The notes below the pieces were generated by a model that was given only the letters and a program-made list of their open reading frames with translations, was not told the DNA's origin and did no database searches. Below are positions 1-64,000 of a DNA stretch of 64,000 nucleotides, in pieces. This DNA is from Oharaeibacter diazotrophicus (GTDB lineage: Bacteria > Pseudomonadota > Alphaproteobacteria > Rhizobiales > Pleomorphomonadaceae): contig NZ_SNXY01000007.1 in the NCBI RefSeq assembly GCF_004362745.1, positions 496,001 to 560,000 on the forward strand. The letters run 5' to 3'. The translations under genes were made by a program, and so were the position numbers. Position 1 is the first letter of the stretch; every line of letters starts with the position of its first letter.

Positions 1-1135
1 GCCACATCGCCGCCAGCGTGCCGATCAGCGAGACCGGGATGGTCACGGCCGGGATCAGCGTCGCCTTGAGGTCGCCGAGGAACAGGAAGATCACCGCGAC
101 GACGATGACGACGCCGAGGCCGAGCGCGATCTCGACCTCGTGCAGCGCGCCGCGGATGAACTGGGCGTCGTCGGAGGTGACGAAGAGTTCGACGCCCGGC
201 GGCATCGTCGCGGCGAGTTCGGCGACCGCCTTGCGCACGCCGGCGGAGATCTCGATCGTGTTCGACTTGGCGGCCCGCACGATGCCGAGGCCGATGCCGG
301 TATGGCCGTTGACGCGCAACTGCGAGGTCTCGAGGTCCGGTCCGAGCGTCACCGCGGCGACGTCGGCGAGCCGGGTGTTCGGGTCGATCAGCAGGTTGCC
401 GATCGCGGCGGCGTCGACGAGGCGAGCGTCGGCGCGCACGACGAGGCTCTGGTCGGCGTTCTGCAGCGATCCCGCCGGGGCGTCGAAGTCGACGCTGTCG
501 AGCGCAGCCGACAGGTCGGCGACGGTGAGGCCGCGGGCGGCGAGGGCGGCCTGGTTGATGTCGACCCGGAACACCGCCTCCTGGTCGCCGAACTCCTGGA
601 CGTCGGCGACGCCGTCGACGGCGGCGAGCCGGTCGAGGACGCGCTCCTCCACCAGCGTGGTCAGCGCCTCGATCGAGAGGGTGTCGGACGTCACCGCGAC
701 CCGCATGATCGGGTCCGAATCGGCGTCGGCCTTGACGATCTGCGGCTCGTCGGCGTCGTCCGGCAGGGTGTTGCGGACGCGGGAGACGGCGTCGCGGAGA
801 TCGTTGGCGGCGACGTTGAGGTCGACGTCGTCGGAGAACTCCACGGTGACGCGCGAGCGGCCGAATTGCGACTGGCCCGAGATGTTCTCGACGCCCGCGA
901 CCCTGGACGCCGCGCCCTCGACCGTGGAGGTGATCTCGGCGTCGACGGTTTCCGGCGAAGCGCCGGTGTAGGTCACCGTCACGGTCACGACCGGGCGGTC
1001 GATGTCGGGCAACTCGCGGATCTCGATGCCGCGGAAGGCGGCGAGGCCGGCGACCACCACCAGCGCGTTGACGACGAGCGCCAGCACCGGGCGGCGGACG
1101 AACAGGGCCGTGAAGGCGGCGGCGCCGGAGACCAT
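1..1135 (-). CDS. RND efflux transporter permease, N-terminal part (cut by window edge)
   Basis: This is the start of an inner-membrane RND pump of the AcrB/MexB type, which exports substrates using the proton gradient. The visible 378 residues hold the first transmembrane helix (about residues 10-30, PVLALVVNALVVVAG), the conserved ELPDIDRPVVTV stretch that follows it, the periplasmic porter region, and the second helix block (ALGLGVVIVVAVIFLFLGD). The start ATG is at 1135-1133 in a context ending GGGAGAGAACCG. It lies 18 bases downstream of the adaptor gene on the same strand, so the two form an adaptor-permease operon. The C-terminal two thirds lies outside the window, so the substrate class (drug/HAE1 versus metal) cannot be settled. 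The ELPDIDRP signature fits the HAE1 drug or hydrophobe subgroup. Confidence 0.9.
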   Translation of the reverse strand, partial: MVSGAAAFTALFVRRPVLALVVNALVVVAGLAAFRGIEIRELPDIDRPVVTVTVTYTGASPETVDAEITSTVEGAASRVAGVENISGQSQFGRSRVTVEFSDDVDLNVAANDLRDAVSRVRNTLPDDADEPQIVKADADSDPIMRVAVTSDTLSIEALTTLVEERVLDRLAAVDGVADVQEFGDQEAVFRVDINQAALAARGLTVADLSAALDSVDFDAPAGSLQNADQSLVVRADARLVDAAAIGNLLIDPNTRLADVAAVTLGPDLETSQLRVNGHTGIGLGIVRAAKSNTIEISAGVRKAVAELAATMPPGVELFVTSDDAQFIRGALHEVEIALGLGVVIVVAVIFLFLGDLKATLIPAVTIPVSLIGTLAAMW

Positions 1136-1153
1136 CGGTTCTCTCCCCTGTCG

Positions 1154-2449
1154 TCAGCCGCGAGTGCCGGCGGGCGCGGGCGGTGTCGCGGCCGCCGGCC
1201 CGTCGCCGCGGGCGGCGTCGGCGAGCGCGACTTTGGCGCCGGGCCGCAGCCGCTGCACGCCCTCGACCACCACGGTGTCGCCGGCGGCGAGGTCGCCGTC
1301 GACCAGCACGGTCTCGGCGCTGCGCTCGACGATCCGGACCGCGACGCGCTCGACGGCGCCGTCCTTCACCCGCCAGACGTAGGAGCCGTCGCGGTCCCAC
1401 TGCACGGAGAGGGCGGGCACGGCGATCTCGTCGTCGCCGGAGAAGCGCAGGGTGACGTGGAAGCTCATGCCGGGGCGCAGGAGGTCGGCGGCGTTGTCGA
1501 GCGCGGCCTGGACCACCAGGGTCCGGCTGTCGCTCTCGACGCGGCTGCCGAGCGCTGTGACCTCGCCCTCGAAGTCGTCGCCGGGCCGGGCCGGCGTCAC
1601 CGCCGAGACCGACTGGCCGAGCGCGACCTTGGAGGCGAAGGCCTCGGGGATGCGGAACTCGATCTTCAGCGTGGCGCGCTCGTCGAGGGTGACGATCTCC
1701 GTCGTCGACGACACCATGGCGCCGACTTCCACCGTGGTCAGGCCGACGACGCCGGCGTAGGGCGCCAGGATCACGCGGCGGTCGAGCGCAAGCCGGGCGT
1801 CGCGGACGGCGAGTTCGGCCGCCTGGAGTTCGGAGCGCGCGGTGTCGCGGTCGACCGCGGATATGGCGCGCGAGCCGGCCAGCGTCTCGTAGCGCGTCGC
1901 CTTGGCGCGGGCGTCGGAGAGCGTGAGCTCGGCCTTGGCGAGGGCGATCTTCTCGGCGTCGTCGTCGAGACGCACCAGCACGGCGCCGGCCTTGACGACC
2001 TCGCCGGGACGGAAGCCGATCTCGGTGACCTCGCCGGTCGAGCGCGGGAACAGCGTCACCGTGCGCGCCGCTTCGGCGGTGCCGATCGCGACGACGCGGT
2101 CGTTGGTCTTCTGCGTCGACGCCGGCGCCGCGACGACGGTGATCGGCCCGGACGGACCGCCGCGGCCGCCGCCCTGGCCGCCGCCCGAGCGGGATCCACC
2201 TTGGGCGGCACCGGCCTGGACACCACCGGCCTGTCCGCCGCCGGCCGGGCGCTTGCCGGCCCCGGCGGTCGCGGGGCCGGCCGCCGCGTCGGCCTCCGGT
2301 CGCGCCAGGAAGGCCCAGGCGGGCAGCGCCGCCTCGGGCACGCCGAGCCCGGCCAGTGTCGCCCGTGCGGACGGATCATAGGCGCCCCAGGCGAAGACGC
2401 CGGCGACGGCGAGGACGCACACGAGGACGACCTGCTTCCAGACGGCCAT
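1154..2449 (-). CDS. RND efflux periplasmic adaptor subunit (HlyD/AcrA family)
   Basis: This 431-residue membrane fusion protein links the RND permease to an outer-membrane channel. An N-terminal uncleaved anchor or signal (residues 1-22, MAVWKQVVLVCVLAVAGVFAW) is followed by a Gly/Ala-rich linker of about 50 residues. Then come the barrel-sandwich/lipoyl half (GEVTEIGFRPGEVVKAGAVL), a short alpha-helical hairpin (DDDAEKIALAKAELTLSDAR), the second lipoyl half (VILAPYAGVVGLTTVEVGAMV) and the beta-barrel and membrane-proximal domains. Length and order are normal for the family. It is the first gene of a two-gene operon with the permease. No regulator is adjacent on this strand. The unusually long Gly-rich linker after the anchor is the only odd point. 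Confidence 0.92.
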   Translation of the reverse strand: MAVWKQVVLVCVLAVAGVFAWGAYDPSARATLAGLGVPEAALPAWAFLARPEADAAAGPATAGAGKRPAGGGQAGGVQAGAAQGGSRSGGGQGGGRGGPSGPITVVAAPASTQKTNDRVVAIGTAEAARTVTLFPRSTGEVTEIGFRPGEVVKAGAVLVRLDDDAEKIALAKAELTLSDARAKATRYETLAGSRAISAVDRDTARSELQAAELAVRDARLALDRRVILAPYAGVVGLTTVEVGAMVSSTTEIVTLDERATLKIEFRIPEAFASKVALGQSVSAVTPARPGDDFEGEVTALGSRVESDSRTLVVQAALDNAADLLRPGMSFHVTLRFSGDDEIAVPALSVQWDRDGSYVWRVKDGAVERVAVRIVERSAETVLVDGDLAAGDTVVVEGVQRLRPGAKVALADAARGDGPAAATPPAPAGTRG

Positions 2450-2685
2450 GAGGGAAAGGCTCCGAAACGCGGGGACACGGGAACGCAGGCAATATTGTAC
2501 GCCCGTCCCGCAGGGAAACGGCGGAAAGTGTCACGCTTTGTATCGACCGGCGGTTCCCGCCGCACCCGCCGATCACGATGACGTGACGGCGCGGGCGTGG
2601 ACGCCGCCGTCGCGATCGTCGCGCCGGTATCGCGGCGCCCGGGAATCGGCCAAGCTCCCGTCCACCCGACACCGCCGGAGCCTCC

Positions 2686-3282
2686 ATGGCCGTCTTCTCG
2701 CCGCGCAATACCGCGATCGCCGCGCTCGTCCTCCTCGCCGCCACCGCCGCGACCCTGCTCGCCATGGGCCGGGTGCCGATCTGCACCTGCGGCGAGATCA
2801 AGCTGTTCGCCCCGGAGGTCTATTCGCCCGACAACTCGCAGCAGATCGCCGACTGGTACACGCCCTCGCACGTCATCCACGGCTTCCTGTTCTACGGTGC
2901 CACCTTCCTGCTCGCCCGGCTGCTGCCGGCCGGCTGGATGCCCGTCGGCGCGCGCCTGCTCCTCGCCATGCTGGTCGAGATCGGCTGGGAACTGCTCGAG
3001 AACTCGCCGATCATCATCGACCGCTACCGCGCCCAGACCATCGCGCTCGACTATTACGGCGACAGCGTCCTCAACTCGATCTGCGACGTGCTCGCCATGA
3101 TGATCGGCTTCTGGATCGCGCGCCGGCTGCCGGTGCTCGCCACGGTCGCGCTCGGGATCGGCCTCGAGATCCTCTGCCTCGTCGTCATCCGCGACAATCT
3201 CACGCTCAACGTGCTGATGCTGGTCCATCCGGTCCAGGCCGTGCTCGACTGGCAGAAGGGAGCGATGCCCCCCGCGCCCTGA
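2686..3282 (+). CDS. DUF2585 / UPF0314 family membrane protein
   Basis: This 198-residue protein matches the alphaproteobacterial UPF0314 (DUF2585) family in length and in its conserved core: [14 protein letters not shown] (about residues 64-77), [17 protein letters not shown], and [15 protein letters not shown]. It has about five hydrophobic segments, beginning at residues 8-28 and including [10 protein letters not shown] and [15 protein letters not shown], so it is an inner-membrane protein. The family's biochemical function is unknown. It is a single gene, divergent from the efflux operon with a 236-base gap, and is followed by an unrelated secreted protein gene. Confidence 0.85.
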
Positions 3283-3448
3283 GCGCGGGCCACGTCCTGC
3301 CATCGGAACCCGATCGCGCCCCCGCCCGTTCGGTGCCACGGGCCGGCCAAACCCTCGCCACGACCGCCTGCCAGGGTTTCGCCGTTCGCCGCGCCGTCGG
3401 CGATCCGGGCCGGCGCCGCCGCGCCCCCATTTTCGGACGAGGACACCG

Positions 3449-4495
3449 ATGCCGTACCGCCGGCGCACCCGCATCGCGATCGCCGCGCTCGCCCTCGTAG
3501 CCGTCACGGCCCCGGCCGTCGCCGAGGGCTACTACGACGCTTGGGGCGAATGGGTCGAACTCGCCCCGGTGCCGCCGGAGCCGATCCCCGAGGCGCCGCC
3601 GGTCTACAGACCGCGCGTCGCGCCGCCGCCGGTCGCGGTCTACGCCGACCCGCCGCCGGGTTTCGAGGGCGTGCCGGTCTACACCGACCCGCGCGCCGCA
3701 CCGGCACCCGGTTGGTCCGACCCGCCGCCGATCCCGCCGGAGGACGTCCCGGACGCCGGCCGGCCCGCCCCGGTGTTCCGGGTCGACCCGCGCGGCTATC
3801 TCGTGGGACCGGAGGGCGACGACCCCCGCGCCGCGCCGGAACCGGTGCGTCCGCGGATCGTGCGGCGCGCACCCGAGCCGTCCCTCGTGCCCGAGCCGTC
3901 GCCCGATCCGGTCGGCCGCGCTCCCGACGGCGCCACGATCGACGTGCCCCCCGTCGCCGCCGTCCCGCCGGCGTCGGTGGAACCGCCGCGCGGACCGGCG
4001 CCGGGCGTCGCCGCGCCGCGCCGGATCGACCTCGGCGCGACCATGGCGGCGCTGGCGCTCTACGATCCCGCCAAGCGCGCGGCGGTGAAACTCGCCGATC
4101 CCGCCGCCCGCAACGCGGCGATGAAGAAGGCCAACGCCTATCTCGTGACCGCTTCGGCGCGGCCGGCGAGCGAGGCGACGATCCGGGCGATCGACAAGCT
4201 GCTCGGGATCCCCGTCGACAAGGATTCGACGGCGCTGCCCGGCGCCGGCACCACGGTGGAGCGGCCGAAGGTGGCGCGGCCCGCCGACGTCGCGGCGCTC
4301 GAGGGCCGGCTCCGGGCCTATCACGACGCCCGCCTCGGCGCCGGCGGCAAGCCGACGCTGCTGTTCGGCGCGGGCGGCAGTCCGCTCGACGCTGGCGAGA
4401 TGGCCGGCCTCGACCTCTTCCTCGGCCTGCCGAAGGGCGGTCCGGTGGTCGCCGACGGTGGCGTGCCGACGCCCGGCACCGCGGCGACGCCGTGA
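3449..4495 (+). CDS. proline-rich secreted protein of unknown function
   Basis: The 348-residue product starts with a clear Sec signal peptide (MPYRRRTRIAIAALALVAVT, cleavage probable after APAVA at about residue 25). Residues 30-190 are Pro/Ala-rich with many PPP and PEP runs and probably unstructured. The C-terminal 140 residues look folded (for example ALALYDPAKRAAVKLADPA and EATIRAIDKLLGIPVDKD). A GAGGA ribosome binding site lies eight bases before the ATG. No catalytic motif is recognised. The Pro-rich section followed by a small C-terminal domain would suit a periplasmic protein, but no function is proposed. It is a single gene followed by a hairpin terminator. Confidence 0.75.
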   Translation: MPYRRRTRIAIAALALVAVTAPAVAEGYYDAWGEWVELAPVPPEPIPEAPPVYRPRVAPPPVAVYADPPPGFEGVPVYTDPRAAPAPGWSDPPPIPPEDVPDAGRPAPVFRVDPRGYLVGPEGDDPRAAPEPVRPRIVRRAPEPSLVPEPSPDPVGRAPDGATIDVPPVAAVPPASVEPPRGPAPGVAAPRRIDLGATMAALALYDPAKRAAVKLADPAARNAAMKKANAYLVTASARPASEATIRAIDKLLGIPVDKDSTALPGAGTTVERPKVARPADVAALEGRLRAYHDARLGAGGKPTLLFGAGGSPLDAGEMAGLDLFLGLPKGGPVVADGGVPTPGTAATP

Positions 4496-4503
4496 AACGA
4501 GCG

Positions 4504-4530
4504 CGGCCCGGCGTGTGATGCCGGGCCGTT
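4504..4530 (+). terminator. hairpin terminator after the proline-rich protein gene
   Basis: CGGCCCGGC (4504-4512) and GCCGGGCCG (4520-4528) form a perfect nine-base stem with a seven-base loop, followed by TT. It sits nine bases after the stop of the plus-strand gene and between convergent genes, so it could act in both directions. Confidence 0.6.
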
Positions 4531-4583
4531 GAACGCGGGGAAGTCGAACGCGGGGAAATCGCGACCGCGGGCGGTCCCGTGTC

Positions 4584-5141
4584 TCAGTCGATCGTTTCCG
4601 GGCGGCGCAGCCAGGGCCGGGTGCCGACCGGCGCCTCGACGGCGGTGGCCGGCTGGTAGTAGAGCGTCGGCGCGGGGTCGCGGCCCTCGGCGAGGTAGCG
4701 GCGGGTGACCGCGTGGCGGACCTCGAGCGCGTCGAAGCCGACGCGGCGCATCATCGTGACCTGATCGATCAGCACGTTGCCGACCGCGCGCAATTCGCCC
4801 GCGTAGCCGGCGCGGCGCAGCAGCGTGGCGTGGCTGAAGCCGCGGCCGTCGTTGTACTTCGGAAAGTCGACCGCGATCACCGCGAGCCGGTCGAAGTGCG
4901 GGACGAGGTCGCGAACGCGATCGGCGGGGCCGACCACCACGCCGACCGGCTTGTTGCCGAGCGTGTCGGCGGCGGCCTCGCCGAGGAAGCGCGCCACCGG
5001 CAGCAGCACGCCGCCCTCGGCCGGGATCGCCTCGTCGTCGGCGAGGCGGCGCCAGCCGTCCGCCTCGAAGCGGCCGTTGCGCCAGACGTCGGCCCCCTCC
5101 GTGGCGGGTTCGGCCGTGGTGATCGTGGTCCGGATCGTCAT
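4584..5141 (-). CDS. DUF934 domain protein of the sulfite reduction operon
   Basis: This 185-residue member of the DUF934 family is regularly found next to cysI and cysH in alphaproteobacteria and pseudomonads and is thought to assist assimilatory sulfate reduction; its exact role is unknown. The conserved stretch AVDFPKYNDGRGFSHATLLR (about residues 97-116) and the following ELRAVGNVLIDQVTMMRRVG are typical. The ATG at 5141-5139 is five bases downstream of the cysH stop, so the pair is probably translationally coupled. Longer versions of this frame upstream only read the complement of cysH. It is the last gene of the operon. Confidence 0.88.
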   Translation of the reverse strand: MTIRTTITTAEPATEGADVWRNGRFEADGWRRLADDEAIPAEGGVLLPVARFLGEAAADTLGNKPVGVVVGPADRVRDLVPHFDRLAVIAVDFPKYNDGRGFSHATLLRRAGYAGELRAVGNVLIDQVTMMRRVGFDALEVRHAVTRRYLAEGRDPAPTLYYQPATAVEAPVGTRPWLRRPETID

Positions 5142-5146
5142 GGCGG

Positions 5147-5917
5147 TCAGATTCCGCTTCCCTGGGCTTCGCGGCCGATCAGGCCGAGGTGGATGCCGCA
5201 TTCGACCTTGGCCGTGCCGCGCCAGCGGCCGGCCCGCTCGTCCTCGCCCTCGGCGACGCGCGAGGTGCAGGGCATGCAGCCGATCGACTTGTAGCCATCC
5301 GCGACCAGCGGGTGCGGCGGCAGGTCGGCGGCGATCCGGTAGGCCTCGACGTCCTTCGACGTCCAGCCGGCGAGCGGGTTGATCTTGTACTTCGCGCCGT
5401 CGACCTCGACCAGCGGCAGGCCGGCGCGGGTGTCGGCTTGATAGCGCTTGCGGCCGGTGATCCAGGCCGAGAAGCCCTCGACGGCGATCGACAGCGTCTC
5501 GACCTTGCGGACGTTGCAGCAGGCGTCGGTGTCGCGGAACCACAGGGTGCCGTCCGGGTCGACCTCGGAGATCCGCTGCGGCGTCGGCTTGACCGAGCGG
5601 ACGTCGGTGAGGCCGAGCCGGGCGATCAGGGCGTCGCGATAGCGCAGCGTCTCGCCGAACAGCTTGCCGGTGTCGATGAAGATCACCGGCAGCGCGCGGT
5701 CGATCCGGGCGATCATGTCGAGCAGCACGGCGCTGTCGGCACCGAAGCTCGACACCAGCGCCAGTCCGCCGGCGAAGGGGCCTTCGGCGGCGGCGCGCAG
5801 CACGGCCTCGGCGTCGAGGCCGTCCCAGGCGGCGGAGAGCACGCGGGCGTATTCGGCCGGTGCCAGGGCGGCGGGCGCGGCCGTGGCCTCGCCCGGGACG
5901 AGGACGTCATGCGCCAT
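5147..5917 (-). CDS. cysH: phosphoadenylyl/adenylyl-sulfate reductase with [4Fe-4S] cluster motif
   Basis: This cytoplasmic enzyme reduces activated sulfate (APS or PAPS) to sulfite with thioredoxin or glutaredoxin electrons. The 256 residues include the nucleotide-binding SSFGADSAVLLDMI segment (56-69), the FIDTGKLFGETLRY segment (80-93), the paired cysteines DACCNVRK (Cys133-Cys134), GCMPC (Cys214, Cys217) and the C-terminal ECGIH with the catalytic cysteine (Cys240). The four cluster cysteines mark the APS-reducing type found in plants and rhizobia, rather than the enterobacterial PAPS-only form. The ATG at 5917 overlaps the cysI stop by 11 bases, showing coupling. The next gene, DUF934, follows after five bases. 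Confidence 0.93.
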   Translation of the reverse strand: MAHDVLVPGEATAAPAALAPAEYARVLSAAWDGLDAEAVLRAAAEGPFAGGLALVSSFGADSAVLLDMIARIDRALPVIFIDTGKLFGETLRYRDALIARLGLTDVRSVKPTPQRISEVDPDGTLWFRDTDACCNVRKVETLSIAVEGFSAWITGRKRYQADTRAGLPLVEVDGAKYKINPLAGWTSKDVEAYRIAADLPPHPLVADGYKSIGCMPCTSRVAEGEDERAGRWRGTAKVECGIHLGLIGREAQGSGI

Positions 5918-7562
5918 AGAGCGCCTCCTTGAACGGTGCTTCGCCGACGCGGCGGTAGGCGGCGAGGAAGGTCTCGTCGGGGGAGGTGCGCAGGCCGAGA
6001 TAGGTGTCGACCACGGTCTCGATCGCGTCGACGATCTCGTCGGAGGAGAAGCCGCGGCCGACGATCTCGCCGACGGCGGCGGTCTCGTCCGGGCTGCCGC
6101 CGAGGGTGATCTGGTAGACTTCCTCGCCCTTCTTGTCGACGCCGAGGATGCCGATGTGGCCGACGTGGTGGTGGCCGCAGGCGTTGATGCAGCCCGAGAT
6201 CTTGATCGACAGCGGCCCGATCGCCTCCTGCCGCTCCGGCGCACCGAAACGCTCGGAGATCCGGCTCGCCACCGGGATCGAGCGGGCGTTGGCGAGGGCG
6301 CAGTAGTCGAGGCCCGGGCAGGCGATGATGTCGGTGACGAGGCCGGCGTTGGCGGTGGCGAGGCCGTTCGCCGCGAGCACCGCGTGGATCGCCGGCACGT
6401 CGTCGAGGGCCACGTGCGGCAGGATCAGGTTCTGCTCGTGGCTGACGCGGACCTCGTCGAAGCCGTAGCGCTCGGTGAGGTCGGCGACCACGTCCATCTG
6501 GTCGGCAGAGGCGTCGCCGGGGATGCCGCCGATCGGCTTCAGCGAGATGGTCAGCGAGGTGTAGCCCGGCACCTTGTGCGGGTGCAGGTTGGTGCGGGCG
6601 AAGCGGTCGAAGGCGGGATCGGCGGCGCGCGCCGCCTCGAAGGCCGCGCTCCGGGCCGGCCGCTCGGGCATCGCCGGCAGGGCGAAATAGGTTCGGATGC
6701 GCTCGATCTCCTCCACCGGCAGCGTCAGGACGCCGCCGCGGATCGCCGCGAACTCCTCCTCGACCCGGGCGCGGATCTCGTCGAGGCCGGTCTCGTGCAC
6801 CAGGATCTTGATGCGGGCCTTGTACTTGTTGTCGCGCCGGCCGAACAGGTTGTAGACGCGCAGGATCGCGTCGACGTAGGCGACGAGGTCGACCGCCGGC
6901 ACGTAGGACGACACCTCGCGCGCCATCATCGGCGTGCGGCCCTGACCGCCGCCGACGAAGACGCGGAAGCCGATCTCGCCGGCCTCGTTCTTCACCAGCT
7001 GCAGGCCGATGTCGTGGGTGCGGATCGCGGCCCGGTCGTGGGCGGCGCCGGTGACGGCGATCTTGAACTTGCGCGGCAGGAACGAGAACTCGGGGTGGAT
7101 CGACGACCACTGCCGGAGGATCTCGGCATAGGGGCGGGGGTCGGCAACCTCGTCGGCGGCGGCCCCGGCGAAGTGGTCCGAGGTGACGTTGCGGATGCAG
7201 TTGCCGGAGGTCTGGATGGCGTGCATCTCGACCTCGGCGAGCTCCTCGAGGATCTTCGGCACGTCCTTCAGCGCCGGCCAGTTGTACTGGATGTTCTGGC
7301 GCGTGGTGAAATGGCCGAAGCCGCGGTCGTAGACGCGGGCGATCCGGGCGAGTCGGCGCATCTGCCGGCTCGACAGCGTGCCGTAGGGCACCGCGACGCG
7401 CAGCATGTAGGCGTGGAGCTGGAGATAGAGCCCGTTCATCAGCCGATGCGGCCGAAACTCGTCCTCGGTCATCTCGCCGGAGACGCGGCGCGCCACCTGG
7501 TCGGAGAACTGGGCCACGCGCTCGCGGACGAAGGCGGCGTCGAACTCGTCGTAACGGTACAT
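5907..7562 (-). CDS. cysI: assimilatory sulfite reductase hemoprotein (nitrite/sulfite reductase family)
   Basis: This 551-residue siroheme/[4Fe-4S] enzyme performs the six-electron reduction of sulfite to sulfide for cysteine synthesis. It has the two ferredoxin-like half-domains of the family and the cluster ligands ACPGLDYC (about residue 415-422) and GCINACGHH (about 455-463). The arginine-rich substrate region FTTRQNIQYNW lies near residue 85. Length and motifs are complete. The ATG at 7562 is 22 bases after the DUF2849 stop and its end overlaps cysH by 11 bases. Nitrite reductases share the fold; the cysH and DUF934 neighbours argue for sulfite. Confidence 0.93.
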   Translation of the reverse strand: MYRYDEFDAAFVRERVAQFSDQVARRVSGEMTEDEFRPHRLMNGLYLQLHAYMLRVAVPYGTLSSRQMRRLARIARVYDRGFGHFTTRQNIQYNWPALKDVPKILEELAEVEMHAIQTSGNCIRNVTSDHFAGAAADEVADPRPYAEILRQWSSIHPEFSFLPRKFKIAVTGAAHDRAAIRTHDIGLQLVKNEAGEIGFRVFVGGGQGRTPMMAREVSSYVPAVDLVAYVDAILRVYNLFGRRDNKYKARIKILVHETGLDEIRARVEEEFAAIRGGVLTLPVEEIERIRTYFALPAMPERPARSAAFEAARAADPAFDRFARTNLHPHKVPGYTSLTISLKPIGGIPGDASADQMDVVADLTERYGFDEVRVSHEQNLILPHVALDDVPAIHAVLAANGLATANAGLVTDIIACPGLDYCALANARSIPVASRISERFGAPERQEAIGPLSIKISGCINACGHHHVGHIGILGVDKKGEEVYQITLGGSPDETAAVGEIVGRGFSSDEIVDAIETVVDTYLGLRTSPDETFLAAYRRVGEAPFKEALYGA

Positions 7563-7584
7563 CGCGGGTCTCGGGCTCTCTGGC

Positions 7585-7893
7585 TCAGGCGTCGGCGGCG
7601 AAGGGTTTCAGGTCGGCGCGGTGGTCCGACTTCACGGTCGGGCCGAAGGCGCGGATGCGCTCGCGCAGGCGCACCGGCACCACGCGACCGTCCTCGAGCT
7701 TGACGTCGATCACCGCGAGGTCGACCACCACGGCGCCGGCGACGTCCTTCTGCGCCTCGGCCTCGGCAACGGCGGCCGAGGCCTTGTCGGCCAGCACGCC
7801 GGCGTCGTCCACGGACCGCACCCAGCTGCCGTCGGCGGCGCGGAACACGACCTCGCCGTCGATCAGGCGGTTGGCGGTGACGATCTGCGGCAT
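7585..7893 (-). CDS. DUF2849 domain protein
   Basis: This 102-residue protein of the DUF2849 family starts at MPQIVTANRLIDGEVVFRA. The family is almost always encoded directly before cysI in Rhizobiales, often between siroheme synthase cysG and cysI; its role is unknown but it presumably helps sulfite reduction. The chosen ATG (7893-7891) is the only methionine that yields the family length; longer readings enter the intergenic region. Here it is the first gene of the operon, because no cysG precedes it and the next upstream gene is a divergent BLUF protein. Confidence 0.85.
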   Translation of the reverse strand: MPQIVTANRLIDGEVVFRAADGSWVRSVDDAGVLADKASAAVAEAEAQKDVAGAVVVDLAVIDVKLEDGRVVPVRLRERIRAFGPTVKSDHRADLKPFAADA

Positions 7894-8234
7894 CTCTGGC
7901 GTCTCCGGAACGGACTTTCGTCGGGAGCCCATGAGATAGGACAAATGTCCGCCCGCCGCGCCGTCGGGCTTTCCAATCTCCGCGGTCGGCGCGGAATGTA
8001 TTTCCGGTCGCCGCGCGGATGGGAAAAAATCCTCCGACGGCCGGTCCGCGGCGCAGCTCCCGCGGGTCGTGATCACGGTTTCGAGAAAACCATACCAATC
8101 CGATCGACATTCCGTGATCGACGGACGCGGCGGCCACGATTGCGGTGCGAGGGCTGCATTTGCGCGGTTTCGTAAACGCTCGCGAAGAGATTCCGGCGCA
8201 CGATCGGTCATGGTCGGACCGGAGGACGTCCGAA
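7894..8234. promoter_or_regulatory. divergent promoter region between the sulfite operon and the BLUF gene
   Basis: This 341-base gap must hold the promoter of the minus-strand DUF2849-cysIH-DUF934 operon and that of the plus-strand BLUF gene. It is more AT-rich than its surroundings around 8005-8120. GGTTT-CGAG-AAAACC near 8079 is a short inverted repeat. I see no convincing operator, riboswitch or RNA gene. Confidence 0.4.
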
Positions 8235-8768
8235 ATGTATCTCCACAGGTTGATCTACTACAGCACCAACAAGATCCGCGACCTCGGCCTGCCGCTCGCA
8301 GCCGAACTCAAGGCGATCATCTCGGCCGGCCACCGCCACAACCCCGCGGCCGGCATCACCGGCGCGCTGGTGTTCAACGAGCGCCACTTCCTCGGCGTGC
8401 TGGAGGGCGACCGCCGCATGGTCTCGGCCGCCCTGATGCGCATCGCCGCCGACCGCCGCAACGGCGAGATCACGGTGATGTCCGCCGGCGCGGTCGACGA
8501 GCGCCGCTTCGACGACTGGCTGTCGGTCTACGCCGGCCATTCCGACGCGGTCGACCGGCTCTACCTGCACTTCGGCCTCGTCCAGGGCCTCGATCCGCCG
8601 CGCATGGGCGCCGAGAGCGCGCTACGGCTCGCCGAGGCGCTGTGCCGGCTCGATCCGAAGGCGCTCGCGCCCGTGGTGGCGCCGCCGCCGGCCGAGCCGG
8701 TCGAAGTGATCAAGGTCACGCCGGTGTTCCCCGGCGCCCAGGGCAGGCCGGCGACCGCCCCGGCCTGA
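8235..8768 (+). CDS. BLUF-domain protein lacking the photoactive glutamine
   Basis: This 177-residue protein has the BLUF (blue light using FAD) fold over residues 3-95: LIYYS with the flavin-contacting Tyr8, HNPAAGITGALVF with Asn36, then FLGVLEGD and DERRFDDW. In AppA, BlrB and YcgF the third motif reads F-F/L-Q-x-L-E-G and its Gln (AppA Gln63) is essential for the light-driven hydrogen-bond switch. Here residue 54 is Gly (codon GGC). The C-terminal tail (130-177) is Pro/Ala-rich with no effector domain, so it belongs to the short single-domain class. The start ATG (8235) is chosen because the family begins a few residues before LIY. It may still bind flavin, but normal photochemistry is not expected. 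Confidence 0.85.
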   Translation: MYLHRLIYYSTNKIRDLGLPLAAELKAIISAGHRHNPAAGITGALVFNERHFLGVLEGDRRMVSAALMRIAADRRNGEITVMSAGAVDERRFDDWLSVYAGHSDAVDRLYLHFGLVQGLDPPRMGAESALRLAEALCRLDPKALAPVVAPPPAEPVEVIKVTPVFPGAQGRPATAPA

Positions 8769-8899
8769 CCTTCGTACCTGTCTCGCCAAGTCCCGATTCG
8801 TGGGGACCTCGCGAGGTTTCGGCCTTTCGGCCGGCGCCCGGTCGGGCGCTTCTCGCCTGCAATGCTCCGACCACGGGTTGGAACTTTGCAGGCGCGGTA

Positions 8900-10195
8900 T
8901 CACAGCCGGTCGCGGATCGAGAACCAGGTCATGGCGGCGACCAGCGTCGGCCAGCGCAGCCAGGTGCCACCCGGGAAAGGCGGGCAGGGCAGGGCGGCGA
9001 AGGCGTCGAAGCGTTCGCCGACGCCGCGGATCGCCTCGGCGAGGATGTGCCCGGCGTAGGGGGCGATCATGACGCCCTGGCCGGAATAGCCGGCGGCGAC
9101 CCAGACGTTCGGCTTCGGACGGCGCAGGTAGGGCAGCCGGTTGACGGTGATGCCGAGGGTGCCGCCCCAGGCGTGGTCGACCGGCACGTCCTTCAGCCGC
9201 GGGTAGATCGGCGCCATGTGCCGGCGCACGAAGGCCGTCATGTCCTTCGGGAAGCGCGGCGTGAAATTCTCGCCGCCGCCGAACAGCATCCGGCGGTCCG
9301 CCGTCATGCGCCAATAGTGGACGACGAAGCGGGTGTCGCTGGCGGCCTCGCCGCCGGGCATGACATCCTCGTCGAGCGGGGCGGTGGCGAGGATGAAGTT
9401 GTTGAGCGGCATCACCCGGGCGTCGGTGTCCGGGTCGAGCCCCCCGAGATAGCCGTTGCCGGCGAGCACCACGGTGTCGGCCGTGACGCGGCCCTGCGGC
9501 GTCTCCAGCACCGCCTTGGCGCCGTGGCGGATCGCCAGGACGCGACTGTCCTCGTGGATGGCCGCACCGGCCGCCGCCGCGGCGCGGGCGAGGCCGAGTG
9601 CGAATTTCAGCGGGTGGAGATGGCCGCCTTGCGGGTCGATCGTCCCGCCGTGGTAGACGTCGGTGCCGAGCGCGGTGGCGGTCTCGGCCTTGTCGAGGAA
9701 GCGGATCGGGCCGCGGCCCCAGTAGGTGGTCTGGCGTTCGGCGTCGCGGCGGGCGTCGTCGATCCAGCGGGCCTTGTGCACCGCGTGGATCAGGCCGTCG
9801 GCGAGCTCGACGTCCATGCCGTGGTCGGCGATCAGGGCGCGCTGGAACAGCCGCGCCTCGTCGGCGAAGGCGAGCAGCTTGCGGGTCGCGGCTTCGCCGA
9901 AGCGGGCGGCGAGCCAGTCGGGATCGTGGCGCTGGCCCGGGTGGATCTGGCCGCCGTTTCGACCCGAGGCGCCCCAGCCGACCTTGTTGGCCTCGAGCAC
10001 GACGACGTCGTAACCGGCTTTCGCCAGCGACAGCGCGGTCGACAGCCCGGTGAAGCCGGCGCCGATCACTGCGACGTCGGCGCGCCGGTCGCCGCGGAGG
10101 GCCGGATAGGACGGCAGCGGCCCGGCCGAGGCGGCGTACCAGGACGAAACGTGCGGCGCGCCGCCCTGCGGCGGCATGAAGGCGGTGGGATACAT
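8900..10195 (-). CDS. puuB: FAD-dependent oxidoreductase, gamma-glutamylputrescine oxidase type
   Basis: This 431-residue DAO-family flavoenzyme is related to PuuB/OrdL, which oxidises gamma-glutamylputrescine to the aldehyde. It has the Rossmann FAD motif VAVIGAGFTGLSTALSLAKA (about residues 41-60), the GWGASGRNGGQI motif of this subfamily (about 73-84) and the C-terminal AAGYSGQGVMIAPYAGHILA FAD-binding end. The ATG at 10195 (MYPTAF) gives the normal PuuB N-terminus before SSWYAAS. No strong ribosome binding site is visible. It lies 71 bases after a class III aminotransferase on the same strand, in a polyamine locus with two gamma-glutamylpolyamine synthetases and a Pot importer. The assignment rests on family plus context. 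Confidence 0.85.
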   Translation of the reverse strand: MYPTAFMPPQGGAPHVSSWYAASAGPLPSYPALRGDRRADVAVIGAGFTGLSTALSLAKAGYDVVVLEANKVGWGASGRNGGQIHPGQRHDPDWLAARFGEAATRKLLAFADEARLFQRALIADHGMDVELADGLIHAVHKARWIDDARRDAERQTTYWGRGPIRFLDKAETATALGTDVYHGGTIDPQGGHLHPLKFALGLARAAAAAGAAIHEDSRVLAIRHGAKAVLETPQGRVTADTVVLAGNGYLGGLDPDTDARVMPLNNFILATAPLDEDVMPGGEAASDTRFVVHYWRMTADRRMLFGGGENFTPRFPKDMTAFVRRHMAPIYPRLKDVPVDHAWGGTLGITVNRLPYLRRPKPNVWVAAGYSGQGVMIAPYAGHILAEAIRGVGERFDAFAALPCPPFPGGTWLRWPTLVAAMTWFSIRDRL

Positions 10196-10266
10196 GGGCT
10201 CGTGGATCGGGGGCGAGGGAAGGGGAGGCGGGGCGCCGACGGCGATCCGTCGACGCCCGACCGGCC

Positions 10267-11652
10267 TCAGCCCATCAACCCCTCGGCCTTCAGCGCGTCG
10301 TGGGTCATGTCGAGGGTGCGGGCGGCGAGACGGACGAGTTCGTCGGCCTCCTCGTGGCTGATCACCAGCGGCGGCGAGATGATCATGGTGTCGCCGACGG
10401 CGCGCATGACGAGGCCGTTCCTGAACGAGAAGTCGCGGCACTTCAGGCCGACCTTGCCGTCGCCCTCGAAGCGGCGGCGCGAGGGCTTCGCCGGCACCAG
10501 CTCGAGCGCGCCGACGAGACCGGTCATCCGGGCCTCGCCGACCAGCGGGTGGTCGCCGAGCTTCAACCAGCGCTCGCGGAGGTAGGGTCCGATGTCGTCG
10601 GCGACGCGCTCGACCAGCTTGTCGCGGCGGATGATCTCGAGGTTGGCGATCGCCGCCGCGCAGCAGACCGGATGGGCCGAATAGGTGAAGCCGTGGTTGA
10701 AGTCGCCGGTCTCCTCCAGCACGGCGGCGACCTTGTCCGAGATCATCACGCCGCCGATCGGCAGATAGCCGGACGACAGGCCCTTGGCGATCGGCATCAG
10801 GTCGGGTTCGGTGCCGAAATACTCGGAGCCGAACCAGCGGCCGAGCCGGCCGAAGCCGCAGATCACCTCGTCGGAGACGAACAGGATTTCGCGCTCGCGG
10901 CAGATGCGGGCGACCTCGGGCCAGTAGGTGTCGGGCGGGATCACCACGCCGCCGGCGCCCTGGATCGGCTCGGCGATGAAGGCGGCGATCTTGTCCTCGC
11001 CGATGGCGTCGATCGCCTTCTCGAGCTCGCGCGCCGCCCACAGGCCGAACTCGTCGCGGCTCATCTCGCCGCCCTCGCCGAACCAGTAGGGCTGGGCGAT
11101 GTGGTGGATGCCGGGAATCGGCAAGCCGCCCTGCTTGTGCATCGGACCCATGCCGCCGAGCGAGGCGCCGGCGACGGTGGAGCCGTGGTAGGCGTTGCGG
11201 CGGGCGACGATCACCTGCTTGTCGGGCTTGCCGAGCGTCGCCCAATAGGTGCGCACGAGGCGCAGCACGGTGTCGTTGGCCTCGGAGCCCGAACCGGTGA
11301 AGAACACCCGGTTGAAGCGGGCCGGCGCGATCTCGGCGAGCAGCGCCGCGAGTTCGATCGCCGGCGGATGCGAGGTCTTGAAGAAGGTGTTGTAGTAGGA
11401 CAGCTCCAGCATCTGGCGCTGCACCGCCTCGGCCACCTCGGCCCGGCCGTGGCCGATGTTGACGCACCACAGCCCGGCCATGCCGTCGAGGATGCGGTTG
11501 CCGTCGCTGTCGGTCAGCCAGACGCCCTCGCCCTTGACGATGATCCGGCTGCCCTCGGCGTTGAGCGCGCGCGTGTCCGAGAACGGATGCACGTGGTGCG
11601 CGGCGTCGAGCGCCCGGTAGTGCGCGGTGGGGTACTTGTTGTGGAGGGTCAT
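10267..11652 (-). CDS. class III aminotransferase, putrescine/omega-amino acid:pyruvate type
   Basis: This 461-residue PLP enzyme is of the SpuC type (putrescine--pyruvate aminotransferase) or a related omega-aminotransferase. Visible features are the substrate-entry motif DGMAGLWCVNIGHGR (about residues 56-70), GSGSEANDTVLRLVR for PLP phosphate binding (about 121-135), the conserved YHGST, the Asp of FVSDEVICGFGRLG and the Schiff-base lysine in PIAKGLSSGYLPIGG (about 290). Length is normal. It is co-directional with the PuuB-like oxidase and lies after the puuA-like gene on the same strand, separated from it by a repeat block. It would send putrescine through the transaminase route in parallel to the gamma-glutamyl route. 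Confidence 0.88.
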   Translation of the reverse strand: MTLHNKYPTAHYRALDAAHHVHPFSDTRALNAEGSRIIVKGEGVWLTDSDGNRILDGMAGLWCVNIGHGRAEVAEAVQRQMLELSYYNTFFKTSHPPAIELAALLAEIAPARFNRVFFTGSGSEANDTVLRLVRTYWATLGKPDKQVIVARRNAYHGSTVAGASLGGMGPMHKQGGLPIPGIHHIAQPYWFGEGGEMSRDEFGLWAARELEKAIDAIGEDKIAAFIAEPIQGAGGVVIPPDTYWPEVARICREREILFVSDEVICGFGRLGRWFGSEYFGTEPDLMPIAKGLSSGYLPIGGVMISDKVAAVLEETGDFNHGFTYSAHPVCCAAAIANLEIIRRDKLVERVADDIGPYLRERWLKLGDHPLVGEARMTGLVGALELVPAKPSRRRFEGDGKVGLKCRDFSFRNGLVMRAVGDTMIISPPLVISHEEADELVRLAARTLDMTHDALKAEGLMG

Positions 11653-11665
11653 GGCGGCCTCGGGG

Positions 11666-11808
11666 GTAGGCAGTAGGGCTTGGGCAGTAGGCAGTGGGGG
11701 TTCGGCAGTCGGGCTTCGGCAGTAGGGATTCGGCAGTAGGGCTTCGGGCGCGGCGGGCGTCCCACGCTCGACGCCCCCTACTGCCGACTGCCTACTGCCG
11801 ACTGCCGC
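11666..11808. repeat. intergenic 14-base tandem repeat with inverted copy
   Basis: About five degenerate copies of GGCAGTAGGGCTTC run from 11668 to 11746 (variants end in TTG, GTTC or ATTC). A short spacer and then the complementary block CTACTGCCGACTGCC, repeated twice, follow at 11778-11806. The two halves can fold into a long imperfect hairpin between the puuA-like gene and the aminotransferase. It has no coding potential. It looks like a dispersed intergenic repeat (REP-like) rather than a simple terminator. Confidence 0.75.
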
Positions 11809-11812
11809 GTCG

Positions 11813-13231
11813 TCAGACGCTCAGCAGCAGATACTCCCGCTCCCAGCTGGAGATCACCTGCATGAAGGTCTCGTATTCCTGCTGCTTGATCGCGCGGTAG
11901 GTCGAGACGAAGCGCTGGCCGAAGATGTCGGCGAGCTCCTCGGTCTCCTCGAACAGGGCGAGGGCCTCGAGCAGGCCGCGGGGCAGGCCGAAGGGCAGGT
12001 GGCGGGCGGAACCGTCGATCGGGTCCTCCGGCGACAGCTCCTCCTTGATGCCGAGGTAGCCGCAGGCGAGCGAGGCGGCGAGGGCGAGATACGGGTTGGC
12101 GTCCGACGACGGCACCCGGTTCTCGACGCGCCGCGCCTGCGGCCCGGAGTTCGGCACGCGGATGCCGACGGTGCGGTTGTCGTAGCCCCAGTGGACGTTG
12201 ATCGGCGCCGCGGTGCCGCGGGCGAGCCGGCGGTAGCTGTTGACGTAGGGCGCCAGCATGCACATCACCGACGGCAGGTACTTCTGCTGTCCCGCGATGA
12301 AGGCGAAGAAGTCGGACGAGGGCGTGCCGTCCTCGTTGGAGAAGATGTTGCGGCCGGTGGCGGCGTCGACCACCGACTGGTGGATGTGCATCGCAGAGCC
12401 GGGCTCGCGGCTCATGGGCTTGGCCATGAAGGTGGCGTACATGTTGTGGCGCAGCGCCGCCTCGCGGATCGTGCGCTTGAACAGGAACACCTGATCGGCG
12501 AGCTGCAGCGGATCGCCGTGCCGCAGGTTGATCTCCATCTGCGCCGCGCCCTCCTCGTGGATGAGCGTGTCGATCTCGAGCCCCTGCGCCTCGGAGAAGT
12601 CGTAGATGTCGTCGAAGAGGTCGTCGAACTCGTTGACGGCCTGGATCGAATAGGACTGCCGGCCGCTCTCGGCGCGGCCCGAGCGGCCGACCGGCGGCTC
12701 GAGCTGGTAGTCCGGGTCCTTGTTCTGCTTGACGAGGTAGAACTCCATCTCCGGCGCCACCACCGGGGTCCAGCCCTCGCGGTCGTAGAGCGCGGTGATC
12801 CGTTTCAGGAGCTGGCGCGGCGCGATGTCGACCGGGCGGCCGTCGCGGGTGTAGGCGTCGTGGATGATCTGCGCCGTCGGGTCGGAGGCCCAGGGCACCA
12901 CGGCCAGCGTCGAGAAATCGGGCTTCAGCAGGATGTCGCCGTCGGTCGGGTCCTGTTTGAAACTGGCGTCCTCGGCCGGGTATTCGCCGGTGATGGTCTG
13001 GGCGAACACCGACGTCGGGATCGACATGGTCGGGCTGCCGAAGAACTTGTCGGCCGGCATCAGCTTGCCGCGCGCCACGCCCGCCTGATCGGGGGCCATG
13101 CACTCGATGTCCTCGATGCCGCGCTCGCGCAGCCACAGCTTGGCCTCCTCGGCGCTGGCGACGCCACGCAGCGAACTGGTGGCGCGGTCCTGACCGGTGG
13201 CGGTCTGGCCGGAGGGCGTGAGGGCGGTCAT
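11813..13231 (-). CDS. puuA: glutamine synthetase family, gamma-glutamylputrescine synthetase-like
   Basis: This 472-residue enzyme of the GlnA/PuuA superfamily probably ligates glutamate to putrescine or another polyamine in the cytoplasm with ATP. The metal and substrate motifs are present: APEMEFYLV (Glu ligands), the NLRHGDPLQLADQVFLFK segment, SAMHIHQSV (His ligand), and VGIRVPNSGPQARRVENRVP with SSDANPYLA near the C-terminus. The short N-terminal domain and the absence of the adenylylation loop distinguish it from GlnA. The ATG at 13231 (MTALTPSG) is used because the extension beyond it reads through the operator region. Its promoter region holds a perfect TGTGATCACA operator at 13331-13340. 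Confidence 0.88.
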   Translation of the reverse strand: MTALTPSGQTATGQDRATSSLRGVASAEEAKLWLRERGIEDIECMAPDQAGVARGKLMPADKFFGSPTMSIPTSVFAQTITGEYPAEDASFKQDPTDGDILLKPDFSTLAVVPWASDPTAQIIHDAYTRDGRPVDIAPRQLLKRITALYDREGWTPVVAPEMEFYLVKQNKDPDYQLEPPVGRSGRAESGRQSYSIQAVNEFDDLFDDIYDFSEAQGLEIDTLIHEEGAAQMEINLRHGDPLQLADQVFLFKRTIREAALRHNMYATFMAKPMSREPGSAMHIHQSVVDAATGRNIFSNEDGTPSSDFFAFIAGQQKYLPSVMCMLAPYVNSYRRLARGTAAPINVHWGYDNRTVGIRVPNSGPQARRVENRVPSSDANPYLALAASLACGYLGIKEELSPEDPIDGSARHLPFGLPRGLLEALALFEETEELADIFGQRFVSTYRAIKQQEYETFMQVISSWEREYLLLSV

Positions 13232-13327
13232 GCGTCGGGTCTCGCGTGGTCGGCGACGCCGCCGGTCCCGTCCGGACCGGCGGAATGCACCGGCGCCGGA
13301 GGGGCGGTGCGCGTCTCTGTCACGGTC

Positions 13328-13343
13328 ATTTGTGATCACAAAT
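13328..13343. promoter_or_regulatory. perfect palindromic operator, probable GntR site 1
   Basis: ATTTGTGATCACAAAT is a perfect 16-base palindrome between puuA and the regulator gene. Its core TGTGATCACA recurs at 14177-14186 on the other side of the regulator gene. The form T-G-T-N-N-N-N-A-C-A fits FadR-subfamily GntR operators, so it is probably the site of the adjacent regulator and controls puuA. Confidence 0.7.
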
Positions 13344-13383
13344 GTGCGGCTTGTCAATCCGGCCCGCGCCGGCGCCGTCGCGA

Positions 13384-14139
13384 TCAGGTCCGGCGGCTGC
13401 GGCCCGCCTTCTTTTCGGGCAGCGCCGCCTCCGCCTCGAGCGCCTCGCCGATCAGCTCCATGCCCTCGCGGATGTCCAGCAGGATCGCCTGCGCCAAGCC
13501 GTCGGCGTCACCGTCGGCGGCGGCGCGGATGGCCGCCTTGTGGTGGTCGACGAGGCCGGTCGTACCGACCCGGCCGTAGATCATCCGCATGAACGGGCCG
13601 AAGCGCAACCACACCGCCTCCACCAGCGGCAGGAACACGTCCGAGCGCGACTGCCGGTAGATGGTGAAGTGGAAGGCGTGGTTCTGGCGCATGTAGCTCT
13701 CGACGTCACCGGAGACGAGGCTGACGTCGATGGCGTCGTCGATCTGCTTCAGCTGGCGGACGTGCTCGCGGCCGATGTTCGGGGCGGCGAGGGCGGCCGC
13801 CTTGGGCTCGAGCAGGGCGCGCGCCTCCAGGATCTCGCAGAAACGCTGCTCGGTCATCCGCGGCACGGCGATGCGCCCGCTCTCGGAAATGTCGAGGGCG
13901 CGCTCGGCGGCGAGGCCGCGGATCGCCTCGCGCACCGGCATCGGGCTGACGCCGAGCTGCTCGGCGAGGCCGCGCAGGGTCACGGGACGGCCCGGCTGGA
14001 TCCGACCGATGATCAGCGCCTCGCGCAGCGACAGGGTGACGCGTTCGCGCACCGCCGAGCGGATCGGCGCCTCGGTCCCCGCCGCGTCGGCGTCGGCGAT
14101 GCCCGTCTCGTCCGCCTCCCCACCCGCCGTCCGCGCCAT
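13384..14139 (-). CDS. GntR-family (FadR/FCD) transcriptional regulator of the polyamine locus
   Basis: This 251-residue regulator has an N-terminal winged helix (about residues 28-95, with VTLRGLAEQLGVSPMPVREA as the recognition helix region). A C-terminal all-helical FCD domain follows (about 100-230), with candidate metal or ligand residues in DVESYMRQNHAFHFTIY and GLVDHHKAAI. The 25-residue N-terminal tail and the Lys/Arg-rich C-terminus are extra. The gene lies between two glutamine-synthetase-like genes and is flanked by two copies of TGTGATCACA, which implies autoregulation and control of both. The effector is unknown; a polyamine or gamma-glutamylpolyamine is the natural guess. Confidence 0.88.
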   Translation of the reverse strand: MARTAGGEADETGIADADAAGTEAPIRSAVRERVTLSLREALIIGRIQPGRPVTLRGLAEQLGVSPMPVREAIRGLAAERALDISESGRIAVPRMTEQRFCEILEARALLEPKAAALAAPNIGREHVRQLKQIDDAIDVSLVSGDVESYMRQNHAFHFTIYRQSRSDVFLPLVEAVWLRFGPFMRMIYGRVGTTGLVDHHKAAIRAAADGDADGLAQAILLDIREGMELIGEALEAEAALPEKKAGRSRRT

Positions 14140-14174
14140 GCCGGTCGTCTCCTTCGCTTGACCCCGCTTGCAAG

Positions 14175-14188
14175 TTTGTGATCACATA
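14175..14188. promoter_or_regulatory. second GntR operator copy
   Basis: TTTGTGATCACATA holds the same TGTGATCACA core (14177-14186) as the site at 13331-13340. It lies 36 bases upstream of the regulator ATG and about 165 bases upstream of the plus-strand synthetase gene, so it could control both directions. Confidence 0.65.
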
Positions 14189-14351
14189 GTGTTCCGAACG
14201 CAACAACAAAGACGGCGGGGCGCCGATTTTCGGCACCGATCTTGCGAGGGTTCGGCGCCGATCGTGCGGAAGCGGTCGGCGGTGCGGTCAGAGCGGACGG
14301 CGGCGGCGGGGTGCGACCCGGCTTCCGCCCCGCTCCAGCGACGAGGACATC

Positions 14352-15707
14352 TTGGTCAAGGCCCTGACCGACATGGCGGACGACGAGGCGAGGCGCTTCC
14401 TGAAGGCGCATCCGGACGTCGAGAGCGTCGAGTACCTGATCACCGATTCCAACGGCGTCGTCCGGGGCAAGTGGGCGCCGCCGCAGAGTCTCGCCAAGGC
14501 CGCCAGCGCCGGCATCGCGATGCCGCTGTCGCTGTTCGGCTTCGACGTCTGGGGGCGCGACGTGCCGGCGGCGGGCCTGTCCTTCGAGACCGGCGACGGC
14601 GACGGCGTCTGCCGGCTGGTGCCGGGCTCGATCCGCCGCGTGCCCTGGGCGCGCCGGCCGACGGCGCAGGCGCTGGTGTCGATGCACCTCGACGCCGGGG
14701 CGCCGTGGACGCTCGATCCGCGCCAGCAGCTCGCCGCCGCGGTCGAGCGGCTCGCCCGGCTCGGCCTTCGCGCCGTTGCCGCCTTCGAGCTCGAGTTCTA
14801 CCTGATCGATCCCGAGCGCCAGGGCGAGGCCCTGCCGGTGCTGTCCGGCACGCCGGGGCCGGAGCGGCCGAATACCTACGGCCTCGACGACCTCGCGATC
14901 TACGAGGACCTGTTCGCCGACATCCGCGCCGCCGCCGCCGTCCAGGGCCTGCCGATCGACACCATCGTGTCGGAGGCCGCCGCCGGGCAGTTCGAGGTCA
15001 ACCTCCGCCACAAGCCGGACGCGCTCGGCGTCGCCGACGACGCGGTGATGCTGAAGCGGCTGATCGTCGAGATCGCCCGCCGCCGCGGCTTGCGCGCCAC
15101 CTTCATGGCCAAGCCCTGGATCGACCGGCCCGGCAACGGCATGCACGTCCACGCCAGTCTGGTCGACCGCGACGGCGTCAACGTCTTCGCCGACCCCGCC
15201 CGCGGCACGCAGCGGCTTGAGCAGGCGATCGCCGGCCTCGTCGACGGCATGGCCGCCTCGACGCTGGTATTCGCGCCCACCTTCAACGCCTATCGCCGGC
15301 TGCGCCCCGGCGCCCACGCCCCGACCAGGGCCTCATGGGGCTACAACAACCGCACTGTCGCGATCCGTGTGCCCAATTCCGAGCCCTACGCCCGGCGCCT
15401 CGAGCACCGCGTCGCCGGCGCCGACGCCAACCCCTATCTCGTCATGGCGGCGGTGCTGAACGGCATGGCCGACGGCCTCGAGCGCGAGGCGCGGGTGCAG
15501 CCGCCGGTCAACGGCGACGACAACGTCAGCGCGATCCCGCAGCTGCCGCGCGACATGGCGTCGGCGATCGCCACCTTCGAGACGTCGGACTTCGTCCGCC
15601 GGGGCTTCGGCACCGGCTGGCGCAAGGTGTTCGCCGCGGTCAAGCGCGCCGAGCTCGCCGCCTTCCTGGACGAGATCACGCCGCTCGAACGGTCGACCTA
15701 TTTGTGA
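14352..15707 (+). CDS. second glutamine synthetase-like gamma-glutamylpolyamine synthetase
   Basis: This 451-residue protein is a paralogue of the synthetase at 11813-13231. It has the same motif order: AAFELEFYLI (Glu ligands), GQFEVNLRHKPDALGVADD, NGMHVHASLVDRDG (His ligand), and VAIRVPNSEPYARRLEHRV with GADANPYLVMAA. A TTG at 14352 with GAGGA five bases before it is the best-supported start; an ATG at 14373 (MADDEAR) is the alternative. It starts a plus-strand run with the potFGHI-like genes, though 172 bases separate it from potF. Two divergent copies of such ligases suggest different polyamine substrates. It could act on spermidine or on an amino alcohol instead. Confidence 0.85.
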   Translation: MVKALTDMADDEARRFLKAHPDVESVEYLITDSNGVVRGKWAPPQSLAKAASAGIAMPLSLFGFDVWGRDVPAAGLSFETGDGDGVCRLVPGSIRRVPWARRPTAQALVSMHLDAGAPWTLDPRQQLAAAVERLARLGLRAVAAFELEFYLIDPERQGEALPVLSGTPGPERPNTYGLDDLAIYEDLFADIRAAAAVQGLPIDTIVSEAAAGQFEVNLRHKPDALGVADDAVMLKRLIVEIARRRGLRATFMAKPWIDRPGNGMHVHASLVDRDGVNVFADPARGTQRLEQAIAGLVDGMAASTLVFAPTFNAYRRLRPGAHAPTRASWGYNNRTVAIRVPNSEPYARRLEHRVAGADANPYLVMAAVLNGMADGLEREARVQPPVNGDDNVSAIPQLPRDMASAIATFETSDFVRRGFGTGWRKVFAAVKRAELAAFLDEITPLERSTYL

Positions 15708-15879
15708 CGGCGGCGGTGGTGGAACGAGGCGTTCGCGGGCGCGGGAAGCTGTTGTCGGACCGATCGGTCTTGGCCTAGGCTCGTCTCCGGTGGCCGGCGG
15801 CGTGGGGCGCGGGACGGTCGCTCCGAAATCGACGAAGGGCATTCGCAGGGACGGATGCCCGCAGAGAGAGGGTGCAGGG

Positions 15880-16977
15880 ATGAGCCAGATCCGCAACACG
15901 GTGCTCGCCGGCGTGGCGGCCGTGATGCTCGGCGTCGGCGGTGCCGCCGCCGAGGACCGCGTCGTCAACGTCTACAACTGGTCGGACTACATCGACCCGA
16001 CCATCCTCGAGGACTTCACCAAGGAGACCGGGATCAAGGTCGTCTACGACGTGTTCGATTCCAACGAGCTCGTCGAGACGAAGCTGCTCGCGGGCGGCTC
16101 GGGCTACGACGTGGTGGTGCCCACGGGTCCCTTCCTCGCCCGTCAGATCACGGCCGGCGTGTTCCAGAAGCTCGACAAGGCCAAGCTGCCGAACCTCGTC
16201 AACGTCTGGCCCGACATCGCGGCGCGGCTCGCCAAGTACGACCCGGGCAACGAATACGCCGTCAACTACATGTGGGGCACCACCGGCATCGGCCTCAACG
16301 TCGACAAGATCAAGGCGATCGCGCCCGACGCGCCGGTCGACAGCCTGAAGATGATCTTCGACCCGGCCTGGGCCGCCAAGTTCAAGGACTGCGGCATCAG
16401 CGTGCTCGACGCGCCTGACGAGACGCTGGCGATCGCCATGAACTATCTCGGCAAGGATCCAGACAGCAAGGACCCGGCCGATCTCGAGGCCGCCGGCGAA
16501 CTCTGGAAGTCCGTCGCCCCCTACATCCAGAAGTTCAACTCGTCGGCCTACATCGACGCGCTCGCCAACGGCGACATCTGCCTCGCGCTCGGCTGGTCGG
16601 GCGACGTGCTGCAGGCCGCCACGCGCGCCGAAGAGGCCAAGAACGGCGTCAAGGTCGACTACCACATCCCCGTCGAGGGCACCTACATGTGGTTCGACAA
16701 CCTCGCCATCCCCGCCGACGCCCAGCACGTCGACGAGGCGCACGCCTTCATCAACTACCTGCTGAAGCCCGAGGTGATCGCCAAGGCCTCGAACTACGTC
16801 GCCTACGCCAACGGCAACCTCGCCTCGCAGCAGTTCATCGACAAGGCGATCATCGACAATCCCGCGGTCTACCCGCCGGCAGACGTCGTGAAGCGGCTCT
16901 TCACGATCTCGCCCTACGACCCGAAGTCCCAGCGCGTGCTGACCCGGGTCTGGACCGCGGTGAAGACCGGTTCCTGA
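15880..16977 (+). CDS. potF: putrescine/spermidine ABC transporter periplasmic binding protein
   Basis: This 365-residue periplasmic protein captures polyamines for the importer encoded just downstream. The signal peptide is MSQIRNTVLAGVAAVMLGVG followed by GAAAEDR, with cleavage near residue 25. The mature N-terminus VVNVYNWSDYIDPTILEDFT is the hallmark of PotD/PotF proteins. EYAVNYMWGTTGIGLNV and the Trp/Asp-rich SGDVLQAA and EGTYMWFDNLAIP segments form the ligand pocket. The ATG at 15880 follows AGAGAGGGTGCAGGG; the longer reading adds a non-family N-terminus. A strong 12-base-pair hairpin follows the gene, which may keep its expression above that of potGHI. Confidence 0.92.
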   Translation: MSQIRNTVLAGVAAVMLGVGGAAAEDRVVNVYNWSDYIDPTILEDFTKETGIKVVYDVFDSNELVETKLLAGGSGYDVVVPTGPFLARQITAGVFQKLDKAKLPNLVNVWPDIAARLAKYDPGNEYAVNYMWGTTGIGLNVDKIKAIAPDAPVDSLKMIFDPAWAAKFKDCGISVLDAPDETLAIAMNYLGKDPDSKDPADLEAAGELWKSVAPYIQKFNSSAYIDALANGDICLALGWSGDVLQAATRAEEAKNGVKVDYHIPVEGTYMWFDNLAIPADAQHVDEAHAFINYLLKPEVIAKASNYVAYANGNLASQQFIDKAIIDNPAVYPPADVVKRLFTISPYDPKSQRVLTRVWTAVKTGS

Positions 16978-16990
16978 TCGAAGAGACCAC

Positions 16991-17019
16991 CCGACGCCCG
17001 GCCCCGTGCCGGGCGTCGG
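16991..17019 (+). terminator. potF-potG intergenic hairpin
   Basis: CCGACGCCCGGC (16991-17002) and GCCGGGCGTCGG (17008-17019) pair perfectly over 12 bases with a CCCGT loop. No T run follows, so it is more likely a partial terminator or a 3' stabilising stem-loop that gives excess binding protein, a common arrangement in ABC importer operons. Confidence 0.6.
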
Positions 17020-17074
17020 CACGTCGGGGGCGACCCGACGGGACGCGACAACGACAAGAGGGGTGGGTGCCGTC

Positions 17075-18223
17075 ATGGCGAAGACGCTGGGGCCGGTGAA
17101 GCGCAAGTTCGCACCGTGGGACGAGCCGGGCGCCAAGCCCTACATCCGGTTCGAGAACGTCACGAAGCGCTTCGGCGACTTCGTCGCCGTCGACAACCTC
17201 ACGCTCGACATCTACGAGCGCGAGTTCTTCTCGCTGCTCGGGCCGTCCGGCTGCGGCAAGACCACGCTGATGCGCATGCTCGCCGGCTTCGAGGAGCCGA
17301 CCGAGGGCCGGATCCTGCTCGACGGCAAGGCGCTCGCCGGGGTGCCGCCCTATCGGCGCCCGGTCAACATGATGTTCCAGTCCTACGCGCTGTTCCCGCA
17401 CATGAGCGTCGAGGCGAACATCGCCTTCGGCCTCAAGCAGGACGGCCTGCCGAAGGCCGACATCGACAAGCGCGTCGCCGAGATGCTGCGCCTCGTCAAG
17501 CTGGAGCCCTTCGCCAAGCGCAAGCCGCACCAGCTCTCCGGCGGTCAGCGCCAGCGCGTCGCGCTCGCCCGTTCGCTCGCCAAGCGCCCCAAGGTGCTGC
17601 TGCTCGACGAGCCGCTCGGCGCGCTCGACAAGAAGCTGCGCGAGGAGACCCAGTTCGAACTGATGGATCTCCAGGTCCAACTCGGCCTCACCTTCGTGAT
17701 CGTGACCCACGACCAGGAGGAGGCGATGACCGTGTCCGACCGCATCGCGGTGATGGACCACGGCAAGATGATCCAGATCGCCCCGCCGGCGGAGATCTAC
17801 GAGCAGCCGGCCACCAAATACGTCGCCGACTTCATCGGCGACATCAACATCGTCGAGGGCAAGATCGCCGCGATCGGCGGCGGCTCGGCCCGGCTCCAAT
17901 GCGAGACCATCGGCATCGCGATCGAGGCCGAGCACGCCGGCGGCGGCAAGGTCGGTGACACCGCCTGGTTCGCGATCCGCCCGGAGAAGGTGACGATCTC
18001 GCTCGATCCGCCGGCGCCCGGCGCCGTCAACGCGATCACCGGCGAGGTCTGGGACATCGGCTATCTCGGCGACGTCTCGGTCTACCGCGTCAAGCTGCCG
18101 AACGGCACGGTGGTCAAGGCGACGATCGCCAACCGCACCCGCGTGGTCGAGCGGCCGATCACCTGGGACGACAAGGTGACGCTGTCCTGGCCGCGCGACG
18201 CCGGTCTCGTCCTGATCAAGTGA
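17075..18223 (+). CDS. potG: polyamine ABC transporter ATP-binding protein
   Basis: This 382-residue ATPase drives polyamine import at the cytoplasmic face. Walker A GPSGCGKTT (residues 56-64), the Q-loop MMFQSYALFPHMSV, signature LSGGQRQRVALARSL, Walker B KVLLLDEPLGALD and the switch histidine in VIVTHDQEEA are all intact. The C-terminal 100 residues form the TOBE regulatory domain of the PotA/PotG type. The ATG at 17075 follows AAGAGGGGTGGG and fits the family. The stop overlaps the region containing the next ribosome binding site, so it is coupled to potH. Confidence 0.93.
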   Translation: MAKTLGPVKRKFAPWDEPGAKPYIRFENVTKRFGDFVAVDNLTLDIYEREFFSLLGPSGCGKTTLMRMLAGFEEPTEGRILLDGKALAGVPPYRRPVNMMFQSYALFPHMSVEANIAFGLKQDGLPKADIDKRVAEMLRLVKLEPFAKRKPHQLSGGQRQRVALARSLAKRPKVLLLDEPLGALDKKLREETQFELMDLQVQLGLTFVIVTHDQEEAMTVSDRIAVMDHGKMIQIAPPAEIYEQPATKYVADFIGDINIVEGKIAAIGGGSARLQCETIGIAIEAEHAGGGKVGDTAWFAIRPEKVTISLDPPAPGAVNAITGEVWDIGYLGDVSVYRVKLPNGTVVKATIANRTRVVERPITWDDKVTLSWPRDAGLVLIK

Positions 18224-18234
18224 GGGAGGCAGAG

Positions 18235-19143
18235 ATGGCCGACGAGTCCTCCCCCGCCGGCGGCGCGCCGAAGTCGCGCTGGCTGGTCGTCCTGGTGCCG
18301 TATCTGTGGAGCGTGGTCTTCTTCCTGGCCCCGTTCTTCATCATCGCGAAGATCTCGCTGTCGCAGACGGCGATCGCGATGCCGCCCTACACGCCGGTGT
18401 TCGACGGCCTCGCCACGCTCGGGCAGAAGCTCTCCGAACTCTCCTTCGACAACTACGTCTTCCTGACCGAGGACGCGCTCTACTACTCGTCCTACCTGTC
18501 GTCGCTGCGCATCGCCGCGATCTCCACGCTGCTCCTGCTGCTGATCGGCTACCCGGTCGCCTACGCCATGGCGCGGGCGCCGAAGTCGCTCCGGCCGATG
18601 CTGGTGATGCTGGTGATCCTGCCGTTCTGGACCAGCTTCCTGATCCGCGTCTACGCCTGGATCGGCATCCTGAAGCCGGAGGGCCTGCTGACGCTGCTCT
18701 TGCAGACGCTGCACGTCCTCGGCCCCGACGAGCAGGTGCGCATCTACAACACCGAGACGGCGGTCTTCATCGGCATCGTCTACTCCTACCTGCCCTTCAT
18801 GGTGCTGCCGCTCTACTCGGCGCTGGAGAAGCTCGACGCCACGCTGCTCGAGGCCGCCTCGGACCTCGGCTGCCCGCCCATGAAGTCGTTCTGGGTGATC
18901 ACCTTCCCGCTGTCGCTGCCCGGCGTGATCGCGGGCTCGTTCCTCTGCTTCATCCCGATCGTCGGCGAGTTCGTGATCCCAGACCTGCTCGGCGGCGCCT
19001 CGACCAAGATGATCGGCAAGACGCTCTGGAACGAGTTTTTCAACAACCGCGACTGGCCGGTCTCGTCGGCGGTGGCGGTCGTCCTCCTCGTGATCCTGGT
19101 GGTGCCGATCGTGATCTTCCAGAACTACCAGAAGCGCGTCTGA
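18235..19143 (+). CDS. potH: polyamine ABC transporter permease subunit (PotH/PotB type)
   Basis: This 302-residue inner-membrane permease has six predicted helices, starting LVVLVPYLWSVVFFLAPFFI (residues 20-39). The cytoplasmic EAA loop is LEAASDLGCPPMKSFWVITF, which contacts the ATPase. The ATG at 18235 with GGGAGG six bases upstream is preferred to a GTG at 18220 that overlaps the potG stop. The large first periplasmic loop is typical of PotB/PotH. It pairs with potI to form the channel. Confidence 0.92.
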   Translation: MADESSPAGGAPKSRWLVVLVPYLWSVVFFLAPFFIIAKISLSQTAIAMPPYTPVFDGLATLGQKLSELSFDNYVFLTEDALYYSSYLSSLRIAAISTLLLLLIGYPVAYAMARAPKSLRPMLVMLVILPFWTSFLIRVYAWIGILKPEGLLTLLLQTLHVLGPDEQVRIYNTETAVFIGIVYSYLPFMVLPLYSALEKLDATLLEAASDLGCPPMKSFWVITFPLSLPGVIAGSFLCFIPIVGEFVIPDLLGGASTKMIGKTLWNEFFNNRDWPVSSAVAVVLLVILVVPIVIFQNYQKRV

Positions 19144-19155
19144 GGGGAGGGCGGC

Positions 19156-19980
19156 ATGAACAACGGCAAGCTCTCCTGGTTCAACGTCACCTCGCTCGTG
19201 GTCGGCTTCGCCTTCCTCTACCTGCCGATCCTGATCCTGGTGGTGTTCTCCTTCAACGAATCGAAGCTCGTCACCGTCTGGGGCGGCTTCTCGACCAAGT
19301 GGTATGCCTCGCTGTGGCACAACGAGGCGATCAAGGACGCGGCCTGGGTCACGCTGCGCGTCGGCGTGCTCTCGGCGACCTTCGCCACCGTCCTCGGCAC
19401 CATGGCGGCGCTGACGCTCGACCGCTTCACCCGCTTCCCCGGGCGGACGCTGTTCTCGGCGATGGTCTACGCACCGCTGGTGATGCCGGAGGTGATCACC
19501 GGCCTGTCGCTGCTGCTGCTGTTCGTCGCGATCGGCTTCGACCGCGGCTTCTGGACGGTGACGATCGCGCACACCACGCTCACCATGTGCTTCGTCGCGG
19601 TGGTGGTGCAGTCGCGGCTCGTCACCTTCGACCGCAGCCTCGAGGAGGCCGCGCTCGATCTCGGCTGCCCGCCGGTCCGGACCTTCTTCCAGATCACGCT
19701 GCCGCTGATCCTGCCGGCGGTGGTGGCCGGCTGGATGCTGGCCTTCACGCTCTCGCTCGACGACCTCGTGATCGCCAGCTTCAACACCGGTCCGGGCGCG
19801 ACCACGCTGCCGATCAAGATCTACAGCCAGGTCCGCCTCGGCGTGACGCCGGAGATCAACGCCGTCTCCACGATCCTGATCGCGGTGGTGGCCTGCGGCG
19901 TCGTCGCCGCGTCGGTGCTGACCAAGCGCAGCGAACTCGAGCGCGAGCGCGCCGAGCGCGCGGCTGCGGCGGGCGGCTGA
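19156..19980 (+). CDS. potI: polyamine ABC transporter permease subunit (PotI/PotC type)
   Basis: This 274-residue permease partners PotH. It has six helices beginning LVVGFAFLYLPILILVVFSF, followed by the family motif NESKLVTVWGGFSTKWY, and the EAA loop LEEAALDLGCPPVRTFFQIT. The C-terminus is rich in Glu/Arg. GGGGAGGG precedes the ATG, 12 bases after the potH stop. It is the last gene of the operon and a strong stem-loop follows. Confidence 0.92.
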   Translation: MNNGKLSWFNVTSLVVGFAFLYLPILILVVFSFNESKLVTVWGGFSTKWYASLWHNEAIKDAAWVTLRVGVLSATFATVLGTMAALTLDRFTRFPGRTLFSAMVYAPLVMPEVITGLSLLLLFVAIGFDRGFWTVTIAHTTLTMCFVAVVVQSRLVTFDRSLEEAALDLGCPPVRTFFQITLPLILPAVVAGWMLAFTLSLDDLVIASFNTGPGATTLPIKIYSQVRLGVTPEINAVSTILIAVVACGVVAASVLTKRSELERERAERAAAAGG

Positions 19981-20000
19981 ACGCACTGACGGAAATCGAT

Positions 20001-20059
20001 CGGCCGTCGCGACCATCGGGGCGCCCCTTCTGCGGGGGCGCCCCGATGCGCGACGGCCG
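20001..20059. terminator. long bidirectional stem-loop between potI and the iron permease gene
   Basis: Two nested perfect stems are visible: CGGCCGTCGCG (20001-20011) with CGCGACGGCCG (20049-20059), and ATCGGGGCGCCCC (20015-20027) with GGGGCGCCCCGAT (20035-20047), with a seven-base loop. It lies between convergent operons and would serve both. The rest of the gap to 20,222 shows nothing further. Confidence 0.75.
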
Positions 20060-20222
20060 CTCGGCGTTCGCGGGACAATGGCTTCCGGACAATGGGGTGG
20101 TCCCGAGAACCGCGGTGTCGTACGGGCCGGACGACCCGCCCGATCCGAGAGTACGTCGCTCCGGCGTCGCCGGCTCTACCGAGGCGATCGGCCCGTCGTG
20201 TTCCCGGAGGATCCGGCGGCTA

Positions 20223-22004
20223 TCAGACTGCCGGCAACTCGCCCGCGGTCACCGCCGCCGCGGTGGTCGACGAGGCGCCGCGGCGGCGGGCGCCGGCGGG
20301 GCCGTCGCGGAAGCTGGTGCGGGCGAGCAGGATCACCGGGCCGAGGCCGACCAGCACGATCATCAGGGCGGCGACCGAACCGTCCTCGTAGGTGCCGCGC
20401 GCCGCCTCGGCGTAGACGGTGGTCGCCAGCGTCTCGAAGCCGAGCGGGCGCAAGAGTAGCGTCAGCGCCAGTTCCTTCATGCAGTCGACGAACACCAACA
20501 GCGCCGCTGCGGCGATCGCCGGCCGGATCAGCGGCACGTGGATGCGCCACACCGTCCGCGCCGGCCGGCAGCCGAGCGAGCGGGCGGCCATGTCGAGCGA
20601 GGGCGAGATCTTGGCGAGACCGGCCTCGATGCCGCCGGTGGCGACACCGAGGAAACGGATGACGTAGCCGGCGATCAGCACCACGCCGAGCCCGGACAGC
20701 ACCAATCCGACGCGGGCGCCGGTGAGCGCGCGCATCGCGTCGGCGATGGCGTTGTCGAGGGTGGCGAAGGGCATCAGCATGCCGGCCGCGAGCACGGTGC
20801 CCGGTACCGCGTAGCCGAGGCCGGACAGGCGCACCAGCACCGGCGCCGCGGCGTGGCGGGCGAAGCGGCCGGTGTAGGCGACGAGGAGCCCGAGCGCGAT
20901 CGCGACCACCGTGGCGCCGGCGGCCGCCGTCACCGTGTTCAGCACCCAGCCGGCGAGGGCGGGCGGGATCCCGCCTTCGGCGACGCGCAGGCCGGCGTGG
21001 TAGACGAGGTAGCTCGCCGGCACGGCGAAGCCGATCACGATCGGCAGGCTCGCCACCAGGGTGGCAAGCGGGGCGCGCCAGCCGACGATGGCGGTGGGCA
21101 CCGCCGTGCGCGCCCGCGCCGAGCGCGCGACGTAGCGCTGGCGGCGGCGGCCGCGGCGCTCGAGGATCACCAGCGCCATCACCAGCGCCAGCATCACCAG
21201 GGCGATCTGCGAGGCGCCCTCGATCGAGGAGCGCGTGACCCAGGTGGTGTAGATCGCCACCGTCAGCGTGCGCACGCCGAGGAATTCGGAGGCACCGATG
21301 TCGTTCAGCGCCTCCATCAGGGCGAGGCTGGCGCCGATCGCCACCGCCGGCCGCGCCAGCGGCAGCGCCACCTTGAAGAACACCGCGGTGCGCGAGCGGC
21401 CGAGCGTGCGCGCCACCTCGACCATCGCAGGCGACTGCATCAGGAACAGCGCCCGCGCCGGCAGGTAGACGTAGGGGTAGAGGATGAAGGACAGCACGAA
21501 GATCGCGCCGCCGAGCGAGCGGATCTCCGGGAACCACAGGCCGCGCGGGCTCGAGATGCCGAGGAGCATCCTGAGCGTCGACTGCACCGGTCCGAGCGGG
21601 TGCAGCACGTCGAGATAGGCGTAGGCCACGATGTAGGACGGCACCGCCAGCGGCAGCAGCAGCGCCCATTCCAGCATGCGGCGCCCGGGGAAGCGGTAGT
21701 TCGCCACCAGCCAGGCGAGGCCGACGCCCATCACCGAGACGGCGATGCCGACGCCGGCGAGCAGCAGCGCGGTGGTGCCGATCGCCTGGGGCAGGATGGT
21801 GCCGACCAGATGCGGCCAGAGATCGCCCGAACCGCGCAGGGCGTAGAACACGAGGCCGCCGAAGGGGGCGAGCACGGCGAGGACGACGAGGCCGCTGGCG
21901 ATCAGCCAGGGGAGCGCGCTGGCGTCGCGGGCACCCGGCGGACGTCCGCCGGGTGCCCGCGCCACGCTCTCGGATCCGGACGCCGCCGGGCGGCCTCGTG
22001 CCAT
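20223..22004 (-). CDS. fbpB: ferric iron ABC transporter permease (fused two-domain, FbpB/SfuB type)
   Basis: This 593-residue inner-membrane protein has two tandem permease halves, as in FbpB/SfuB, with about twelve helices. Each half has an EAA loop: MVEVARTLGRSRTAVFFKVA in the first and LDMAARSLGCRPARTVWRIH in the second. The N-terminal 35 residues are Arg/Ala/Pro-rich and cytoplasmic. The ATG at 22004 lies 11 bases after the binding-protein stop. No ATPase gene follows on this strand before the terminator, so the ATP-binding subunit must be encoded elsewhere. Thiamine permeases (ThiP) share the fold; the neighbouring binding protein supports iron. Confidence 0.88.
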   Translation of the reverse strand: MARGRPAASGSESVARAPGGRPPGARDASALPWLIASGLVVLAVLAPFGGLVFYALRGSGDLWPHLVGTILPQAIGTTALLLAGVGIAVSVMGVGLAWLVANYRFPGRRMLEWALLLPLAVPSYIVAYAYLDVLHPLGPVQSTLRMLLGISSPRGLWFPEIRSLGGAIFVLSFILYPYVYLPARALFLMQSPAMVEVARTLGRSRTAVFFKVALPLARPAVAIGASLALMEALNDIGASEFLGVRTLTVAIYTTWVTRSSIEGASQIALVMLALVMALVILERRGRRRQRYVARSARARTAVPTAIVGWRAPLATLVASLPIVIGFAVPASYLVYHAGLRVAEGGIPPALAGWVLNTVTAAAGATVVAIALGLLVAYTGRFARHAAAPVLVRLSGLGYAVPGTVLAAGMLMPFATLDNAIADAMRALTGARVGLVLSGLGVVLIAGYVIRFLGVATGGIEAGLAKISPSLDMAARSLGCRPARTVWRIHVPLIRPAIAAAALLVFVDCMKELALTLLLRPLGFETLATTVYAEAARGTYEDGSVAALMIVLVGLGPVILLARTSFRDGPAGARRRGASSTTAAAVTAGELPAV

Positions 22005-22015
22005 CGGCGATCGCC

Positions 22016-23035
22016 TCAGTTGTCGAAGCCGACGTCGTCGACGAGCAGGCTCGCCGCCTTGCGCTGGGCGGCGACCTCCTGCAGCGACTCCTTGTCGATC
22101 TTCAGCGTGCCGAGCGCGGCGATGATCGGATCGGCGGCGACGCCGGCCTTGACCGGATACTCGTAGTTCGCCTTGGCGAACATCTCCTGGGCCTCGTCGG
22201 AGGCGAAGTATTCCAGCAGCTTGACCGCCTCGTCCCGGTTCGGGGCGTGCTTTGCGATCGCCGCGCCGGCGATGTTGACGTGGGTGCCGAGGCCGTCCTT
22301 GAACGTCGGCAGGATCACGTCGATGGCGTCGCCCCAGGTCTTCTGCTCGTCGCCGCCCTTGCCGGAGCGCATCAGCCCGACATAGTAGCTGTTGCCGACG
22401 CCGACGTCGCAGAGGCCGGCCAGGATGTCCTTGGCGACGTCGCGGTCGCCGCCGCCCGGCTTGCGGCCGAGGTTGGCCTTGACGCCCTCGAGCCAGGTCT
22501 TCGTCGCCGGCTCGCCGTCCTTCACGATCATCGCCGCGATCAGCGAAGTGTTGTAGGGATGCTGGCCCGAGCGGATGCAGACCTTGCCGGCCCACTTGGG
22601 ATCGGCCAGATCCTCGTAGGTGATCGCCTTGTCGGTGACGCGCTCCTTGGAGGCGTAGACCACGCGGGCGCGCATGGAGAGCGCGAACCAGTTGTGATCG
22701 GGATCGCGCAGGTTCTCCGGCACGGCGGCGTCGAGCACGGCGGACTGCACCGGCTGCGTCAGGCCGCGCTCCTCGAGGTCGATCAGATTGCCGTAGTCGA
22801 CCATCATCAGCACGTCGGCCGGCGAGTTGGCGCCCTCGGCCTCGACGCGCTCGGCGAGGCCCTCCTTGACGAAGATCGTGTTGATCTTGACGCCGGTCTC
22901 CGCGCTGTAGCGGTCGAGGATCGGCTGGATCAGGCCGGGTTCGCGGGTCGTGTAGAAGTTGACCTCGGCGGCGACGGCCGGGACGGCGAGGCAGAGCGAC
23001 ACGGCGGAAGCCGCGAGAAGGCGGTGCACGAGCAT
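22016..23035 (-). CDS. fbpA: ferric iron ABC transporter periplasmic binding protein
   Basis: This 339-residue periplasmic Fe3+-binding protein of the FbpA/FutA family has signal peptide MLVHRLLAASAVSLCLAVPA with cleavage after AVAA. The mature start is EVNFYTTREPGLIQPIL. The diagnostic pair of iron-coordinating tyrosines lies in VGNSYYVGLM near residue 200. Three start codons are in frame (TTG 23047, ATG 23041, ATG 23035). GGAG sits directly against the second and six bases before the third, so the third (23035) is chosen. It precedes the permease gene by 11 bases. A possible Irr-type inverted repeat lies upstream. Confidence 0.9.
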   Translation of the reverse strand: MLVHRLLAASAVSLCLAVPAVAAEVNFYTTREPGLIQPILDRYSAETGVKINTIFVKEGLAERVEAEGANSPADVLMMVDYGNLIDLEERGLTQPVQSAVLDAAVPENLRDPDHNWFALSMRARVVYASKERVTDKAITYEDLADPKWAGKVCIRSGQHPYNTSLIAAMIVKDGEPATKTWLEGVKANLGRKPGGGDRDVAKDILAGLCDVGVGNSYYVGLMRSGKGGDEQKTWGDAIDVILPTFKDGLGTHVNIAGAAIAKHAPNRDEAVKLLEYFASDEAQEMFAKANYEYPVKAGVAADPIIAALGTLKIDKESLQEVAAQRKAASLLVDDVGFDN

Positions 23036-23186
23036 GTTCATCTCCAATCGGCGGGGTTCAAGGCCCCGTCATCGGGGAGCGTCCGAGGTCCGGACGCCGG
23101 TCGACACTTCGCGTTCTGCCCGTCGCGGGTCGCGCCTGTCAAGGTTGAAAAATCGAACCCTTTCAGACGCTTGGCCGTCTCTGGAA

Positions 23187-23202
23187 CTGGAACTTTTCCA
23201 AA
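23187..23202. promoter_or_regulatory. candidate iron-control (ICE-like) box upstream of fbpA
   Basis: CTGGAACTTTTCCAAA contains TGGAA and TTCCA separated by three bases, matching the TTNNGAA-N3-TTCNNAA form of the rhizobial Irr-binding ICE motif with imperfect outer bases. It lies about 150 bases before the fbpA start. The rest of the 23,036-23,460 gap shows no gene or RNA. This is a pattern match only. Confidence 0.35.
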
Positions 23203-23460
23203 TTCTGGCGCCAAGTCGCTGGCATGGCAAGAAAATCCTGAGTTGGAGAGTTAGGTTTACGGGTTCTCCCGTATGCGATCGCGAGGGCCACCGACTCCCT
23301 GCGCGACCCTGCAAGGCGCCGTCACGGCTCTCACCGGCGGACATGGGCGCCTTCTGGATCCCGGTTGAAGCCGGCCATCGCCCGTGAGCCACCGGCTCGA
23401 ACCGGGGCCGGCATACGGACCGGAGGCGTGTTCCCTCTCGCACGCCCCATTCCGGCTGGA

Positions 23461-23823
23461 CTACTTGACGAATTCGCGGTCCATCTCGCTGCCGGTATCC
23501 GTGGCGAGCGTGACGCGATAGCCACTCCACGTGTTGGCCAGGACGCCGGTCGAGCCGAGGGAAACGTGGACGAACGAGTCGAGGCCGTCGCGCAGGCGAG
23601 CGACCCATCGGACTTCACAGGCCCGGTCGATGCAGAGGAGATTGTCGCGCAACGGCACCGACTCTCCGAGCGATCCCAGGAGAAGGATGCACGATCTTCC
23701 ATCCGGCGTGATCACCGCCTGTTCGATCGGCCTGCCGTCGAAGGTGCCCGTCCACGAGACCGCCCCGGCGGAGGAGCGCTCGACGAGGAACACGCGGTCG
23801 CGGCATTCGAAGGTCGCTTCCAT
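23461..23823 (-). CDS. hypothetical protein, beta-rich, 120 residues
   Basis: I do not recognise a family. The product has alternating hydrophobic strands typical of a small beta-sheet protein (RVFLVERSSAGAVSWTGTFD, SCILLLGSLG, VHVSLGSTGVLANTW) and three cysteines. There is no signal peptide, so it is probably cytoplasmic. It lies 92 bases after the end of the large histidine kinase gene on the same strand. The frame is preferred to the overlapping plus-strand frames because it begins with an ATG and reads as a compositionally ordinary protein, whereas the others are Arg/Ser/Pro-rich shadows. Confidence 0.6.
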   Translation of the reverse strand: MEATFECRDRVFLVERSSAGAVSWTGTFDGRPIEQAVITPDGRSCILLLGSLGESVPLRDNLLCIDRACEVRWVARLRDGLDSFVHVSLGSTGVLANTWSGYRVTLATDTGSEMDREFVK

Positions 23824-23915
23824 TCATCCTGTCCCGCAGTCGATACGGTCGGTCCTGACGGGTGTATCCCCGCACCGGGCGGTCTCGGTTGCGCGGCCGC
23901 GACCCACCAGCGCGG

Positions 23916-26900
23916 CTACTCCGCCAGCACCCGCGTCGAGGGGAAGGTGACCTGGACCAGCGTGCCCTGGCCGACGGTGGAGTCGATCCGGAAGCTCGCG
24001 CGGTTGGCCTCGACCAGCGCCTTGGTCAGCGGCAGGCCGAGGCCGGTGCCGCGGCCGGGGCGGGTGGTCTGGAGCTGGCGGAACGGTTCCAGCGCCTTGG
24101 CGATGTCGTCCTCGCTCATGCCCGGGCCGGTGTCGCGTACGCGCAGCGCCACCTCGCCGGTGACCTCGTAGAGCGTCGAGACGATCACCTGACCGCCGGG
24201 CGTGTTGAACTTGATGGCGTTGGACAGGAGGTTCAGGACGATCTGGCGCAGGCTGCGGCTGTCGGCGACCACCGCCGGCAGGCTCGACGACAGCGACGTG
24301 CGGATGATGATGCGCTCGCGGTTGGCCTGCGGCTGCATCAGCGCGACGCATTCGCGGATGACGTCGTTCGGCGCCACCGCCTCGAAGGAGAGGTCGAGCT
24401 TGCCGGCCTCGATCTTGGAGAGGTCGAGCAGATCGTTGACGAGGCTCATGATGTGAGCCCCGGACAGGTGGATGTCGCGCAGGTATTCCTTGTAGCGCTC
24501 GCTGCCGACCGGGCCGAAGCGCTCCTCCATCATCACCTCGGAGAAGCCGATGATGGCGTTGAGCGGCGTGCGGATCTCGTGGCTGATCTTGGCCAGGAAC
24601 TCCGACTTCTGCGACGACGCCGTCTCGGCGGCGCGCTTGGCGTTGGTCAGCTCCTCTTCGGCGCGCTTCCACTGGGTGATGTCGCGCAGCACCGCGCAGA
24701 AGCGCGTCGCCGAGACGCGGCCCACCGTCATGAACAGCGGCACCAGCCCGCCGCCGCGGACCCGGCCGATCACCTCGCGGCCGTCGTTGAGCACGCTGGA
24801 GAGACCGTTGCGCGACAGGCCGTCGAGATAGTCGATGGCGGCGCGGTGGCTCTCGGGGGCGAGCAGCGAGACCAGCGGCTCGCCGACCATCGCCGACCGC
24901 TCGGTGCCGAACAGCGCCTCGGCCGAACGGTTGGCGCCGACCACCACGCCCTTGGGGTCGAGCACAAGGACGCCGTCGGTGGCGGTGTCGAGGATGGCCT
25001 CGAGCTCCTCGGCACGCGCCTCGGCGCTGGCGGCCCGGGTCGCGCCGGTGGCGGCCGCGGTCTCCTGGATGACGAGCATCGAGGCGGCGCCGCCGTCGAC
25101 CGGCACCGAGTGCAGCCGGGCGGCGACCGCGATCTCGACGCCGTCGCGCCGGCGCAGGGCCGGAAGCGAGGCGTCGCGCGGCAGCGCGGAACCCGCGAAG
25201 GCCGCGGAGATGCCGCCGGCGTCCGCGAGCGCCGCGGCGCTGTCGTAGCCGGTGAGGGCGAGGAAGGCGCGGTTGACGAACAGCGCCTCGCCGTCCTTCA
25301 GCAGCGCGATCGCGATCGGGAGCCGGTCGAGCAGGGCGCAGTCGACCCCGGCCGGCGCCGGCGGCACCGGGACGGTGGGGACGGCCGCGGCAGATGCCTC
25401 GGCGTCTTCGGGCAGGGCGCCGGCCGGGGCGAGCGGTCCACCGCCCTCGAGCCGCGCGCCGAGCGCCTCGGCGATCTTCTGGAACGCCTCGCGCTCAGGC
25501 CGCGACAGCTGGCGACGCTCCGCCTCGGCGTCGGAGTAGAATGGCTTCGGCACCGCGCGCGGCACGATCGGGGAGGGGATCACCTCGGCCGTCGTCCGCT
25601 CGCTCCACGCGACGTCCGCCTCGACGCCGTCGACCACCGGGGCGTCGTCGTCGGGCTCGTCGGTGGCCGGAGCGTCGGCCTCGTCGATTGCATCGGTCGA
25701 GAGCGCGGCAATGACCGGTTCGGCCGCGGGCTCGGACGGGCTGTCGGTTGCGGCGTCGTCGGGGGTAGCGGTCGCCTCGACGAGCGTGGGAGCCTCGGCG
25801 GGCGCGTCCCCCAAGAGTGCGGTGGGGGCGGCATCGGCAACGGCCGCCGGGATCATCTCGGCGATCGCCGGTTGGACCGGAGGGGCGGACGCGATCTCGG
25901 CGACCTCTGCAGCGACCTCGGCCGGAGCCTCCGTGGCGGCGGGCACATCCGCGCCTATCGTGACGGGTGCCTCGTCCGAGCGGGCGTCGGCCACCGCCTC
26001 TTCGGGGGCAAGCGGCACGGCCGCGGCGGCCAACTCGTTCACCTGTTCCGGCTTCGCCTCGACGACGGCGGGCCCGGACGTATGCGCATCGGCGATCTCG
26101 ATGGCGTCGACGCCGGGAGCCGCGGGCTCGTCGACGTCGGCCTCCGCCTCGGTTCCGCCGGTCTCCCCTGCCAGGGCCTCCACCGAGTCAGTGGCCGTCC
26201 CGGCGGCGGGAAGCTCGGCCGTCGTGGACAGGTCCGCGTGGTCGGCCAAGGCCGGCGCTTCGCCGACGGTCTCGACCGCGTCCGCGACGCGTTCGGCGGT
26301 CTCCGCCACGGCTTCGTCGGCGTTGGGAGCCGGAACCGCCTCGACGGCGACGATCTCCGCGGCCGTGCTTCCGGACGGGGTGTCCGATGGTGCGCCTTCG
26401 GAGTTATCGGCCTTGGTTGTCTCGCCTGGGTCGGCGATCGTCTGCGGCTCGGCAGTCGATGTCGGCGCGGTTGCGACGGCGGTCGCGTCCGCGGTCCGCG
26501 TGCCGATCCCGGCGAGGGGCGACTCGACGCCGATCGCAGCAAGGGCCGGCGCGGGAATCTCGCCGACCTCGCGGGCGGCGCCCATCGGCACCGGCATGTC
26601 GTCGGCCCCGGCCTCGGGGCCCGTCTCGGTCGCCGAACCCGCGGGCGCGGTGCCCAAGTGGTCCTGCGCGGCGAACGCGGCGGGTGCCATCGGCGCGACC
26701 GTCTCGTCCGGCGTCGGCGCCTCGGCGTCCACGCGGCTCGGCGCGGCGAACTCCGACGGCATCACCGGCGCGGGCATCTCGTCCGGCAGCGGCGCGCCGG
26801 TTTCCTCGACGACCGGCGGCGCGACCTCGTCCGGGCGCTCGAGCGGGGCCTCGTCCGGCACACCGGCCGGGACCTCCTCCGGCAGATCCGCAGGGACTTC

Positions 26901-29048
26901 CTCGGGCGCACCGGGAGCCGTGTCGGGGGCGGACGGCGCCGGCGCGGGCGCTTCCGGCGGCGGCGCGGGCGGCACCTCGGGCGCGGCCGGCTCGACCGAC
27001 GGCGTCGACGGGCCCGCCGGCGCCTCGTCGGGACGGGGCGGCGACGGCTGTTCGGCGGGCGGGGTCGGTGGCGCGGGCGGCGGCGGGGCGTCCGGCGTGT
27101 CGGCGTCGTCGCGGAAGGCGGCGCCGCCGAGATCGTCCACCACTTCTTCGGGCGGCACGTCGACACCGGGCGCGTCGCCGGGGGCGTGCACGATTTCGAC
27201 GGTCTCGGAGTCCTCGACCAGAGCGGGGGCTTCGGCCGCGGGCAGGTCGCTCGGCTCGCAGGGCGGCGACGCCGCGTCGTCTGCCTCTTCGGCCGCGGCC
27301 TCGTCCGAGCCGGCGCCGAGGTCGGTCGGGACGTCGGCGATCTGCGGCACCACCGGCGTGTCGACGGTCTCGACCGCGGGCTCTTCGACCAGCGCCGGCG
27401 CCTCGGCCGCGGGCAGATCGGTGCCGTTCGCCGTCGGCGCGTCGTCGGTCGAGGTATCGGCGGTCGTGGCGGCGGCGGTCGCGAGTGCGGCCGTCGCCAG
27501 CACCGCCGTCACCGCGACGGGCGCCGCGAACAGCGCGCCGCACTTGGCGATGCCGAAACCGCGGTAGCCCTTGAAGGCGCGGTCGCGGCCGAACACCGGC
27601 ATGCCCGCGAGGTCGACCGGCACGCGCGCGGCGGCGTCCTGCACCGGCCAGTCCACCGTCAGGCCGGTGAAGGTGTCGCGCCGGCCGAGCGCCGTGGCGA
27701 CCCGGCCGAGCGGATCGAGCCCGAAATCGCGGGCGACGTCCGGCCACCGTCGGCCCGCGAGGTCGGCAGCGCGAGGGCCGACGGTGGCCGCGAGGTCGTC
27801 CGAGACGAAGCGGAAGGCGAGGGCGTCGTCGAGCTCGAACACGAAGCGGACGGCGCGGCCGTGGGTCGGCGCCTTGAAGGTCGGTTCGGCCGGGGTGGCG
27901 GGCGCGGCGTCGTCGGTCACCGGGGCTTCGACGGCCGCGTCGCTCTCCGACGCGGCCTCGATCGGCGCGCCGGTGTCGGTTTCGGCGTCGGCGTCGTCGC
28001 CGGTCGTCACGACCGCCTCGGCGGGGGTGGGTTCGATGGCGGCGTCGGCCTCCGGCAGGGAAGCGGTGGGGTTCGACACTGTCGGGTCCGGCCGCTCGCC
28101 GATCCCGGCAGCGATGTCCGATTCCGCAGCAACCGTCGACATACCGTCAGCGTCGGCGTCGGCGTCGGCGACGGGCTCGGTGAAGGCGGCGTCCACCGTC
28201 GCGTCGGCCGGGTCCGAGACGCTTGCTGCCGCAGGGACTTCTGACGCGGATGGGGCTGCGACGGCGATCGCCGCGGGGGCCGATGCCGCTGCCTTCGTCG
28301 CGACCGCACCGGGTGCGGACTCCGCGCGTTCGGCCGGCACCGGAACAGCGTCGGCGACGTCGGACGCGGTCGAGGCGGTCGCGACTTCGGCGGGCTCCAC
28401 GGCCGCCTCGCGAGCGGCGAGTTCGGGCGTGGCGTCCGCTGCCGTCCCGGGCGCGGTCTCGCCCTCGTCCGGCGCGTCCTCCGGGATGGTCTCGCCGGCG
28501 GCGTCCGCGACGGCCTCGCGCGGCGCGGGGGCAGGCACGGCCGGCACGGCCGGGGCGTCCTCGGGAACGGCCACGCCGGCGATGTCGGCGGAGAGTTCGG
28601 TCACGGCCGGCGCCGCGGCGAGCCGGGCCGCCGCGGTCAGCGCCTCGTAGCGCCGCGCGGCCGTCGCCGGGTCGAGCCGGCCGGTGCCGTCGCCGACCAC
28701 CAGCAGCACGTGGCGCTCGATGCCGAGGGCGACGCGGCGGGCGCGGCAGACCACCGGCTGGGGCAAGAGGCCCTTCGGCAGGGCGAGGCGTTCGGTGCGC
28801 TCCTCGGTGCCGGACAGCTGGCGGGCGAGGGTGGCGATGCGGCGCGCGGGGGCGCTCTCCGCGGCGAAGCCGCGACGGGCGAGCGCAGCCGGGTCGGAGA
28901 CGCCGAGATAAGCGGCGCCGGCGCCGTTGGCCCACAGGATCCGGGTGCCGCCGCGATCGAACAGAACGGCCGGCCGCGGATCGGCGGCGAGCGCCGCGAG
29001 CTGCGGATCCGCCGCCGCCGCGATAAAGCTGTCGGCCCGATCGGCCAT
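23916..29048 (-). CDS. very large PAS-domain histidine kinase, PdhS/PleC-DivJ-like, with long disordered region
   Basis: This 1710-residue protein ends in a complete sensor kinase core. The HisKA motif is FLAKISHEIRTPLNAIIGFS with His about 1490. The HATPase motifs are LLSNAIKFN (N box), RVRDTGPGMS (G1), GRGTGLGLPL (G2) and QGTLVQVTF. Two PAS domains precede it (about 1240-1345 and 1350-1475). A further PAS-like stretch lies at about 393-500 (FVFELDDALAFRFVSDDLAA, RAFKGYRGFGI) and another at the N-terminus (about 20-140). Residues about 140-390 and 500-1235 are Ala/Pro/Glu/Asp-rich and probably unstructured. The core resembles PdhS-type cell-cycle kinases acting on DivK. No signal or TM segments are evident apart from a hydrophobic Ala/Val stretch near residue 510-535. 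The ATG at 29048 follows GGGAG. Confidence 0.82.
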   Translation of the reverse strand: MADRADSFIAAAADPQLAALAADPRPAVLFDRGGTRILWANGAGAAYLGVSDPAALARRGFAAESAPARRIATLARQLSGTEERTERLALPKGLLPQPVVCRARRVALGIERHVLLVVGDGTGRLDPATAARRYEALTAAARLAAAPAVTELSADIAGVAVPEDAPAVPAVPAPAPREAVADAAGETIPEDAPDEGETAPGTAADATPELAAREAAVEPAEVATASTASDVADAVPVPAERAESAPGAVATKAAASAPAAIAVAAPSASEVPAAASVSDPADATVDAAFTEPVADADADADGMSTVAAESDIAAGIGERPDPTVSNPTASLPEADAAIEPTPAEAVVTTGDDADAETDTGAPIEAASESDAAVEAPVTDDAAPATPAEPTFKAPTHGRAVRFVFELDDALAFRFVSDDLAATVGPRAADLAGRRWPDVARDFGLDPLGRVATALGRRDTFTGLTVDWPVQDAAARVPVDLAGMPVFGRDRAFKGYRGFGIAKCGALFAAPVAVTAVLATAALATAAATTADTSTDDAPTANGTDLPAAEAPALVEEPAVETVDTPVVPQIADVPTDLGAGSDEAAAEEADDAASPPCEPSDLPAAEAPALVEDSETVEIVHAPGDAPGVDVPPEEVVDDLGGAAFRDDADTPDAPPPPAPPTPPAEQPSPPRPDEAPAGPSTPSVEPAAPEVPPAPPPEAPAPAPSAPDTAPGAPEEVPADLPEEVPAGVPDEAPLERPDEVAPPVVEETGAPLPDEMPAPVMPSEFAAPSRVDAEAPTPDETVAPMAPAAFAAQDHLGTAPAGSATETGPEAGADDMPVPMGAAREVGEIPAPALAAIGVESPLAGIGTRTADATAVATAPTSTAEPQTIADPGETTKADNSEGAPSDTPSGSTAAEIVAVEAVPAPNADEAVAETAERVADAVETVGEAPALADHADLSTTAELPAAGTATDSVEALAGETGGTEAEADVDEPAAPGVDAIEIADAHTSGPAVVEAKPEQVNELAAAAVPLAPEEAVADARSDEAPVTIGADVPAATEAPAEVAAEVAEIASAPPVQPAIAEMIPAAVADAAPTALLGDAPAEAPTLVEATATPDDAATDSPSEPAAEPVIAALSTDAIDEADAPATDEPDDDAPVVDGVEADVAWSERTTAEVIPSPIVPRAVPKPFYSDAEAERRQLSRPEREAFQKIAEALGARLEGGGPLAPAGALPEDAEASAAAVPTVPVPPAPAGVDCALLDRLPIAIALLKDGEALFVNRAFLALTGYDSAAALADAGGISAAFAGSALPRDASLPALRRRDGVEIAVAARLHSVPVDGGAASMLVIQETAAATGATRAASAEARAEELEAILDTATDGVLVLDPKGVVVGANRSAEALFGTERSAMVGEPLVSLLAPESHRAAIDYLDGLSRNGLSSVLNDGREVIGRVRGGGLVPLFMTVGRVSATRFCAVLRDITQWKRAEEELTNAKRAAETASSQKSEFLAKISHEIRTPLNAIIGFSEVMMEERFGPVGSERYKEYLRDIHLSGAHIMSLVNDLLDLSKIEAGKLDLSFEAVAPNDVIRECVALMQPQANRERIIIRTSLSSSLPAVVADSRSLRQIVLNLLSNAIKFNTPGGQVIVSTLYEVTGEVALRVRDTGPGMSEDDIAKALEPFRQLQTTRPGRGTGLGLPLTKALVEANRASFRIDSTVGQGTLVQVTFPSTRVLAE

Positions 29049-29307
29049 GCCGTCCACTCCCGTTCCGGCCTTCCGCGGTCCACCTCCGGCGCGCCCCGTG
29101 GCGCGGCGACGGCGCGGCGTCCGCATTCGTCAACGCTCTCTTAATAATATGCCCGCCGAAGCGAGGCCATCCTCGCCGCCGCCGCCCCGCCCGCGAACTG
29201 GCGCTAACCTTAACCGGCGGGTCGCGTCCGAAGGGCGTGTTTGCGTCGCCCCCGTCTTCGTGGTGAACTGACGACGGGTAACATCGTTTCGTGCGAGGGA
29301 GCTTGCC

Positions 29308-29691
29308 ATGGCTGACGAGAACGGCGCCGACGATCCGACGGAGACCGTCCGGGCCGCGGCCGAGAAGACGGTCGAGCAGGCGCGCAAGGCCTTCGACGAC
29401 ATGATGGGCCTCGCCCAGCGCACGGTCTCCAACTTCGAGAACAACGGCTCGCAGATGCGCGGCCACGTCCGCGACATGACGCGCGAGACGCTGGACTTCG
29501 CCGGCGCCTCCGCCGAGGCGGCCTTCGCGCTCGTCGAGCGCCTGACGCGCGCGCGCAATCCGGAAGAGGCGGTGCAGCTGCAGAAGGCCTTCCTCGAGGC
29601 GCAGATGGAGCGGCTCGGCCGCCAGGCCCGCAGCCTCGGCGACCAGACCATCCGCGCCGCCCAGGACATCACCAAGCCGTTCGACCGCTGA
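29308..29691 (+). CDS. phasin family protein 1
   Basis: This 127-residue phasin-type protein coats polyhydroxyalkanoate granules. Nearly all of it is amphipathic helix with the family pattern: TVEQARKAFDDMMGLAQRTV, DMTRETLDFAGASAEAAFAL, NPEEAVQLQKAFLEAQMERL and a final RAAQDITKPFDR. The ATG at 29308 follows GAGGGAGCTTGCC. It is a single gene with a GC-rich terminator hairpin downstream, followed about 340 bases later by a second phasin. No PHA synthase gene is in the window. Confidence 0.85.
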   Translation: MADENGADDPTETVRAAAEKTVEQARKAFDDMMGLAQRTVSNFENNGSQMRGHVRDMTRETLDFAGASAEAAFALVERLTRARNPEEAVQLQKAFLEAQMERLGRQARSLGDQTIRAAQDITKPFDR

Positions 29692-29735
29692 CCCCTCCGC
29701 CCGGTCGCGGCGGAAGCGGCCCCCTTTGCCCGGAT

Positions 29736-29762
29736 CCGCCGGCGCCCGCGCCGGCGGCTTTC
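29736..29762 (+). terminator. terminator after phasin 1
   Basis: CCGCCGGCGC (29736-29745) pairs perfectly with GCGCCGGCGG (29748-29757) and is followed by CTTT. It lies 45 bases after the phasin stop. Confidence 0.65.
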
Positions 29763-29846
29763 GTGCGTCCGCACGCCGTCCGACCCGCCCGTGGGGCGCC
29801 CATGCGACGAAGGGACGAGCCCGTCTCTCTTCGCGTTGCAGCGATT

Positions 29847-29863
29847 ATGTTGCAATGCAACAT
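29847..29863. promoter_or_regulatory. probable PhaR operator upstream of phasin 2
   Basis: ATGTTGCAATGCAACAT is a palindrome with eight-base arms around one central A. PhaR/AniA repressors of PHA granule genes bind TGC-N-GCA-type inverted repeats, and the site is about 170 bases before the second phasin start. A further GTTGCA half-site lies just before it at 29835. Confidence 0.6.
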
Positions 29864-30031
29864 GAGTTGGCCTATATCGGTGTCGAGGAGATCGGGGCGT
29901 GTTCCCCGACCCTGACCGCAGGGATCGGATGGCCGGTCCGCCGGTCCGGGGTCCCCGCCCGTCGGCGTCTTCGTGGCGCCGGGTGGGCGCCGGATCGCGG
30001 ACCCGATCCCGCAAGATCGATGGAGATCGTC

Positions 30032-30547
30032 ATGACCGAGGCCGAGAAGACCACCGCCGCCGTTGCCGCCCCCGCCGCTCCCAAGGCCGCGCGCAAGCCC
30101 GCCGCCGCCCCGAAGGCCGAGACCTTCGAGGCCTTCGCCATGGGCAACCTCGAGTTCCCCGAGGCGTTCCGCGACGCCGCCGAGAAGTCGGTGAAGCAGG
30201 CCAAGGAGGGCTACGAGAAGTTCCGCGCCGCCGCCGAGGAGGCCACCGACCTGATCGAGGATCAGATCGAGACCACCCGCACCGGCATCACCGCGATCAA
30301 CGTCAAGGCGCTCGAGGCAGCCAAGGCCAACGCCGACGCCACCTTCAAGTTCGCCAAGGACGTGCTCGGCGTGAAGACCTTCGCCGAGGTGATCGAGCTC
30401 CAGAGCGCCTTCGCCCGTCAGCAGTTCGAGCTGGCGACCGCCCAGGCCAAGGAGATGCAGGAACTGGTGCAGAAGCTCGCCACCGAGTCCTCGCAGCCGG
30501 TCAAGGACGCCTTCACCAAGTTCGTCAAGGACATCAAGGCCGCCTGA
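30032..30547 (+). CDS. phaP: phasin family protein 2 (Phasin_2 type)
   Basis: This 171-residue phasin has the conserved core FAMGNLEFPEAFRDAAEKSV and KEGYEKFRAAAEEATDLIED, then AFARQQFELATAQAKEMQEL and QPVKDAFTKFVKDIKAA. The N-terminal 35 residues are an Ala/Pro/Lys tail. Two ATGs are in frame (30020 and 30032); GGAG lies six bases before the second, so it is chosen. The GGAG itself is part of the first ATG-GAG codons. It is a separate transcription unit with a PhaR-like palindrome upstream and a strong terminator downstream. Confidence 0.9.
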   Translation: MTEAEKTTAAVAAPAAPKAARKPAAAPKAETFEAFAMGNLEFPEAFRDAAEKSVKQAKEGYEKFRAAAEEATDLIEDQIETTRTGITAINVKALEAAKANADATFKFAKDVLGVKTFAEVIELQSAFARQQFELATAQAKEMQELVQKLATESSQPVKDAFTKFVKDIKAA

Positions 30548-30570
30548 TCGGGCGTCCGACCGTCCGCTCC

Positions 30571-30612
30571 GCGCGCCGCCGATCCCCGCCGGGACCGGCG
30601 GCGCGCCCGTTT
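30571..30612 (+). terminator. terminator after phasin 2
   Basis: GCGCGCCGCCG (30571-30581) and CGGCGGCGCGC (30596-30606) form an 11-base perfect stem whose loop holds a smaller GC-rich stem; CCGTTT follows. Confidence 0.65.
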
Positions 30613-30761
30613 CGGCCACCGCCGACGCCGTCCGCGCCCCCGGCGCCCGGCTCGACCGCGCCCCTCCCGCCGCCCGCGCGCGCCCGCTCGACCGACGTGT
30701 CGACGAGATGGCGAAAGGGCTTGCAAAGCGGGAAGCATGGAACTAGGTTCCGCCCGCGTGT

Positions 30762-30838
30762 GCAGCTGTAGCTCAGTTGGCTAGAGCGTCGGATTGTGGC
30801 TCCGAAGGTCGCTGGTTCAAGCCCAGCCAGCTGTACCA
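30762..30838 (+). tRNA. tRNA-His (anticodon GTG), CCA encoded
   Basis: The 77-base cloverleaf is complete. The acceptor GCAGCTG (30762-30768) pairs with CAGCTGT (30828-30834), the first pair being G-U. The D stem is GCTC/GAGC, the anticodon stem TCGGA/TCCGA encloses TTGTGGC with GTG at 30796-30798, and the T arm and encoded CCA follow. Position 73 is A and the base before G1 is T, so no G-1 is encoded. This is the known alphaproteobacterial form of tRNA-His, in which histidyl-tRNA synthetase uses other acceptor-end features. A prophage begins immediately downstream. Confidence 0.95.
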
Positions 30839-30889
30839 CCCCTCTCCATTGAAATATTTGCGGTTTTTGGTGCCGTCCTGCGTGTTCGT

Positions 30890-31062
30890 GGGGCGGGTTT
30901 GACACATTCTCGATCCGGTTTGACAAGCGACGTCCTCGGTCTGTTCAGCCCCGGGTCGGGCGACTCAACGACAGCGGCCATCCTCCGGGTGGGATTGCAG
31001 CCCTGCGCATAGTGATTTGACCGCCCGATCGTCCTCTGTTCGAGCGCGTCGACGGTGGTCCT
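30890..31062 (-). pseudogene. decayed 3' end of a tyrosine integrase gene
   Basis: This stretch is colinear over about 172 bases with the 3' end of the intact integrase gene (31,913-32,085). Read on the minus strand it gives TVDALEQRTIG, NHYAQG (including the active tyrosine), RRMAAVVES and LVKPD, against ADALGQKTIE, RHYAKG, RKMAGVVES and PVKPD in the intact copy. The stop codon position reads CGA, and no start or upstream part remains. It lies directly beside tRNA-His, so it is a remnant of an earlier element integrated at the same tRNA. Confidence 0.8.
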
Positions 31063-31093
31063 GCCGGGTGCAAGAACAAATGGCGGCGAGGAG

Positions 31094-31270
31094 CTACTCC
31101 ATCGAGTCGTCCGCGTCAGCGAAACGCTCTGCGAGGTCGGCAGCTTCCTGTCGCGCCATCGCGAGGAGATAGGCGAGCTCGGGCAGGCCGTCGCGCTCGG
31201 CCATCTGCGCCAGTTGCGACAGGAGCGGCGCGATGTATTCGACGGTGGCCCGTTGCGTGCGCATCATCAT
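31094..31270 (-). CDS. small helical protein, 58 residues
   Basis: The reading begins with three successive ATG codons (31270-31262) and has GGGAG six bases upstream of the first. The product continues RTQRATVEYIAPLLSQLAQM and LPELAYLLAMARQEAADLAE and ends in an acidic tail. It is a compact, mostly helical, cytoplasmic protein. I do not recognise the family. It lies between the integrase remnant and a lipoprotein gene, with which it is co-directional 23 bases downstream, so the two may form a small operon. Confidence 0.55.
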   Translation of the reverse strand: MMMRTQRATVEYIAPLLSQLAQMAERDGLPELAYLLAMARQEAADLAERFADADDSME

Positions 31271-31293
31271 CACCGCTCCCGTGGCAGGAGAGA

Positions 31294-31779
31294 TCAGCCG
31301 ACCGGCGGCTTGGATTTCTTGACCGGCGGCTTCTCTGCGTCGATCTTGGCTTGCAAATCTGCGCGGCTGACGAAGGGGGTGGCCGGGTTCTTGGGATTAA
31401 CCGGCGTGAGAGCGATCAACACGGGATTGGGTGAGTGCGACAGTGTCGCTCCGCTCACGGCATCGACCCCGACACCGATGACGCCACCGACCAGGACGTT
31501 GCCGGCGATGCCGGCGGCCCCGCCGCCCGACATGGCCGTGCTCACGAAAACGGTCTCGTCACGATAGCCCGGCGCCGAGGCCGTGACCGAGAACTCGGTC
31601 TTGCGGCTGACCTCGAGGCGACAAGGGATGCCCTTGCAGGTGTGGCCGATCGACGTGGCAATCAGGGCGTTCGAGGGAGCCACCTCCACGCGAACTTCTT
31701 CCGTGACGCCGCGAACCACCGTGGCGCAGCCGGACAGGGTCACCGCCGCGAGTGCGGCGGTGAAAAGCCTTGAAATCAT
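31294..31779 (-). CDS. small lipoprotein with PEGA-like domain
   Basis: This 161-residue protein has a lipoprotein signal (MISRLFTAALAAVTLSGC, lipobox LSGC with Cys18). The following RVEVAPSNALIATSIGHTCK, IPCRLEVSRK and FSVTASAPGYRDETVFVS resemble PEGA-type surface domains with a conserved Cys pair. A Gly-rich segment (GGGAAGIAGNVLVGGVIGVG) may be membrane-associated. The C-terminal tail is Lys/Pro-rich. The ATG at 31779 is chosen because it begins the lipoprotein signal; the longer reading adds 20 non-signal residues. Such lipoproteins are frequent in prophages and ICEs of Rhizobiales; their role is unknown. Confidence 0.75.
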   Translation of the reverse strand: MISRLFTAALAAVTLSGCATVVRGVTEEVRVEVAPSNALIATSIGHTCKGIPCRLEVSRKTEFSVTASAPGYRDETVFVSTAMSGGGAAGIAGNVLVGGVIGVGVDAVSGATLSHSPNPVLIALTPVNPKNPATPFVSRADLQAKIDAEKPPVKKSKPPVG

Positions 31780-31933
31780 GATGTAATCCCCGCAGTCGCC
31801 ACGAAAAAGCCGTGACTTCACCATCACTATGACGCGCATGGTTGATGGAAATCAACTGAAAGAGTCACAACCTGTATGCGGCGGGAGCATATGGCTGATA
31901 GGTCCGCGACCGCGGGGCGGGTTCGACACTCTC

Positions 31934-33001
31934 TCAATCCGGCTTGACAGGCTTCGCCCTTCGTCTGTTCAACTCCGCGTCGAACGACTCGACGACGCCG
32001 GCCATCTTGCGGGTGAGGTCGGCGCCCTTCGCGTAGTGGCGCGCCATCTCGATCGTCTTCTGCCCGAGCGCGTCGGCGATGGTTCGCTCGTCGAACCCGC
32101 ACTCGCGAAGGATCACCGCGACGGTGTGCCGGAGACCATAGAGCGTCAGCCCGGGGCCGATCGCACCCACCGGCTCCAACTCCTTCTTGATCCGCTGAAA
32201 AGCCACCTGGACGCCGTCCTGCGACCACGGACGGCCGCGCGAGGACGCGCAGAGCGTGACGGCGTCGTGAGCGGGCATCGCCGCCAGTTCGGCCAGGAGC
32301 GGCGAAGGGCACGGCCAGTACACGGCCTCGCCGGTCTTGGAGCGCCGCGTCGCGATCCGGCCCTCCTTCAGCGCCGATCGCGGTAGCTTGACGGCGTCCT
32401 TCGGCCCGAGGCCGGTGTAGGCCATCAGGGCGAGGACGGCGCGAAGGTGCGGGTGCGCGGCGGCGAGCACGGCATGAAGCTCGGCGTCGGTCCACGGCCG
32501 GTTGGCGTCCGGGCGATCCTTCGGCCGCTTCAGACCCTTCACGAGCGCGGCCGGGTTGCCGGCCACGTGCCCGCGTTCGGCGCCCCATGCGAACACGATG
32601 GACAGGACCTGTCGCACGTAGTTGCCGTGGCGGTGTCCGCGCTGCCCGGCCTTGTCGCGGATGCGGGCGACGGTCGGGGCGTCGAACCTCGAGAGGGGGG
32701 TGTCGGCGATCGGTTTGAGGTAGTCGAAGATGCGCTGGTAGTCGGCGCGCGTGCGTGGGGCGAGCGCGGCGAAGGCGTCGTGAGCGCGGTAGAGCGACAC
32801 GAGCATCCCGAGCGTCCCGGGCTTCGGATCCGGCGCCACCGCCAGCGTCGCCGCAATGGTCGCGCAAGCCGCGAAGAACTCGGCCGTGCCGAGCGGTGCC
32901 TTGACGAGGTCGACAGGGGTGCCGGTGGCGCGGTGATAGCACCGCATCCGCCCGTGGCGGTCCTTGAAGATCTTGAAGCCCTTGACGCGAACGACGGTCA
33001 C
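31934..33001 (-). CDS. int: tyrosine-type site-specific integrase
   Basis: This 355-residue recombinase integrates and excises the prophage, probably at tRNA-His, to which its 3' end points. It has an N-terminal arm-binding domain, a SAM-like core-binding domain (YRAHDAFAALAPRTRADYQR) and a catalytic domain. The catalytic set is divergent: the first Arg box reads AYTGLGPKDAVKLPR, the beta-hairpin Lys is in RRSKTGEA, box II reads LYGLRHT (Tyr for the usual His, Arg retained), the third His is Gln in LGQKTIE, and the nucleophile is Tyr in ARHYAKG. It starts with GTG at 33001, whose GTGA overlaps the stop of the upstream excisionase-like gene, so the two are coupled. Confidence 0.88.
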   Translation of the reverse strand: MTVVRVKGFKIFKDRHGRMRCYHRATGTPVDLVKAPLGTAEFFAACATIAATLAVAPDPKPGTLGMLVSLYRAHDAFAALAPRTRADYQRIFDYLKPIADTPLSRFDAPTVARIRDKAGQRGHRHGNYVRQVLSIVFAWGAERGHVAGNPAALVKGLKRPKDRPDANRPWTDAELHAVLAAAHPHLRAVLALMAYTGLGPKDAVKLPRSALKEGRIATRRSKTGEAVYWPCPSPLLAELAAMPAHDAVTLCASSRGRPWSQDGVQVAFQRIKKELEPVGAIGPGLTLYGLRHTVAVILRECGFDERTIADALGQKTIEMARHYAKGADLTRKMAGVVESFDAELNRRRAKPVKPD

Positions 33002-33228
33002 CCGAGCCTCGCGACGATGTCGTCGGCGGTGTCGCCGGCCTTCAGGGCGTCGATCCAGCGGTCGAGGTCGTGCATGTCGTAGAGCCGATCGCCGTTCGGA
33101 AAGGCGATCGGAGCGACCGGGCATTCCGTTGCGAAGGTCTTGCGCGATCGGCCGCAATATTCGGCCGCCTCGCTCGCCTTCAGGAGGCGCCGGGGTGTGA
33201 GACGGAGGTTGATGGTCTGTACGGCCAT
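32998..33228 (-). CDS. xis: excisionase-like MerR/HTH_17 DNA-binding protein
   Basis: This 76-residue winged-helix protein contains RRLLKASEAAEYCGRSRKTF (residues 13-32, the helix-turn-helix) and IAFPNGDRLYDMHDLDRWID (wing and second helix), typical of AlpA/Xis proteins. It overlaps the integrase start by four bases (GTGA). In this position it probably bends attachment DNA and directs excision. Regulation would be from the leftward early promoter. Confidence 0.8.
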   Translation of the reverse strand: MAVQTINLRLTPRRLLKASEAAEYCGRSRKTFATECPVAPIAFPNGDRLYDMHDLDRWIDALKAGDTADDIVARLG

Positions 33229-33253
33229 CGATCGTCACTCCTCGTGGGAAGTA

Positions 33254-33670
33254 TCACGGCGACGAGGTATTGCCCGGCCCGCACCAGTGCGCGGTCCGCT
33301 CGTCGTGAGCGGCCTTGCCCGGCCTCCACGGGAGTGCGAGACCCTCTGCGACCAGTACCGCGCCGACGTCGCCGGAGGGCGTCGTCAGAGTGGCGAGGGT
33401 GCGGCCGTAGCGGTCCCGACCGTGGCGGGCGATCGTCACCGTTTCGACGTCGAGCAGCTCGGCGAGGCGCTCGGACGCGGCCGTGGCGGCCTCGGCCTCG
33501 GCGCGGCAGTGCGGGCGCGAGCGCTCGGGTGCATCGATCGATTCGAGACGGATACGCTCGCGGCCGAGGGCGACGGTGTCACCGTCGACGATCCGAAGGG
33601 TTTCGCCCGGGGTGGAGGTGATCGCGGTCGCGACGCCGGCGGCAAAGAGCAGGATCGGCAGCAGGTTCAA
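33254..33670 (-). CDS. thermonuclease (SNase-like) family protein
   Basis: This 138-residue protein has an N-terminal signal or anchor (MNLLPILLFAAGVATAITST) and an SNase fold: LRIVDGDTVALG with the Ca-binding Asp-Thr, IRLESIDAPE with the first catalytic Arg and Glu region, and GRDRYGRTLA with the second Arg. The C-terminal part (PWRPGKAAHDERTAHWC) is short. It probably acts outside the cytoplasm as a small nuclease. It belongs to the leftward early block between Xis and the DUF2303 gene. Such genes are common in rhizobial prophages. Confidence 0.8.
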   Translation of the reverse strand: MNLLPILLFAAGVATAITSTPGETLRIVDGDTVALGRERIRLESIDAPERSRPHCRAEAEAATAASERLAELLDVETVTIARHGRDRYGRTLATLTTPSGDVGAVLVAEGLALPWRPGKAAHDERTAHWCGPGNTSSP

Positions 33671-33701
33671 GGTGTCCCTCCATGCGTCCGGTGGGATGGG
33701 T

Positions 33702-33728
33702 GGCCGGCGGGAGGGCTTCCCGCCGGCC
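33702..33728 (-). terminator. stem-loop between DUF2303 and nuclease genes
   Basis: GGCCGGCGGGA (33702-33712) pairs with TCCCGCCGGCC (33718-33728) around a five-base loop. No T run follows on the minus strand, so it may only attenuate leftward transcription. Confidence 0.4.
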
Positions 33729-33749
33729 GGGCCGGCGCCGACCTCGCGG

Positions 33750-34742
33750 TCAGGCGCCGGAACGGGTGGTCTCGGGCGTGCCCTCGAAACAGGGGAGCTC
33801 GGTCTGCTTGGCGACCCAGAGGAGATCCTGCTGGACGCGGTCGCGGAGCCAGAAGTCCCAGCGGTAGAGCTGATAGAACCACTCGATGGTGCCCGCGCCC
33901 AGGCGGTAGCGCAGGCGGGCGGGGATGCGGATCGGGTCGCCGTCGAGGAAGGCCGGGACGGAGACCATGAAGATGCCGGGGATCTCGATCTTCTCGCCGG
34001 CGCCGTTGCGGTGCTCCTCGACGAACTCGACGGTGCGCTCGCCGGTCTGCAGACGCTCGGCGCGCTTGGCCTTGGCGCCGACGAACACCTCGAGCGAACG
34101 GGACAGCTCCAGGAGATGGGCGGGCGTCGCGAAGCGCTCCTTGAACAGCCGCTCGTACTCGACGATCTCGGCCTCCGTCGGCGCCGCCAGTTCCGCGGCG
34201 TGCTCCTCGAGGAAGGCGGCGAACAGGGCCTGCTCCATCCGCTTGCCGTTCATCTCGACCCAGGTCTTGAACTCCGGGGTCAGCGGGAAGCGGTAGACGA
34301 TGCGGTGCTCCATGTGCCGCGGTTCGTTGTCGAGATCGTGGTAATCGACCACGCCGACGAAGCGCGGCTCGGGCCACGTGGTCACGGCGAAGACGGCCGA
34401 GCCCTCGTCCTTGTGGCGGTCGAGAAGGTCGGCGAAGCTCTTCAGGGTGGTGACCTCGGCGGTACCGCGGCGCCGGTCGGGGCCGAGGCGATAGGCCTCG
34501 ATCTCCGGCCGGATGCTCCGCACCTGCCCCTTGGCGGCATCGTAGAGGATCGGGACCTCGGGCGGCAGGTTGGTGCCGAGACCGTCGGTGCCGAGCCAGC
34601 GCAGATCGAAGGCGTTGGCCTTGGCGGCGAGCTCGGCGATCGCCTCGACGCCGTCGGCGCCGGCGGGGATCTGCAGCGGATTGGCGACGAGGACGGGGAT
34701 CTGCCCCTCCGCCGCGGCGATGTCGGACTGTTCGTCGGTCAT
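33750..34742 (-). CDS. DUF2303 family (YfdQ-like) phage protein
   Basis: This 330-residue cytoplasmic protein belongs to the DUF2303/YfdQ family found in early regions of temperate phages. Recognisable parts are EVTTLKSFADLLDRHKDEGS, FVGVVDYHDLDNEPRHMEH, VYRFPLTPEFKTWVEMNGKR and the C-terminal IPARLRYRLGAGTIEWFYQL. Its function is not known; it is often near SSB and recombination genes, as here. The ATG at 34742 (MTDEQSD) follows AGAAAGGACCAT. The next upstream gene ends 29 bases away. Confidence 0.85.
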   Translation of the reverse strand: MTDEQSDIAAAEGQIPVLVANPLQIPAGADGVEAIAELAAKANAFDLRWLGTDGLGTNLPPEVPILYDAAKGQVRSIRPEIEAYRLGPDRRRGTAEVTTLKSFADLLDRHKDEGSAVFAVTTWPEPRFVGVVDYHDLDNEPRHMEHRIVYRFPLTPEFKTWVEMNGKRMEQALFAAFLEEHAAELAAPTEAEIVEYERLFKERFATPAHLLELSRSLEVFVGAKAKRAERLQTGERTVEFVEEHRNGAGEKIEIPGIFMVSVPAFLDGDPIRIPARLRYRLGAGTIEWFYQLYRWDFWLRDRVQQDLLWVAKQTELPCFEGTPETTRSGA

Positions 34743-34771
34743 GATGGTCCTTTCTCTGGTCGTGGCTGATC

Positions 34772-35104
34772 TCAGCCGGTGGAACGGTCGCCGACGGGGC
34801 GGGGGAACATGTCGGCCTGACTGGGGTGCTGGACGGAGAAGGCGCCGTCGACGAGCCAGAACGGCGTCGCCGAGAAGCCCTTCTCCTCCGGGAGCTTGCT
34901 CTTGACGCTCGGCTTGACGTCGAGGCGGTCCTGCTGGGCGGAGATCGTCAGCGTCACCGTGAGGGTGACGGTGCCGGAGCCGTCCGGCTGCGCCTCGAGG
35001 GCGGCGAGCGCGTCGGCGAGGTGCTGGTCGCAGCGCTCGGCGAACCGGCCGCGCGCCACGAAGCCGATGAGGTCCGTCAGGCGGCGGAACACGGGACTGG
35101 ACAT
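34772..35104 (-). CDS. hypothetical phage early protein, 110 residues
   Basis: I do not know a named family. The N-terminal half is helical (FRRLTDLIGFVARGRFAERC, LADALAALEAQP), then two beta strands (GTVTLTVTLTISAQQDRLDV) and a conserved-looking LVDGAFSVQHPSQADMFPRP tail. It sits between SSB and DUF2303 in the leftward early operon with short gaps (12 and 29 bases). It is a soluble protein, perhaps working with SSB. Confidence 0.7.
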   Translation of the reverse strand: MSSPVFRRLTDLIGFVARGRFAERCDQHLADALAALEAQPDGSGTVTLTVTLTISAQQDRLDVKPSVKSKLPEEKGFSATPFWLVDGAFSVQHPSQADMFPRPVGDRSTG

Positions 35105-35116
35105 GGTCTCTTCTCC

Positions 35117-35578
35117 TCAGAACGGCACTTCGTCGTCGAAGGGCGGGGCCGCTGCGGCGGTCGGGTCGGGGCGATCGGGACGGGTGCGGGCGGCGCCGTA
35201 GGCGGTTTCGTCGGGCGCCTGGCGCTCGGACCGGTCGAGCAGGACCAGATCGCCGCGGAAGGCCTGGAGCACGACCTCGGTGGCGTAGCGGTCCTGCCCG
35301 GACTGGTCCTGCCACTTGCGCGTCTTGAGCTGGCCCTCGACGCAGACGTGCGAGCCCCTGCGCAGATACTGCTCGGCGACCTTGGCGAGGCCCTCGTTGA
35401 AGATCACCACCGTGTGCCAGTCGGTGGTCTCCTTGCGCTCGCCGGTGGTCTTGTCGCGCCACGCCTCGCCGGTGGCGATGCGGAAGGTGACGACGAGCCG
35501 GCCGTCCTGGGTCCGGCGGCTCTCCGGATCGGCCCCGAGGTGGCCGAGGAGGGTGACGCGGTTGATGGATCTCGACAT
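35117..35578 (-). CDS. ssb: single-stranded DNA-binding protein
   Basis: This 153-residue SSB has an OB fold (RVTLLGHLGADPESRRTQDG, VVTFRIATGEAWRDKTTGER, TDWHTVVIFNEGLAKVAEQY, LRRGSHVCVEGQLKTRKWQD). A short disordered linker and the acidic C-terminal tip DDEVPF, which recruits host replication and repair proteins, follow. The ATG at 35578 gives the exact family N-terminus (MSRSINRVTLLG). It is a phage-encoded second SSB in the leftward early block. Confidence 0.93.
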   Translation of the reverse strand: MSRSINRVTLLGHLGADPESRRTQDGRLVVTFRIATGEAWRDKTTGERKETTDWHTVVIFNEGLAKVAEQYLRRGSHVCVEGQLKTRKWQDQSGQDRYATEVVLQAFRGDLVLLDRSERQAPDETAYGAARTRPDRPDPTAAAAPPFDDEVPF

Positions 35579-35595
35579 CGGTCCCTCGCGGTCTC

Positions 35596-36255
35596 TCAGG
35601 CGGCCGTCCGCCGGGTGACGGGGCAGAGGTCGTGGAGCAGCGCCAACCAGCGGTCGGCGGCCTCGGGCCACGGCCACGGGCGGGTCCAAGCGGGCTTGAG
35701 CTCGACGGCGCGCGGGGGCGCATGATCCCATCCCCACGGCCGGCCGCAGGGCGCCATGTGGAGGAGGCGCTCGGTCTGGAGGAGACGGTCGTCCCAGTCC
35801 TTGACCGCCATGGCGACGACGCGCGGCAGCGGCCACGGCAGGCCGGCGGCCGGATAGATCGCCGCGTCGAGGCGCGCCTTGATCTCGTGGAGCGCGCGCA
35901 CGGTGAAGCGCTCGACGGCGCGCGCCGCGAAGTCGCCGGCCTCGTCTCGGGCGAGCTGGTAGGCGATCGCCGCGATCCCCTCGGCCGTCGGCCGGGTGAT
36001 GTCGGTGACGAAGGCCTCGTGCGCGTCGTGCAAGAGGAAGGCGGCGGCGAGCTCCCGATTGCCGGTGTCCCGGAGGATCGCCTGGGTGCCGACGGCGCAG
36101 TGCTGGGCGGTGGAGATCGGCCCGGCCGGGGTCTGGCCGGCCCATCGGGCGGTCCGAGCGAGCGGGCCGGCGACGTCGCCGGCGAAGTCGATGTCGGTGA
36201 CGAGAGGAGCGATCAGGTCGATCGCCCGGCCGGTGCCGGTCTGCATCCAGGTCAT
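35596..36255 (-). CDS. HD-domain phosphohydrolase
   Basis: This 219-residue HD-superfamily protein is related to YfbR-type nucleotidases. Metal ligands are visible: His in STAQHCAVG, His-Asp in AFLLHDAHEAFVTDI, and Asp in VKDWDDRLLQTE. The RWAGQT near the N-terminus is common in these phage homologues. It probably hydrolyses nucleoside monophosphates and adjusts nucleotide pools during phage replication. It lies 17 bases before ssb in the leftward early block. Confidence 0.82.
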   Translation of the reverse strand: MTWMQTGTGRAIDLIAPLVTDIDFAGDVAGPLARTARWAGQTPAGPISTAQHCAVGTQAILRDTGNRELAAAFLLHDAHEAFVTDITRPTAEGIAAIAYQLARDEAGDFAARAVERFTVRALHEIKARLDAAIYPAAGLPWPLPRVVAMAVKDWDDRLLQTERLLHMAPCGRPWGWDHAPPRAVELKPAWTRPWPWPEAADRWLALLHDLCPVTRRTAA

Positions 36256-36288
36256 GAGGCGTCCTCGGGGGTGTGGCGGGCGGCGCGG

Positions 36289-36531
36289 TCAGGCCGCGCG
36301 GGCGGCGGTGGCGACGACGGGGGTGGGTTGGCCGGCGGGCGGCGGGGCGAGCGCGACGGCACCGAGCACCAGGGCAACGGCGAGCGCGCCGGTGGCGAGC
36401 ATGGCCGCGCCGTCGGCGGCGGTGCGCAGGAGCGTCGGCACCGGGCGCGCGGCGAGCTCCTCGCGGAGCATGACGACGAGGGCCACGGCGGCGGCACAGG
36501 CTCCGGCGAGCCAGGGAAGGACAGAGCTCAT
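36289..36531 (-). CDS. small membrane protein, 80 residues
   Basis: Two hydrophobic helices (VLPWLAGACAAAVALVVML, residues 4-22, and AAMLATGALAVALVLGAVAL, about 46-65) are separated by a short charged loop (REELAARPVPTL). There is no recognised family. Its ATG overlaps the stop of the upstream gene by four bases (ATGA), so it is coupled to it. It is an inner-membrane protein of the leftward early operon. Confidence 0.65.
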   Translation of the reverse strand: MSSVLPWLAGACAAAVALVVMLREELAARPVPTLLRTAADGAAMLATGALAVALVLGAVALAPPPAGQPTPVVATAARAA

Positions 36532-36947
36532 CGCGCCTCTCCCGCGAGTTCGGCGGCGAGCTGGATGGCGGCGGGGCCGTGGAGACGGATCTGCGCCCGA
36601 GTCCAGCCGCGCCGCTCCAGATCGGCGCGCGTCACGACGCCCTCGGCGAGGTCGCGCGAGAGATCGGCGATGTCGCCGGCCATGCGCAGGCGGATCGGGC
36701 CGGCGGCGAGCATCTCGGCGCGCGGGGGCTCGTCCGGGCGCTCCAGGGCATCGCCCAGGGGCCCGACATCGGCGCCGAGCGCCCGGAGGATCTCGCCGAC
36801 GGGTGTGACCTCGACCGCTTCGGCGGCCCTGCGAAGCGTGGTGGCGGCCTCGGCGAGCGCGCGCCCGGCGTCGCGCAGCGCGGTGGAAAACCGGGGGAGA
36901 GCGTCGGGATCGGACAACGCCGTGAACTCCGTGTCCTGAGGTGGCAT
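36528..36947 (-). CDS. hypothetical phage early protein, 139 residues
   Basis: The product has a helical N-terminal half (FSTALRDAGRALAEAATTLR) and a C-terminal half with a helix-turn-helix-like LAEGVVTRADLERRGWTRAQ followed by IRLHGPAAIQLAAELAG, which suggests nucleic acid binding. The ATG at 36947 is the first of its frame not antisense to the plus-strand neighbour. It is the first coding sequence of the leftward early block and is divergent from the SLATT-like gene with a 114-base gap. Function unknown. Confidence 0.65.
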   Translation of the reverse strand: MPPQDTEFTALSDPDALPRFSTALRDAGRALAEAATTLRRAAEAVEVTPVGEILRALGADVGPLGDALERPDEPPRAEMLAAGPIRLRMAGDIADLSRDLAEGVVTRADLERRGWTRAQIRLHGPAAIQLAAELAGEAR

Positions 36948-37061
36948 GGAAGTGCGATGGAGCGCCGTGGTAGAAGAGTGCCGGGCCGCGCCGACGGCCC
37001 GGCTCGCGCAACCCCTCGAACCGACTTGCCACCGAGGAGCTACACGAATGGGAGTGCCATC

Positions 37062-37682
37062 ATGGGACATGGCGAATCCGCCGACGCCGAGCCCGCCGCG
37101 GCCGGCCCCGCCGCCGCCGCCCTCGCCGAACCCGCCGCGATCCAACCCGCCGGGGGTGCGCCCGCCCGGACGCTGACCGAGAGGCTCAAGGCCGAGGCCC
37201 TGCGCTGCGCGCTCTACAACGGCGCGCGGCGCAACTTCTACGAAGTCACCGACAACGTCCTGAAGTTCGCGACGGTGTTGACCTCGTCCGGGGCCATTGC
37301 GGCCTTCGGGCACGAATACGGCGCCGTCGGCGTGACATTCTCGATCGTCGCGGCGGTGAGCGCGGCGGTGGACCTGGTGTTCGGCCTCGGCCGCAAGGCC
37401 GCGGAACACGCGGTGCTGCAGCGGCGTTTTCACGACCTCATGGCCGACATCGTCGAAGCCGAGCCGCTCGACGCCGCGAGGGCCGCCCGGTTCGAGGGGT
37501 GCCTGCATCGGCTCTACGGCGAGGAGCGGCCCGCGATGCGGGCGGTCGACGTGGTGGCCTACAACGCGGCGCAGGCCAGCCTGTTCGGCGAGACGGCCAA
37601 GCGCCTCGCGGTCACCCGCTGGCAGGCGCTGACCCGCCACCTGCTGCCGCACAACGCCGGTGCGTTCCCCGAAGTCCGGTGA
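37062..37682 (+). CDS. two-TM SLATT-like membrane protein
   Basis: This 206-residue protein has an Ala/Pro-rich N-terminal tail (1-38), an amphipathic helix (TERLKAEALRCALYNGARRN), two adjacent TM helices (about 66-83, VLKFATVLTSSGAIAAFG, and 87-108, GAVGVTFSIVAAVSAAVDLV) and a long C-terminal helical region (AEHAVLQRRFHDLMADIVEA). This 2-TM plus coiled-coil layout, with the helix directly before TM1, resembles SLATT proteins, which are predicted pore-forming effectors in nucleotide-signal immunity. No nucleotide cyclase is adjacent. GGGAG lies seven bases before the ATG. It is the only plus-strand gene in the left block and lies antisense under the predicted leftward promoter, so it may be expressed in the lysogen. 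Confidence 0.7.
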   Translation: MGHGESADAEPAAAGPAAAALAEPAAIQPAGGAPARTLTERLKAEALRCALYNGARRNFYEVTDNVLKFATVLTSSGAIAAFGHEYGAVGVTFSIVAAVSAAVDLVFGLGRKAAEHAVLQRRFHDLMADIVEAEPLDAARAARFEGCLHRLYGEERPAMRAVDVVAYNAAQASLFGETAKRLAVTRWQALTRHLLPHNAGAFPEVR

Positions 37683-37703
37683 TCCCGAACGATCGCGTGC
37701 GAT

Positions 37704-37722
37704 CCCCGTGCGATACACGGGG
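37704..37722 (+). terminator. weak hairpin after the SLATT-like gene
   Basis: CCCCGTG (37704-37710) pairs with CACGGGG (37716-37722) around CGATA, preceded by the palindrome GATCGCGTGCGATC (37691-37704). No T run follows; terminator activity is uncertain. Confidence 0.35.
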
Positions 37723-37803
37723 GTCGAGGCGATCGCCGCGATCCAGGGAACGAGGTCAAACACTGTAGCCCCCATCAGGTGACGCGATGCGTCGGTGATG
37801 GGG

Positions 37804-37832
37804 TGTATGCGCTTATCGCACAGTCATGTCAA
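37804..37832 (-). promoter_or_regulatory. predicted leftward early promoter PL with operator
   Basis: On the minus strand TTGACA (37832-37827) and CATACA (37809-37804) are 17 bases apart, giving a start near 37797. The operator 37806-37822 overlaps the -10 box. The arrangement is the mirror of the rightward promoter at 39362-39390. Transcription would run antisense through the SLATT-like gene into the leftward block starting at 36947. Confidence 0.65.
37806..37822. promoter_or_regulatory. repressor operator OL1
   Basis: TATGCGCTTATCGCACA is one of five copies of TATGCGNTTNTCGCAYA in this control region. It overlaps the predicted PL -10 box. Confidence 0.75.
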
Positions 37833-37840
37833 CTCAGAAT

Positions 37841-37857
37841 GTGCGAAAACAGCATAA
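37841..37857. promoter_or_regulatory. repressor operator OL2
   Basis: On the minus strand TATGCTGTTTTCGCACA, two mismatches from the consensus. It lies 18 bases from OL1, just upstream of the PL -35 box. Confidence 0.65.
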
Positions 37858-38016
37858 TTTTACATTCAGAAGGGTCAGATCGGGGGGGGGCAACCTGCGC
37901 TTTTCCGGGAAGACGGCTACACCGGAGCGGCTAAAGGCTGCGGAGATCGGAACAGTGGGGTGGGGCGAACGAAGTTTGGATATGCGCCGATGCTCGGCGT
38001 GGGCATAGGGCTAAAG

Positions 38017-38532
38017 CTATCTACCCCCAGCTTGGAGACCAATCGGGCAGTATTTATCAAACTCCGCAATGGCGGCGGTCGCATCAATGGCGTCATAATC
38101 GAATGATGATCCACCGATGCTAATACGCAAATGAGCTCGTGCAGACGCTATCGTTCTTACGAAATTGTTCAACTCATCAGAATCTTTTTTAAGAATATCG
38201 GATATATATACTCCATTTGAGTAATAAACTTTCATTCTACCCCTCGATCCGCTGTCGTTCCAAAAAATAACATCAGTAGTTTGTATTTCCTGTGGTGCCG
38301 GGAATACAGCTATTACCAAGAAAATTCCATCTTTTAAATTACATTTGAACCACGCGACTGAAGAGATTTCTGCTGATCTGTCGTATGCATTTGACCGAAA
38401 TTGCACCTGGTATCCCCAATTCATCTTTAGTACAGACCAATGTCCGAATATTATCTCGTCTCCCGAATGTGCCGGAGCCGCAGTAATAGCCCAAAAAACA
38501 AAAGCTGTTATCTTAGGGAGACAATAACGCAT
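38017..38532 (-). CDS. AT-rich exported protein of unknown function (prophage cargo)
   Basis: This 171-residue protein has a signal peptide (MRYCLPKITAFVFWAITAAP, cleavage near AHSGDE). The mature part has many aromatic and polar residues (WGYQVQFRSNAYDRSAEISS, VIFWNDSGSRGRMKVYYSNG) and two cysteines, like a small periplasmic beta protein. Its codons are far more AT-rich than those of any neighbour, which marks recent transfer. It lies directly after the repressor gene on the same strand, so it is probably expressed in the lysogen. I do not recognise a family. Confidence 0.7.
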   Translation of the reverse strand: MRYCLPKITAFVFWAITAAPAHSGDEIIFGHWSVLKMNWGYQVQFRSNAYDRSAEISSVAWFKCNLKDGIFLVIAVFPAPQEIQTTDVIFWNDSGSRGRMKVYYSNGVYISDILKKDSDELNNFVRTIASARAHLRISIGGSSFDYDAIDATAAIAEFDKYCPIGLQAGGR

Positions 38533-38547
38533 CCTTATCTCCTTTAA

Positions 38548-39303
38548 TTACAGCCGCGTGAATCGCCCTACGACTCGTCCAATGATCTTGACGCGATCTG
38601 CGCGCATGGGTCGATCACGGACAGCTGGGTTGTCGGAAGTGACCAGCACTTTGCGCGGCTCACCATCTGTTTTCTGGATGCGTTTTACCTGCGGCTCGCC
38701 GTCGTCATCGGAAATGAGATAGACCGCGCCATCCGGCCCAAGCCTGTTCTGCGAAAGGTCTACAATGACCCGATCCCCCGGCTCCAAGGTTGGGCGCATA
38801 CTATCGCCCTGAACCTCAACAACGACCGTGTAGCCTGGACGGGCCTTCAGCTCCTGGCGGAGGAATGGCATGGGAAACAGCCATTCGCCGATGACCTCAT
38901 GCCCGGTCGCCGAGCCGCCGGCTGGCAGCGCGAAAATTGCTGCGTTCCCGATTGCCCCATCCCCTGCGCCACCGCGCACGTCAACCTCAGGAGATGCGCC
39001 GGACACCTCCGGCGTGTAGACCATGCGCGGACCATCCATCCCAATTGATGATGAAGGGCTCGATGGCGCCCCGTCCTCGTCAATCGGAACGTATTGAAGC
39101 TCGTCTGGCGCTGGCGCAGGCTCTCCAATGTAAGTGGCCGCGATCGGGATTTCAGAGGACTTCAGCCGGCGCTTTCCATTACTGATCTTGTTCACGACAG
39201 ACGGGTCAACCCCCATCGCCCGGGCAAGACCGGACTGGGATTTGCCGGGCTTGGATAAACCGGCGTTCAACCATTCAAGGTACGGGTCGGCTTTCGCGTG
39301 CAT
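38548..39303 (-). CDS. LexA/CI-type phage repressor with S24 peptidase domain
   Basis: This 251-residue repressor keeps the prophage silent. The N-terminal XRE helix-turn-helix is SGLARAMGVDPSVVNKISNG (about residues 25-44). The C-terminal self-cleaving domain has the Ser in VEVQGDSMRPTLEPGDRVIV and the Lys in GEPQVKRIQKTDG, both intact, with a candidate Ala-Gly cleavage site in FALPAGGSATG. It should therefore be inactivated by RecA after DNA damage. The ATG at 39303 is chosen because upstream codons enter the operator region; no ribosome binding site precedes it, and an operator copy begins at the start codon, suggesting negative autoregulation. Confidence 0.9.
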   Translation of the reverse strand: MHAKADPYLEWLNAGLSKPGKSQSGLARAMGVDPSVVNKISNGKRRLKSSEIPIAATYIGEPAPAPDELQYVPIDEDGAPSSPSSSIGMDGPRMVYTPEVSGASPEVDVRGGAGDGAIGNAAIFALPAGGSATGHEVIGEWLFPMPFLRQELKARPGYTVVVEVQGDSMRPTLEPGDRVIVDLSQNRLGPDGAVYLISDDDGEPQVKRIQKTDGEPRKVLVTSDNPAVRDRPMRADRVKIIGRVVGRFTRL

Positions 39304-39319
39304 ATGCGTTTGTCGCACG
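39303..39319. promoter_or_regulatory. repressor operator OR3
   Basis: TATGCGTTTGTCGCACG begins at the repressor start codon, so occupancy would block repressor transcription or translation start. Confidence 0.7.
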
Positions 39320-39337
39320 GCAGACCCTATGCAGTCA

Positions 39338-39354
39338 TGTGCGAATAGGGCATG
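39338..39354. promoter_or_regulatory. repressor operator OR2
   Basis: On the minus strand CATGCCCTATTCGCACA, the weakest match of the five. It lies midway between the repressor start and the rightward promoter. Confidence 0.55.
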
Positions 39355-39361
39355 ATTCCAG

Positions 39362-39390
39362 TTGACAAGCCTATGCGATAAACGCATAGT
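39362..39390 (+). promoter_or_regulatory. predicted rightward promoter PR
   Basis: TTGACA (39362-39367), a 17-base spacer and CATAGT (39385-39390) predict a start at about 39397, which is the A of the Cro-like gene's ATG. The mRNA would be leaderless. The perfect operator 39372-39388 lies between and over the boxes. Confidence 0.7.
39372..39388. promoter_or_regulatory. repressor operator OR1
   Basis: TATGCGATAAACGCATA has perfect six-base arms and is the best copy. It covers the spacer and -10 of PR, so bound repressor would block the rightward transcript. Confidence 0.8.
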
Positions 39391-39396
39391 ACAGCC

Positions 39397-39858
39397 ATGA
39401 GTACTCATTGCGATCCCGCTGCCTCCATCATCTTGCGCCTGGGAGGGGTCTCCGAAGTCGCGGAGATCGCGCAGGTTGACGTGTCTCGTGTGTGCCGTTG
39501 GCGCCTTCCTAAGGGCGACAGCGGCGGAACCGGCGGGGTCATCCCGACGCGGCATGTTCCTGTGCTGCTAAGAGCTGCGAAGATGCGTGGCATTGCGCTT
39601 TCGGCGGAAGACTTCTTCATGACTGACGAAGAGGGCCTCTCTTCCATCGGTGGCGCCGTCGACCCCGGCGCCATCGGCCGTCCCGCCCGGCTCGCCGGCG
39701 CTTCCTCCCCGCCGGCCGGCGCCGCCTCCGCCGCTCGACGGGCCGGGCGGGGTGGTGGCCGCGATCGCCTGCAGCAGCGCGAGGCGAGCGAGCGCGTCGG
39801 AGAGCCGACGGGCTGCTGCGGCGCGCCGCCCGGGCTTGTCAGGGTCCGTCATCGGTAA
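39397..39858 (+). CDS. Cro-like (YdaS-type) regulator
   Basis: The first 75 of 153 residues form a small HTH protein of the Cro/YdaS type: SIILRLGGVSEVAEIAQVDV and SRVCRWRLPKGDSGG, then IPTRHVPVLLRAAKMRGIAL. It is divergent from the repressor and is the first gene of the rightward transcript. The C-terminal 70 residues are Arg/Gly/Ala-rich and may be an extension made possible by the high GC content; a frameshift that removed an earlier stop is possible. It presumably represses the repressor gene during lytic growth. Confidence 0.72.
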   Translation: MSTHCDPAASIILRLGGVSEVAEIAQVDVSRVCRWRLPKGDSGGTGGVIPTRHVPVLLRAAKMRGIALSAEDFFMTDEEGLSSIGGAVDPGAIGRPARLAGASSPPAGAASAARRAGRGGGRDRLQQREASERVGEPTGCCGAPPGLVRVRHR

Positions 39859-39966
39859 TCCCCTGGTGAATGGTTCGACAAAGGGACCATCGGGGAAATG
39901 CAGTCCTCCCGCCACGGGAAAAACGAGCGTCGGTTCCCGGCGCGGGACAGGTCACGCGAGGACGTC

Positions 39967-40440
39967 ATGCACCAGGATCAATGGCTCTACAGACTGAAGG
40001 CGGCGACGCGGGACCTCGTCACGCTCGCCGGAGGCTTCAAGCGGGCTGCGGAGGTGGCGAAATACTCCAAGAGCAACGTGGAGCGCTGGGCGAACACGGA
40101 CGACGGCGCGGTGATTCCGCTGACGGCGGCGATGGCGCTGGAGCGCGAGACCGGCCAGCCGCTCGTCACCGAGGTGATGGCCGAGCACGCCGGGCGCGCG
40201 CTGACCGGGCCGGACGGTGCCGGCGGGCAGGCGGCGGGCGTGTGGGGCGCGCATGCCACGGCGATCCGGGCGGCCGCCGAGGCGGCGGCGGTCGGCGCCG
40301 AGGCGATGGCCGACGGGCGGCTGACGCCGGCCGAGCTCGCGGCGCTGGAGCGCAGCTATTCGGAGCTCGACCGGGCGGTCGCCGGCATGCGCAGCGACAT
40401 CGCCGCGGCGCGGGGCGGCCTCAAGGTGGTGGGGGGATGA
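39967..40440 (+). CDS. CII-like phage regulatory protein, 157 residues
   Basis: The N-terminal half has a helix-turn-helix pattern (TLAGGFKRAAEVAKYSKSNV, ERWANTDDGAVIPLTAAMAL) and the C-terminal half is helical (PAELAALERSYSELDRAVAG). GAGGA lies six bases before the ATG at 39967; the upstream extension is not family-like. Position as the second gene of the rightward early transcript, after Cro, corresponds to CII in lambda. This is a positional inference; I recognise only an HTH-type phage protein common in rhizobial prophages. Confidence 0.75.
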   Translation: MHQDQWLYRLKAATRDLVTLAGGFKRAAEVAKYSKSNVERWANTDDGAVIPLTAAMALERETGQPLVTEVMAEHAGRALTGPDGAGGQAAGVWGAHATAIRAAAEAAAVGAEAMADGRLTPAELAALERSYSELDRAVAGMRSDIAAARGGLKVVGG

Positions 40441-40467
40441 GGGATGACGCGACCGGTCCCTCGGCGG

Positions 40468-40860
40468 TCACTCGCCGGCCCCGCGCTCCTCGTCGACGAC
40501 GATCGCCTCCATGGCGACGCCGAGCGCGCGCGCCAGACGCAGGAACAGCGCCGGATCGCCCTTGCGGCGGCCGGCCTCGAGGTCGGCGACGTAGCTCTGG
40601 CTGATGCCGGCCGCGGCGGCGAGGGCCTGCTGGGAGAGGCCACGTCGGCGACGCCAGAAGGCGAGCGGGGTCGCGGCGGCGAGATAGGCGAGGGTCTCCT
40701 CCTCGGTGAAGGTCTCGATCTCGCCGCGTGCGATGCCGGCGCGGACCGCGGCGGCTTCGGCGGCATCCGCGGCGTCGCGAAGGGCCTCGAAGTCGGACCG
40801 CGTCATCACCACCATGGGCTCGCCGCCCGGGATTTCGATGGTCTGGATCTTGACGTTCAT
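40468..40860 (-). CDS. XRE-family antitoxin
   Basis: This 130-residue antitoxin has an N-terminal toxin-binding part (IPGGEPMVVMTRSDFEALRD) and a C-terminal XRE HTH (RGLSQQALAAAAGISQSYVA). It is encoded nine bases after the toxin on the same strand, the toxin-first order of HigBA-like systems. It should neutralise the toxin and repress the pair through the CGCANATTGCG repeats upstream. The pair runs against the surrounding rightward genes. Confidence 0.85.
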   Translation of the reverse strand: MNVKIQTIEIPGGEPMVVMTRSDFEALRDAADAAEAAAVRAGIARGEIETFTEEETLAYLAAATPLAFWRRRRGLSQQALAAAAGISQSYVADLEAGRRKGDPALFLRLARALGVAMEAIVVDEERGAGE

Positions 40861-40869
40861 GGTGTCCTC

Positions 40870-41109
40870 TCAGTCGTAGACCGCGCCGCGCGGGCCGATC
40901 GTCAGAACGGTGATGGTGTCGGCCGTCTCGGCGAAGATGACCCGGAAGTCACCGACGCGAAGGCGGCGATCGGTCGAGCCGACCAACTGCTTGACGTCAC
41001 CCGCGCCGGTGTCCGCGTAGCGCCGGACCTTGTCCATGATCCGCTTGGCATCGGCCTTGTGCTTGCCGAGGGCGCGAAGGGCGGGGGCGGAGTAGGTGAC
41101 CGTTTTCAT
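40870..41109 (-). CDS. RelE/HigB-type toxin
   Basis: This 79-residue toxin of the RelE/ParE superfamily has the fold signature MKTVTYSAPALRALGKHKAD, KQLVGSTDRRLRVGDFRVIF and TVLTIGPRGAVYD. The basic residues of the LRVGDFRVIF strand are those used for mRNA cleavage in RelE-like toxins. It is followed by its XRE antitoxin. It probably stabilises the prophage or acts in defence. Confidence 0.85.
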   Translation of the reverse strand: MKTVTYSAPALRALGKHKADAKRIMDKVRRYADTGAGDVKQLVGSTDRRLRVGDFRVIFAETADTITVLTIGPRGAVYD

Positions 41110-41120
41110 GGTCGAAACAT

Positions 41121-41166
41121 CGCATATTGCGGTAGCTCTGTCCAGTCCAATTCAACGCAAATTGCG
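41121..41166. promoter_or_regulatory. operator repeats of the toxin-antitoxin pair
   Basis: CGCATATTGCG (41121-41131) and CGCAAATTGCG (41156-41166) are near-palindromic copies of one motif, 35 bases apart, directly upstream of the toxin start. They are the likely binding sites of the XRE antitoxin. Confidence 0.6.
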
Positions 41167-41196
41167 ATATTGCCGATGGCAGGGAGGGGCTGACCC

Positions 41197-41364
41197 ATGT
41201 GCGTGCATCCGATCTCCGACGCCGCGACCCTCGCCGTCGCGACCCCGCTCGCCGTGCTCGGGCTGACCGCCGTGCTCGCGATCGGCGGCTATGCCGTCGC
41301 GCTGTGGTGCGGCTTGGCGCGACAGCGCGCCGTCGACGCCGATCTCGCCGAACTCGGGGAGTGA
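41197..41364 (+). CDS. small single-span membrane protein, 55 residues
   Basis: The frame starts MCVHPISDAATLAVATPLAV and has one TM helix (LAVLGLTAVLAIGGYAVALW) and a short charged tail. AGGGAGGGG precedes the ATG at 41197. It lies seven bases before the next gene. Unknown function; small membrane proteins of this kind are common in early phage operons. Confidence 0.6.
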   Translation: MCVHPISDAATLAVATPLAVLGLTAVLAIGGYAVALWCGLARQRAVDADLAELGE

Positions 41365-41370
41365 CGCGCG

Positions 41371-42228
41371 ATGAAGCTGCTTGCCGATCGCCTGTGCGCC
41401 CAGGCCGCTCCGTTCTGGGAGGAAGAGAGGATGGCGAAGGACATTCTCAAGATGCCGGACCGGAACCACGTGCCTGGATCGGTAGGACCGACGGCGCTTT
41501 GCGACCGGTTCGTGTTTTCCGGCGAGGCGTTACAAGCGACGTTGACGGAATGCCGAGGGCGAAATACCCGTGATATCGTAGAAATGGCATTCACCCTCAA
41601 GCCATCCCCGACGTTTTGGATCGAGGCGTCAACTGCTTGTTTTGGATTTCTTTGCCTTGGCCGTAAGATTTGTGTGTTCTCGGGCGTTGATGGACGCGCC
41701 CAGCTCATAGCTCAATACGTACACCCTGATATAATTCAGATCGCTGCGCATGACGATGCTGTCCCAAGAGACTTTGCATCCCTTGCACTCGGCACTTGGG
41801 CCTCGATGGTGTTGGCGCTGTCCAACAACCGCGTGACCTCGACGCGGCGCGTAATGGGATCGCCGGTCGACAAGGCAATGCGGGCGGCAGCGCGGCGACG
41901 GGCGCAGACCGGCAGCCCTGTGCATTCCTACAACGTCGTGGACCTGATCCTTCCGAAGACCGCGATGCACCGGGGGATCTTGAAACCCGTCGAAAGCTTT
42001 GCCGGGGTGCGCGGCCATCTCGTCATCGGCCATTGGCGCCTGATCGACGGCGTCGCCGAGCCCTATTGGGTCTGGGTCGACGGCCACCATCGCGGCGACG
42101 ACACGCTCGGCACCGTCACCAAGGAACGGCACGTCCAACTCGTCGGCGGCGCTCGACGCGGGTTCTTTCTCCCTGAATTCGCCGGGCGGGCAGGACAGCG
42201 CGTCAAGGCCGGTCGGAGTGTTTCGTGA
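41371..42228 (+). CDS. hypothetical phage protein, 285 residues
   Basis: I do not recognise the family. The central part is a mixed alpha/beta soluble domain (TRDIVEMAFTLKPSPTFWIE, CFGFLCLGRKICVFSG). The C-terminal part has VVDLILPKTAMHRGILKPVE and HWRLIDGVAEPYWVWVDGHH, with many His and Trp residues that could bind metal. An internal ATG at 41431 has a stronger ribosome binding site (GGGAGG) and may be the real start (265 residues). Codon use at 41,550-41,800 is less GC-rich than its neighbours. Confidence 0.7.
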   Translation: MKLLADRLCAQAAPFWEEERMAKDILKMPDRNHVPGSVGPTALCDRFVFSGEALQATLTECRGRNTRDIVEMAFTLKPSPTFWIEASTACFGFLCLGRKICVFSGVDGRAQLIAQYVHPDIIQIAAHDDAVPRDFASLALGTWASMVLALSNNRVTSTRRVMGSPVDKAMRAAARRRAQTGSPVHSYNVVDLILPKTAMHRGILKPVESFAGVRGHLVIGHWRLIDGVAEPYWVWVDGHHRGDDTLGTVTKERHVQLVGGARRGFFLPEFAGRAGQRVKAGRSVS

Positions 42229-42419
42229 TGGTGATGCTCACCGTCCTCGTCTGTCTCTCGGCCGAGCCCGCCCGGTGCGCGTGGGTCTCGATCCCGGGCC
42301 CCGCGTCGGTGATGGGGTGCGCCCTCGGAGGGCGCGCCGTCGCCGACGCCTGGGCGGCCGAACATCCGGGCTGGTTCGTCCACGGCTGGCGCTGCGGGCG
42401 CCGCGGGGGGCGGTCGTGA
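42228..42419 (+). CDS. small cysteine-containing protein, 63 residues
   Basis: The N-terminus (MVMLTVLVCLSAEPARCAWV) resembles a short signal or anchor. Four cysteines and the AAEHPGWFVHGWRC motif follow, a pattern I know from small proteins of other alphaproteobacterial phages. The ATG overlaps the previous stop (TGATG) and its own stop overlaps the next GTG start (GTGA), so the three genes are coupled. Confidence 0.6.
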   Translation: MVMLTVLVCLSAEPARCAWVSIPGPASVMGCALGGRAVADAWAAEHPGWFVHGWRCGRRGGRS

Positions 42420-43168
42420 ACGCTCCCCTCGGAGGCGGCCTCGTCGGCACGGTCGTGCCGCTGCCGCTGACCCGCGCCGGTCGCGAAGCGGCGACGCGCG
42501 CGATCCTGGCCCGGGCAACGCCGCGCCCGCTGCCGGCGGACGCCTCGGCGGACGTCCGCCTCCGGGAGAAGTGGCGGCAGGAGTGCGAGCGCCACCTCGC
42601 CCGGCTGATGTGGATGGAGCCGTTGCACTTCGACCGGATCGTGACCCGCGACCCGGTCACCGGCGCCTATTGCGCCGTGATCCCGGTCGACGAGCGCGCC
42701 GACGCCGGGGAAGGCGTCGACGCCGAGCGCGCCGGGGAGATCGAGCGGCTGCGCCGCGAGGTCGCGCGGCTGGCGGCCGAGCGCGCCGCGGCCCTGGAAG
42801 AGGTCGCCGTGCTGCGCGCCTTCGTCGGCGACAACGTGGACCTCGCGGCGCAGGGCGGCGCGGAGGGGCCCACCCTCGCGGGCCGCGTGCTCGCGCTGCT
42901 GCGCGTCGCCGCCGCGGAATGGGGCGTGCCGGCCGGGCTGATCCCGCGCCGGGCGGGTGCCGATGCACCGCGGGCGCTGGGAACCGGAGGGCAACACCGC
43001 GACGTCCTATGCCTGGGTGGTGTGGCGCAAGCGCGTGTTTGCCGCGGGGGATACCCGCCTGACGTGGATTCCGGTCGGGTGCCGCGAGGCGCTGACGATG
43101 CCCGGGGACGTCGAGCGCTTCGGCGTGGCGGCGGAGGCGGAGGGCGATGGGCTGTTCGGAGGTGGCGA
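42416..43168 (+). CDS. coiled-coil phage protein; reading frame runs on over the next gene
   Basis: From the coupled GTG at 42416 the first 185 residues read as a normal protein: VVPLPLTRAGREAATRAILA, LREKWRQECERHLARLMWME, and a coiled coil (ERLRREVARLAAERAAALEE) to about AEWGVPAGLIPRR. After about 42,955 the frame becomes Arg/Gly-rich and overlaps the better-looking gene at 42,957-43,172. There is no stop until 43,363, so the real end is uncertain; the expected stop near 42,960 seems to have been lost. No function is proposed. Confidence 0.55.
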
Positions 43169-43172
43169 ATGA
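42957..43172 (+). CDS. orphan C-terminal piece of a phage DNA methyltransferase
   Basis: This 71-residue frame (GTG 42957 or ATG 42963) reads MHRGRWEPEGNTATSYAWVV and GDTRLTWIPVGCREALTMPG, matching the C-terminal end of phage SAM-dependent methyltransferases, where a MHR-G-W...ATS-x-AW-VW segment is followed by a WIP motif. The catalytic SAM-binding and N/D-PPY parts are missing, so it cannot methylate by itself. It may be a remnant or an independent small domain. Its stop overlaps the next ATG (ATGA). Confidence 0.5.
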   Translation: MPMHRGRWEPEGNTATSYAWVVWRKRVFAAGDTRLTWIPVGCREALTMPGDVERFGVAAEAEGDGLFGGGE

Positions 43173-43363
43173 CCGACCTCCTGGTGCTGCGGCGCCGCGG
43201 CGGGCGTCCGCCTCTGAAAGTGCGCGTGGTGCGCGCTCGCTCCGCCCGCCGTCGGCGCGTGGCGGCCCGGCTCGGCGCGCTCGGGTGGGCGACATGGCGG
43301 ATCGCCCGGGCGCTCGGCGCGTCGCGGCGGGTCGTCGAGATCTGGACCGGGAGGGGCGGATGA
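43169..43363 (+). CDS. small basic HTH-like protein, 64 residues
   Basis: The frame from the ATG at 43169 gives a very basic protein (RRGGRPPLKVRVVRARSARR) ending in a helix-turn-helix-like segment (GWATWRIARALGASRRVVEI). It probably binds nucleic acid. It is coupled on both sides by ATGA overlaps, to the methyltransferase fragment before it and the C5 methyltransferase after it. Confidence 0.6.
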   Translation: MTDLLVLRRRGGRPPLKVRVVRARSARRRRVAARLGALGWATWRIARALGASRRVVEIWTGRGG

Positions 43364-45186
43364 GGGAACTGATCGTCGACAGTTTCGCCGGTGGCGGCGG
43401 GGCCTCCACCGGGATCGAGATGGCCCTCGGCCGCTCGCCCGACTACGCCATCAACCACGACCCCGAGGCGTTGGCGCTGCACGCGGCCAACCACCCGGAC
43501 ACCGTGCATCTGTCGCGCAACATCTGGCAGGTCGATCCGCTCGAGGTGGTGGGTCGGCGGCCGGTCGGGCTGCTGTGGGCCTCGCCGGACTGCAAGCACT
43601 TCAGCAAGGCCAAGGGGGGCAAGCCGGTCAAGCGCTCGGTGCGCGACCTCGCGTGGACGGTGATCCTGTGGGCACGGCGAGCGCGGCCCCGTGTGATCAT
43701 CCTGGAGAACGTGGAGGAGTTCCAGCACTGGGGCCCGCTCGTCGAGGTGTCGCCGGGGGCTGGCGCGTTCATTCCGTGCCCCGATCGCAAGGGCGAGACC
43801 TTCGATCGCTGGGTCGGCGAGCTGCGGCGCCTCGGCTACCGGGTGCAGTGGCGCGAACTGCGCGCCTGCGACTACGGCGCCCCGACCATGCGCAAGCGGC
43901 TGTTCCTGATCGCCAGGCGCGACGGCCGGCCGATCGTGTGGCCGGAACCGACGCACGGTGCGCCGGATAGCGCCGAGGTGCGCGACGGCCGTCGTGCCCC
44001 GTGGCGGACGGCAGCGGACATCGTGGACTGGTCGCTGGCCTGCCCCTCGATCTTTCTCACCAAGGAGGAGGGGCGCGCCGTCGGTGCCAATCGGCCGCTC
44101 GCCGACGCGACCATGGCGCGGATCTTCAAGGGGCTGATGCGGTACGTGTTCCAGGCCGGCGACGACGCGTTCCTGGTGCCGATCACGCACACCGGTGCGC
44201 CGCGGGCGCACCCGATCGACGAGCCGGTTCGGACCGTGACGACGGCCGCCCGCGGTGAGCACGCCCTCGTCGTGCCCCATGTCACAAAGTTCCGCGAAAA
44301 CAGCGTGGGAGCCGACATGCGCGCCCCTCTGCCGACGGTGACGGCGAACGGGCACGTGACACGCCCCGGCGGCGCGGCGCCGCTCGGGGTGGTCGAGGCG
44401 ACCGTCGCGCCCTTCGTCGCCGGCATCGCGCATGGCGACAGCGGCGGCCGTCGCGCCTACGGGCCGTTCGAGCCTTTGCCGACGGTGCAGGCCGGCGGCA
44501 ACAACCATGCGCTCGTCGCCCCGTATCTCGTGCCCCGCTACGGCGAGCGGGAGGGTCAGGAACCGCGAACCGTCGCGATCGACCGTCCGGCGCCGGCCGT
44601 GGTGCCGACCGCCAACGGCGGGAGCCTCGCCGCCGCGTTGATGGTGAAGTCGAACTTCGGCGACAAGCCGCACTATGCGGTCGGCGAACCGACGCGGACG
44701 ATCGTGGCGGGCGGTACGCACCATGCGCTCGTTGCCGCCTTCCTCGGCCATCACTACGGCAGCAACGAGGGCAGCGGCGGCGATCCGCGGGAACTGCTTC
44801 GGACGGTGACGGCCGGCGGCACCCACACGGCAGAGGTCCGTGCGTTTCTTGCGAAGTACTACGACACCGCCGTCGGGCAGGATCTTCGTGAGCCGCTGCA
44901 CACGGCGACGACGAAGCCGCGCTTCGGTCTGGTGACGATCCACGGCGAACCTTATGAGATCGTCGACATCGGCATGCGGATGCTCTCGCCGCGCGAGCTC
45001 TTCCGGGCGCAGGGCTTTCCCGACGACTACGTCATCGCCGAAGGGGACTTCGCTGGCGAGCGGCGCGCGCTGACGAAGACGGCGCAGGTGCGCATGTGCG
45101 GCAACAGCGTGTGCCCTCCGATCGCCGCCGCGCTGGTCGCCGCCAATTGCGCCGACATGGCCGAGCGACGCGAGGCGGCCGAATGA
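43360..45186 (+). CDS. C5-cytosine DNA methyltransferase
   Basis: This 608-residue phage methyltransferase modifies cytosine in DNA. Motif I is VDSFAGGGGASTGIE (6-20), the catalytic cysteine is in ASPDCKHFSKAKGG (about 75-88), motif VI is ILENVEEF (about 111), motif VIII is DYGAPTMRKRLFLIARRDG, and motif X is MCGNSVCPPIAAALV near the C-terminus. Between VIII and X is a long target-recognition region made of repeated P-x-x-TV-T/V-x-x-G-x-H-ALV units (at least five). No restriction enzyme is adjacent, so it probably protects phage DNA or alters host methylation. The ATG at 43360 is coupled to the previous gene. Confidence 0.92.
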   Translation: MRELIVDSFAGGGGASTGIEMALGRSPDYAINHDPEALALHAANHPDTVHLSRNIWQVDPLEVVGRRPVGLLWASPDCKHFSKAKGGKPVKRSVRDLAWTVILWARRARPRVIILENVEEFQHWGPLVEVSPGAGAFIPCPDRKGETFDRWVGELRRLGYRVQWRELRACDYGAPTMRKRLFLIARRDGRPIVWPEPTHGAPDSAEVRDGRRAPWRTAADIVDWSLACPSIFLTKEEGRAVGANRPLADATMARIFKGLMRYVFQAGDDAFLVPITHTGAPRAHPIDEPVRTVTTAARGEHALVVPHVTKFRENSVGADMRAPLPTVTANGHVTRPGGAAPLGVVEATVAPFVAGIAHGDSGGRRAYGPFEPLPTVQAGGNNHALVAPYLVPRYGEREGQEPRTVAIDRPAPAVVPTANGGSLAAALMVKSNFGDKPHYAVGEPTRTIVAGGTHHALVAAFLGHHYGSNEGSGGDPRELLRTVTAGGTHTAEVRAFLAKYYDTAVGQDLREPLHTATTKPRFGLVTIHGEPYEIVDIGMRMLSPRELFRAQGFPDDYVIAEGDFAGERRALTKTAQVRMCGNSVCPPIAAALVAANCADMAERREAAE

Positions 45187-45365
45187 GCGCGCCGGATCTG
45201 TTCTCCGCCCTGCCGTCTCCTTCGCCGCCGGTCGCGCCGGCGCGCGAGCCGACCGTTGGATGTGCCGTGTGCGGGTCGTCATACGCGCCCTTCGGAATTG
45301 CCGTGTCGATCCGAAAGGGACGGCCGGGTTCCTGGTACTGCCGCGACCACGTGCCGGGGAGGTGA
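45183..45365 (+). CDS. small zinc-ribbon-like protein, 60 residues
   Basis: The product has a Pro-rich N-terminus and a CAVC (about residues 27-30) plus WYCRDH pair, which could bind one zinc ion. The ATG overlaps the methyltransferase stop (ATGA), and the stop TGA overlaps the next ATG. Many phage replication regions have such small zinc proteins; function unknown. Confidence 0.6.
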   Translation: MSAPDLFSALPSPSPPVAPAREPTVGCAVCGSSYAPFGIAVSIRKGRPGSWYCRDHVPGR

Positions 45366-45748
45366 TGATGGCGGTCTATGTCGACGACGCGCGCCGCCCG
45401 CTCGGGCGGATGCTGATGAGCCACATGTGGGCGGACTCCAAGTCGGAGCTGCTGGCGATGGCCGATCGGATCGGCCTTTCGCGCCGCTGGATGCAGCAGC
45501 CGCCGACGGCGACGTGGCTGCACTTCGACGTCTGTCAGGCGACCCGCGATCGCGCGATCGCGGCCGGGGCGATCTCGGTCGACCAGACCGAGGCTGTCGC
45601 GCACCGCGCCCGCCTCGACGTCGCGAGCGGCATTTCGAGCCGGGTCGCGCGCGGCGAGAAGGTGCTGTTCGACATCGCCTCTCGGCGGGCGCGGGAGCGC
45701 GCAGTGTCGCGCGGGCAGTCGGATTTGTTCGGAGGGCCGGGGGGATGA
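45365..45748 (+). CDS. DUF4031 domain protein
   Basis: This 127-residue protein begins with the DUF4031 core MAVYVDDARRPLGRMLMSHM, followed by ADSKSELLAMADRIGLSRRW and WLHFDVCQATRDRAIAAGAI. The C-terminal 50 residues are a basic helical extension. The family is widespread in phages and its function is unknown. The start overlaps the previous stop by one base and its stop overlaps the primase start (ATGA). Confidence 0.8.
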   Translation: MMAVYVDDARRPLGRMLMSHMWADSKSELLAMADRIGLSRRWMQQPPTATWLHFDVCQATRDRAIAAGAISVDQTEAVAHRARLDVASGISSRVARGEKVLFDIASRRARERAVSRGQSDLFGGPGG

Positions 45749-48429
45749 GCAACGACAATCCGCTCCTAGCCGCCGCGCTCGCCTGGGCCGCCGCCGGGGT
45801 TCCGGTGTTCCCGTGCTCGCCTTCGGCCGCCAAGGGCGAGGGCAAGCGGCCCCTGGTGCCGCGGGAGAGCGCGCCCGGCGCGAAGGACGGCGGTCTCTAT
45901 CTGGCGACCACCGATGCCGAGACGATCCGGGGCTGGTGGCGGCGATGGCCGAAGGCGCTGATCGGCATGCCGACCGGCGCGCGGTCGGGGGTGGTGGTGA
46001 TCGACCTCGACCCGCGGACGCACCCGGTCGAGGTCATGCTGCACGCGCTGTTCGAGTGGGCGGTTTCCGCCGGGGAGATGACCGTCGCGGAAGGCGCGGA
46101 AACGCGGGTGTTCCCCGTGCGATCGGTGACGCAGAGCGGCGGCCTGCACTTGTGGTTCGCCGCCCCCGACGGCGTCGCCGTAGGCAACAGGGTCGGGCTG
46201 TTCGCCAAGGTCGCCGGCGTTGCCGAGGCCATCCGCGAGCACGTGGACGTCCGCGGCGACGGCGGCTACGTGATCGTGCCGCCGTCGATCATGGATGACG
46301 GCAAGGCCTATGTCTTCCCGGACGGCTACGGCGACCTCCGCGCGCTGCCGCCGCTCGATGGCCCGCTCGGGCGGGGGTTGCTCGACCTTTTGCTCAAGCG
46401 GGGTGCCTTCGCCGCCGCGGCCGCGCGGGCGACGTCCGCCGCCACCGCCACCAAGGCCGGCGCCGCCTCGACGTCCTCGCCCGAAGACGAGGCGGTGCGC
46501 CGCTACGGGCTCGCCGCGCTCGACAGCGCCGCGCGGGACATCGCCTCGGCACAGCCGGGCATGCGGAACCAGACCATCAACGACAGGGCGCTCTCGATCG
46601 GCCATCTCGTCGGTGCCGGCGCGATCGCCCATTCCACCGCGCTGGCAGTGCTCGTCGACGCCTGCCTCGCCCTCGGCCTGACGAGCGACGACAAGGCGCT
46701 GCGGCCGGGGGGCACGGTGGAGCGGGCCCTGCGGGACGGCGCGGCGAAGCCGTCCGACCTCGGCGAGATCCGCCGCAAGGCCCGCGAGCGGGCGGACCGT
46801 GCCGCGCGCCGCGAGATGGCGCCGGCGATGCCGACCGAAGGGGAATGGGTGCCGCCGGGCGGGCTCGACGACTACGGAAGTGCGTCCGGCGGAGGGCACA
46901 CTCCCGCGCCCTCGGCCGGTCCGGTCGCTTCATCCTCCCAATCGGGAGCGGTGCTCGACGCTTCGCCCAAGGGGTGGGGGGAGAGCGCCGCGCTCGACCT
47001 CGAGCTCGGGTTCAAGCCGCTGACCGATCTCGGCAACGCCGAGCGGTTCGCGGCGCGCTACAAGGGGCGTCTGATCTACGTGGCGGCGCACGGCTGGCTG
47101 GTGTGGACCGGGCAGCGCTGGGCGCGCGAGGGGGCCGACGAGATGGTGACCCGCGCCGTCCACGACGTGGTGCGGCGCATCCAGGACGAAGCGAAGGCCG
47201 TGGCCGCGTCCGATCGCGACCACCTGGTCGGAACGCCGCCGAAGGTGAAGCTCTACAGCGAGAAGGTCGCGGACTGGGGGCGGTCTTCGGAGGCCGCGGC
47301 GAAGCTCAAGCCGATTCCGCCGCAGGCGGCGCCCTATCTCGCCGTCGCGCCGAGCGCGCTCGATGCCGACCCGCTCCGGATCAACGTGGCGAACGGGACG
47401 CTGGTGATCCGCCGCGGCCCCGGCGAGGGCGACCCGATCACCCTGCGGCCGCACGATCCCGGCGACTACATCACCAAGCTCGCCCCGGTGATCTACGATC
47501 CGAACGCGGCGGCGCCGGTCTACGATCGGTTCCTCGCCGAGGTGCAGCCCGCGCCGGCGATGCGCCGATTCCTGCACCAATGGGGCGGATACTCACTGAC
47601 GGGCGACGTCGGCGAGCAAAAGCTCTGCTTCTTCTACGGCAAGGGCAAGAACGGCAAGTCGACGCTGGTGGACGCCTGGGGTGCCGTCGCCGGAGACTAT
47701 GGCGAGACGGTCCCGATCGAGACGTTCCTCGACCAGGGGCGCGGGCGAAACGCGGGGGCGGCGACGCCGGATCTCGCCATCCTGCCCGGCGTCCGCTTCC
47801 TGCGCACGTCCGAACCCGAGAAGGGCGCCAAGCTCGCCGAGGCGCTGATCAAGCTGGTGACCGGCGGCGAGCCCATCCAGGCGCGGCACCTCAACCGCGA
47901 CTACTTCAAGTTCCGGCCGGCGTTCAAGCTGACCATGTCCGGCAACTACCGGCCGTCGATCGACGGCACGGACGAGGGCATCTGGCGCCGGCTGGTGCTG
48001 GTGCCGTGGCTGGTCACGGTGGGCTCGCCCGACCGGCTCCTGCCGCTGAAGCTCGCGGCCGAGGGGTCGGGCATCCTCAACCGCCTGCTCGACGGGCTGC
48101 GGGACTACCTCGACGGCGGCATGGTGTGGCCGGACGCGGTGGTGGAGGCGACGGAACAGTATCGAGAGGACAGCGACCCGCTCGGCCGGTTCCTGGCGGA
48201 TGCCGTCCGACCATCGCCGGGCGGGCGCGTCCAGGTGAGCGACCTTCACCGCGTCCACTCCGCATGGGCCCGGGTGAACGGGGAAAAGGAGTGGTCGGCC
48301 AAGGGGTTGTCCGCAGCGATGAAGGAACGGGGCTTCCGGTCCAAGCAATCCAACGTGATGTGGTGGTTGGACGTCGTGCTCGTGAAGAGCGAGCGCGATT
48401 ACGAGGACTTGCCCGACCATCCGCCCTGA
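45745..48429 (+). CDS. phage replication protein: prim-pol primase fused to SF3 (D5/P4-type) helicase
   Basis: This 894-residue protein probably starts phage DNA replication. The N-terminal prim-pol domain (about 8-200) shows AGVPVFPCSPSAAKGEGKRP, the GVVVIDLDPR Asp pair and the SGGLHLWF His motif. A helical and linker section follows, then D5_N and the SF3 helicase with Walker A YGKGKNGKST (about 631-640), FLRTSEPEKGAKLAEALIKL and the sensor region MSGNYRPSIDGTDEGIWRR. The C-terminus has the winged-helix domain typical of P4-type primases. A cluster of GGGAGGAT iterons and inverted repeats follows the stop at once, so it may bind its origin there. Confidence 0.92.
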   Translation: MSNDNPLLAAALAWAAAGVPVFPCSPSAAKGEGKRPLVPRESAPGAKDGGLYLATTDAETIRGWWRRWPKALIGMPTGARSGVVVIDLDPRTHPVEVMLHALFEWAVSAGEMTVAEGAETRVFPVRSVTQSGGLHLWFAAPDGVAVGNRVGLFAKVAGVAEAIREHVDVRGDGGYVIVPPSIMDDGKAYVFPDGYGDLRALPPLDGPLGRGLLDLLLKRGAFAAAAARATSAATATKAGAASTSSPEDEAVRRYGLAALDSAARDIASAQPGMRNQTINDRALSIGHLVGAGAIAHSTALAVLVDACLALGLTSDDKALRPGGTVERALRDGAAKPSDLGEIRRKARERADRAARREMAPAMPTEGEWVPPGGLDDYGSASGGGHTPAPSAGPVASSSQSGAVLDASPKGWGESAALDLELGFKPLTDLGNAERFAARYKGRLIYVAAHGWLVWTGQRWAREGADEMVTRAVHDVVRRIQDEAKAVAASDRDHLVGTPPKVKLYSEKVADWGRSSEAAAKLKPIPPQAAPYLAVAPSALDADPLRINVANGTLVIRRGPGEGDPITLRPHDPGDYITKLAPVIYDPNAAAPVYDRFLAEVQPAPAMRRFLHQWGGYSLTGDVGEQKLCFFYGKGKNGKSTLVDAWGAVAGDYGETVPIETFLDQGRGRNAGAATPDLAILPGVRFLRTSEPEKGAKLAEALIKLVTGGEPIQARHLNRDYFKFRPAFKLTMSGNYRPSIDGTDEGIWRRLVLVPWLVTVGSPDRLLPLKLAAEGSGILNRLLDGLRDYLDGGMVWPDAVVEATEQYREDSDPLGRFLADAVRPSPGGRVQVSDLHRVHSAWARVNGEKEWSAKGLSAAMKERGFRSKQSNVMWWLDVVLVKSERDYEDLPDHPP

Positions 48430-48434
48430 TCGTC

Positions 48435-48611
48435 GGGAGGATCGGGGGGACATGGGAGGATGGCCGAACGAACCTCCCACCTGCAAGCCGTTGAAAACGA
48501 ACGGAATGGGAGGATTTGGGAGGATGGGAGGGTTTCGCCGAGGTCTCACATGATGCGCATGCGCACATGAGGTACACACGGAAATATCCTCCCATCCTCC
48601 CAAATCCTCCC
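48435..48611. other. candidate phage replication origin: GGGAGGAT iterons in a large inverted repeat
   Basis: Between the primase-helicase and the next gene are GGGAGGAT copies at 48435, 48454, 48508 and 48518 plus GGGAGGGT at 48526. Three inverted copies (ATCCTCCC) lie at 48586, 48594 and 48604. The blocks 48507-48531 and 48588-48612 are perfect inverted repeats of 25 bases. Between them is the 12-base palindrome TGCGCATGCGCA (48554-48565). The inner section is AT-richer. Position and structure fit an origin bound by the primase-helicase; the structure could also be a cruciform or regulatory RNA element. Confidence 0.65.
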
Positions 48612-48675
48612 AAGCCAAATGAAAACAATATCTTGGGCGTGGGACGATCGTATTCGATCCTCCCTTGACGGGACG

Positions 48676-49491
48676 ATGACCATGAAGCGGATGACGATCG
48701 ACGAAGCCGTGCGCTGGGCTTACCGCGAGGAACTGCCGAAGAGCCGCGTCCGGGTGAAGGAGGGCGTGTTGGGTTACGGCAACGGGTCCGTTGGGCCGAA
48801 CGCCCTCGCGGACTGGTGGACGCTCCCGGACAACGCCTTCGGGGTGGTGCTCGACCCGACGAAGTTCGACGATCCCCATCCGGACGCCGTCGCGATCCAC
48901 GAGGCGGTGGTGGCGCTCGACGGCTGCCCGGTGGTCTATCCGGAGGGGGGCGAGGTCGGAGCGTGGTGCGGCGTCGACCTGCACGGGCTGGAGGTCCAGT
49001 GCGCGACCGAGGTGTTCCGGGTGATGCTGCGCCGTCGCCCGTCCGAACTGGTGCAGCAGTTTGCCATCCTCGGTCTGCCGGACATGATCGTCGACCCGCC
49101 GGAGCTGCGGTACATGACGCACGCCAATGGCCGGCCGCGGTACTTCCGCCGTCAGGTCGTCGTCGTCGAGGGCGAAGCCATCGAGCAAGAGGTCGACGGG
49201 TACGACGCCCGCGGGCGGAGGCCCTATCCCGATGCGTATCGCAAGCCCTACCTCGATCCCGATCCCGTTCCGTCGCTCGTCTGCAGGGCGAAGGCCGAAG
49301 TCTGGCGGGCGGCGATGGATGTGCTCGTCGCGGATCTCGACGGTGTGCTCGCCGAAGTCGAGGTGCTGCCCTGTCCGCTGCCGGCGCTGCCCTGGGAAGC
49401 CGCCGAACCGAGGGTGCTGCCCGACCTCCGGCCTCGGGTCGGGCCGAGGCTCGACAGGGTCGCGAAAGGGCGGAGGTCACGAGCCGCTTGA
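48676..49491 (+). CDS. hypothetical phage protein, 271 residues
   Basis: The N-terminus TIDEAVRWAYREELPKSRVR is a feature I have seen in uncharacterised proteins of alphaproteobacterial phages, encoded after the replication genes. The middle is beta-rich with several DP and PEGG turns (FDDPHPDAVAIHEAVVALDG). It has a few cysteines and no TM segment. Three ATGs (48676, 48682, 48691) are close together; the first is listed, with GGGA upstream. A strong terminator follows, so it ends the replication operon. Confidence 0.7.
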   Translation: MTMKRMTIDEAVRWAYREELPKSRVRVKEGVLGYGNGSVGPNALADWWTLPDNAFGVVLDPTKFDDPHPDAVAIHEAVVALDGCPVVYPEGGEVGAWCGVDLHGLEVQCATEVFRVMLRRRPSELVQQFAILGLPDMIVDPPELRYMTHANGRPRYFRRQVVVVEGEAIEQEVDGYDARGRRPYPDAYRKPYLDPDPVPSLVCRAKAEVWRAAMDVLVADLDGVLAEVEVLPCPLPALPWEAAEPRVLPDLRPRVGPRLDRVAKGRRSRAA

Positions 49492-49539
49492 CTTGCGGTT
49501 ATGACTTGCGGCATGTTCACTCACAGATGAAAAGGTTAA

Positions 49540-49570
49540 GGGCTCGGTTCGATCGAACCGGGCCCTTTTC
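49540..49570 (+). terminator. intrinsic terminator between replication and morphogenesis modules
   Basis: GGGCTCGGTTC (from 49540) and GAACCGGGCCC (to 49565) form a near-perfect stem with one G-U pair and a GATC loop, followed by TTTTC. It is preceded by AAAAGG, so it could work in both directions. Confidence 0.8.
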
Positions 49571-49763
49571 GTTTCCTCCCCCCTGCCTTCACCGAAGACC
49601 GGCAACGTGGCCGCGGGCCCCACGGGTCCTTCCCGGGTCCGGACGCAATGCGGGAACACGAAGGGCGGGCGTTTTCTAGTTGGACAGCGATTTCACGGGG
49701 TTGACGGCGTTGACGGGTGGACGGGACGGGGTTGACGCGGCGGGTGAGGCCGGGCGTCCCCTG

Positions 49764-50327
49764 ATGCTGTCCGTGTCGGAGCTGGCGCGCCTGAAGGGCG
49801 TCTCGAAAGAGGCGGTGTCGAAGCGGGTGCGCCGGTTCGAGGGCGACGGGGTGCTGGCGACGCAGATGGTCGGGCAGCAGAAGATGGTGCCCGTCGCCGA
49901 GTACGACCGCCTCGTCGGAGAGACCACCGACTTCGCCCAGGTCCGGACCCGCCCCGATCGCGGCGCGGATACCGGACCGTCGCGGAAGTCGACGGCCGAG
50001 GATCCGGTCCGGGCCGTCGAGGACGCGCGGCGCGCCCGGTACGCGGCCGACCGCGAGGAGATCGAGCTCGGCAAGGCGCTCGGGCAGATCCTGCTCACGG
50101 CGGACGTCGAGCGGGCGATGATGCGGTGCGCCGAGGCGCTGGTGCGCGCCATCGACAACCTGCCGCGCCGTGCCGAGGACATCGCGGGCGCGGTCGCCAA
50201 GGACGGAGTCCCCGGCGCCCGGGCGCTCCTCAAGGAAGCGGCCTACGACCTGCGCAAGGTGCTCGCGGCCGAAATGAAGCTGCTGGCGGCCGAGGACGCC
50301 GCGACTGCGAACGGAGACGATGCATGA
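49764..50327 (+). CDS. terminase small subunit-like protein (Nu1-like)
   Basis: The 187-residue reading from the ATG at 49764 begins with a winged-helix HTH (MLSVSELARLKGVSKEAVSK, RVRRFEGDGVLATQMVGQQK) like Nu1-type small terminases, which recognise the packaging site. A linker and a helical C-terminal region (ADREEIELGKALGQILLTAD, DVERAMMRCAEALVRAIDNL) that should bind the large subunit follow. A TTG at 49680 would add 28 residues; the upstream stretch has three TTGAC repeats and is more likely regulatory. It overlaps the large subunit start by four bases (ATGA). Confidence 0.8.
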   Translation: MLSVSELARLKGVSKEAVSKRVRRFEGDGVLATQMVGQQKMVPVAEYDRLVGETTDFAQVRTRPDRGADTGPSRKSTAEDPVRAVEDARRARYAADREEIELGKALGQILLTADVERAMMRCAEALVRAIDNLPRRAEDIAGAVAKDGVPGARALLKEAAYDLRKVLAAEMKLLAAEDAATANGDDA

Positions 50328-52297
50328 TCACGCCGAGCCGGGCCGCCATCGCCGTCGTGGCGGGCGTGCTCGCGGCCGTGATCGTCCCGCCGGAGCCGGT
50401 GACGCCGTCGGTTTGGGCGCGCGAGAACCTGGTGGTGCCGGACGGGCCGCTCGCGGGCGACCTCTGGGATCCCCGGCAGACGCCCTATGCGCCGGCGATC
50501 ATGGACGCGCTCGCCCCGGACAGCCCGTACAACGAGGTGGTCGTCCGCAAGTCGGCGCAGACCGGCCTGACGACGGTCATGGTCGGGTGGCTGTGCAGCT
50601 CCATGCTGTCGGCGCCCTGCCGCATGATGATCGTGCTGCCGACGATCGATGCGCTCAACGAGTTCTCGGCCGAGAAGCTGACGCCGGCGATCACGGGGAC
50701 CAAGGCGCTCCGGGACGTGGTGGCGCCGCAGACCTCGCGCAGCGGCGACGGATCGACCGCGACCCGCAAGAAGTTTCCCGGCGGCAGCTTGGTGTTGGCG
50801 AACGCCAATTCGGCGTCCGACCTCTCGTCGAAGACGATCAAGTACATCGGCTGCGACGAGGTCGACCGCTGGCCCGACGAGCTGCCCGGCCAGGGCGACC
50901 CGATGGAGCTGGTCGACGCCCGCTTCATGGCGTTCCGCGCGACGGCGGACTGGAAGAAGTTCGTCATTTCGACGCCGACGGTCGAAGGGGCGTCGCGGAT
51001 CGACGACGCGTTCCAGCGCGGCGACCAACGCCATTGGCGCATCCGGTGCCCGGGTTGCACCGAGGAGATCGCGCTGCAGTTCGAGCACCTGAAGTTCAAT
51101 CGCGAGCCGCCGTACCGGGCCTACTACGCGGCGCAGTGCTGCGGCCGGCCGATCGAAGCGCACGAACGGGCGGCGCTGATCCGCGCCGGCCGTTTCGTCG
51201 CCGACGAGCCGGGACCGCATCGTCCGCCGAGCTTCCACGTGGACACGCTGACGTCCCTCCTGGTGACGTGGGACGACATCGCCGCCAAGTGGTGGGCGGC
51301 GCAGGGCGACGAGAAGAAGCTCTCCGCCTTCGTGAACCTCTGGCTCGGCCGCACCTACCGGGTGCGCGGCGACGCGCCGGAGTGGGAACGGCTGATGGAA
51401 CGGCGCGTCGCATACGCGCGCCGGACCATCCCGGCCGGCGGACTGGTGCTGACGGGCTTCGCCGACGTCCAAGGCGCCGGCATCTGGTACGAGATCGTCG
51501 CCTGGGGGCGGGACTGTGTCTCGTGGTGCGTCGACGCCGGCTACATCGACGGCGAGACCGACGATGCCGCCGCGGGAGCATTCGCCGAGCTCGCCCGGGT
51601 GATCGAGCGGAGCTATCCGGACGCCTACGGCCGCCGCTGGACCGTGGACGCGTTCGGGGTCGACGCCGGTTACAACCAACACGTCGTCACGACCTTCGTC
51701 CGCGGCCGGCCGGACTGCTACGCGTGCAAGGGCCAGCCGGGATGGTTTCAGCCGGCGATCGGCACGGCGACGCCGGTCGACATCAACTACAAGGGCAAGA
51801 AGACCAAGAACGGCGCCCTGCTCTGGCCGGTCGGCAACTACTCTCTGAAGAGCCTGTTCTATGCGCGCCTGCGCAAGGACGGCGTGTCGGCGGGGGCGGA
51901 CGTGGACCCGCCGGGGTACTGCCACTTCGGCGACTTCCTCGACGAGGTCTATTTCCGTCAGGTCACCAGCGAAAGCGTGGTGGTGAAGAAGCGCGGCGGC
52001 CGGACGACGCGGGTGTGGGAAGAGCACGGGCCGAACCACCTGCTCGACTGCCGGGTCGGCAACATGGCGTTGGCCGAACTGCCGCATCTCGGTCTCAGCC
52101 GAATGACCGAGGACGATTGGAAGCGGCTGGCGACGGAGCGCGGCGTTCCGGAGGCGGCCCTCGACGACCTGTTCCGCCCGCGCCCGCTGGCGGCGCCGTC
52201 CGAGGCCGAGGACGTCGCCGAGGCGGCGCCGAAGCAGCCGCGCGGCGCGGCGGTGATGGCGAGCGTGCTCGCCACCCTCTCGACGCTCAACCACTGA
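50324..52297 (+). CDS. terminase large subunit, GpA family
   Basis: This 657-residue packaging motor and nuclease is of the lambda GpA type. It has the variant Walker A RKSAQTGLTT, the MIVLPTIDALNEFSAEKLTP segment, the Walker B-like YIGCDEVDRWPDE, two zinc-knuckle pairs (CPGCTEEI and CCGRP), and the nuclease part with GFADVQGAG and VDAFGVDAGY Asp residues. Length is that of GpA proteins (about 640). The ATG at 50324 is coupled to the small subunit. It cuts concatemers and threads DNA into the prohead through the portal encoded downstream. Confidence 0.93.
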   Translation: MITPSRAAIAVVAGVLAAVIVPPEPVTPSVWARENLVVPDGPLAGDLWDPRQTPYAPAIMDALAPDSPYNEVVVRKSAQTGLTTVMVGWLCSSMLSAPCRMMIVLPTIDALNEFSAEKLTPAITGTKALRDVVAPQTSRSGDGSTATRKKFPGGSLVLANANSASDLSSKTIKYIGCDEVDRWPDELPGQGDPMELVDARFMAFRATADWKKFVISTPTVEGASRIDDAFQRGDQRHWRIRCPGCTEEIALQFEHLKFNREPPYRAYYAAQCCGRPIEAHERAALIRAGRFVADEPGPHRPPSFHVDTLTSLLVTWDDIAAKWWAAQGDEKKLSAFVNLWLGRTYRVRGDAPEWERLMERRVAYARRTIPAGGLVLTGFADVQGAGIWYEIVAWGRDCVSWCVDAGYIDGETDDAAAGAFAELARVIERSYPDAYGRRWTVDAFGVDAGYNQHVVTTFVRGRPDCYACKGQPGWFQPAIGTATPVDINYKGKKTKNGALLWPVGNYSLKSLFYARLRKDGVSAGADVDPPGYCHFGDFLDEVYFRQVTSESVVVKKRGGRTTRVWEEHGPNHLLDCRVGNMALAELPHLGLSRMTEDDWKRLATERGVPEAALDDLFRPRPLAAPSEAEDVAEAAPKQPRGAAVMASVLATLSTLNH

Positions 52298-52304
52298 GGA
52301 CATC

Positions 52305-52550
52305 ATGCCGAGGACAGTGGAAGAGATCGACGCCGACATCGCGGCGCTCGAGGCGGCCCGACGCGCCCGCGTGTCGGGGACGCAGGTCGTCTCCTCGACG
52401 TTCCCGGATGCCGGAAGCGTGACCTTCGCGACCACGAGCCTCGGCGAGATCAACCGCGAGCTGGCGCGGCTCAGGATGGAGCGCGCCGGCGCCAGCGGCG
52501 AGGCCTCCGGGCTCGGCCCGATCCTGCCCGGCTTCGGAGCGCGCGCGTGA
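52305..52550 (+). CDS. gpW-like head-tail joining protein
   Basis: This 81-residue protein (TVEEIDADIAALEAARRARV, SLGEINRELARLRMERAGAS) has the size, helix pattern and position (between terminase and portal) of lambda gpW, which connects the filled head to the tail. It follows the terminase by seven bases and overlaps the portal start by four bases (GTGA). The assignment rests on position and fold pattern. Confidence 0.75.
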   Translation: MPRTVEEIDADIAALEAARRARVSGTQVVSSTFPDAGSVTFATTSLGEINRELARLRMERAGASGEASGLGPILPGFGARA

Positions 52551-54208
52551 GCAAGCCGCGCTATCGCGTCCAGGCCGGCGACAGCATGGGGGCGTCGCGG
52601 CGGCCGTCGGCCGAGCTCGTCACCGGCGTGACCGGCCGGTCGGCCTATGCGGCGGCCGACGTGTCGTCGCAGGCGATGGCGGGGTGGTATCCCCCGCTCT
52701 GGTCGCCCGATGCGGCCTGGCTACCCGAGCGGAACCTGTCGATCGCGCGCATCAGGGACATGGTGCGCTCGGAAGGCTGGGCGCAGGCCGTGTGCGACCG
52801 CTTCGTCGATCTTTCGGTCGGGTCGACCTTTCGGCTGTCGAGCAAGCCCAACGCGCGGCTGCTCGGGATCGACGTCGACGCGGCCCGGGACCTCGGCCAG
52901 CGGATCGAGGAGCGGTGGCGCGTCTACGCCGAGGACCCGACTTTTCGCTGCGACGCGCAGCGGCGGCTGAAGTTCGTGGCGTACATGGGACTCTCGGCCC
53001 GCCACCTGGTGCGCGACGGCGAGGCGACGACGCTGCTGCGGTGGATGCCGCGACGGGGTTGGGCCTATGCGACGGCCTTCCAGGCGATCGACCCGGATCG
53101 GCTGTCGACGCCGGCCGGCATGATGGACGGCGACCGGCTGCGGGGCGGGGTCGAACTCGATGCCGATGGTGCGCCGATCGCCTACCACTTCCGGCGGCGG
53201 CATCCGCACGACGTCGGGGTTGCGAGCGATCCCTTCGCGTGGGACCGCGTCGAGCGGTGGGACATGGTGGCCGGGTGGGAGCGGCCCAAGGTACTCCACG
53301 TCTACGAGATGCTGTCGGCCGAGCAGACGCGCGGCGTCTCCAAGCTGGTGGCCGGTCTCGTCAAGAGCCGCCTGCTCTCGCGCTATTCCGAGAGCGAGGT
53401 CAAGGCGGCGGCGCTCAACGGTTCGATCGTCGGGGCCTTCTACACCGAACTCGGCCCGGAGTTCGCGTCCGAGGTGCTCGGCGGCGGGGCGGGCGGCCGC
53501 GGGGTCGACTGGGACGGATGGGCGACCAGCCGCGCCAGGTACTACGACGGCCGGCGCACGATGTCGGACGCGCGGTTCATCACCGCGTTCCCGACCGACA
53601 AGTTGGAAATGAACGTCAATCCGCGCAATGTCGTAGGGTATCCGGCCTTCCAGGCTGCGTTCCTGCAGAACTTCGCCGCCAGCCTCGGGATCAGCTACGA
53701 ACAGCTGTCCATGGACTGGTCGAAGACGAACTACTCGTCGGCGCGGGCGGCCCTCAACGAGGTGTGGCGCACCATCACGCGGTTCCGGTCCCTGCTCGCC
53801 GACGGTCTCGCCCAGCCGATCTTCACGGCTTGGCTCGAGGACGCGATCGACATCGGCGACATAGAGCTGCCGCCCGGCGCGCCATCGTTCTACGACGCGC
53901 CCTACGCCTACACCCAAGCGGAGTGGATCGGGCCGCCGCGCGGCTACGTCGACCCGGTGAAGGAAGCCCAGGCGGCGCGGGAGCGGATCGCGGCGAAGAT
54001 CTCGACCCTCGAGCGCGAGATCGCCGAACAGGGCGGAGACCTGATGCTCAACCTCGCCCAGCTCGCCCGCGAGGAGGCGCTGGTCGCCGAGATGCTGCCC
54101 GGCCTCGTCGCCGCGGGCGCGACGGCCGCCGCCGACGCCACGGCGACCGAGGGCGAGGACCAGGACGCCCGCGACCGCCGCGAGCGCCTCGAGGCCGGCG
54201 CGGCCTGA
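52547..54208 (+). CDS. portal protein, lambda gpB family
   Basis: This 553-residue protein forms the dodecameric DNA entry channel of the head. Family features are DAAWLPERNLSIARIRDMVR, YMGLSARHLVRDGEATTLLR, FQAIDPDRLSTPAGM, RRRHPHDVGV, VLHVYEMLSAEQTRGVSKLV, FLQNFAASLGISYEQLSMDW and TNYSSARAALNEVWR. The C-terminal 90 residues are a coiled coil plus acidic tail. It starts with GTG at 52547 overlapping the gpW-like stop. Confidence 0.93.
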   Translation: MSKPRYRVQAGDSMGASRRPSAELVTGVTGRSAYAAADVSSQAMAGWYPPLWSPDAAWLPERNLSIARIRDMVRSEGWAQAVCDRFVDLSVGSTFRLSSKPNARLLGIDVDAARDLGQRIEERWRVYAEDPTFRCDAQRRLKFVAYMGLSARHLVRDGEATTLLRWMPRRGWAYATAFQAIDPDRLSTPAGMMDGDRLRGGVELDADGAPIAYHFRRRHPHDVGVASDPFAWDRVERWDMVAGWERPKVLHVYEMLSAEQTRGVSKLVAGLVKSRLLSRYSESEVKAAALNGSIVGAFYTELGPEFASEVLGGGAGGRGVDWDGWATSRARYYDGRRTMSDARFITAFPTDKLEMNVNPRNVVGYPAFQAAFLQNFAASLGISYEQLSMDWSKTNYSSARAALNEVWRTITRFRSLLADGLAQPIFTAWLEDAIDIGDIELPPGAPSFYDAPYAYTQAEWIGPPRGYVDPVKEAQAARERIAAKISTLEREIAEQGGDLMLNLAQLAREEALVAEMLPGLVAAGATAAADATATEGEDQDARDRRERLEAGAA

Positions 54209-54232
54209 CCACACCGCAGGATCGGAGAGACG

Positions 54233-55756
54233 ATGGACGATCTCGGGCTGACGCTCGCGGCGGTCGGACAACCGCTGCTCATGGAGCGGCGGGCGGCGGG
54301 CGCACTGGTGTCGCGCTACGCCGACGGTTTCCGCGCATCGGCCCCTGCGGGAGGCGCGGCACAGGACGGGCAGGACGCCGGCCGCAGGGCGGCGAGGCCG
54401 CTCGCCTACGCGGGCGGCGGCGAGTGGCGCGACGGCTATCGCCTCGCTGGGCGGATCGCGGTGATCGAAGTCTGCGGCATCCTGACGGCGCGGGGCTACT
54501 ACGACTGGTGGACCGAGTGCTTCGTGCCGGGGTACGCCCAGATCGGCGCCGCCTTCGCGCTGGCGCAGGCCGACCCCGACGTCGGGGCGGTGATGCTGCG
54601 GATCGACAGCCCGGGCGGTCTCGCCGACGGGGCCTTCGACCTCGCGGCCGAGATCCGCGCCGGACGCGCCCAGGCCGGCGGCAAGCCGGTGTGGGTCCAC
54701 ACGTCCTGGGCGCTGTCGGCGGCCTACGCGGTCGCCTCGGCGGCCGACCGGGTGCTGTCGACGGCGCAGGGCTACACCGGCTCGATCGGCGTGGTGGTGC
54801 TCCACGTCGACGAAAGCGAGTGGCTGGCGAAGATCGGTCTCAAGACCGAGGCGATCGAATCCTCGCCGGGCAAGACGGCGGGGGCCGCCTTCAAGCCGCT
54901 CGACGATGCGGCGCGGGCGGACATCCAGGCCGACGTCGACCAGATCGCCGGCGACTTCATCGCCTGCGTCACCGCCGGCCGCGGGCTCACCGCGGCGGCG
55001 ATCCGCGCCCAGAACGCCCGCATCTTCCTCGGCCGCCACGCCGACGCGACCCGGTCTGCCGAGGCGCTCGGCCTGATCGATGGCATCGCGACCGAGCGCG
55101 AGGCCTTCGCCTCGCTCGCCGCCAGTCTGGCGGCGTCTCCCGTCCCTTCGCCGACCAGCGGCCCCGGCGCGTCCCGGGCGAAGGCCCCCAAGACGCGCCG
55201 AGAGAGCAAGGAGAAGGCGATGAGCCTCAAGATCCAGATGGCCGGTCTCCGCGCCAAGGCGGAAGCGGGCGACGGCAACGCGCAGGAGGTGCTCGACCAG
55301 ATCGAAGCGATCCTGACGGACGAGGAGAAGAGCCTCGAGGACAAGCTCGCCGAGATCGAGGTGCTGGTGGCCGGTGCCGAGGAGGAGACCGCGGCCGAGG
55401 ACGCCGGGGAGACCGCCGAGGCCGGCGACGGCGCCCAGGCGTCGGCGAAGCGCGGAAAGCCGCGCGCCAAGGCGGCGAAGTCCGGCGGCGCCGACGGCTT
55501 CGCCGTGCTCGACCTGCCGGAGGCCAAGGGGCGCGAGCAGCTCGCGGGCCAGCTCGGCCGCAAGGTCGCGGCCGGCAAGATCTCCGTCGACGAGGCGCGC
55601 GACCTGCTCGCCGCCGCGCCGAAGGCCTCCGGCCTGCGCGAGGCGATGGCCGGGCGCGACACGCCGATCGGCCCCGGCGGCGCCGGCAAGCCGGGCGCGG
55701 CCACCCTCGCCGACAGCATGAAGGCCACCCTCGCGCGTCAGGGCATCAAGGTCTGA
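54233..55756 (+). CDS. head maturation protease (S49 family, gpC-like) fused to scaffold
   Basis: This 507-residue protein combines an S49 serine protease (residues about 70-290) with a C-terminal scaffold region. The protease shows IAVIEVCGILTARGYYDWWT, AVMLRIDSPGGLADGAFDLA, VHTSWALSAAYAVASAADRV with the nucleophile Ser, and YTGSIGVVVLHVDESEWLAK. It processes the portal and scaffold during prohead assembly. After a basic linker, the scaffold part (from about residue 330) is acidic and coiled-coil. An internal in-frame ATG with its own ribosome binding site marks a separate scaffold product, as with lambda C and Nu3. Confidence 0.92.
   Translation: MDDLGLTLAAVGQPLLMERRAAGALVSRYADGFRASAPAGGAAQDGQDAGRRAARPLAYAGGGEWRDGYRLAGRIAVIEVCGILTARGYYDWWTECFVPGYAQIGAAFALAQADPDVGAVMLRIDSPGGLADGAFDLAAEIRAGRAQAGGKPVWVHTSWALSAAYAVASAADRVLSTAQGYTGSIGVVVLHVDESEWLAKIGLKTEAIESSPGKTAGAAFKPLDDAARADIQADVDQIAGDFIACVTAGRGLTAAAIRAQNARIFLGRHADATRSAEALGLIDGIATEREAFASLAASLAASPVPSPTSGPGASRAKAPKTRRESKEKAMSLKIQMAGLRAKAEAGDGNAQEVLDQIEAILTDEEKSLEDKLAEIEVLVAGAEEETAAEDAGETAEAGDGAQASAKRGKPRAKAAKSGGADGFAVLDLPEAKGREQLAGQLGRKVAAGKISVDEARDLLAAAPKASGLREAMAGRDTPIGPGGAGKPGAATLADSMKATLARQGIKV
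55220..55756 (+). CDS. scaffold protein from internal start (Nu3-like)
   Basis: The ATG at 55220 (MSLKIQMAGLRAKAEAGDGN) is preceded by AAGGAG with seven-base spacing, inside the protease gene and in its frame. It would give a 178-residue scaffold protein: a helical, acidic section (VLDQIEAILTDEEKSLEDKL), an Ala/Lys-rich linker and a C-terminal capsid-binding helix region. Lambda makes Nu3 in the same way from within gene C. Confidence 0.75.
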   Translation: MSLKIQMAGLRAKAEAGDGNAQEVLDQIEAILTDEEKSLEDKLAEIEVLVAGAEEETAAEDAGETAEAGDGAQASAKRGKPRAKAAKSGGADGFAVLDLPEAKGREQLAGQLGRKVAAGKISVDEARDLLAAAPKASGLREAMAGRDTPIGPGGAGKPGAATLADSMKATLARQGIKV

Positions 55757-55792
55757 CCGCCCGCAACCCTCGCCGACGAAGGAGCAGCCGCC

Positions 55793-56173
55793 ATGGCCGC
55801 GCTGACCGAGAAGAAGATGATCACGGACTGGCTCAAGTACGAGGAGCCGAACCACTACAGCCGGGAGACGGTCACGATCGCCTCCGGCGCCGGCGTTCTG
55901 GCGACCGGCACCGTGCTCGCCAAGGTGACGGCGTCGGGCAAGTACGTCGCGGCGGCCGCCTCCGGCTCGGACGGGACGCAGACCGCTGTCGCGGTGCTCG
56001 TCACTCCGGTCGACGCCAGCGCTGCCGACCAGAAGGCGGTGGTGGTGGCGCGCGACGCCATCGCCGGACACGCCGGCCTGACCTGGGGCGCGACGATCAA
56101 CGATTCCACCAAGCGCGCCGCCGCGATCACCCAGCTCGCCGCCGTCGGCATCCTGGTGCGCGAGAGCGCCTGA
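55793..56173 (+). CDS. head decoration protein, lambda gpD family
   Basis: This 126-residue protein stabilises the expanded capsid as surface trimers. It starts with the gpD-like EEPNHYSRETVTIASGAGVL, then GTVLAKVTASGKYVAAA and TAVAVLVTPVDASAADQKAV, ending ITQLAAVGILVRESA. The ATG at 55793 follows AAGGAG. It lies between the protease/scaffold and the major capsid gene, as in lambda. Confidence 0.92.
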   Translation: MAALTEKKMITDWLKYEEPNHYSRETVTIASGAGVLATGTVLAKVTASGKYVAAAASGSDGTQTAVAVLVTPVDASAADQKAVVVARDAIAGHAGLTWGATINDSTKRAAAITQLAAVGILVRESA

Positions 56174-56244
56174 CACAAAGCCGCGGCGCCACCGCGGCGA
56201 TCATCGTCCCACGCCCCGCGGGGCCGCGCCGAAAGGGCCATCCC

Positions 56245-57297
56245 ATGGATCCGGAAACGATCCTCGACATCTTCAACAACGACCTGTTCTCGTCGACCTC
56301 CCTGACGTCGGCGATCTCGATCGTCCCCAACAGCTACGGCCGCATCCGCGAGCTCGGCATCTTCGCCGAGGAGGGCGTGCCGACGACGTCGGTGGCGATC
56401 TCCCGCGAGAACGACACGCTCAACCTGCTGCCGATGCGCCCGCGCGGCGGGCCGGCGAGCGTCGGCACGCGGGCCGGCGCCGACGCCCGTCCCTTCATGA
56501 TCCCGCACATCCCCCACGACGACGCGGTGCTCGCCGTCGACGTCCAGAACCGGGTGTCGCTGGCGCCGGCGCGCGGCCTGCAGAGCGTGCAGGACATGGT
56601 CAACAAGAAGCTGATCACGATCCGCAACAAGCACGCGATCACGCTGGAGCACATGCGCGCCTACGCGCTCCAGGGCCTCATCGTCGACTACGACGGCACG
56701 GTGGTGACCAACCTGTTCACCGAGTTCGGCGTCACCGAGAAGGTGGTGGACTTCGCCTTCACGACCGGGACCACCGACGTCCTGTCGGTGCTGCGCGGCG
56801 TCAGCGGCTACATGGAGGACAACCTCGAAGGCGAGGTGATGACCGGGCTGCTCGCCCTCTGCTCGCCGGAGTGGATGGATCAGCTGCTGTCGCACCCGAC
56901 CATCAAGGAGGCCTACAAGTACTACGCCAAGGAGCAGGATCCGATCACCCAGGATCTCCGCCGGCGGTTCGTCTACGCGGGCATCGTGTTCGAGGAGTAC
57001 CGCGGCGTCGCGACCAAGCTCAACGAGGACGGCTCCAAGACCTCCCGGCGCTTCATCCCCGCCAACACGGCCCGCTTCGTGCCGCTCGGGACGCAGGACG
57101 TGTTCCGGACCTACTTCGCGCCGCCGGACTTCGTCGACGCCGCCAACGTGGCGCCGCCGACGGGCCAGGAACAGCAGGTCTTCGTGGCGCCGCTCGAACG
57201 CATGAAGTTCGGCAAGGGCGTGGAGATGCACACGGAGTCGAACCCGCTGCCGATGGTCAAGCGGCCGAAGCTCCTGGTGAAGGCCACGATGTCCTGA
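56245..57297 (+). CDS. major capsid protein, lambda gpE family
   Basis: This 350-residue HK97-fold capsid protein forms the head shell. Recognised segments are FSSTSLTSAISIVPNSYGRI, PRGGPASVGTRAG, DDAVLAVDVQNRV, LTITIRNKHAITLEHMR-like helix (KLITIRNKHAITLEHMRAYA), the FTTGTTDVLSVLRG section and RRFIPANTARFVPLGTQDVF near the C-terminus. No long N-terminal delta domain is present, which agrees with the separate scaffold. GAAAGGG precedes the ATG at 56245. Confidence 0.94.
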   Translation: MDPETILDIFNNDLFSSTSLTSAISIVPNSYGRIRELGIFAEEGVPTTSVAISRENDTLNLLPMRPRGGPASVGTRAGADARPFMIPHIPHDDAVLAVDVQNRVSLAPARGLQSVQDMVNKKLITIRNKHAITLEHMRAYALQGLIVDYDGTVVTNLFTEFGVTEKVVDFAFTTGTTDVLSVLRGVSGYMEDNLEGEVMTGLLALCSPEWMDQLLSHPTIKEAYKYYAKEQDPITQDLRRRFVYAGIVFEEYRGVATKLNEDGSKTSRRFIPANTARFVPLGTQDVFRTYFAPPDFVDAANVAPPTGQEQQVFVAPLERMKFGKGVEMHTESNPLPMVKRPKLLVKATMS

Positions 57298-57390
57298 CCG
57301 ATGCGGGCCGAACCGGCCCCGCATCGAAAAACCGCCGCCGGTGCCTCGCCGACGGCGGCCCACCGGACAGGGATCATGGGGAGACCGATC

Positions 57391-57606
57391 ATGAAGCTGA
57401 AGGGACTGGCCGATGCCGGCGAGGACGCCGGCAAGATCATCACGGCCGAATGGGGCATCGGCGTCCAGCTGCTGGCGACCGGCCACTACGTCGAGGTGGA
57501 CGACGACGGCGCGAGGCTCGACGGTGTGGCCGACGAAGCGGCGAGCGACGGCTCGGGCGGCAGGGCCGCCGCCGGCAAGGCGGCCGCGAGCAAGGGCGGC
57601 GCCTGA
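57391..57606 (+). CDS. small head protein in the gpFI position
   Basis: This 71-residue protein (GKIITAEWGIGVQLLATGHY, VEVDDDGARLDGV) ends in a Gly/Ala/Lys tail. GGAG lies eight bases before the ATG at 57391, which is therefore preferred to an ATG at 57376. It occupies the place of lambda FI between capsid and FII-like genes; similarity is only positional. Confidence 0.65.
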   Translation: MKLKGLADAGEDAGKIITAEWGIGVQLLATGHYVEVDDDGARLDGVADEAASDGSGGRAAAGKAAASKGGA

Positions 57607-57920
57607 TGTCGGTCGCCGCCGCCGCCGTCGCCCATCTGGATGCCCAGTTCGCCCTGTGGGCCCGCCCGGCCTCCTACGTACCGCCGGGCGGCGGGGCGGC
57701 GGTGGTGTGCGCCATCGTGGTCGTGCGGCCGGACGACCTCGTCGGCGTCGGCGAGATGACGCTGGTGCGCGGCGCGCAGATCCTGATGGTGCGCGCGAGC
57801 GAGGTCACCCCGGACGAGGGCGGCGTGTTCACGCGGATCCACGACGGCGCGACCTTCCGGGTGCTCGGCGAGCCGCGGCACGGGGCGGACCGCGCGCTCT
57901 GGCGGTGCGGCGTCCGATGA
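57606..57920 (+). CDS. head-tail connector, gpFII-like
   Basis: This 104-residue beta-rich protein (AVVCAIVVVRPDDLVGVGEM, IHDGATFRVLGEPRHGADRA) has the size and position of FII-type tail-attachment proteins that complete the head neck. The ATG overlaps the previous stop by one base (TGATG), and its stop overlaps the next start (ATGA). The GGVFTRIHDGATFRVLGEP pattern is usual for phage head-completion proteins. Confidence 0.72.
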   Translation: MSVAAAAVAHLDAQFALWARPASYVPPGGGAAVVCAIVVVRPDDLVGVGEMTLVRGAQILMVRASEVTPDEGGVFTRIHDGATFRVLGEPRHGADRALWRCGVR

Positions 57921-58591
57921 TCGGCATGCGGTTCGAGGCCGCCATCGACGGCCGCCTCGACGACTACATGGAGAGCCGGGTCGCGCTTGCGAAGTCCGGC
58001 ATGATGAAGGCCGCGGCGCTCGCCGGCCGCACGGTGGTCGGCCGGTTGCGGGCCGACGTGCTGTCGGCCGGGCTCGGACCGCGGATCGCCAACACCTGGC
58101 GCGCCAACGTGCATCCGTCGCGAGGCGCGAGCAGCCTCAGACCGACCGTCTACATCTATTCCAAGGAACCGCAGATCGTAGAGGCGTTCGAGACCGGCCC
58201 GACGATCAGGGCCCGCAAGGGCGGGGTCTACCTCTGGGTTCCGACGGAGAACGTGCCGCGGCTCGGCCGCAAGCGGATGACGCCGGAGGACGTCGAGAAC
58301 CGGTTCAACACGGACTTCGACATCGTGCCGGCCCTGACGCGGCCGGGGGTGTACTACGCGCTGATGACGCTGGTGCGCGCCAAGAGCGGGCGCGGCTACC
58401 GGCGCGCCAGTACGGGCCGCACCCGGGCCGGGCGGCAGGCCGAGCGGGTGGTGATGTTCGTGCTGGTGCGGCAGGTCCGGCTGCGCAAGCGCACGGACGT
58501 CGCCGGGATCGTTGTGACGGCGCAGCGCGAGTGGACCGACATCGTGGCCCGGTCGCTCGCCGAGGCCTTCCGGAACAGCGAGGGATCATGA
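57917..58591 (+). CDS. DUF6441 family minor tail protein (gpZ position)
   Basis: This 224-residue protein has a helical N-terminal domain (MKAAALAGRTVVGRLRADVL, RIANTWRANVHPSRGASSLR) and a beta part with VYIYSKEPQIVEAFETGPTI and YLWVPTENVPRLGRKRMTPE. This matches DUF6441, which replaces gpZ-like tail completion proteins in alphaproteobacterial phages. Starts and stops overlap on both sides by four bases. Confidence 0.8.
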   Translation: MIGMRFEAAIDGRLDDYMESRVALAKSGMMKAAALAGRTVVGRLRADVLSAGLGPRIANTWRANVHPSRGASSLRPTVYIYSKEPQIVEAFETGPTIRARKGGVYLWVPTENVPRLGRKRMTPEDVENRFNTDFDIVPALTRPGVYYALMTLVRAKSGRGYRRASTGRTRAGRQAERVVMFVLVRQVRLRKRTDVAGIVVTAQREWTDIVARSLAEAFRNSEGS

Positions 58592-59076
58592 GCCGGACCG
58601 ACGACGTGCTCGCCGCGCTCCACGCGGCGATGGTGGATGTGTTCACGGCGGCCGGCCTGCCGGCGCCGGAGCGCGACCGCGCGATCCCGTCCGCCATGAT
58701 CGAACTGGTCGACGGGTCGGAGATCTACACCTCGCTGTTCGACGGCGCGGGCGAGGTGACCGCGACGATGCTCGGCGACGGGGCGGCCGGCGACATCTAC
58801 GACCTGACGCAGCGTGCCGAGATCGACCTCGCGGTGGCCGACCACGATCGGGCGCGGCGGATCGCCACCTTCGACGCCGGACTGGTCGCGATCGACGACG
58901 CCACGCGCGCGCTCGCCGCCGCGGTGGAGACGGGCGCGCATGCGCTGAGCGGTGTCCTGACGGCGGTGCAGGTCGAGCGCGTCGAGCGCTCGGGCACCGT
59001 CTTCGAGGGCATCGTGCACATCAAGAGCGCGGTGGTGACCGTCGCGCTCACCTACACCAGCGACCGCCCGTTCTGA
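58588..59076 (+). CDS. tail terminator-like protein (gpU position)
   Basis: The 162-residue protein (SRTDDVLAALHAAMVDVFTA) has AEIDLAVADHDRARRIATFD, ALSGVLTAVQVERVERSGT and an ending SAVVTVALTYTSDRPF that is usual for tail terminator proteins, which cap the tail tube at fixed length. It lies between the Z-like and tube genes as in lambda. The start overlaps the previous stop (ATGA). Confidence 0.75.
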   Translation: MSRTDDVLAALHAAMVDVFTAAGLPAPERDRAIPSAMIELVDGSEIYTSLFDGAGEVTATMLGDGAAGDIYDLTQRAEIDLAVADHDRARRIATFDAGLVAIDDATRALAAAVETGAHALSGVLTAVQVERVERSGTVFEGIVHIKSAVVTVALTYTSDRPF

Positions 59077-59093
59077 GGCGAGGAGACGAGACC

Positions 59094-60062
59094 ATGCCGA
59101 CGACCCCCACCCCCGACGCCAAGACCCTCGAGCTCAACCTCGGCCGGGAGGCGACCTACGGCGTCGCGCCCGCGTCCTACGTCAGGACCTACGTCTATTC
59201 CTACGGCGTCAAGCCCGACAAGCCGCTCGAGGACGACCGCATCCTCGGCGTCGGCCTCACCACGGCGCGCGACCAGAGCGAGCCGGCGCCGGGGCTGGTG
59301 TCGCTCGCCGGATCGGTCGAGGTGCCGCTCGACATGCGCCACCTCGGCTACTGGCTGACGCTCTTGTTCGGCGACGCGGTCAAGACCGGCTCGGGGCCCT
59401 ACCAGCACGTGTTCACGTCCGGCGCGGCGAGCCTGCCGACGGCGACGATCGCCAGCCAGATCGGCGGCTCGGGGCCGCGCCAGGATACCGGCCTCGTGGC
59501 GCGGTCGGGCCGGTTCGCCCTCGCCGCCGAGGCCGGGTTCCGAAGGGTCACGCTCGATCTCGCGGGCAAGGATCGGACCTATCCGGGATCGCTGTCGATC
59601 ACGCCGCCGACGCCGCCGGTGCGGGCGCCGATGCCGTCGGCGACCGGAATCCTCAAGATCGACGGCAGCCAGGCCGCCAAGGTGCTGGCCTTCGACGGCA
59701 CCTACGCCAACGGTTTCGAGGAGGAGCGCTACCTCGACGGTGCCGCCACGGTGTCGGGTTTCGCCCCCGGCCAGAACGACGCGAAGTGGTCGGGGTCGAT
59801 GCGGGTGCGGTGGATGGACTCCACGCTGGAAGCGCAGGCCGCGGCCGGCACGCCGTCGAGCGTGGAGATGGTCTACCAGCTCTCGGCCAGCCTCAAGCTG
59901 TCGCTCCTCTCCGCCAACGTCGTGTTCCAGCGCTCCGGGCCGGACATCGGCGCGCCCGGGCGGATCGAACAGACGCTCGCGTGGCGGGCGCATCAGACCG
60001 GCGCCGCGGCGATGCTGGTGGCGACGCTGACCAACGACGTCGCGACGGGGTACCTGTCGTGA
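59094..60062 (+). CDS. major tail tube protein (gpV position)
   Basis: This 322-residue phage tail tube protein has the usual start LNLGREATYGVAPA followed by ASYVRTYVYSYGVKPDKPLE and SLAGSVEVPLDMRHLGYWLT, LFGDAVKTGSGPYQHVFTSG. It continues with a second beta domain (FEEERYLDGAATVSGFAPGQ, LSASLKLSLLSANVVFQRSG). It polymerises into the non-contractile tube. GAGGAGACGAGACC precedes the ATG. Confidence 0.88.
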   Translation: MPTTPTPDAKTLELNLGREATYGVAPASYVRTYVYSYGVKPDKPLEDDRILGVGLTTARDQSEPAPGLVSLAGSVEVPLDMRHLGYWLTLLFGDAVKTGSGPYQHVFTSGAASLPTATIASQIGGSGPRQDTGLVARSGRFALAAEAGFRRVTLDLAGKDRTYPGSLSITPPTPPVRAPMPSATGILKIDGSQAAKVLAFDGTYANGFEEERYLDGAATVSGFAPGQNDAKWSGSMRVRWMDSTLEAQAAAGTPSSVEMVYQLSASLKLSLLSANVVFQRSGPDIGAPGRIEQTLAWRAHQTGAAAMLVATLTNDVATGYLS

Positions 60063-60478
60063 TCCGCCTGCATCCGGTGGGCGCGCCCATGCCCGTGGTC
60101 ACCGTCCCGCTGGTGGCCGGCGCGAGCGTCAGCGTCCGCGTCCTCGACGCGGTCGCGGCGCATCAGGTCGAAGCCGAGGCGACCGACCTGCATCGCAGGA
60201 TCCGCGACGGCGCCGACGTGCTCGCCGCCATCGGCACCGACCTGCCGCCCGTCTGCGGCGACGGGTCCGACAAGGGGCTCGGGCTCTATCTCGAGGACTA
60301 CGTTCTCGGCCGCCTGGCGATCGTGGCGTGGACGGGGATCGGAGACGAGGACGGCGAGCCGGTCGATCCGACGCCGACGGCGATCGCCGCGGTGATGCGG
60401 GATCCGGCGCTCGCCAAGGCGATCCGCGACGCGGCGACGGCGCCGCTCCACGCGACCATCGCCGAGGGAAAAGGCTGA
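60059..60478 (+). CDS. tail assembly chaperone G
   Basis: The 139-residue zero-frame product starts with GTG at 60059, overlapping the tube stop. It begins with a beta strand section (PVVTVPLVAGASVSVRVLDA) and continues as a helical protein (VLGRLAIVAWTGIGDEDG). Near its end the codons GAG GGA AAA GGC TGA contain the slippery heptamer GGGAAAA, which allows a minus-one shift into the next frame to make the longer GT protein. It assists folding and length control of the tape measure protein. Confidence 0.82.
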   Translation: MIRLHPVGAPMPVVTVPLVAGASVSVRVLDAVAAHQVEAEATDLHRRIRDGADVLAAIGTDLPPVCGDGSDKGLGLYLEDYVLGRLAIVAWTGIGDEDGEPVDPTPTAIAAVMRDPALAKAIRDAATAPLHATIAEGKG

Positions 60479-60834
60479 GCCACCTCGCCAAGTGGCGCGC
60501 GGGAGGTGGCCGGAGCTATTGCGCCGGATGCCGTGCCGAGGGCGCGGCCTGTGCCAAGGGGCATCGCGACGAGAGCGGGTGGGTGTGCCCCGAGGTGGAG
60601 CACGCCCCCGCGACGGCGCACGGCCGCATGGCGCTGGAGATGGTCGATCGGCCGGGTCTGTGGCCCCGGGCCGGGATTTCCGGGCTGATCACGGGGCTCG
60701 ATTGGGCGGCGGCGGCGGCCCTCAGGCCGGCGGGCATCGCCGCGGACGCGTGGGCGGGGCTGCTCGCCGGGGTCGAGGCAGGCGTGATCGCGCAGGTCGT
60801 CGAGGCGGCGGAAAGGAAGAGCGACAATGGCTGA
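60059..60834 (+). CDS. tail assembly chaperone GT, made by minus-one frameshift at 60466-60472
   Basis: After the slip the reading continues KRLSHLAKWRAGGGRSYCAG to the stop at 60834, giving a fusion of about 258 residues. The T part has a CAGC and further Cys/His (ACAKGHRDESGWVCPE), perhaps a zinc site, and helices (DAWAGLLAGVEAGVIAQVVE). It has no good start codon or ribosome binding site of its own. Its end overlaps the tape measure start by eight bases. This is the lambda G/GT arrangement. Confidence 0.78.
60466..60472 (+). other. programmed minus-one frameshift slippery site GGGAAAA
   Basis: In the zero frame it reads G-GGA-AAA, the canonical X-XXY-YYZ heptamer, three bases before the G stop codon. 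The minus-one frame is open for 120 further codons. The G/GT frameshift of lambda uses the related GGGAAAG. Confidence 0.8.
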
Positions 60835-63800
60835 GAAAAAGTCCGAGGTGGTGATCCGCCTCGCGATCAAGGACGCCGAGAAGGTCGAGCAAGCGCTCCG
60901 CAAGCTCGGCGCCAGCGGCGACGCGGCGCTGCGGGCGATGGCCGAGGCGGCGACGCCGGCGAGTCATGGATTGCAGATCCTGTCCGGCTTCGCAGAGGGC
61001 GCGCGCTCCGAGATGGAGGCGCTCTCCGGACGGCTCGGCCCGCTCGGCGGCACTCTGTCGGCGCTCGGACCGGCCGGTCTGATCGGCGGCGCGGCGGTAG
61101 CGGGCATCGGCGCGGCGGCGGTTTCGACGGTGCGCTCGCTCGCCGATCTGAAGCGCGAGGCGCAGACGGCCGGCATCGACGTCGGCTCATTCCAGCGGCT
61201 CAGGATCGTGGCGATCGACACCGGCGTCGAGATCGGCGCGCTGGTCGACGGCATCAAGGAGCTGCAGCTGAGGACGGACGAGTACGTCCAGACCGGCGGC
61301 GGCCCGGCGGCGGAGAGCTTCAAGCGGCTCGGGCTGACGGCGGGCGACCTCGCGCGCGCCCTGCACGATCCGGCCGAGTTGCTCACCACGCTGATCGGGC
61401 GGATCGAGAAGCTCGACCAGGCGGCGCGTGTCAGGGTGCTCGACGAGGTGTTCGGCGGTCAGGCGGCCGAGCGCTTCCTCGCCCTGGTCGAACAGGGCGA
61501 GGACGGGATCCGCGAAATCATCCGGGCGGGCGAGGACGCCGGCCGGGTGATCGATACGGAGATGGTCGAGCGTGCCGCCGAGGTGGATCGGCGGTTCCAG
61601 AAGATCGCCGACACGGTCTCGCAGAACGTCAAGGGCGCGATCGTCTCGGCGACCTTCGCGCTCGGTGATCTGCTCGACGGCCTCGCGAGTGCGCCGAAGT
61701 CCATCGCCAAGATGACGGACGAGGAACTCGCGGCAGTGGCGCGACCGACCGAGTATGTCGGTGGAACGCGAAATAAGGAGTTGGTGCCGAAGATCATCCC
61801 TCCAAAGATAACGGTCGGGAGAGCGGGTGAGGTCGACAACCCGGAGTATCTGCGCCAGCAAGAGGCTATTGAAGAACTTCGCCGCAGAGCAGAAGAGAGA
61901 GAGCGCAACTCACGCTTTTCGGACTATGAGCGACGGCGAGAACGGGAGCGTCAATCGCCGCTGATCCACCCAGAGGACGCTCCCCTCCCGACGAAGAAGC
62001 CGAACCTGCTTGCAATGCCGGAGCCGCAGCAGCAGGCCGATGCGGTGCGCGAGCACATCGAGGCGCTGGAACGCGAGCTCGACCTGGTCGACAAGTCGGC
62101 GCTGGCGCAGCGGATCGCCGCCGAGGTGCGCAAGCTCGAGGAAGAGGCGACGCGCCAGGGCACCGAAGCGACCGAGGCGCAGAGGGCGGCGGTGGCGGCC
62201 CTGGTGACGGCGATCGACGCCAAGGCGCGGGCGACGGAGGACGCGAAGCGGCGCGAGGAAGAGGCGATCGAGGCGACGCGACGGGCGGCGGACAGCGCGC
62301 GCGGGCTCGGCCGCGACTTCTTCGGCGGACTGCTGTCGGACCTCGAGCGCGGCGTCGACCTCTTCGACGCGCTCGGCGACGCCCTCGACCGGTTCGCGAG
62401 CCGCCTCCTCGACATGGCGCTCGACGACGTGTTCGACGCGCTGTTCCCGGATCCGTCGCAAGCCGGAGCGGCACCGCAGAGCCGTCTCGGCGGCCTCGTC
62501 TCCTATCTCTTCGGCGACCGGCCGGCTCCGGCCGGCGCCGCAGCCGGATCGGCGCCGACTTCGGCGACCGGTGCTGCGCCGGTCGCCGCCGTTTCCGCGG
62601 CCCTGCGGAGCGATCCGGTCGATTTCGGGCGCCTCGTGGTCCCGGGCGCCTCGGCGGACACGCTGAGGGACGGCCGGTCGCTCAACCCGGCCGCCGCGTG
62701 GCGGGCGCTGAAGGGAATGGGATACTCCGACGTCCACGCGGCGGCGGCCCTCGGCAATTGGCGGCAGGAGAGCGGGCTCAGGCTCGACGCCTGGAACGCG
62801 AACGAAAAGGCCTTCGGCCTCGAACAGTGGCGGGGAGACCGGCTCGACAATCTGGCGACGGTCGCCGACCGGATGAAGGTGTCGGCGCTCGACCCGCGGG
62901 CGCAGCTCGCCCATTTCGACGCCGAGATTCGCGGTGTCGTCGGCACGGAAGGGCGCTTCGGCCGGGACTTCCTGGCCGCGCGGGACCTCGAGGGGGCGAA
63001 TCAAGCGCTGAAGCGGGTGATCCGCTACGGCGACGACAGCGAGGGGACGCGGCTCGGCTACGCGCGCGAGTATCTGGCGCGCTACGGTGGTCAGGCCGCC
63101 CCGCCGACGGTCGACCCCGAGGCCATCCAAGCGCTGCAGCAGCTCGGCGGGAGCGCGCGGACCTCGGCCGAGGCGGTGGCCGGCCTCGGCAGCGGGGCCG
63201 ACGACGCGGCCAAGGTGCTGGCCGACGCCTTTTCCCCTTCCGACGCGGTCGCGAAGGCCGCGGCCCCGTCTCCGGCGAGCGCTCCGGCGGGCGGCGCCGA
63301 CCCGGCGGCGAGCCTCGGGCAGCTGTTCCAGAACCTGTTCCAGGGAATCGGCGGCATCTTCTCCTCGCTGATCGGCTTGATCACGTCGGCCCTCGGCGGC
63401 GGCGGGGCCGGCGGCGGCCTCGGCGGCTTCCTCGGCGCGATCCTCGGCCTGTTCGGGGCCTCGCCCAAGGCGCGCGGCGGCCGGTTCCAGACCGGACAGC
63501 CGCTGCTCGTCGGCGAGGAGGGCCCGGAGCTGATCAAGCCGGACTTCGCCGGCGAAGTCGTCACGGCGCCGGCGACGGAACGGGCGATCGAGGAGGCGGA
63601 GAGGCGGCGGACGATGGAACCGATCCCGGCGGTCGGCCTCGCCGGATGGCGCAGCCTGCGCTCGCGCGAGGTGGAGCGCGAGATGACGATGGCCGAGGAC
63701 GCGCGCAAGTCCTTCGCGATGCGCCGGGATTACGGCCTCTCCGGCGGCGACCCCTTTGGCGGGGTCGGCCTGAAGGCGATGTTTCCTGCGGCGCAGACGC

Positions 63801-64000
63801 CCGTCCGGCCGGTGTTCCAGACGGTGGTGGAGAACAACACCGGCGCCAAGGTGGAGACGCGCGAGGAAGACGACGGCATGGGCGGGCGGCGACAGCGGGT
63901 GGTGATCTCGGAAGCGGTCGCCGATGCGCTGGCCTCCCCCGGGCCGACCCGCCGGACGATGGCGAGCGCGTTCGGGACCCGGCCGAGGATCACCCGGCGA
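60827..64000 (+). CDS. tail tape measure protein with tail lysozyme domain (cut by window edge)
   Basis: At least 1058 residues are visible and the frame is still open at 64,000. The N-terminal part has the helical core (DAEKVEQALRKLGASGDAAL), a Gly/Ala-rich hydrophobic segment (LIGGAAVAGIGAAAVSTVRS) and coiled coil around 420-500 (REHIEALERELDLVDKSALA). At about 622-720 is a phage tail lysozyme domain: AWRALKGMGYSDVHAAAALG, NWRQESGLRLDAWN with the probable catalytic Glu, and AFGLEQWRGDRLDNL. A hydrophobic Gly-rich stretch (GIGGIFSSLIGLITSALGGG) and the RFQTGQPLLVGEEGPELI motif common in tape measures follow. It sets tail length and helps DNA cross the cell wall. Confidence 0.92.
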   Translation, partial: MAEKKSEVVIRLAIKDAEKVEQALRKLGASGDAALRAMAEAATPASHGLQILSGFAEGARSEMEALSGRLGPLGGTLSALGPAGLIGGAAVAGIGAAAVSTVRSLADLKREAQTAGIDVGSFQRLRIVAIDTGVEIGALVDGIKELQLRTDEYVQTGGGPAAESFKRLGLTAGDLARALHDPAELLTTLIGRIEKLDQAARVRVLDEVFGGQAAERFLALVEQGEDGIREIIRAGEDAGRVIDTEMVERAAEVDRRFQKIADTVSQNVKGAIVSATFALGDLLDGLASAPKSIAKMTDEELAAVARPTEYVGGTRNKELVPKIIPPKITVGRAGEVDNPEYLRQQEAIEELRRRAEERERNSRFSDYERRRERERQSPLIHPEDAPLPTKKPNLLAMPEPQQQADAVREHIEALERELDLVDKSALAQRIAAEVRKLEEEATRQGTEATEAQRAAVAALVTAIDAKARATEDAKRREEEAIEATRRAADSARGLGRDFFGGLLSDLERGVDLFDALGDALDRFASRLLDMALDDVFDALFPDPSQAGAAPQSRLGGLVSYLFGDRPAPAGAAAGSAPTSATGAAPVAAVSAALRSDPVDFGRLVVPGASADTLRDGRSLNPAAAWRALKGMGYSDVHAAAALGNWRQESGLRLDAWNANEKAFGLEQWRGDRLDNLATVADRMKVSALDPRAQLAHFDAEIRGVVGTEGRFGRDFLAARDLEGANQALKRVIRYGDDSEGTRLGYAREYLARYGGQAAPPTVDPEAIQALQQLGGSARTSAEAVAGLGSGADDAAKVLADAFSPSDAVAKAAAPSPASAPAGGADPAASLGQLFQNLFQGIGGIFSSLIGLITSALGGGGAGGGLGGFLGAILGLFGASPKARGGRFQTGQPLLVGEEGPELIKPDFAGEVVTAPATERAIEEAERRRTMEPIPAVGLAGWRSLRSREVEREMTMAEDARKSFAMRRDYGLSGGDPFGGVGLKAMFPAAQTPVRPVFQTVVENNTGAKVETREEDDGMGGRRQRVVISEAVADALASPGPTRRTMASAFGTRPRITRR

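Follow-up and report, generated by a model that had tools for sequence, protein, structure and literature searches.

The window analysed here is a stretch of 64,000 nucleotides from Oharaeibacter diazotrophicus, and coordinates refer to it unless another record is named. A 58-bp direct repeat of the 3' part of tRNA-His is found at 30790-30847 and, in the window plus the next 20 kb, again at 81602-81659 (L353 17602-17659). These repeats are probably attL and attR of a prophage of about 50.8 kb inserted in tRNA-His (30790-81659). The prophage encodes a portal and a head protease (PHROG), together with the following genes and one codon of special interest.

31934-33238, reverse strand: tyrosine integrase
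33750-35723, reverse strand: DUF2303-containing protein of 657 aa, towards the left side of the prophage
38548-39555: CI-like repressor (PHROG)
43147-45186, forward strand: phage C-5 cytosine methyltransferase, directly upstream of the primase gene (Pfam, PHROG)
45256-48429, forward strand: prim-pol/D5-type SF3 helicase of 1057 aa, the presumed initiator (Pfam, PHROG, AlphaFold, structure match)
48356-48358, forward strand: codon of Val1034, the residue whose identity predicts word base 4 across relatives
48682-49491, forward strand: next gene, phrog_9306 (PHROG match 7.6e-35), with its likely start inside the listed ORF 48619-49491
49680-50327: terminase small subunit
50126-52297: terminase large subunit gpA

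The start of the phrog_9306 gene at 48682 is taken from the matching N-terminus in L011. Between this gene and the terminase small subunit gene there is a 25-nt near-palindrome with overlapping arms (49531-49574), a candidate terminator or cos site.

The presumed initiator matches Prim-Pol (PF09250, 1.6e-30) and D5_N (2.3e-24) in Pfam, and DNA primase PHROG 1156 at 4.1e-144. It carries a Prim-Pol and not a Toprim-type primase. Its helicase is of the D5/primase-C-terminal type of SF3, as indicated by D5_N and by matches to PDB 7ola in both profile (E 4.5e-15) and structure. An AlphaFold model of residues 589-1057, built from 70 aligned sequences, has a mean pLDDT of 94.4 and a pTM of 0.89. The solved structures nearest to the model are ASFV PrimPol (9ivf_B, Z 31.4) and the SaPI5 primase-helicase (7ola_B, Z 29.3, rmsd 4.0 over 380 residues, a match that includes the C-terminal end); the poxvirus D5/E5 helicases and phage NrS-1 are also close. 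Prim-pol, SF3 helicase and C-terminal winged helix are all present in this one protein (Pfam, model and structure comparison), the winged domain covering approximately residues 975-1045. Within it, a helix (model residues 427-436) is followed by a beta hairpin with strands at model residues 441-444 and 446-454. Residue 1034 (number 446 in the model) opens the last strand, and in the predicted structure it forms the wing tip of a winged-helix-like domain.

An array of short repeats, which we call words, fills the gap between the initiator gene and the next gene (48434-48677), its first word beginning 5 bp past the stop codon.

48434-48442, forward strand: left word 6, CGGGAGGAT, 121.5 bp from the centre
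48453-48461, forward strand: left word 5, TGGGAGGAT, 102.5 bp from the centre
48471-48479, reverse strand: left word 4, TGGGAGGTT, reversed, 84.5 bp from the centre
48507-48533, forward strand: left inner triplet, words at 48507, 48517 and 48525 (48.5, 38.5 and 30.5 bp from the centre)
48534-48585: centre, 52 bp, with the palindrome TGCGCATGCGCA and a 17-bp alternating purine-pyrimidine run
48586-48612, reverse strand: right inner triplet, words at 48586, 48594 and 48604 (30.5, 38.5 and 48.5 bp from the centre)
48613-48640: right arm, AT-rich (61% AT against about 29% in the window), a candidate unwinding element
48640-48648, forward strand: right word 4, TGGGACGAT, 84.5 bp from the centre, mirroring 48471-48479
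48657-48665, reverse strand: right word 5, AGGGAGGAT, 101.5 bp from the centre, mirroring 48453-48461
48669-48677, forward strand: weak right word 6, CGGGACGAT, with two mismatches, in an orientation that does not mirror 48434-48442

Eleven words TGGGAGGAT with at most one mismatch lie in 48434-48665, and the weak twelfth follows. An earlier note on this DNA had placed the array at 48435-48612; it is indeed there, but its right end lies further, at 48665 or 48677. The same note's count of about eight repeat units after a prim-pol/helicase gene is borne out by the exact copies of GGGAGGAT, four forward and four reversed within 48435-48664, with one other copy in the window (46932, reversed), and by the Pfam matches given above. 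This other copy belongs to a lone reversed TGGGAGGAT at 46932-46940, inside the primase gene, which is the only exact copy of that word outside the array in the window. Six of the 17 exact copies of TGGGAGGAT in the genome fall within the array. GGGAGG occurs ten times per 240 bp at the array and at most twice per 240 bp elsewhere in the window.

The words are mirrored about 48559.5. Word centres at 30.5, 38.5, 48.5 and 84.5 bp on either side match exactly, orientation included, so that even the reversed fourth word has its mirrored partner. The fifth pair is mirrored to within 1 bp (102.5 bp on the left, 101.5 on the right), and the sixth is weak (121.5 and 113.5 bp). The 25-bp arms 48507-48531 and 48588-48612, which are the inner word triplets, are perfectly complementary, and the 12-bp palindrome TGCGCATGCGCA at 48554-48565 is equally perfect; thus both are centred on 48559.5, and the palindrome is the exact centre of the array. 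The earlier note had described this same inverted repeat and palindrome. It had also seen three direct and three inverted units in the repeat: the triplets are real, but one word of the left inner triplet is the variant TGGGAGGGT (48525-48533), with its mismatch outside the 25-bp arm. With a repeat finder, the arms can be followed to 34 nt at 88%.

The gap is AT-richer than its surroundings, as previously remarked, with 55.8% GC at 48430-48680 against 70.8% across the window. As single-stranded DNA the array folds with z = -7.06, and none of 200 dinucleotide shuffles folded as well. An intergenic element whose transcript would fold strongly could in principle act on the early operon as an operator or a transcription terminator, without a role in replication. 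We found no terminator-like or sigma-70-like site in 48200-48900, a search for RNA elements in Rfam returned only eukaryotic and viral microRNA models far below their thresholds, and an array of six plus six words exceeds what a terminator needs. We give this explanation next to no weight.

Relatives were collected by scans, a first one of viral contigs (13 loci) and then further ones (318 loci in all), leaving 187 loci after removal of near-duplicates; each scan gave its best 80, and the set represents the nearer relatives, not a census. Words of the TGGGAG or AGGGAGG type lie behind the primase in 11 of the first 13 loci, the exceptions being L019 and L021 at 37% identity. When we counted one 9-bp word, allowing one mismatch, in the 560 bp after the primase stop, at least seven copies of one word were present in 124 of the 187 relatives, six copies in 23 and five or fewer in 40 (best 80 per scan throughout). 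Among the first 149 loci, 124 had a best word count higher than any of five shuffles of the same locus (maxima of the shuffles 3-8); control windows reached seven or more words in 4 coding and 11 downstream cases.

The gene that follows the array is not constant. Ten downstream ORFs, a sample from ten relatives, were phrog_9306, a terminase small subunit, an antiterminator (two), Neck1, HNH, portal and three unassigned. A crude count of 21 downstream families in 85 loci (longest ORF, any frame) was not used as evidence. The variety of families in the ten relatives speaks against a packaging site (cos or pac) read by terminase, as does the tracking of the primase by the word (below). The terminase genes downstream in this prophage would suit such a site, as would Rhodobacter phage RcapNL, whose annotated cohesive end, a 3' overhang of 26 nt, is found immediately to the right of the right-hand word triplet (L341 4391-4458), but we consider packaging highly improbable. 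In RcapNL, what we read as the origin and cos are close neighbours.

Eleven named phages were also tested; a twelfth record, Mae-JY04, ends at the primase. Compared with mono-shuffles, Pan4 (13 words against 4), Sc-Yong805-1 (13 words against 5) and Milly (11 words against 5) had high counts. Pthi1, phi105, Methanoculleus virus L4768 and RcapNL had moderate counts, and AcaML1 was marginal (5 against 4). In Sue2, Samy and Mabodamaca, nothing behind the primase rose above mono-shuffles. Given these three phages and the 40 relatives with five words or fewer, we rejected the idea of a perfect or universal array. The approximately 11 words of Mycobacterium phage Milly (L346 3964-4186) are TGGACGGAT-like and lie behind a DNA polymerase/primase gene.

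The words differ by clade and include TGGGAGGAT, TGGAAGGAT, CGGGAGGC, TGCAAGGGT, AGGGACGAC, GGGCCTGAC, GGGCTTGAC, CGGCCCGAA, GGGTCGTCA and others. As judged from the compared sequences, the clades preserve the layout of the array while rewriting its word. In the clade of the window, triplets at about 31, 39 and 49 bp from the centre are followed by a reversed word near 86 and by words near 102 and near 115-120. L026 is the closest relative with a switched word: TGGAAGGAT replaces TGGGAGGAT, and the spacings of the window are kept (31/39/49/87/102/115 on the left and 32/40/50/88/103/117 on the right). Rhodobacterales prophages have triplets at about 42, 51 and 60 bp and then words near 127, 148 and 157. 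Cyanophage Pan4 has the Rhodobacterales type of layout, and Sc-Yong805-1 has the same layout shifted outward by about 13 bp. A score for the mirrored layout was passed by 54 of 192 loci, namely 52 of the 187 and two named cyanophages; the 192 comprise the 187 and five named phages (L341, L342, L344, L346 and L350) that were picked for their arrays or kinship. With the cyanophages excluded, the number of words per half (at most two mismatches, within 180 bp of the centre) was six in 53 of 104 halves, five in 26, seven in 12, four in 8, eight in 3 and three in 2.

Two features of the region around the words recur among these arrays. The first is an unusual centre. Of 103 array centres, 58 contain a stretch of 14 bp or more in which purines and pyrimidines alternate; among 3866 windows of equal length from these loci, 0.2% do. 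The run of 17 bp in the window was reached by 5 of 1000 dinucleotide shuffles of that centre. Alternating purine-pyrimidine tracts can take Z-form or form cruciforms under supercoiling. Rhodobacterales centres (L156, L171, L173 and others) often hold GGGGTNNGGGG between TACGC.. and ..CATGCGTA. The second feature is an asymmetry of composition. With the words left out of account, 51 of the 54 arrays have more AT in the right arm than in the left (means 0.60 and 0.47; 0.58 and 0.42 in the window); the loci are related, and the Wilcoxon p-value is therefore optimistic. Thus the composition suggests that the unwinding side is probably the right arm.

The mirrored triplets necessarily raise the question of whether a hairpin or the words are the conserved unit. 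Across the 54 arrays, 91% of positions inside the inner words pair with their mirror position, compared with 44% outside words in the same zone; in the outer zone the figures are 50% and 30%. Because mirror pairing is concentrated inside words, and does not form a continuous stem, we rejected the hairpin as the main conserved unit; on this comparison it looks like a by-product of mirrored words. The extrusion of a cruciform, which the earlier note had allowed, is weakened for the same reason.

A reading in which the stem-loop itself is recognised has nevertheless been proposed for replication proteins with the same domain types. Berkner et al. suggest that prim-pol/SF3/winged-helix proteins assemble at a stem-loop, on the basis of the archaeal plasmid pRN1 and Bordetella phage BIP-1; the downstream stem-loop of pRN1 is needed for replication, and one pair of stem-symmetry mutations behaved as if compensatory (PMC4234260). 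These systems resemble our locus in two ways: ORF904 of pRN1 and the BIP-1 protein combine prim-pol, SF3 helicase and winged helix, and an inverted repeat lies downstream of the gene. The perfect 25-bp inverted repeat and strong fold found here would also suit recognition of a stem. The systems differ in that pRN1 is without iterons, and no specific binding was detected there; in its sequence, no words comparable to ours were evident. The inverted repeat of BPP-1/BIP-1 itself is built from two pairs of GTTTGCCTC, each spaced by 9 bp and one mirroring the other, with one mismatch in one of the copies. By count, these four words do not exceed the best of 50 shuffles, and it is their tandem mirrored arrangement that stands out; the two-plus-two reading is ours and not that of the authors (PMC4234260). 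In the 54 arrays it is the words, not a stem-loop, that are conserved, and a stem alone would leave the link between the word and residue 1034 unexplained. Recognition of the stem-loop itself is, in our judgement, very unlikely.

The link between word and initiator came from comparing word base 4 with 442 protein columns in 92 loci, which were classed from DNA alone; the other 95 of the 187 were omitted, their words being in neither class. Residue 1034 was the best predictor. Where base 4 is A, residue 1034 is Gly (38 of 38 loci), and where base 4 is G, it is another residue (54 of 54: V in 43, E in 4, T in 3, I in 2, F in 1 and S in 1). This residue alone holds all the information on the class of base 4, with a normalised score of 0.589 against 0.395 for the next column. 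A tree built from 84 rows of the helicase core shows four switches of the residue and four of the base, on the same branches. All four independent pairs agree, and the sign test gives only p = 0.125 because there are fewer than six such pairs. One of the switches divides the nearest kin of the window (L023 and L024) from L026 and L107. Three loci (L162, L189 and L190) are absent from this tree because neither type of word reached three copies in them. Two of the three, L189 and L190, subsequently yielded the words TGGGATGTT and GGGATAGTT, both of which fit the Gly/A rule. Milly was left uncounted: its TGGACGGAT and wing ..KSQGVRVY.. look concordant with the rule, but its loop is one residue longer and the alignment is ambiguous.

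The word also follows the larger domain. In partial Mantel tests on 124 loci, word and C-terminal domain correlate at 0.203 when the core is controlled for (none of 999 permutations as high), whereas word and core correlate at 0.019 when the C-terminal domain is controlled for, values that are optimistic in treating related loci as independent. The loci for these tests were taken from the 187 with the five named phages added. By this measure the word is tied more closely to the initiator's C-terminal domain than to its helicase core. Together with the covariation of residue 1034 and base 4, this supports the idea that the C-terminal domain may bind the words. A second word base may follow a residue neighbouring 1034, since L052 and L053, a single lineage, have SHG with the word TGCAAGGGT. 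One could speculate that the extra thymine methyl of the switched base pair is accommodated by Gly1034.

In sum, we put at about 80% the probability that this array serves as the prophage's replication origin, or as the main initiator-binding part of that origin. The earlier note had read the region as an iteron origin, and the comparison with relatives supports this: similar arrays stand behind the primase in most of the 187, the genes beyond them differ, and the word appears to follow the C-terminal domain.

Origins of this general kind are known. Lactic phages such as Sfi21 have origins behind their primases, and SaPI origins have an AT-rich spacer between two iteron sets. Here the centre between the triplets is an alternating purine-pyrimidine tract with 46% AT, the AT-rich region between iteron sets is absent, and AT-richness is shifted to the right arm (61%); thus we class the array as working like a SaPI origin and not as one. 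Its host element is also a full-size temperate tailed prophage. The likeness lies in the D5-kind SF3 helicase, the short repeats directly 3' of its gene and the fold match to 7ola_B. Iteron origins directly downstream of D5-type helicase genes are described in SaPIs, where the C-terminal domain of Rep recognises the downstream iterons (PMC7581432). In the same source, the isolated C-terminal domain (400-538) of SCCmec Cch2 binds direct repeats downstream of cch2; deletion of the inverted repeats had no effect on binding, whereas deletion of the direct repeats abolished it (PMC7581432). The AAGTG direct repeats of Cch2 occupy the same place as our words, but there are three of them, the primase is separate, and there is no mirrored array of six plus six.

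The satellite phage P4 offers another parallel. Its alpha protein is a fused primase-helicase, 8-bp repeats occur in both orientations, and crr lies directly behind alpha with five type 1 repeats per 120-bp unit. The annotated P4 origin is elsewhere (9086-9809), and repeats behind an initiator gene can therefore be accessory. By analogy, the initiator might bind our array while synthesis starts at a second site in the phage. P4 needs two separated elements, whereas one array was found here: a search of both strands of the prophage (30790-81659) for TGGGAG, the only word sought, gave 19 copies, eight in the array and the rest scattered, without a second cluster. Moreover, the six-plus-six mirrored layout with its centre is complete in itself. 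We regard an accessory element as unlikely. The primases also differ, being Prim-Pol here and Toprim in P4 alpha (PMC4234260).

The earlier note had called the region a candidate new phage origin. It has variant features, but the SaPI iterons and cch2 repeats described in PMC7581432, and P4 crr, were already known. What is already known in kind is a D5-type helicase with iterons behind its gene; what appears to be new is a two-half layout that is conserved while its words are rewritten, together with the unusual centre and the link to a single residue. The alternating purine-pyrimidine centre, the AT-rich right arm and the link of one residue to the word were the less expected features. In the CC-licensed part of PubMed Central, outside which most subscription papers lie, we found no account of the array, its layout, its centre or the residue-word link.

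Based on these comparisons, we propose a model for how the array may be used. The best explanation, by analogy, is that it works like the staphylococcal SaPI origins, as an iteron origin that loads two facing helicase hexamers. The winged domain of the prim-pol/D5 helicase would bind the words through its beta wing, placing residue 1034 near base 4. The six words of one half would seat one hexamer, with, we infer, one word per helicase subunit. With a hexamer on each of the two facing halves, two hexamers would lie on either side of the centre, oriented oppositely. The earlier note had suggested bidirectional loading from the symmetry of the repeat; the mirrored layout fits that suggestion, which is still an inference. 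ATP-driven melting may begin in the AT-rich right arm or in the strained alternating purine-pyrimidine centre, after which the prim-pol domain would prime and host enzymes would extend in both directions. Clades with a rewritten word would no longer read each other's origins.

We also put forward a broader hypothesis, which we hold tentatively, at somewhat less than even odds. The wing-tip residue of D5-type phage initiators may be a specificity switch: a change to Gly would shift word base 4 from G to A while the mirrored layout stays. In this way phages would found mutually exclusive replication groups, much like plasmid incompatibility groups. The six-word halves would mark where two facing hexamers sit, on either side of a centre that can leave B-form. 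The stem-loop origins of this protein class would be mirrored words in disguise.

These proposals bear on the replication of temperate phages, whose origins are mostly unmapped outside a few models. Behind a primase-helicase gene of a widespread type there now appears to be an origin layout that can be recognised, in alphaproteobacterial prophages and in two cyanophage records. Published work disagrees on whether such proteins use repeats (SaPI, Cch2, P4) or a stem-loop (pRN1, BIP-1). Because a mirrored array of repeats is both repeats and stem-loop, it offers a possible resolution. Among the relatives, initiators and their presumed origins form a naturally matched series of pairs that differ jointly at one residue and one base, and thus the rise and drift of origin specificity become directly testable. 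A word that changes with one residue of its initiator suggests, from the sequences compared here, how start sites may become private to each virus.
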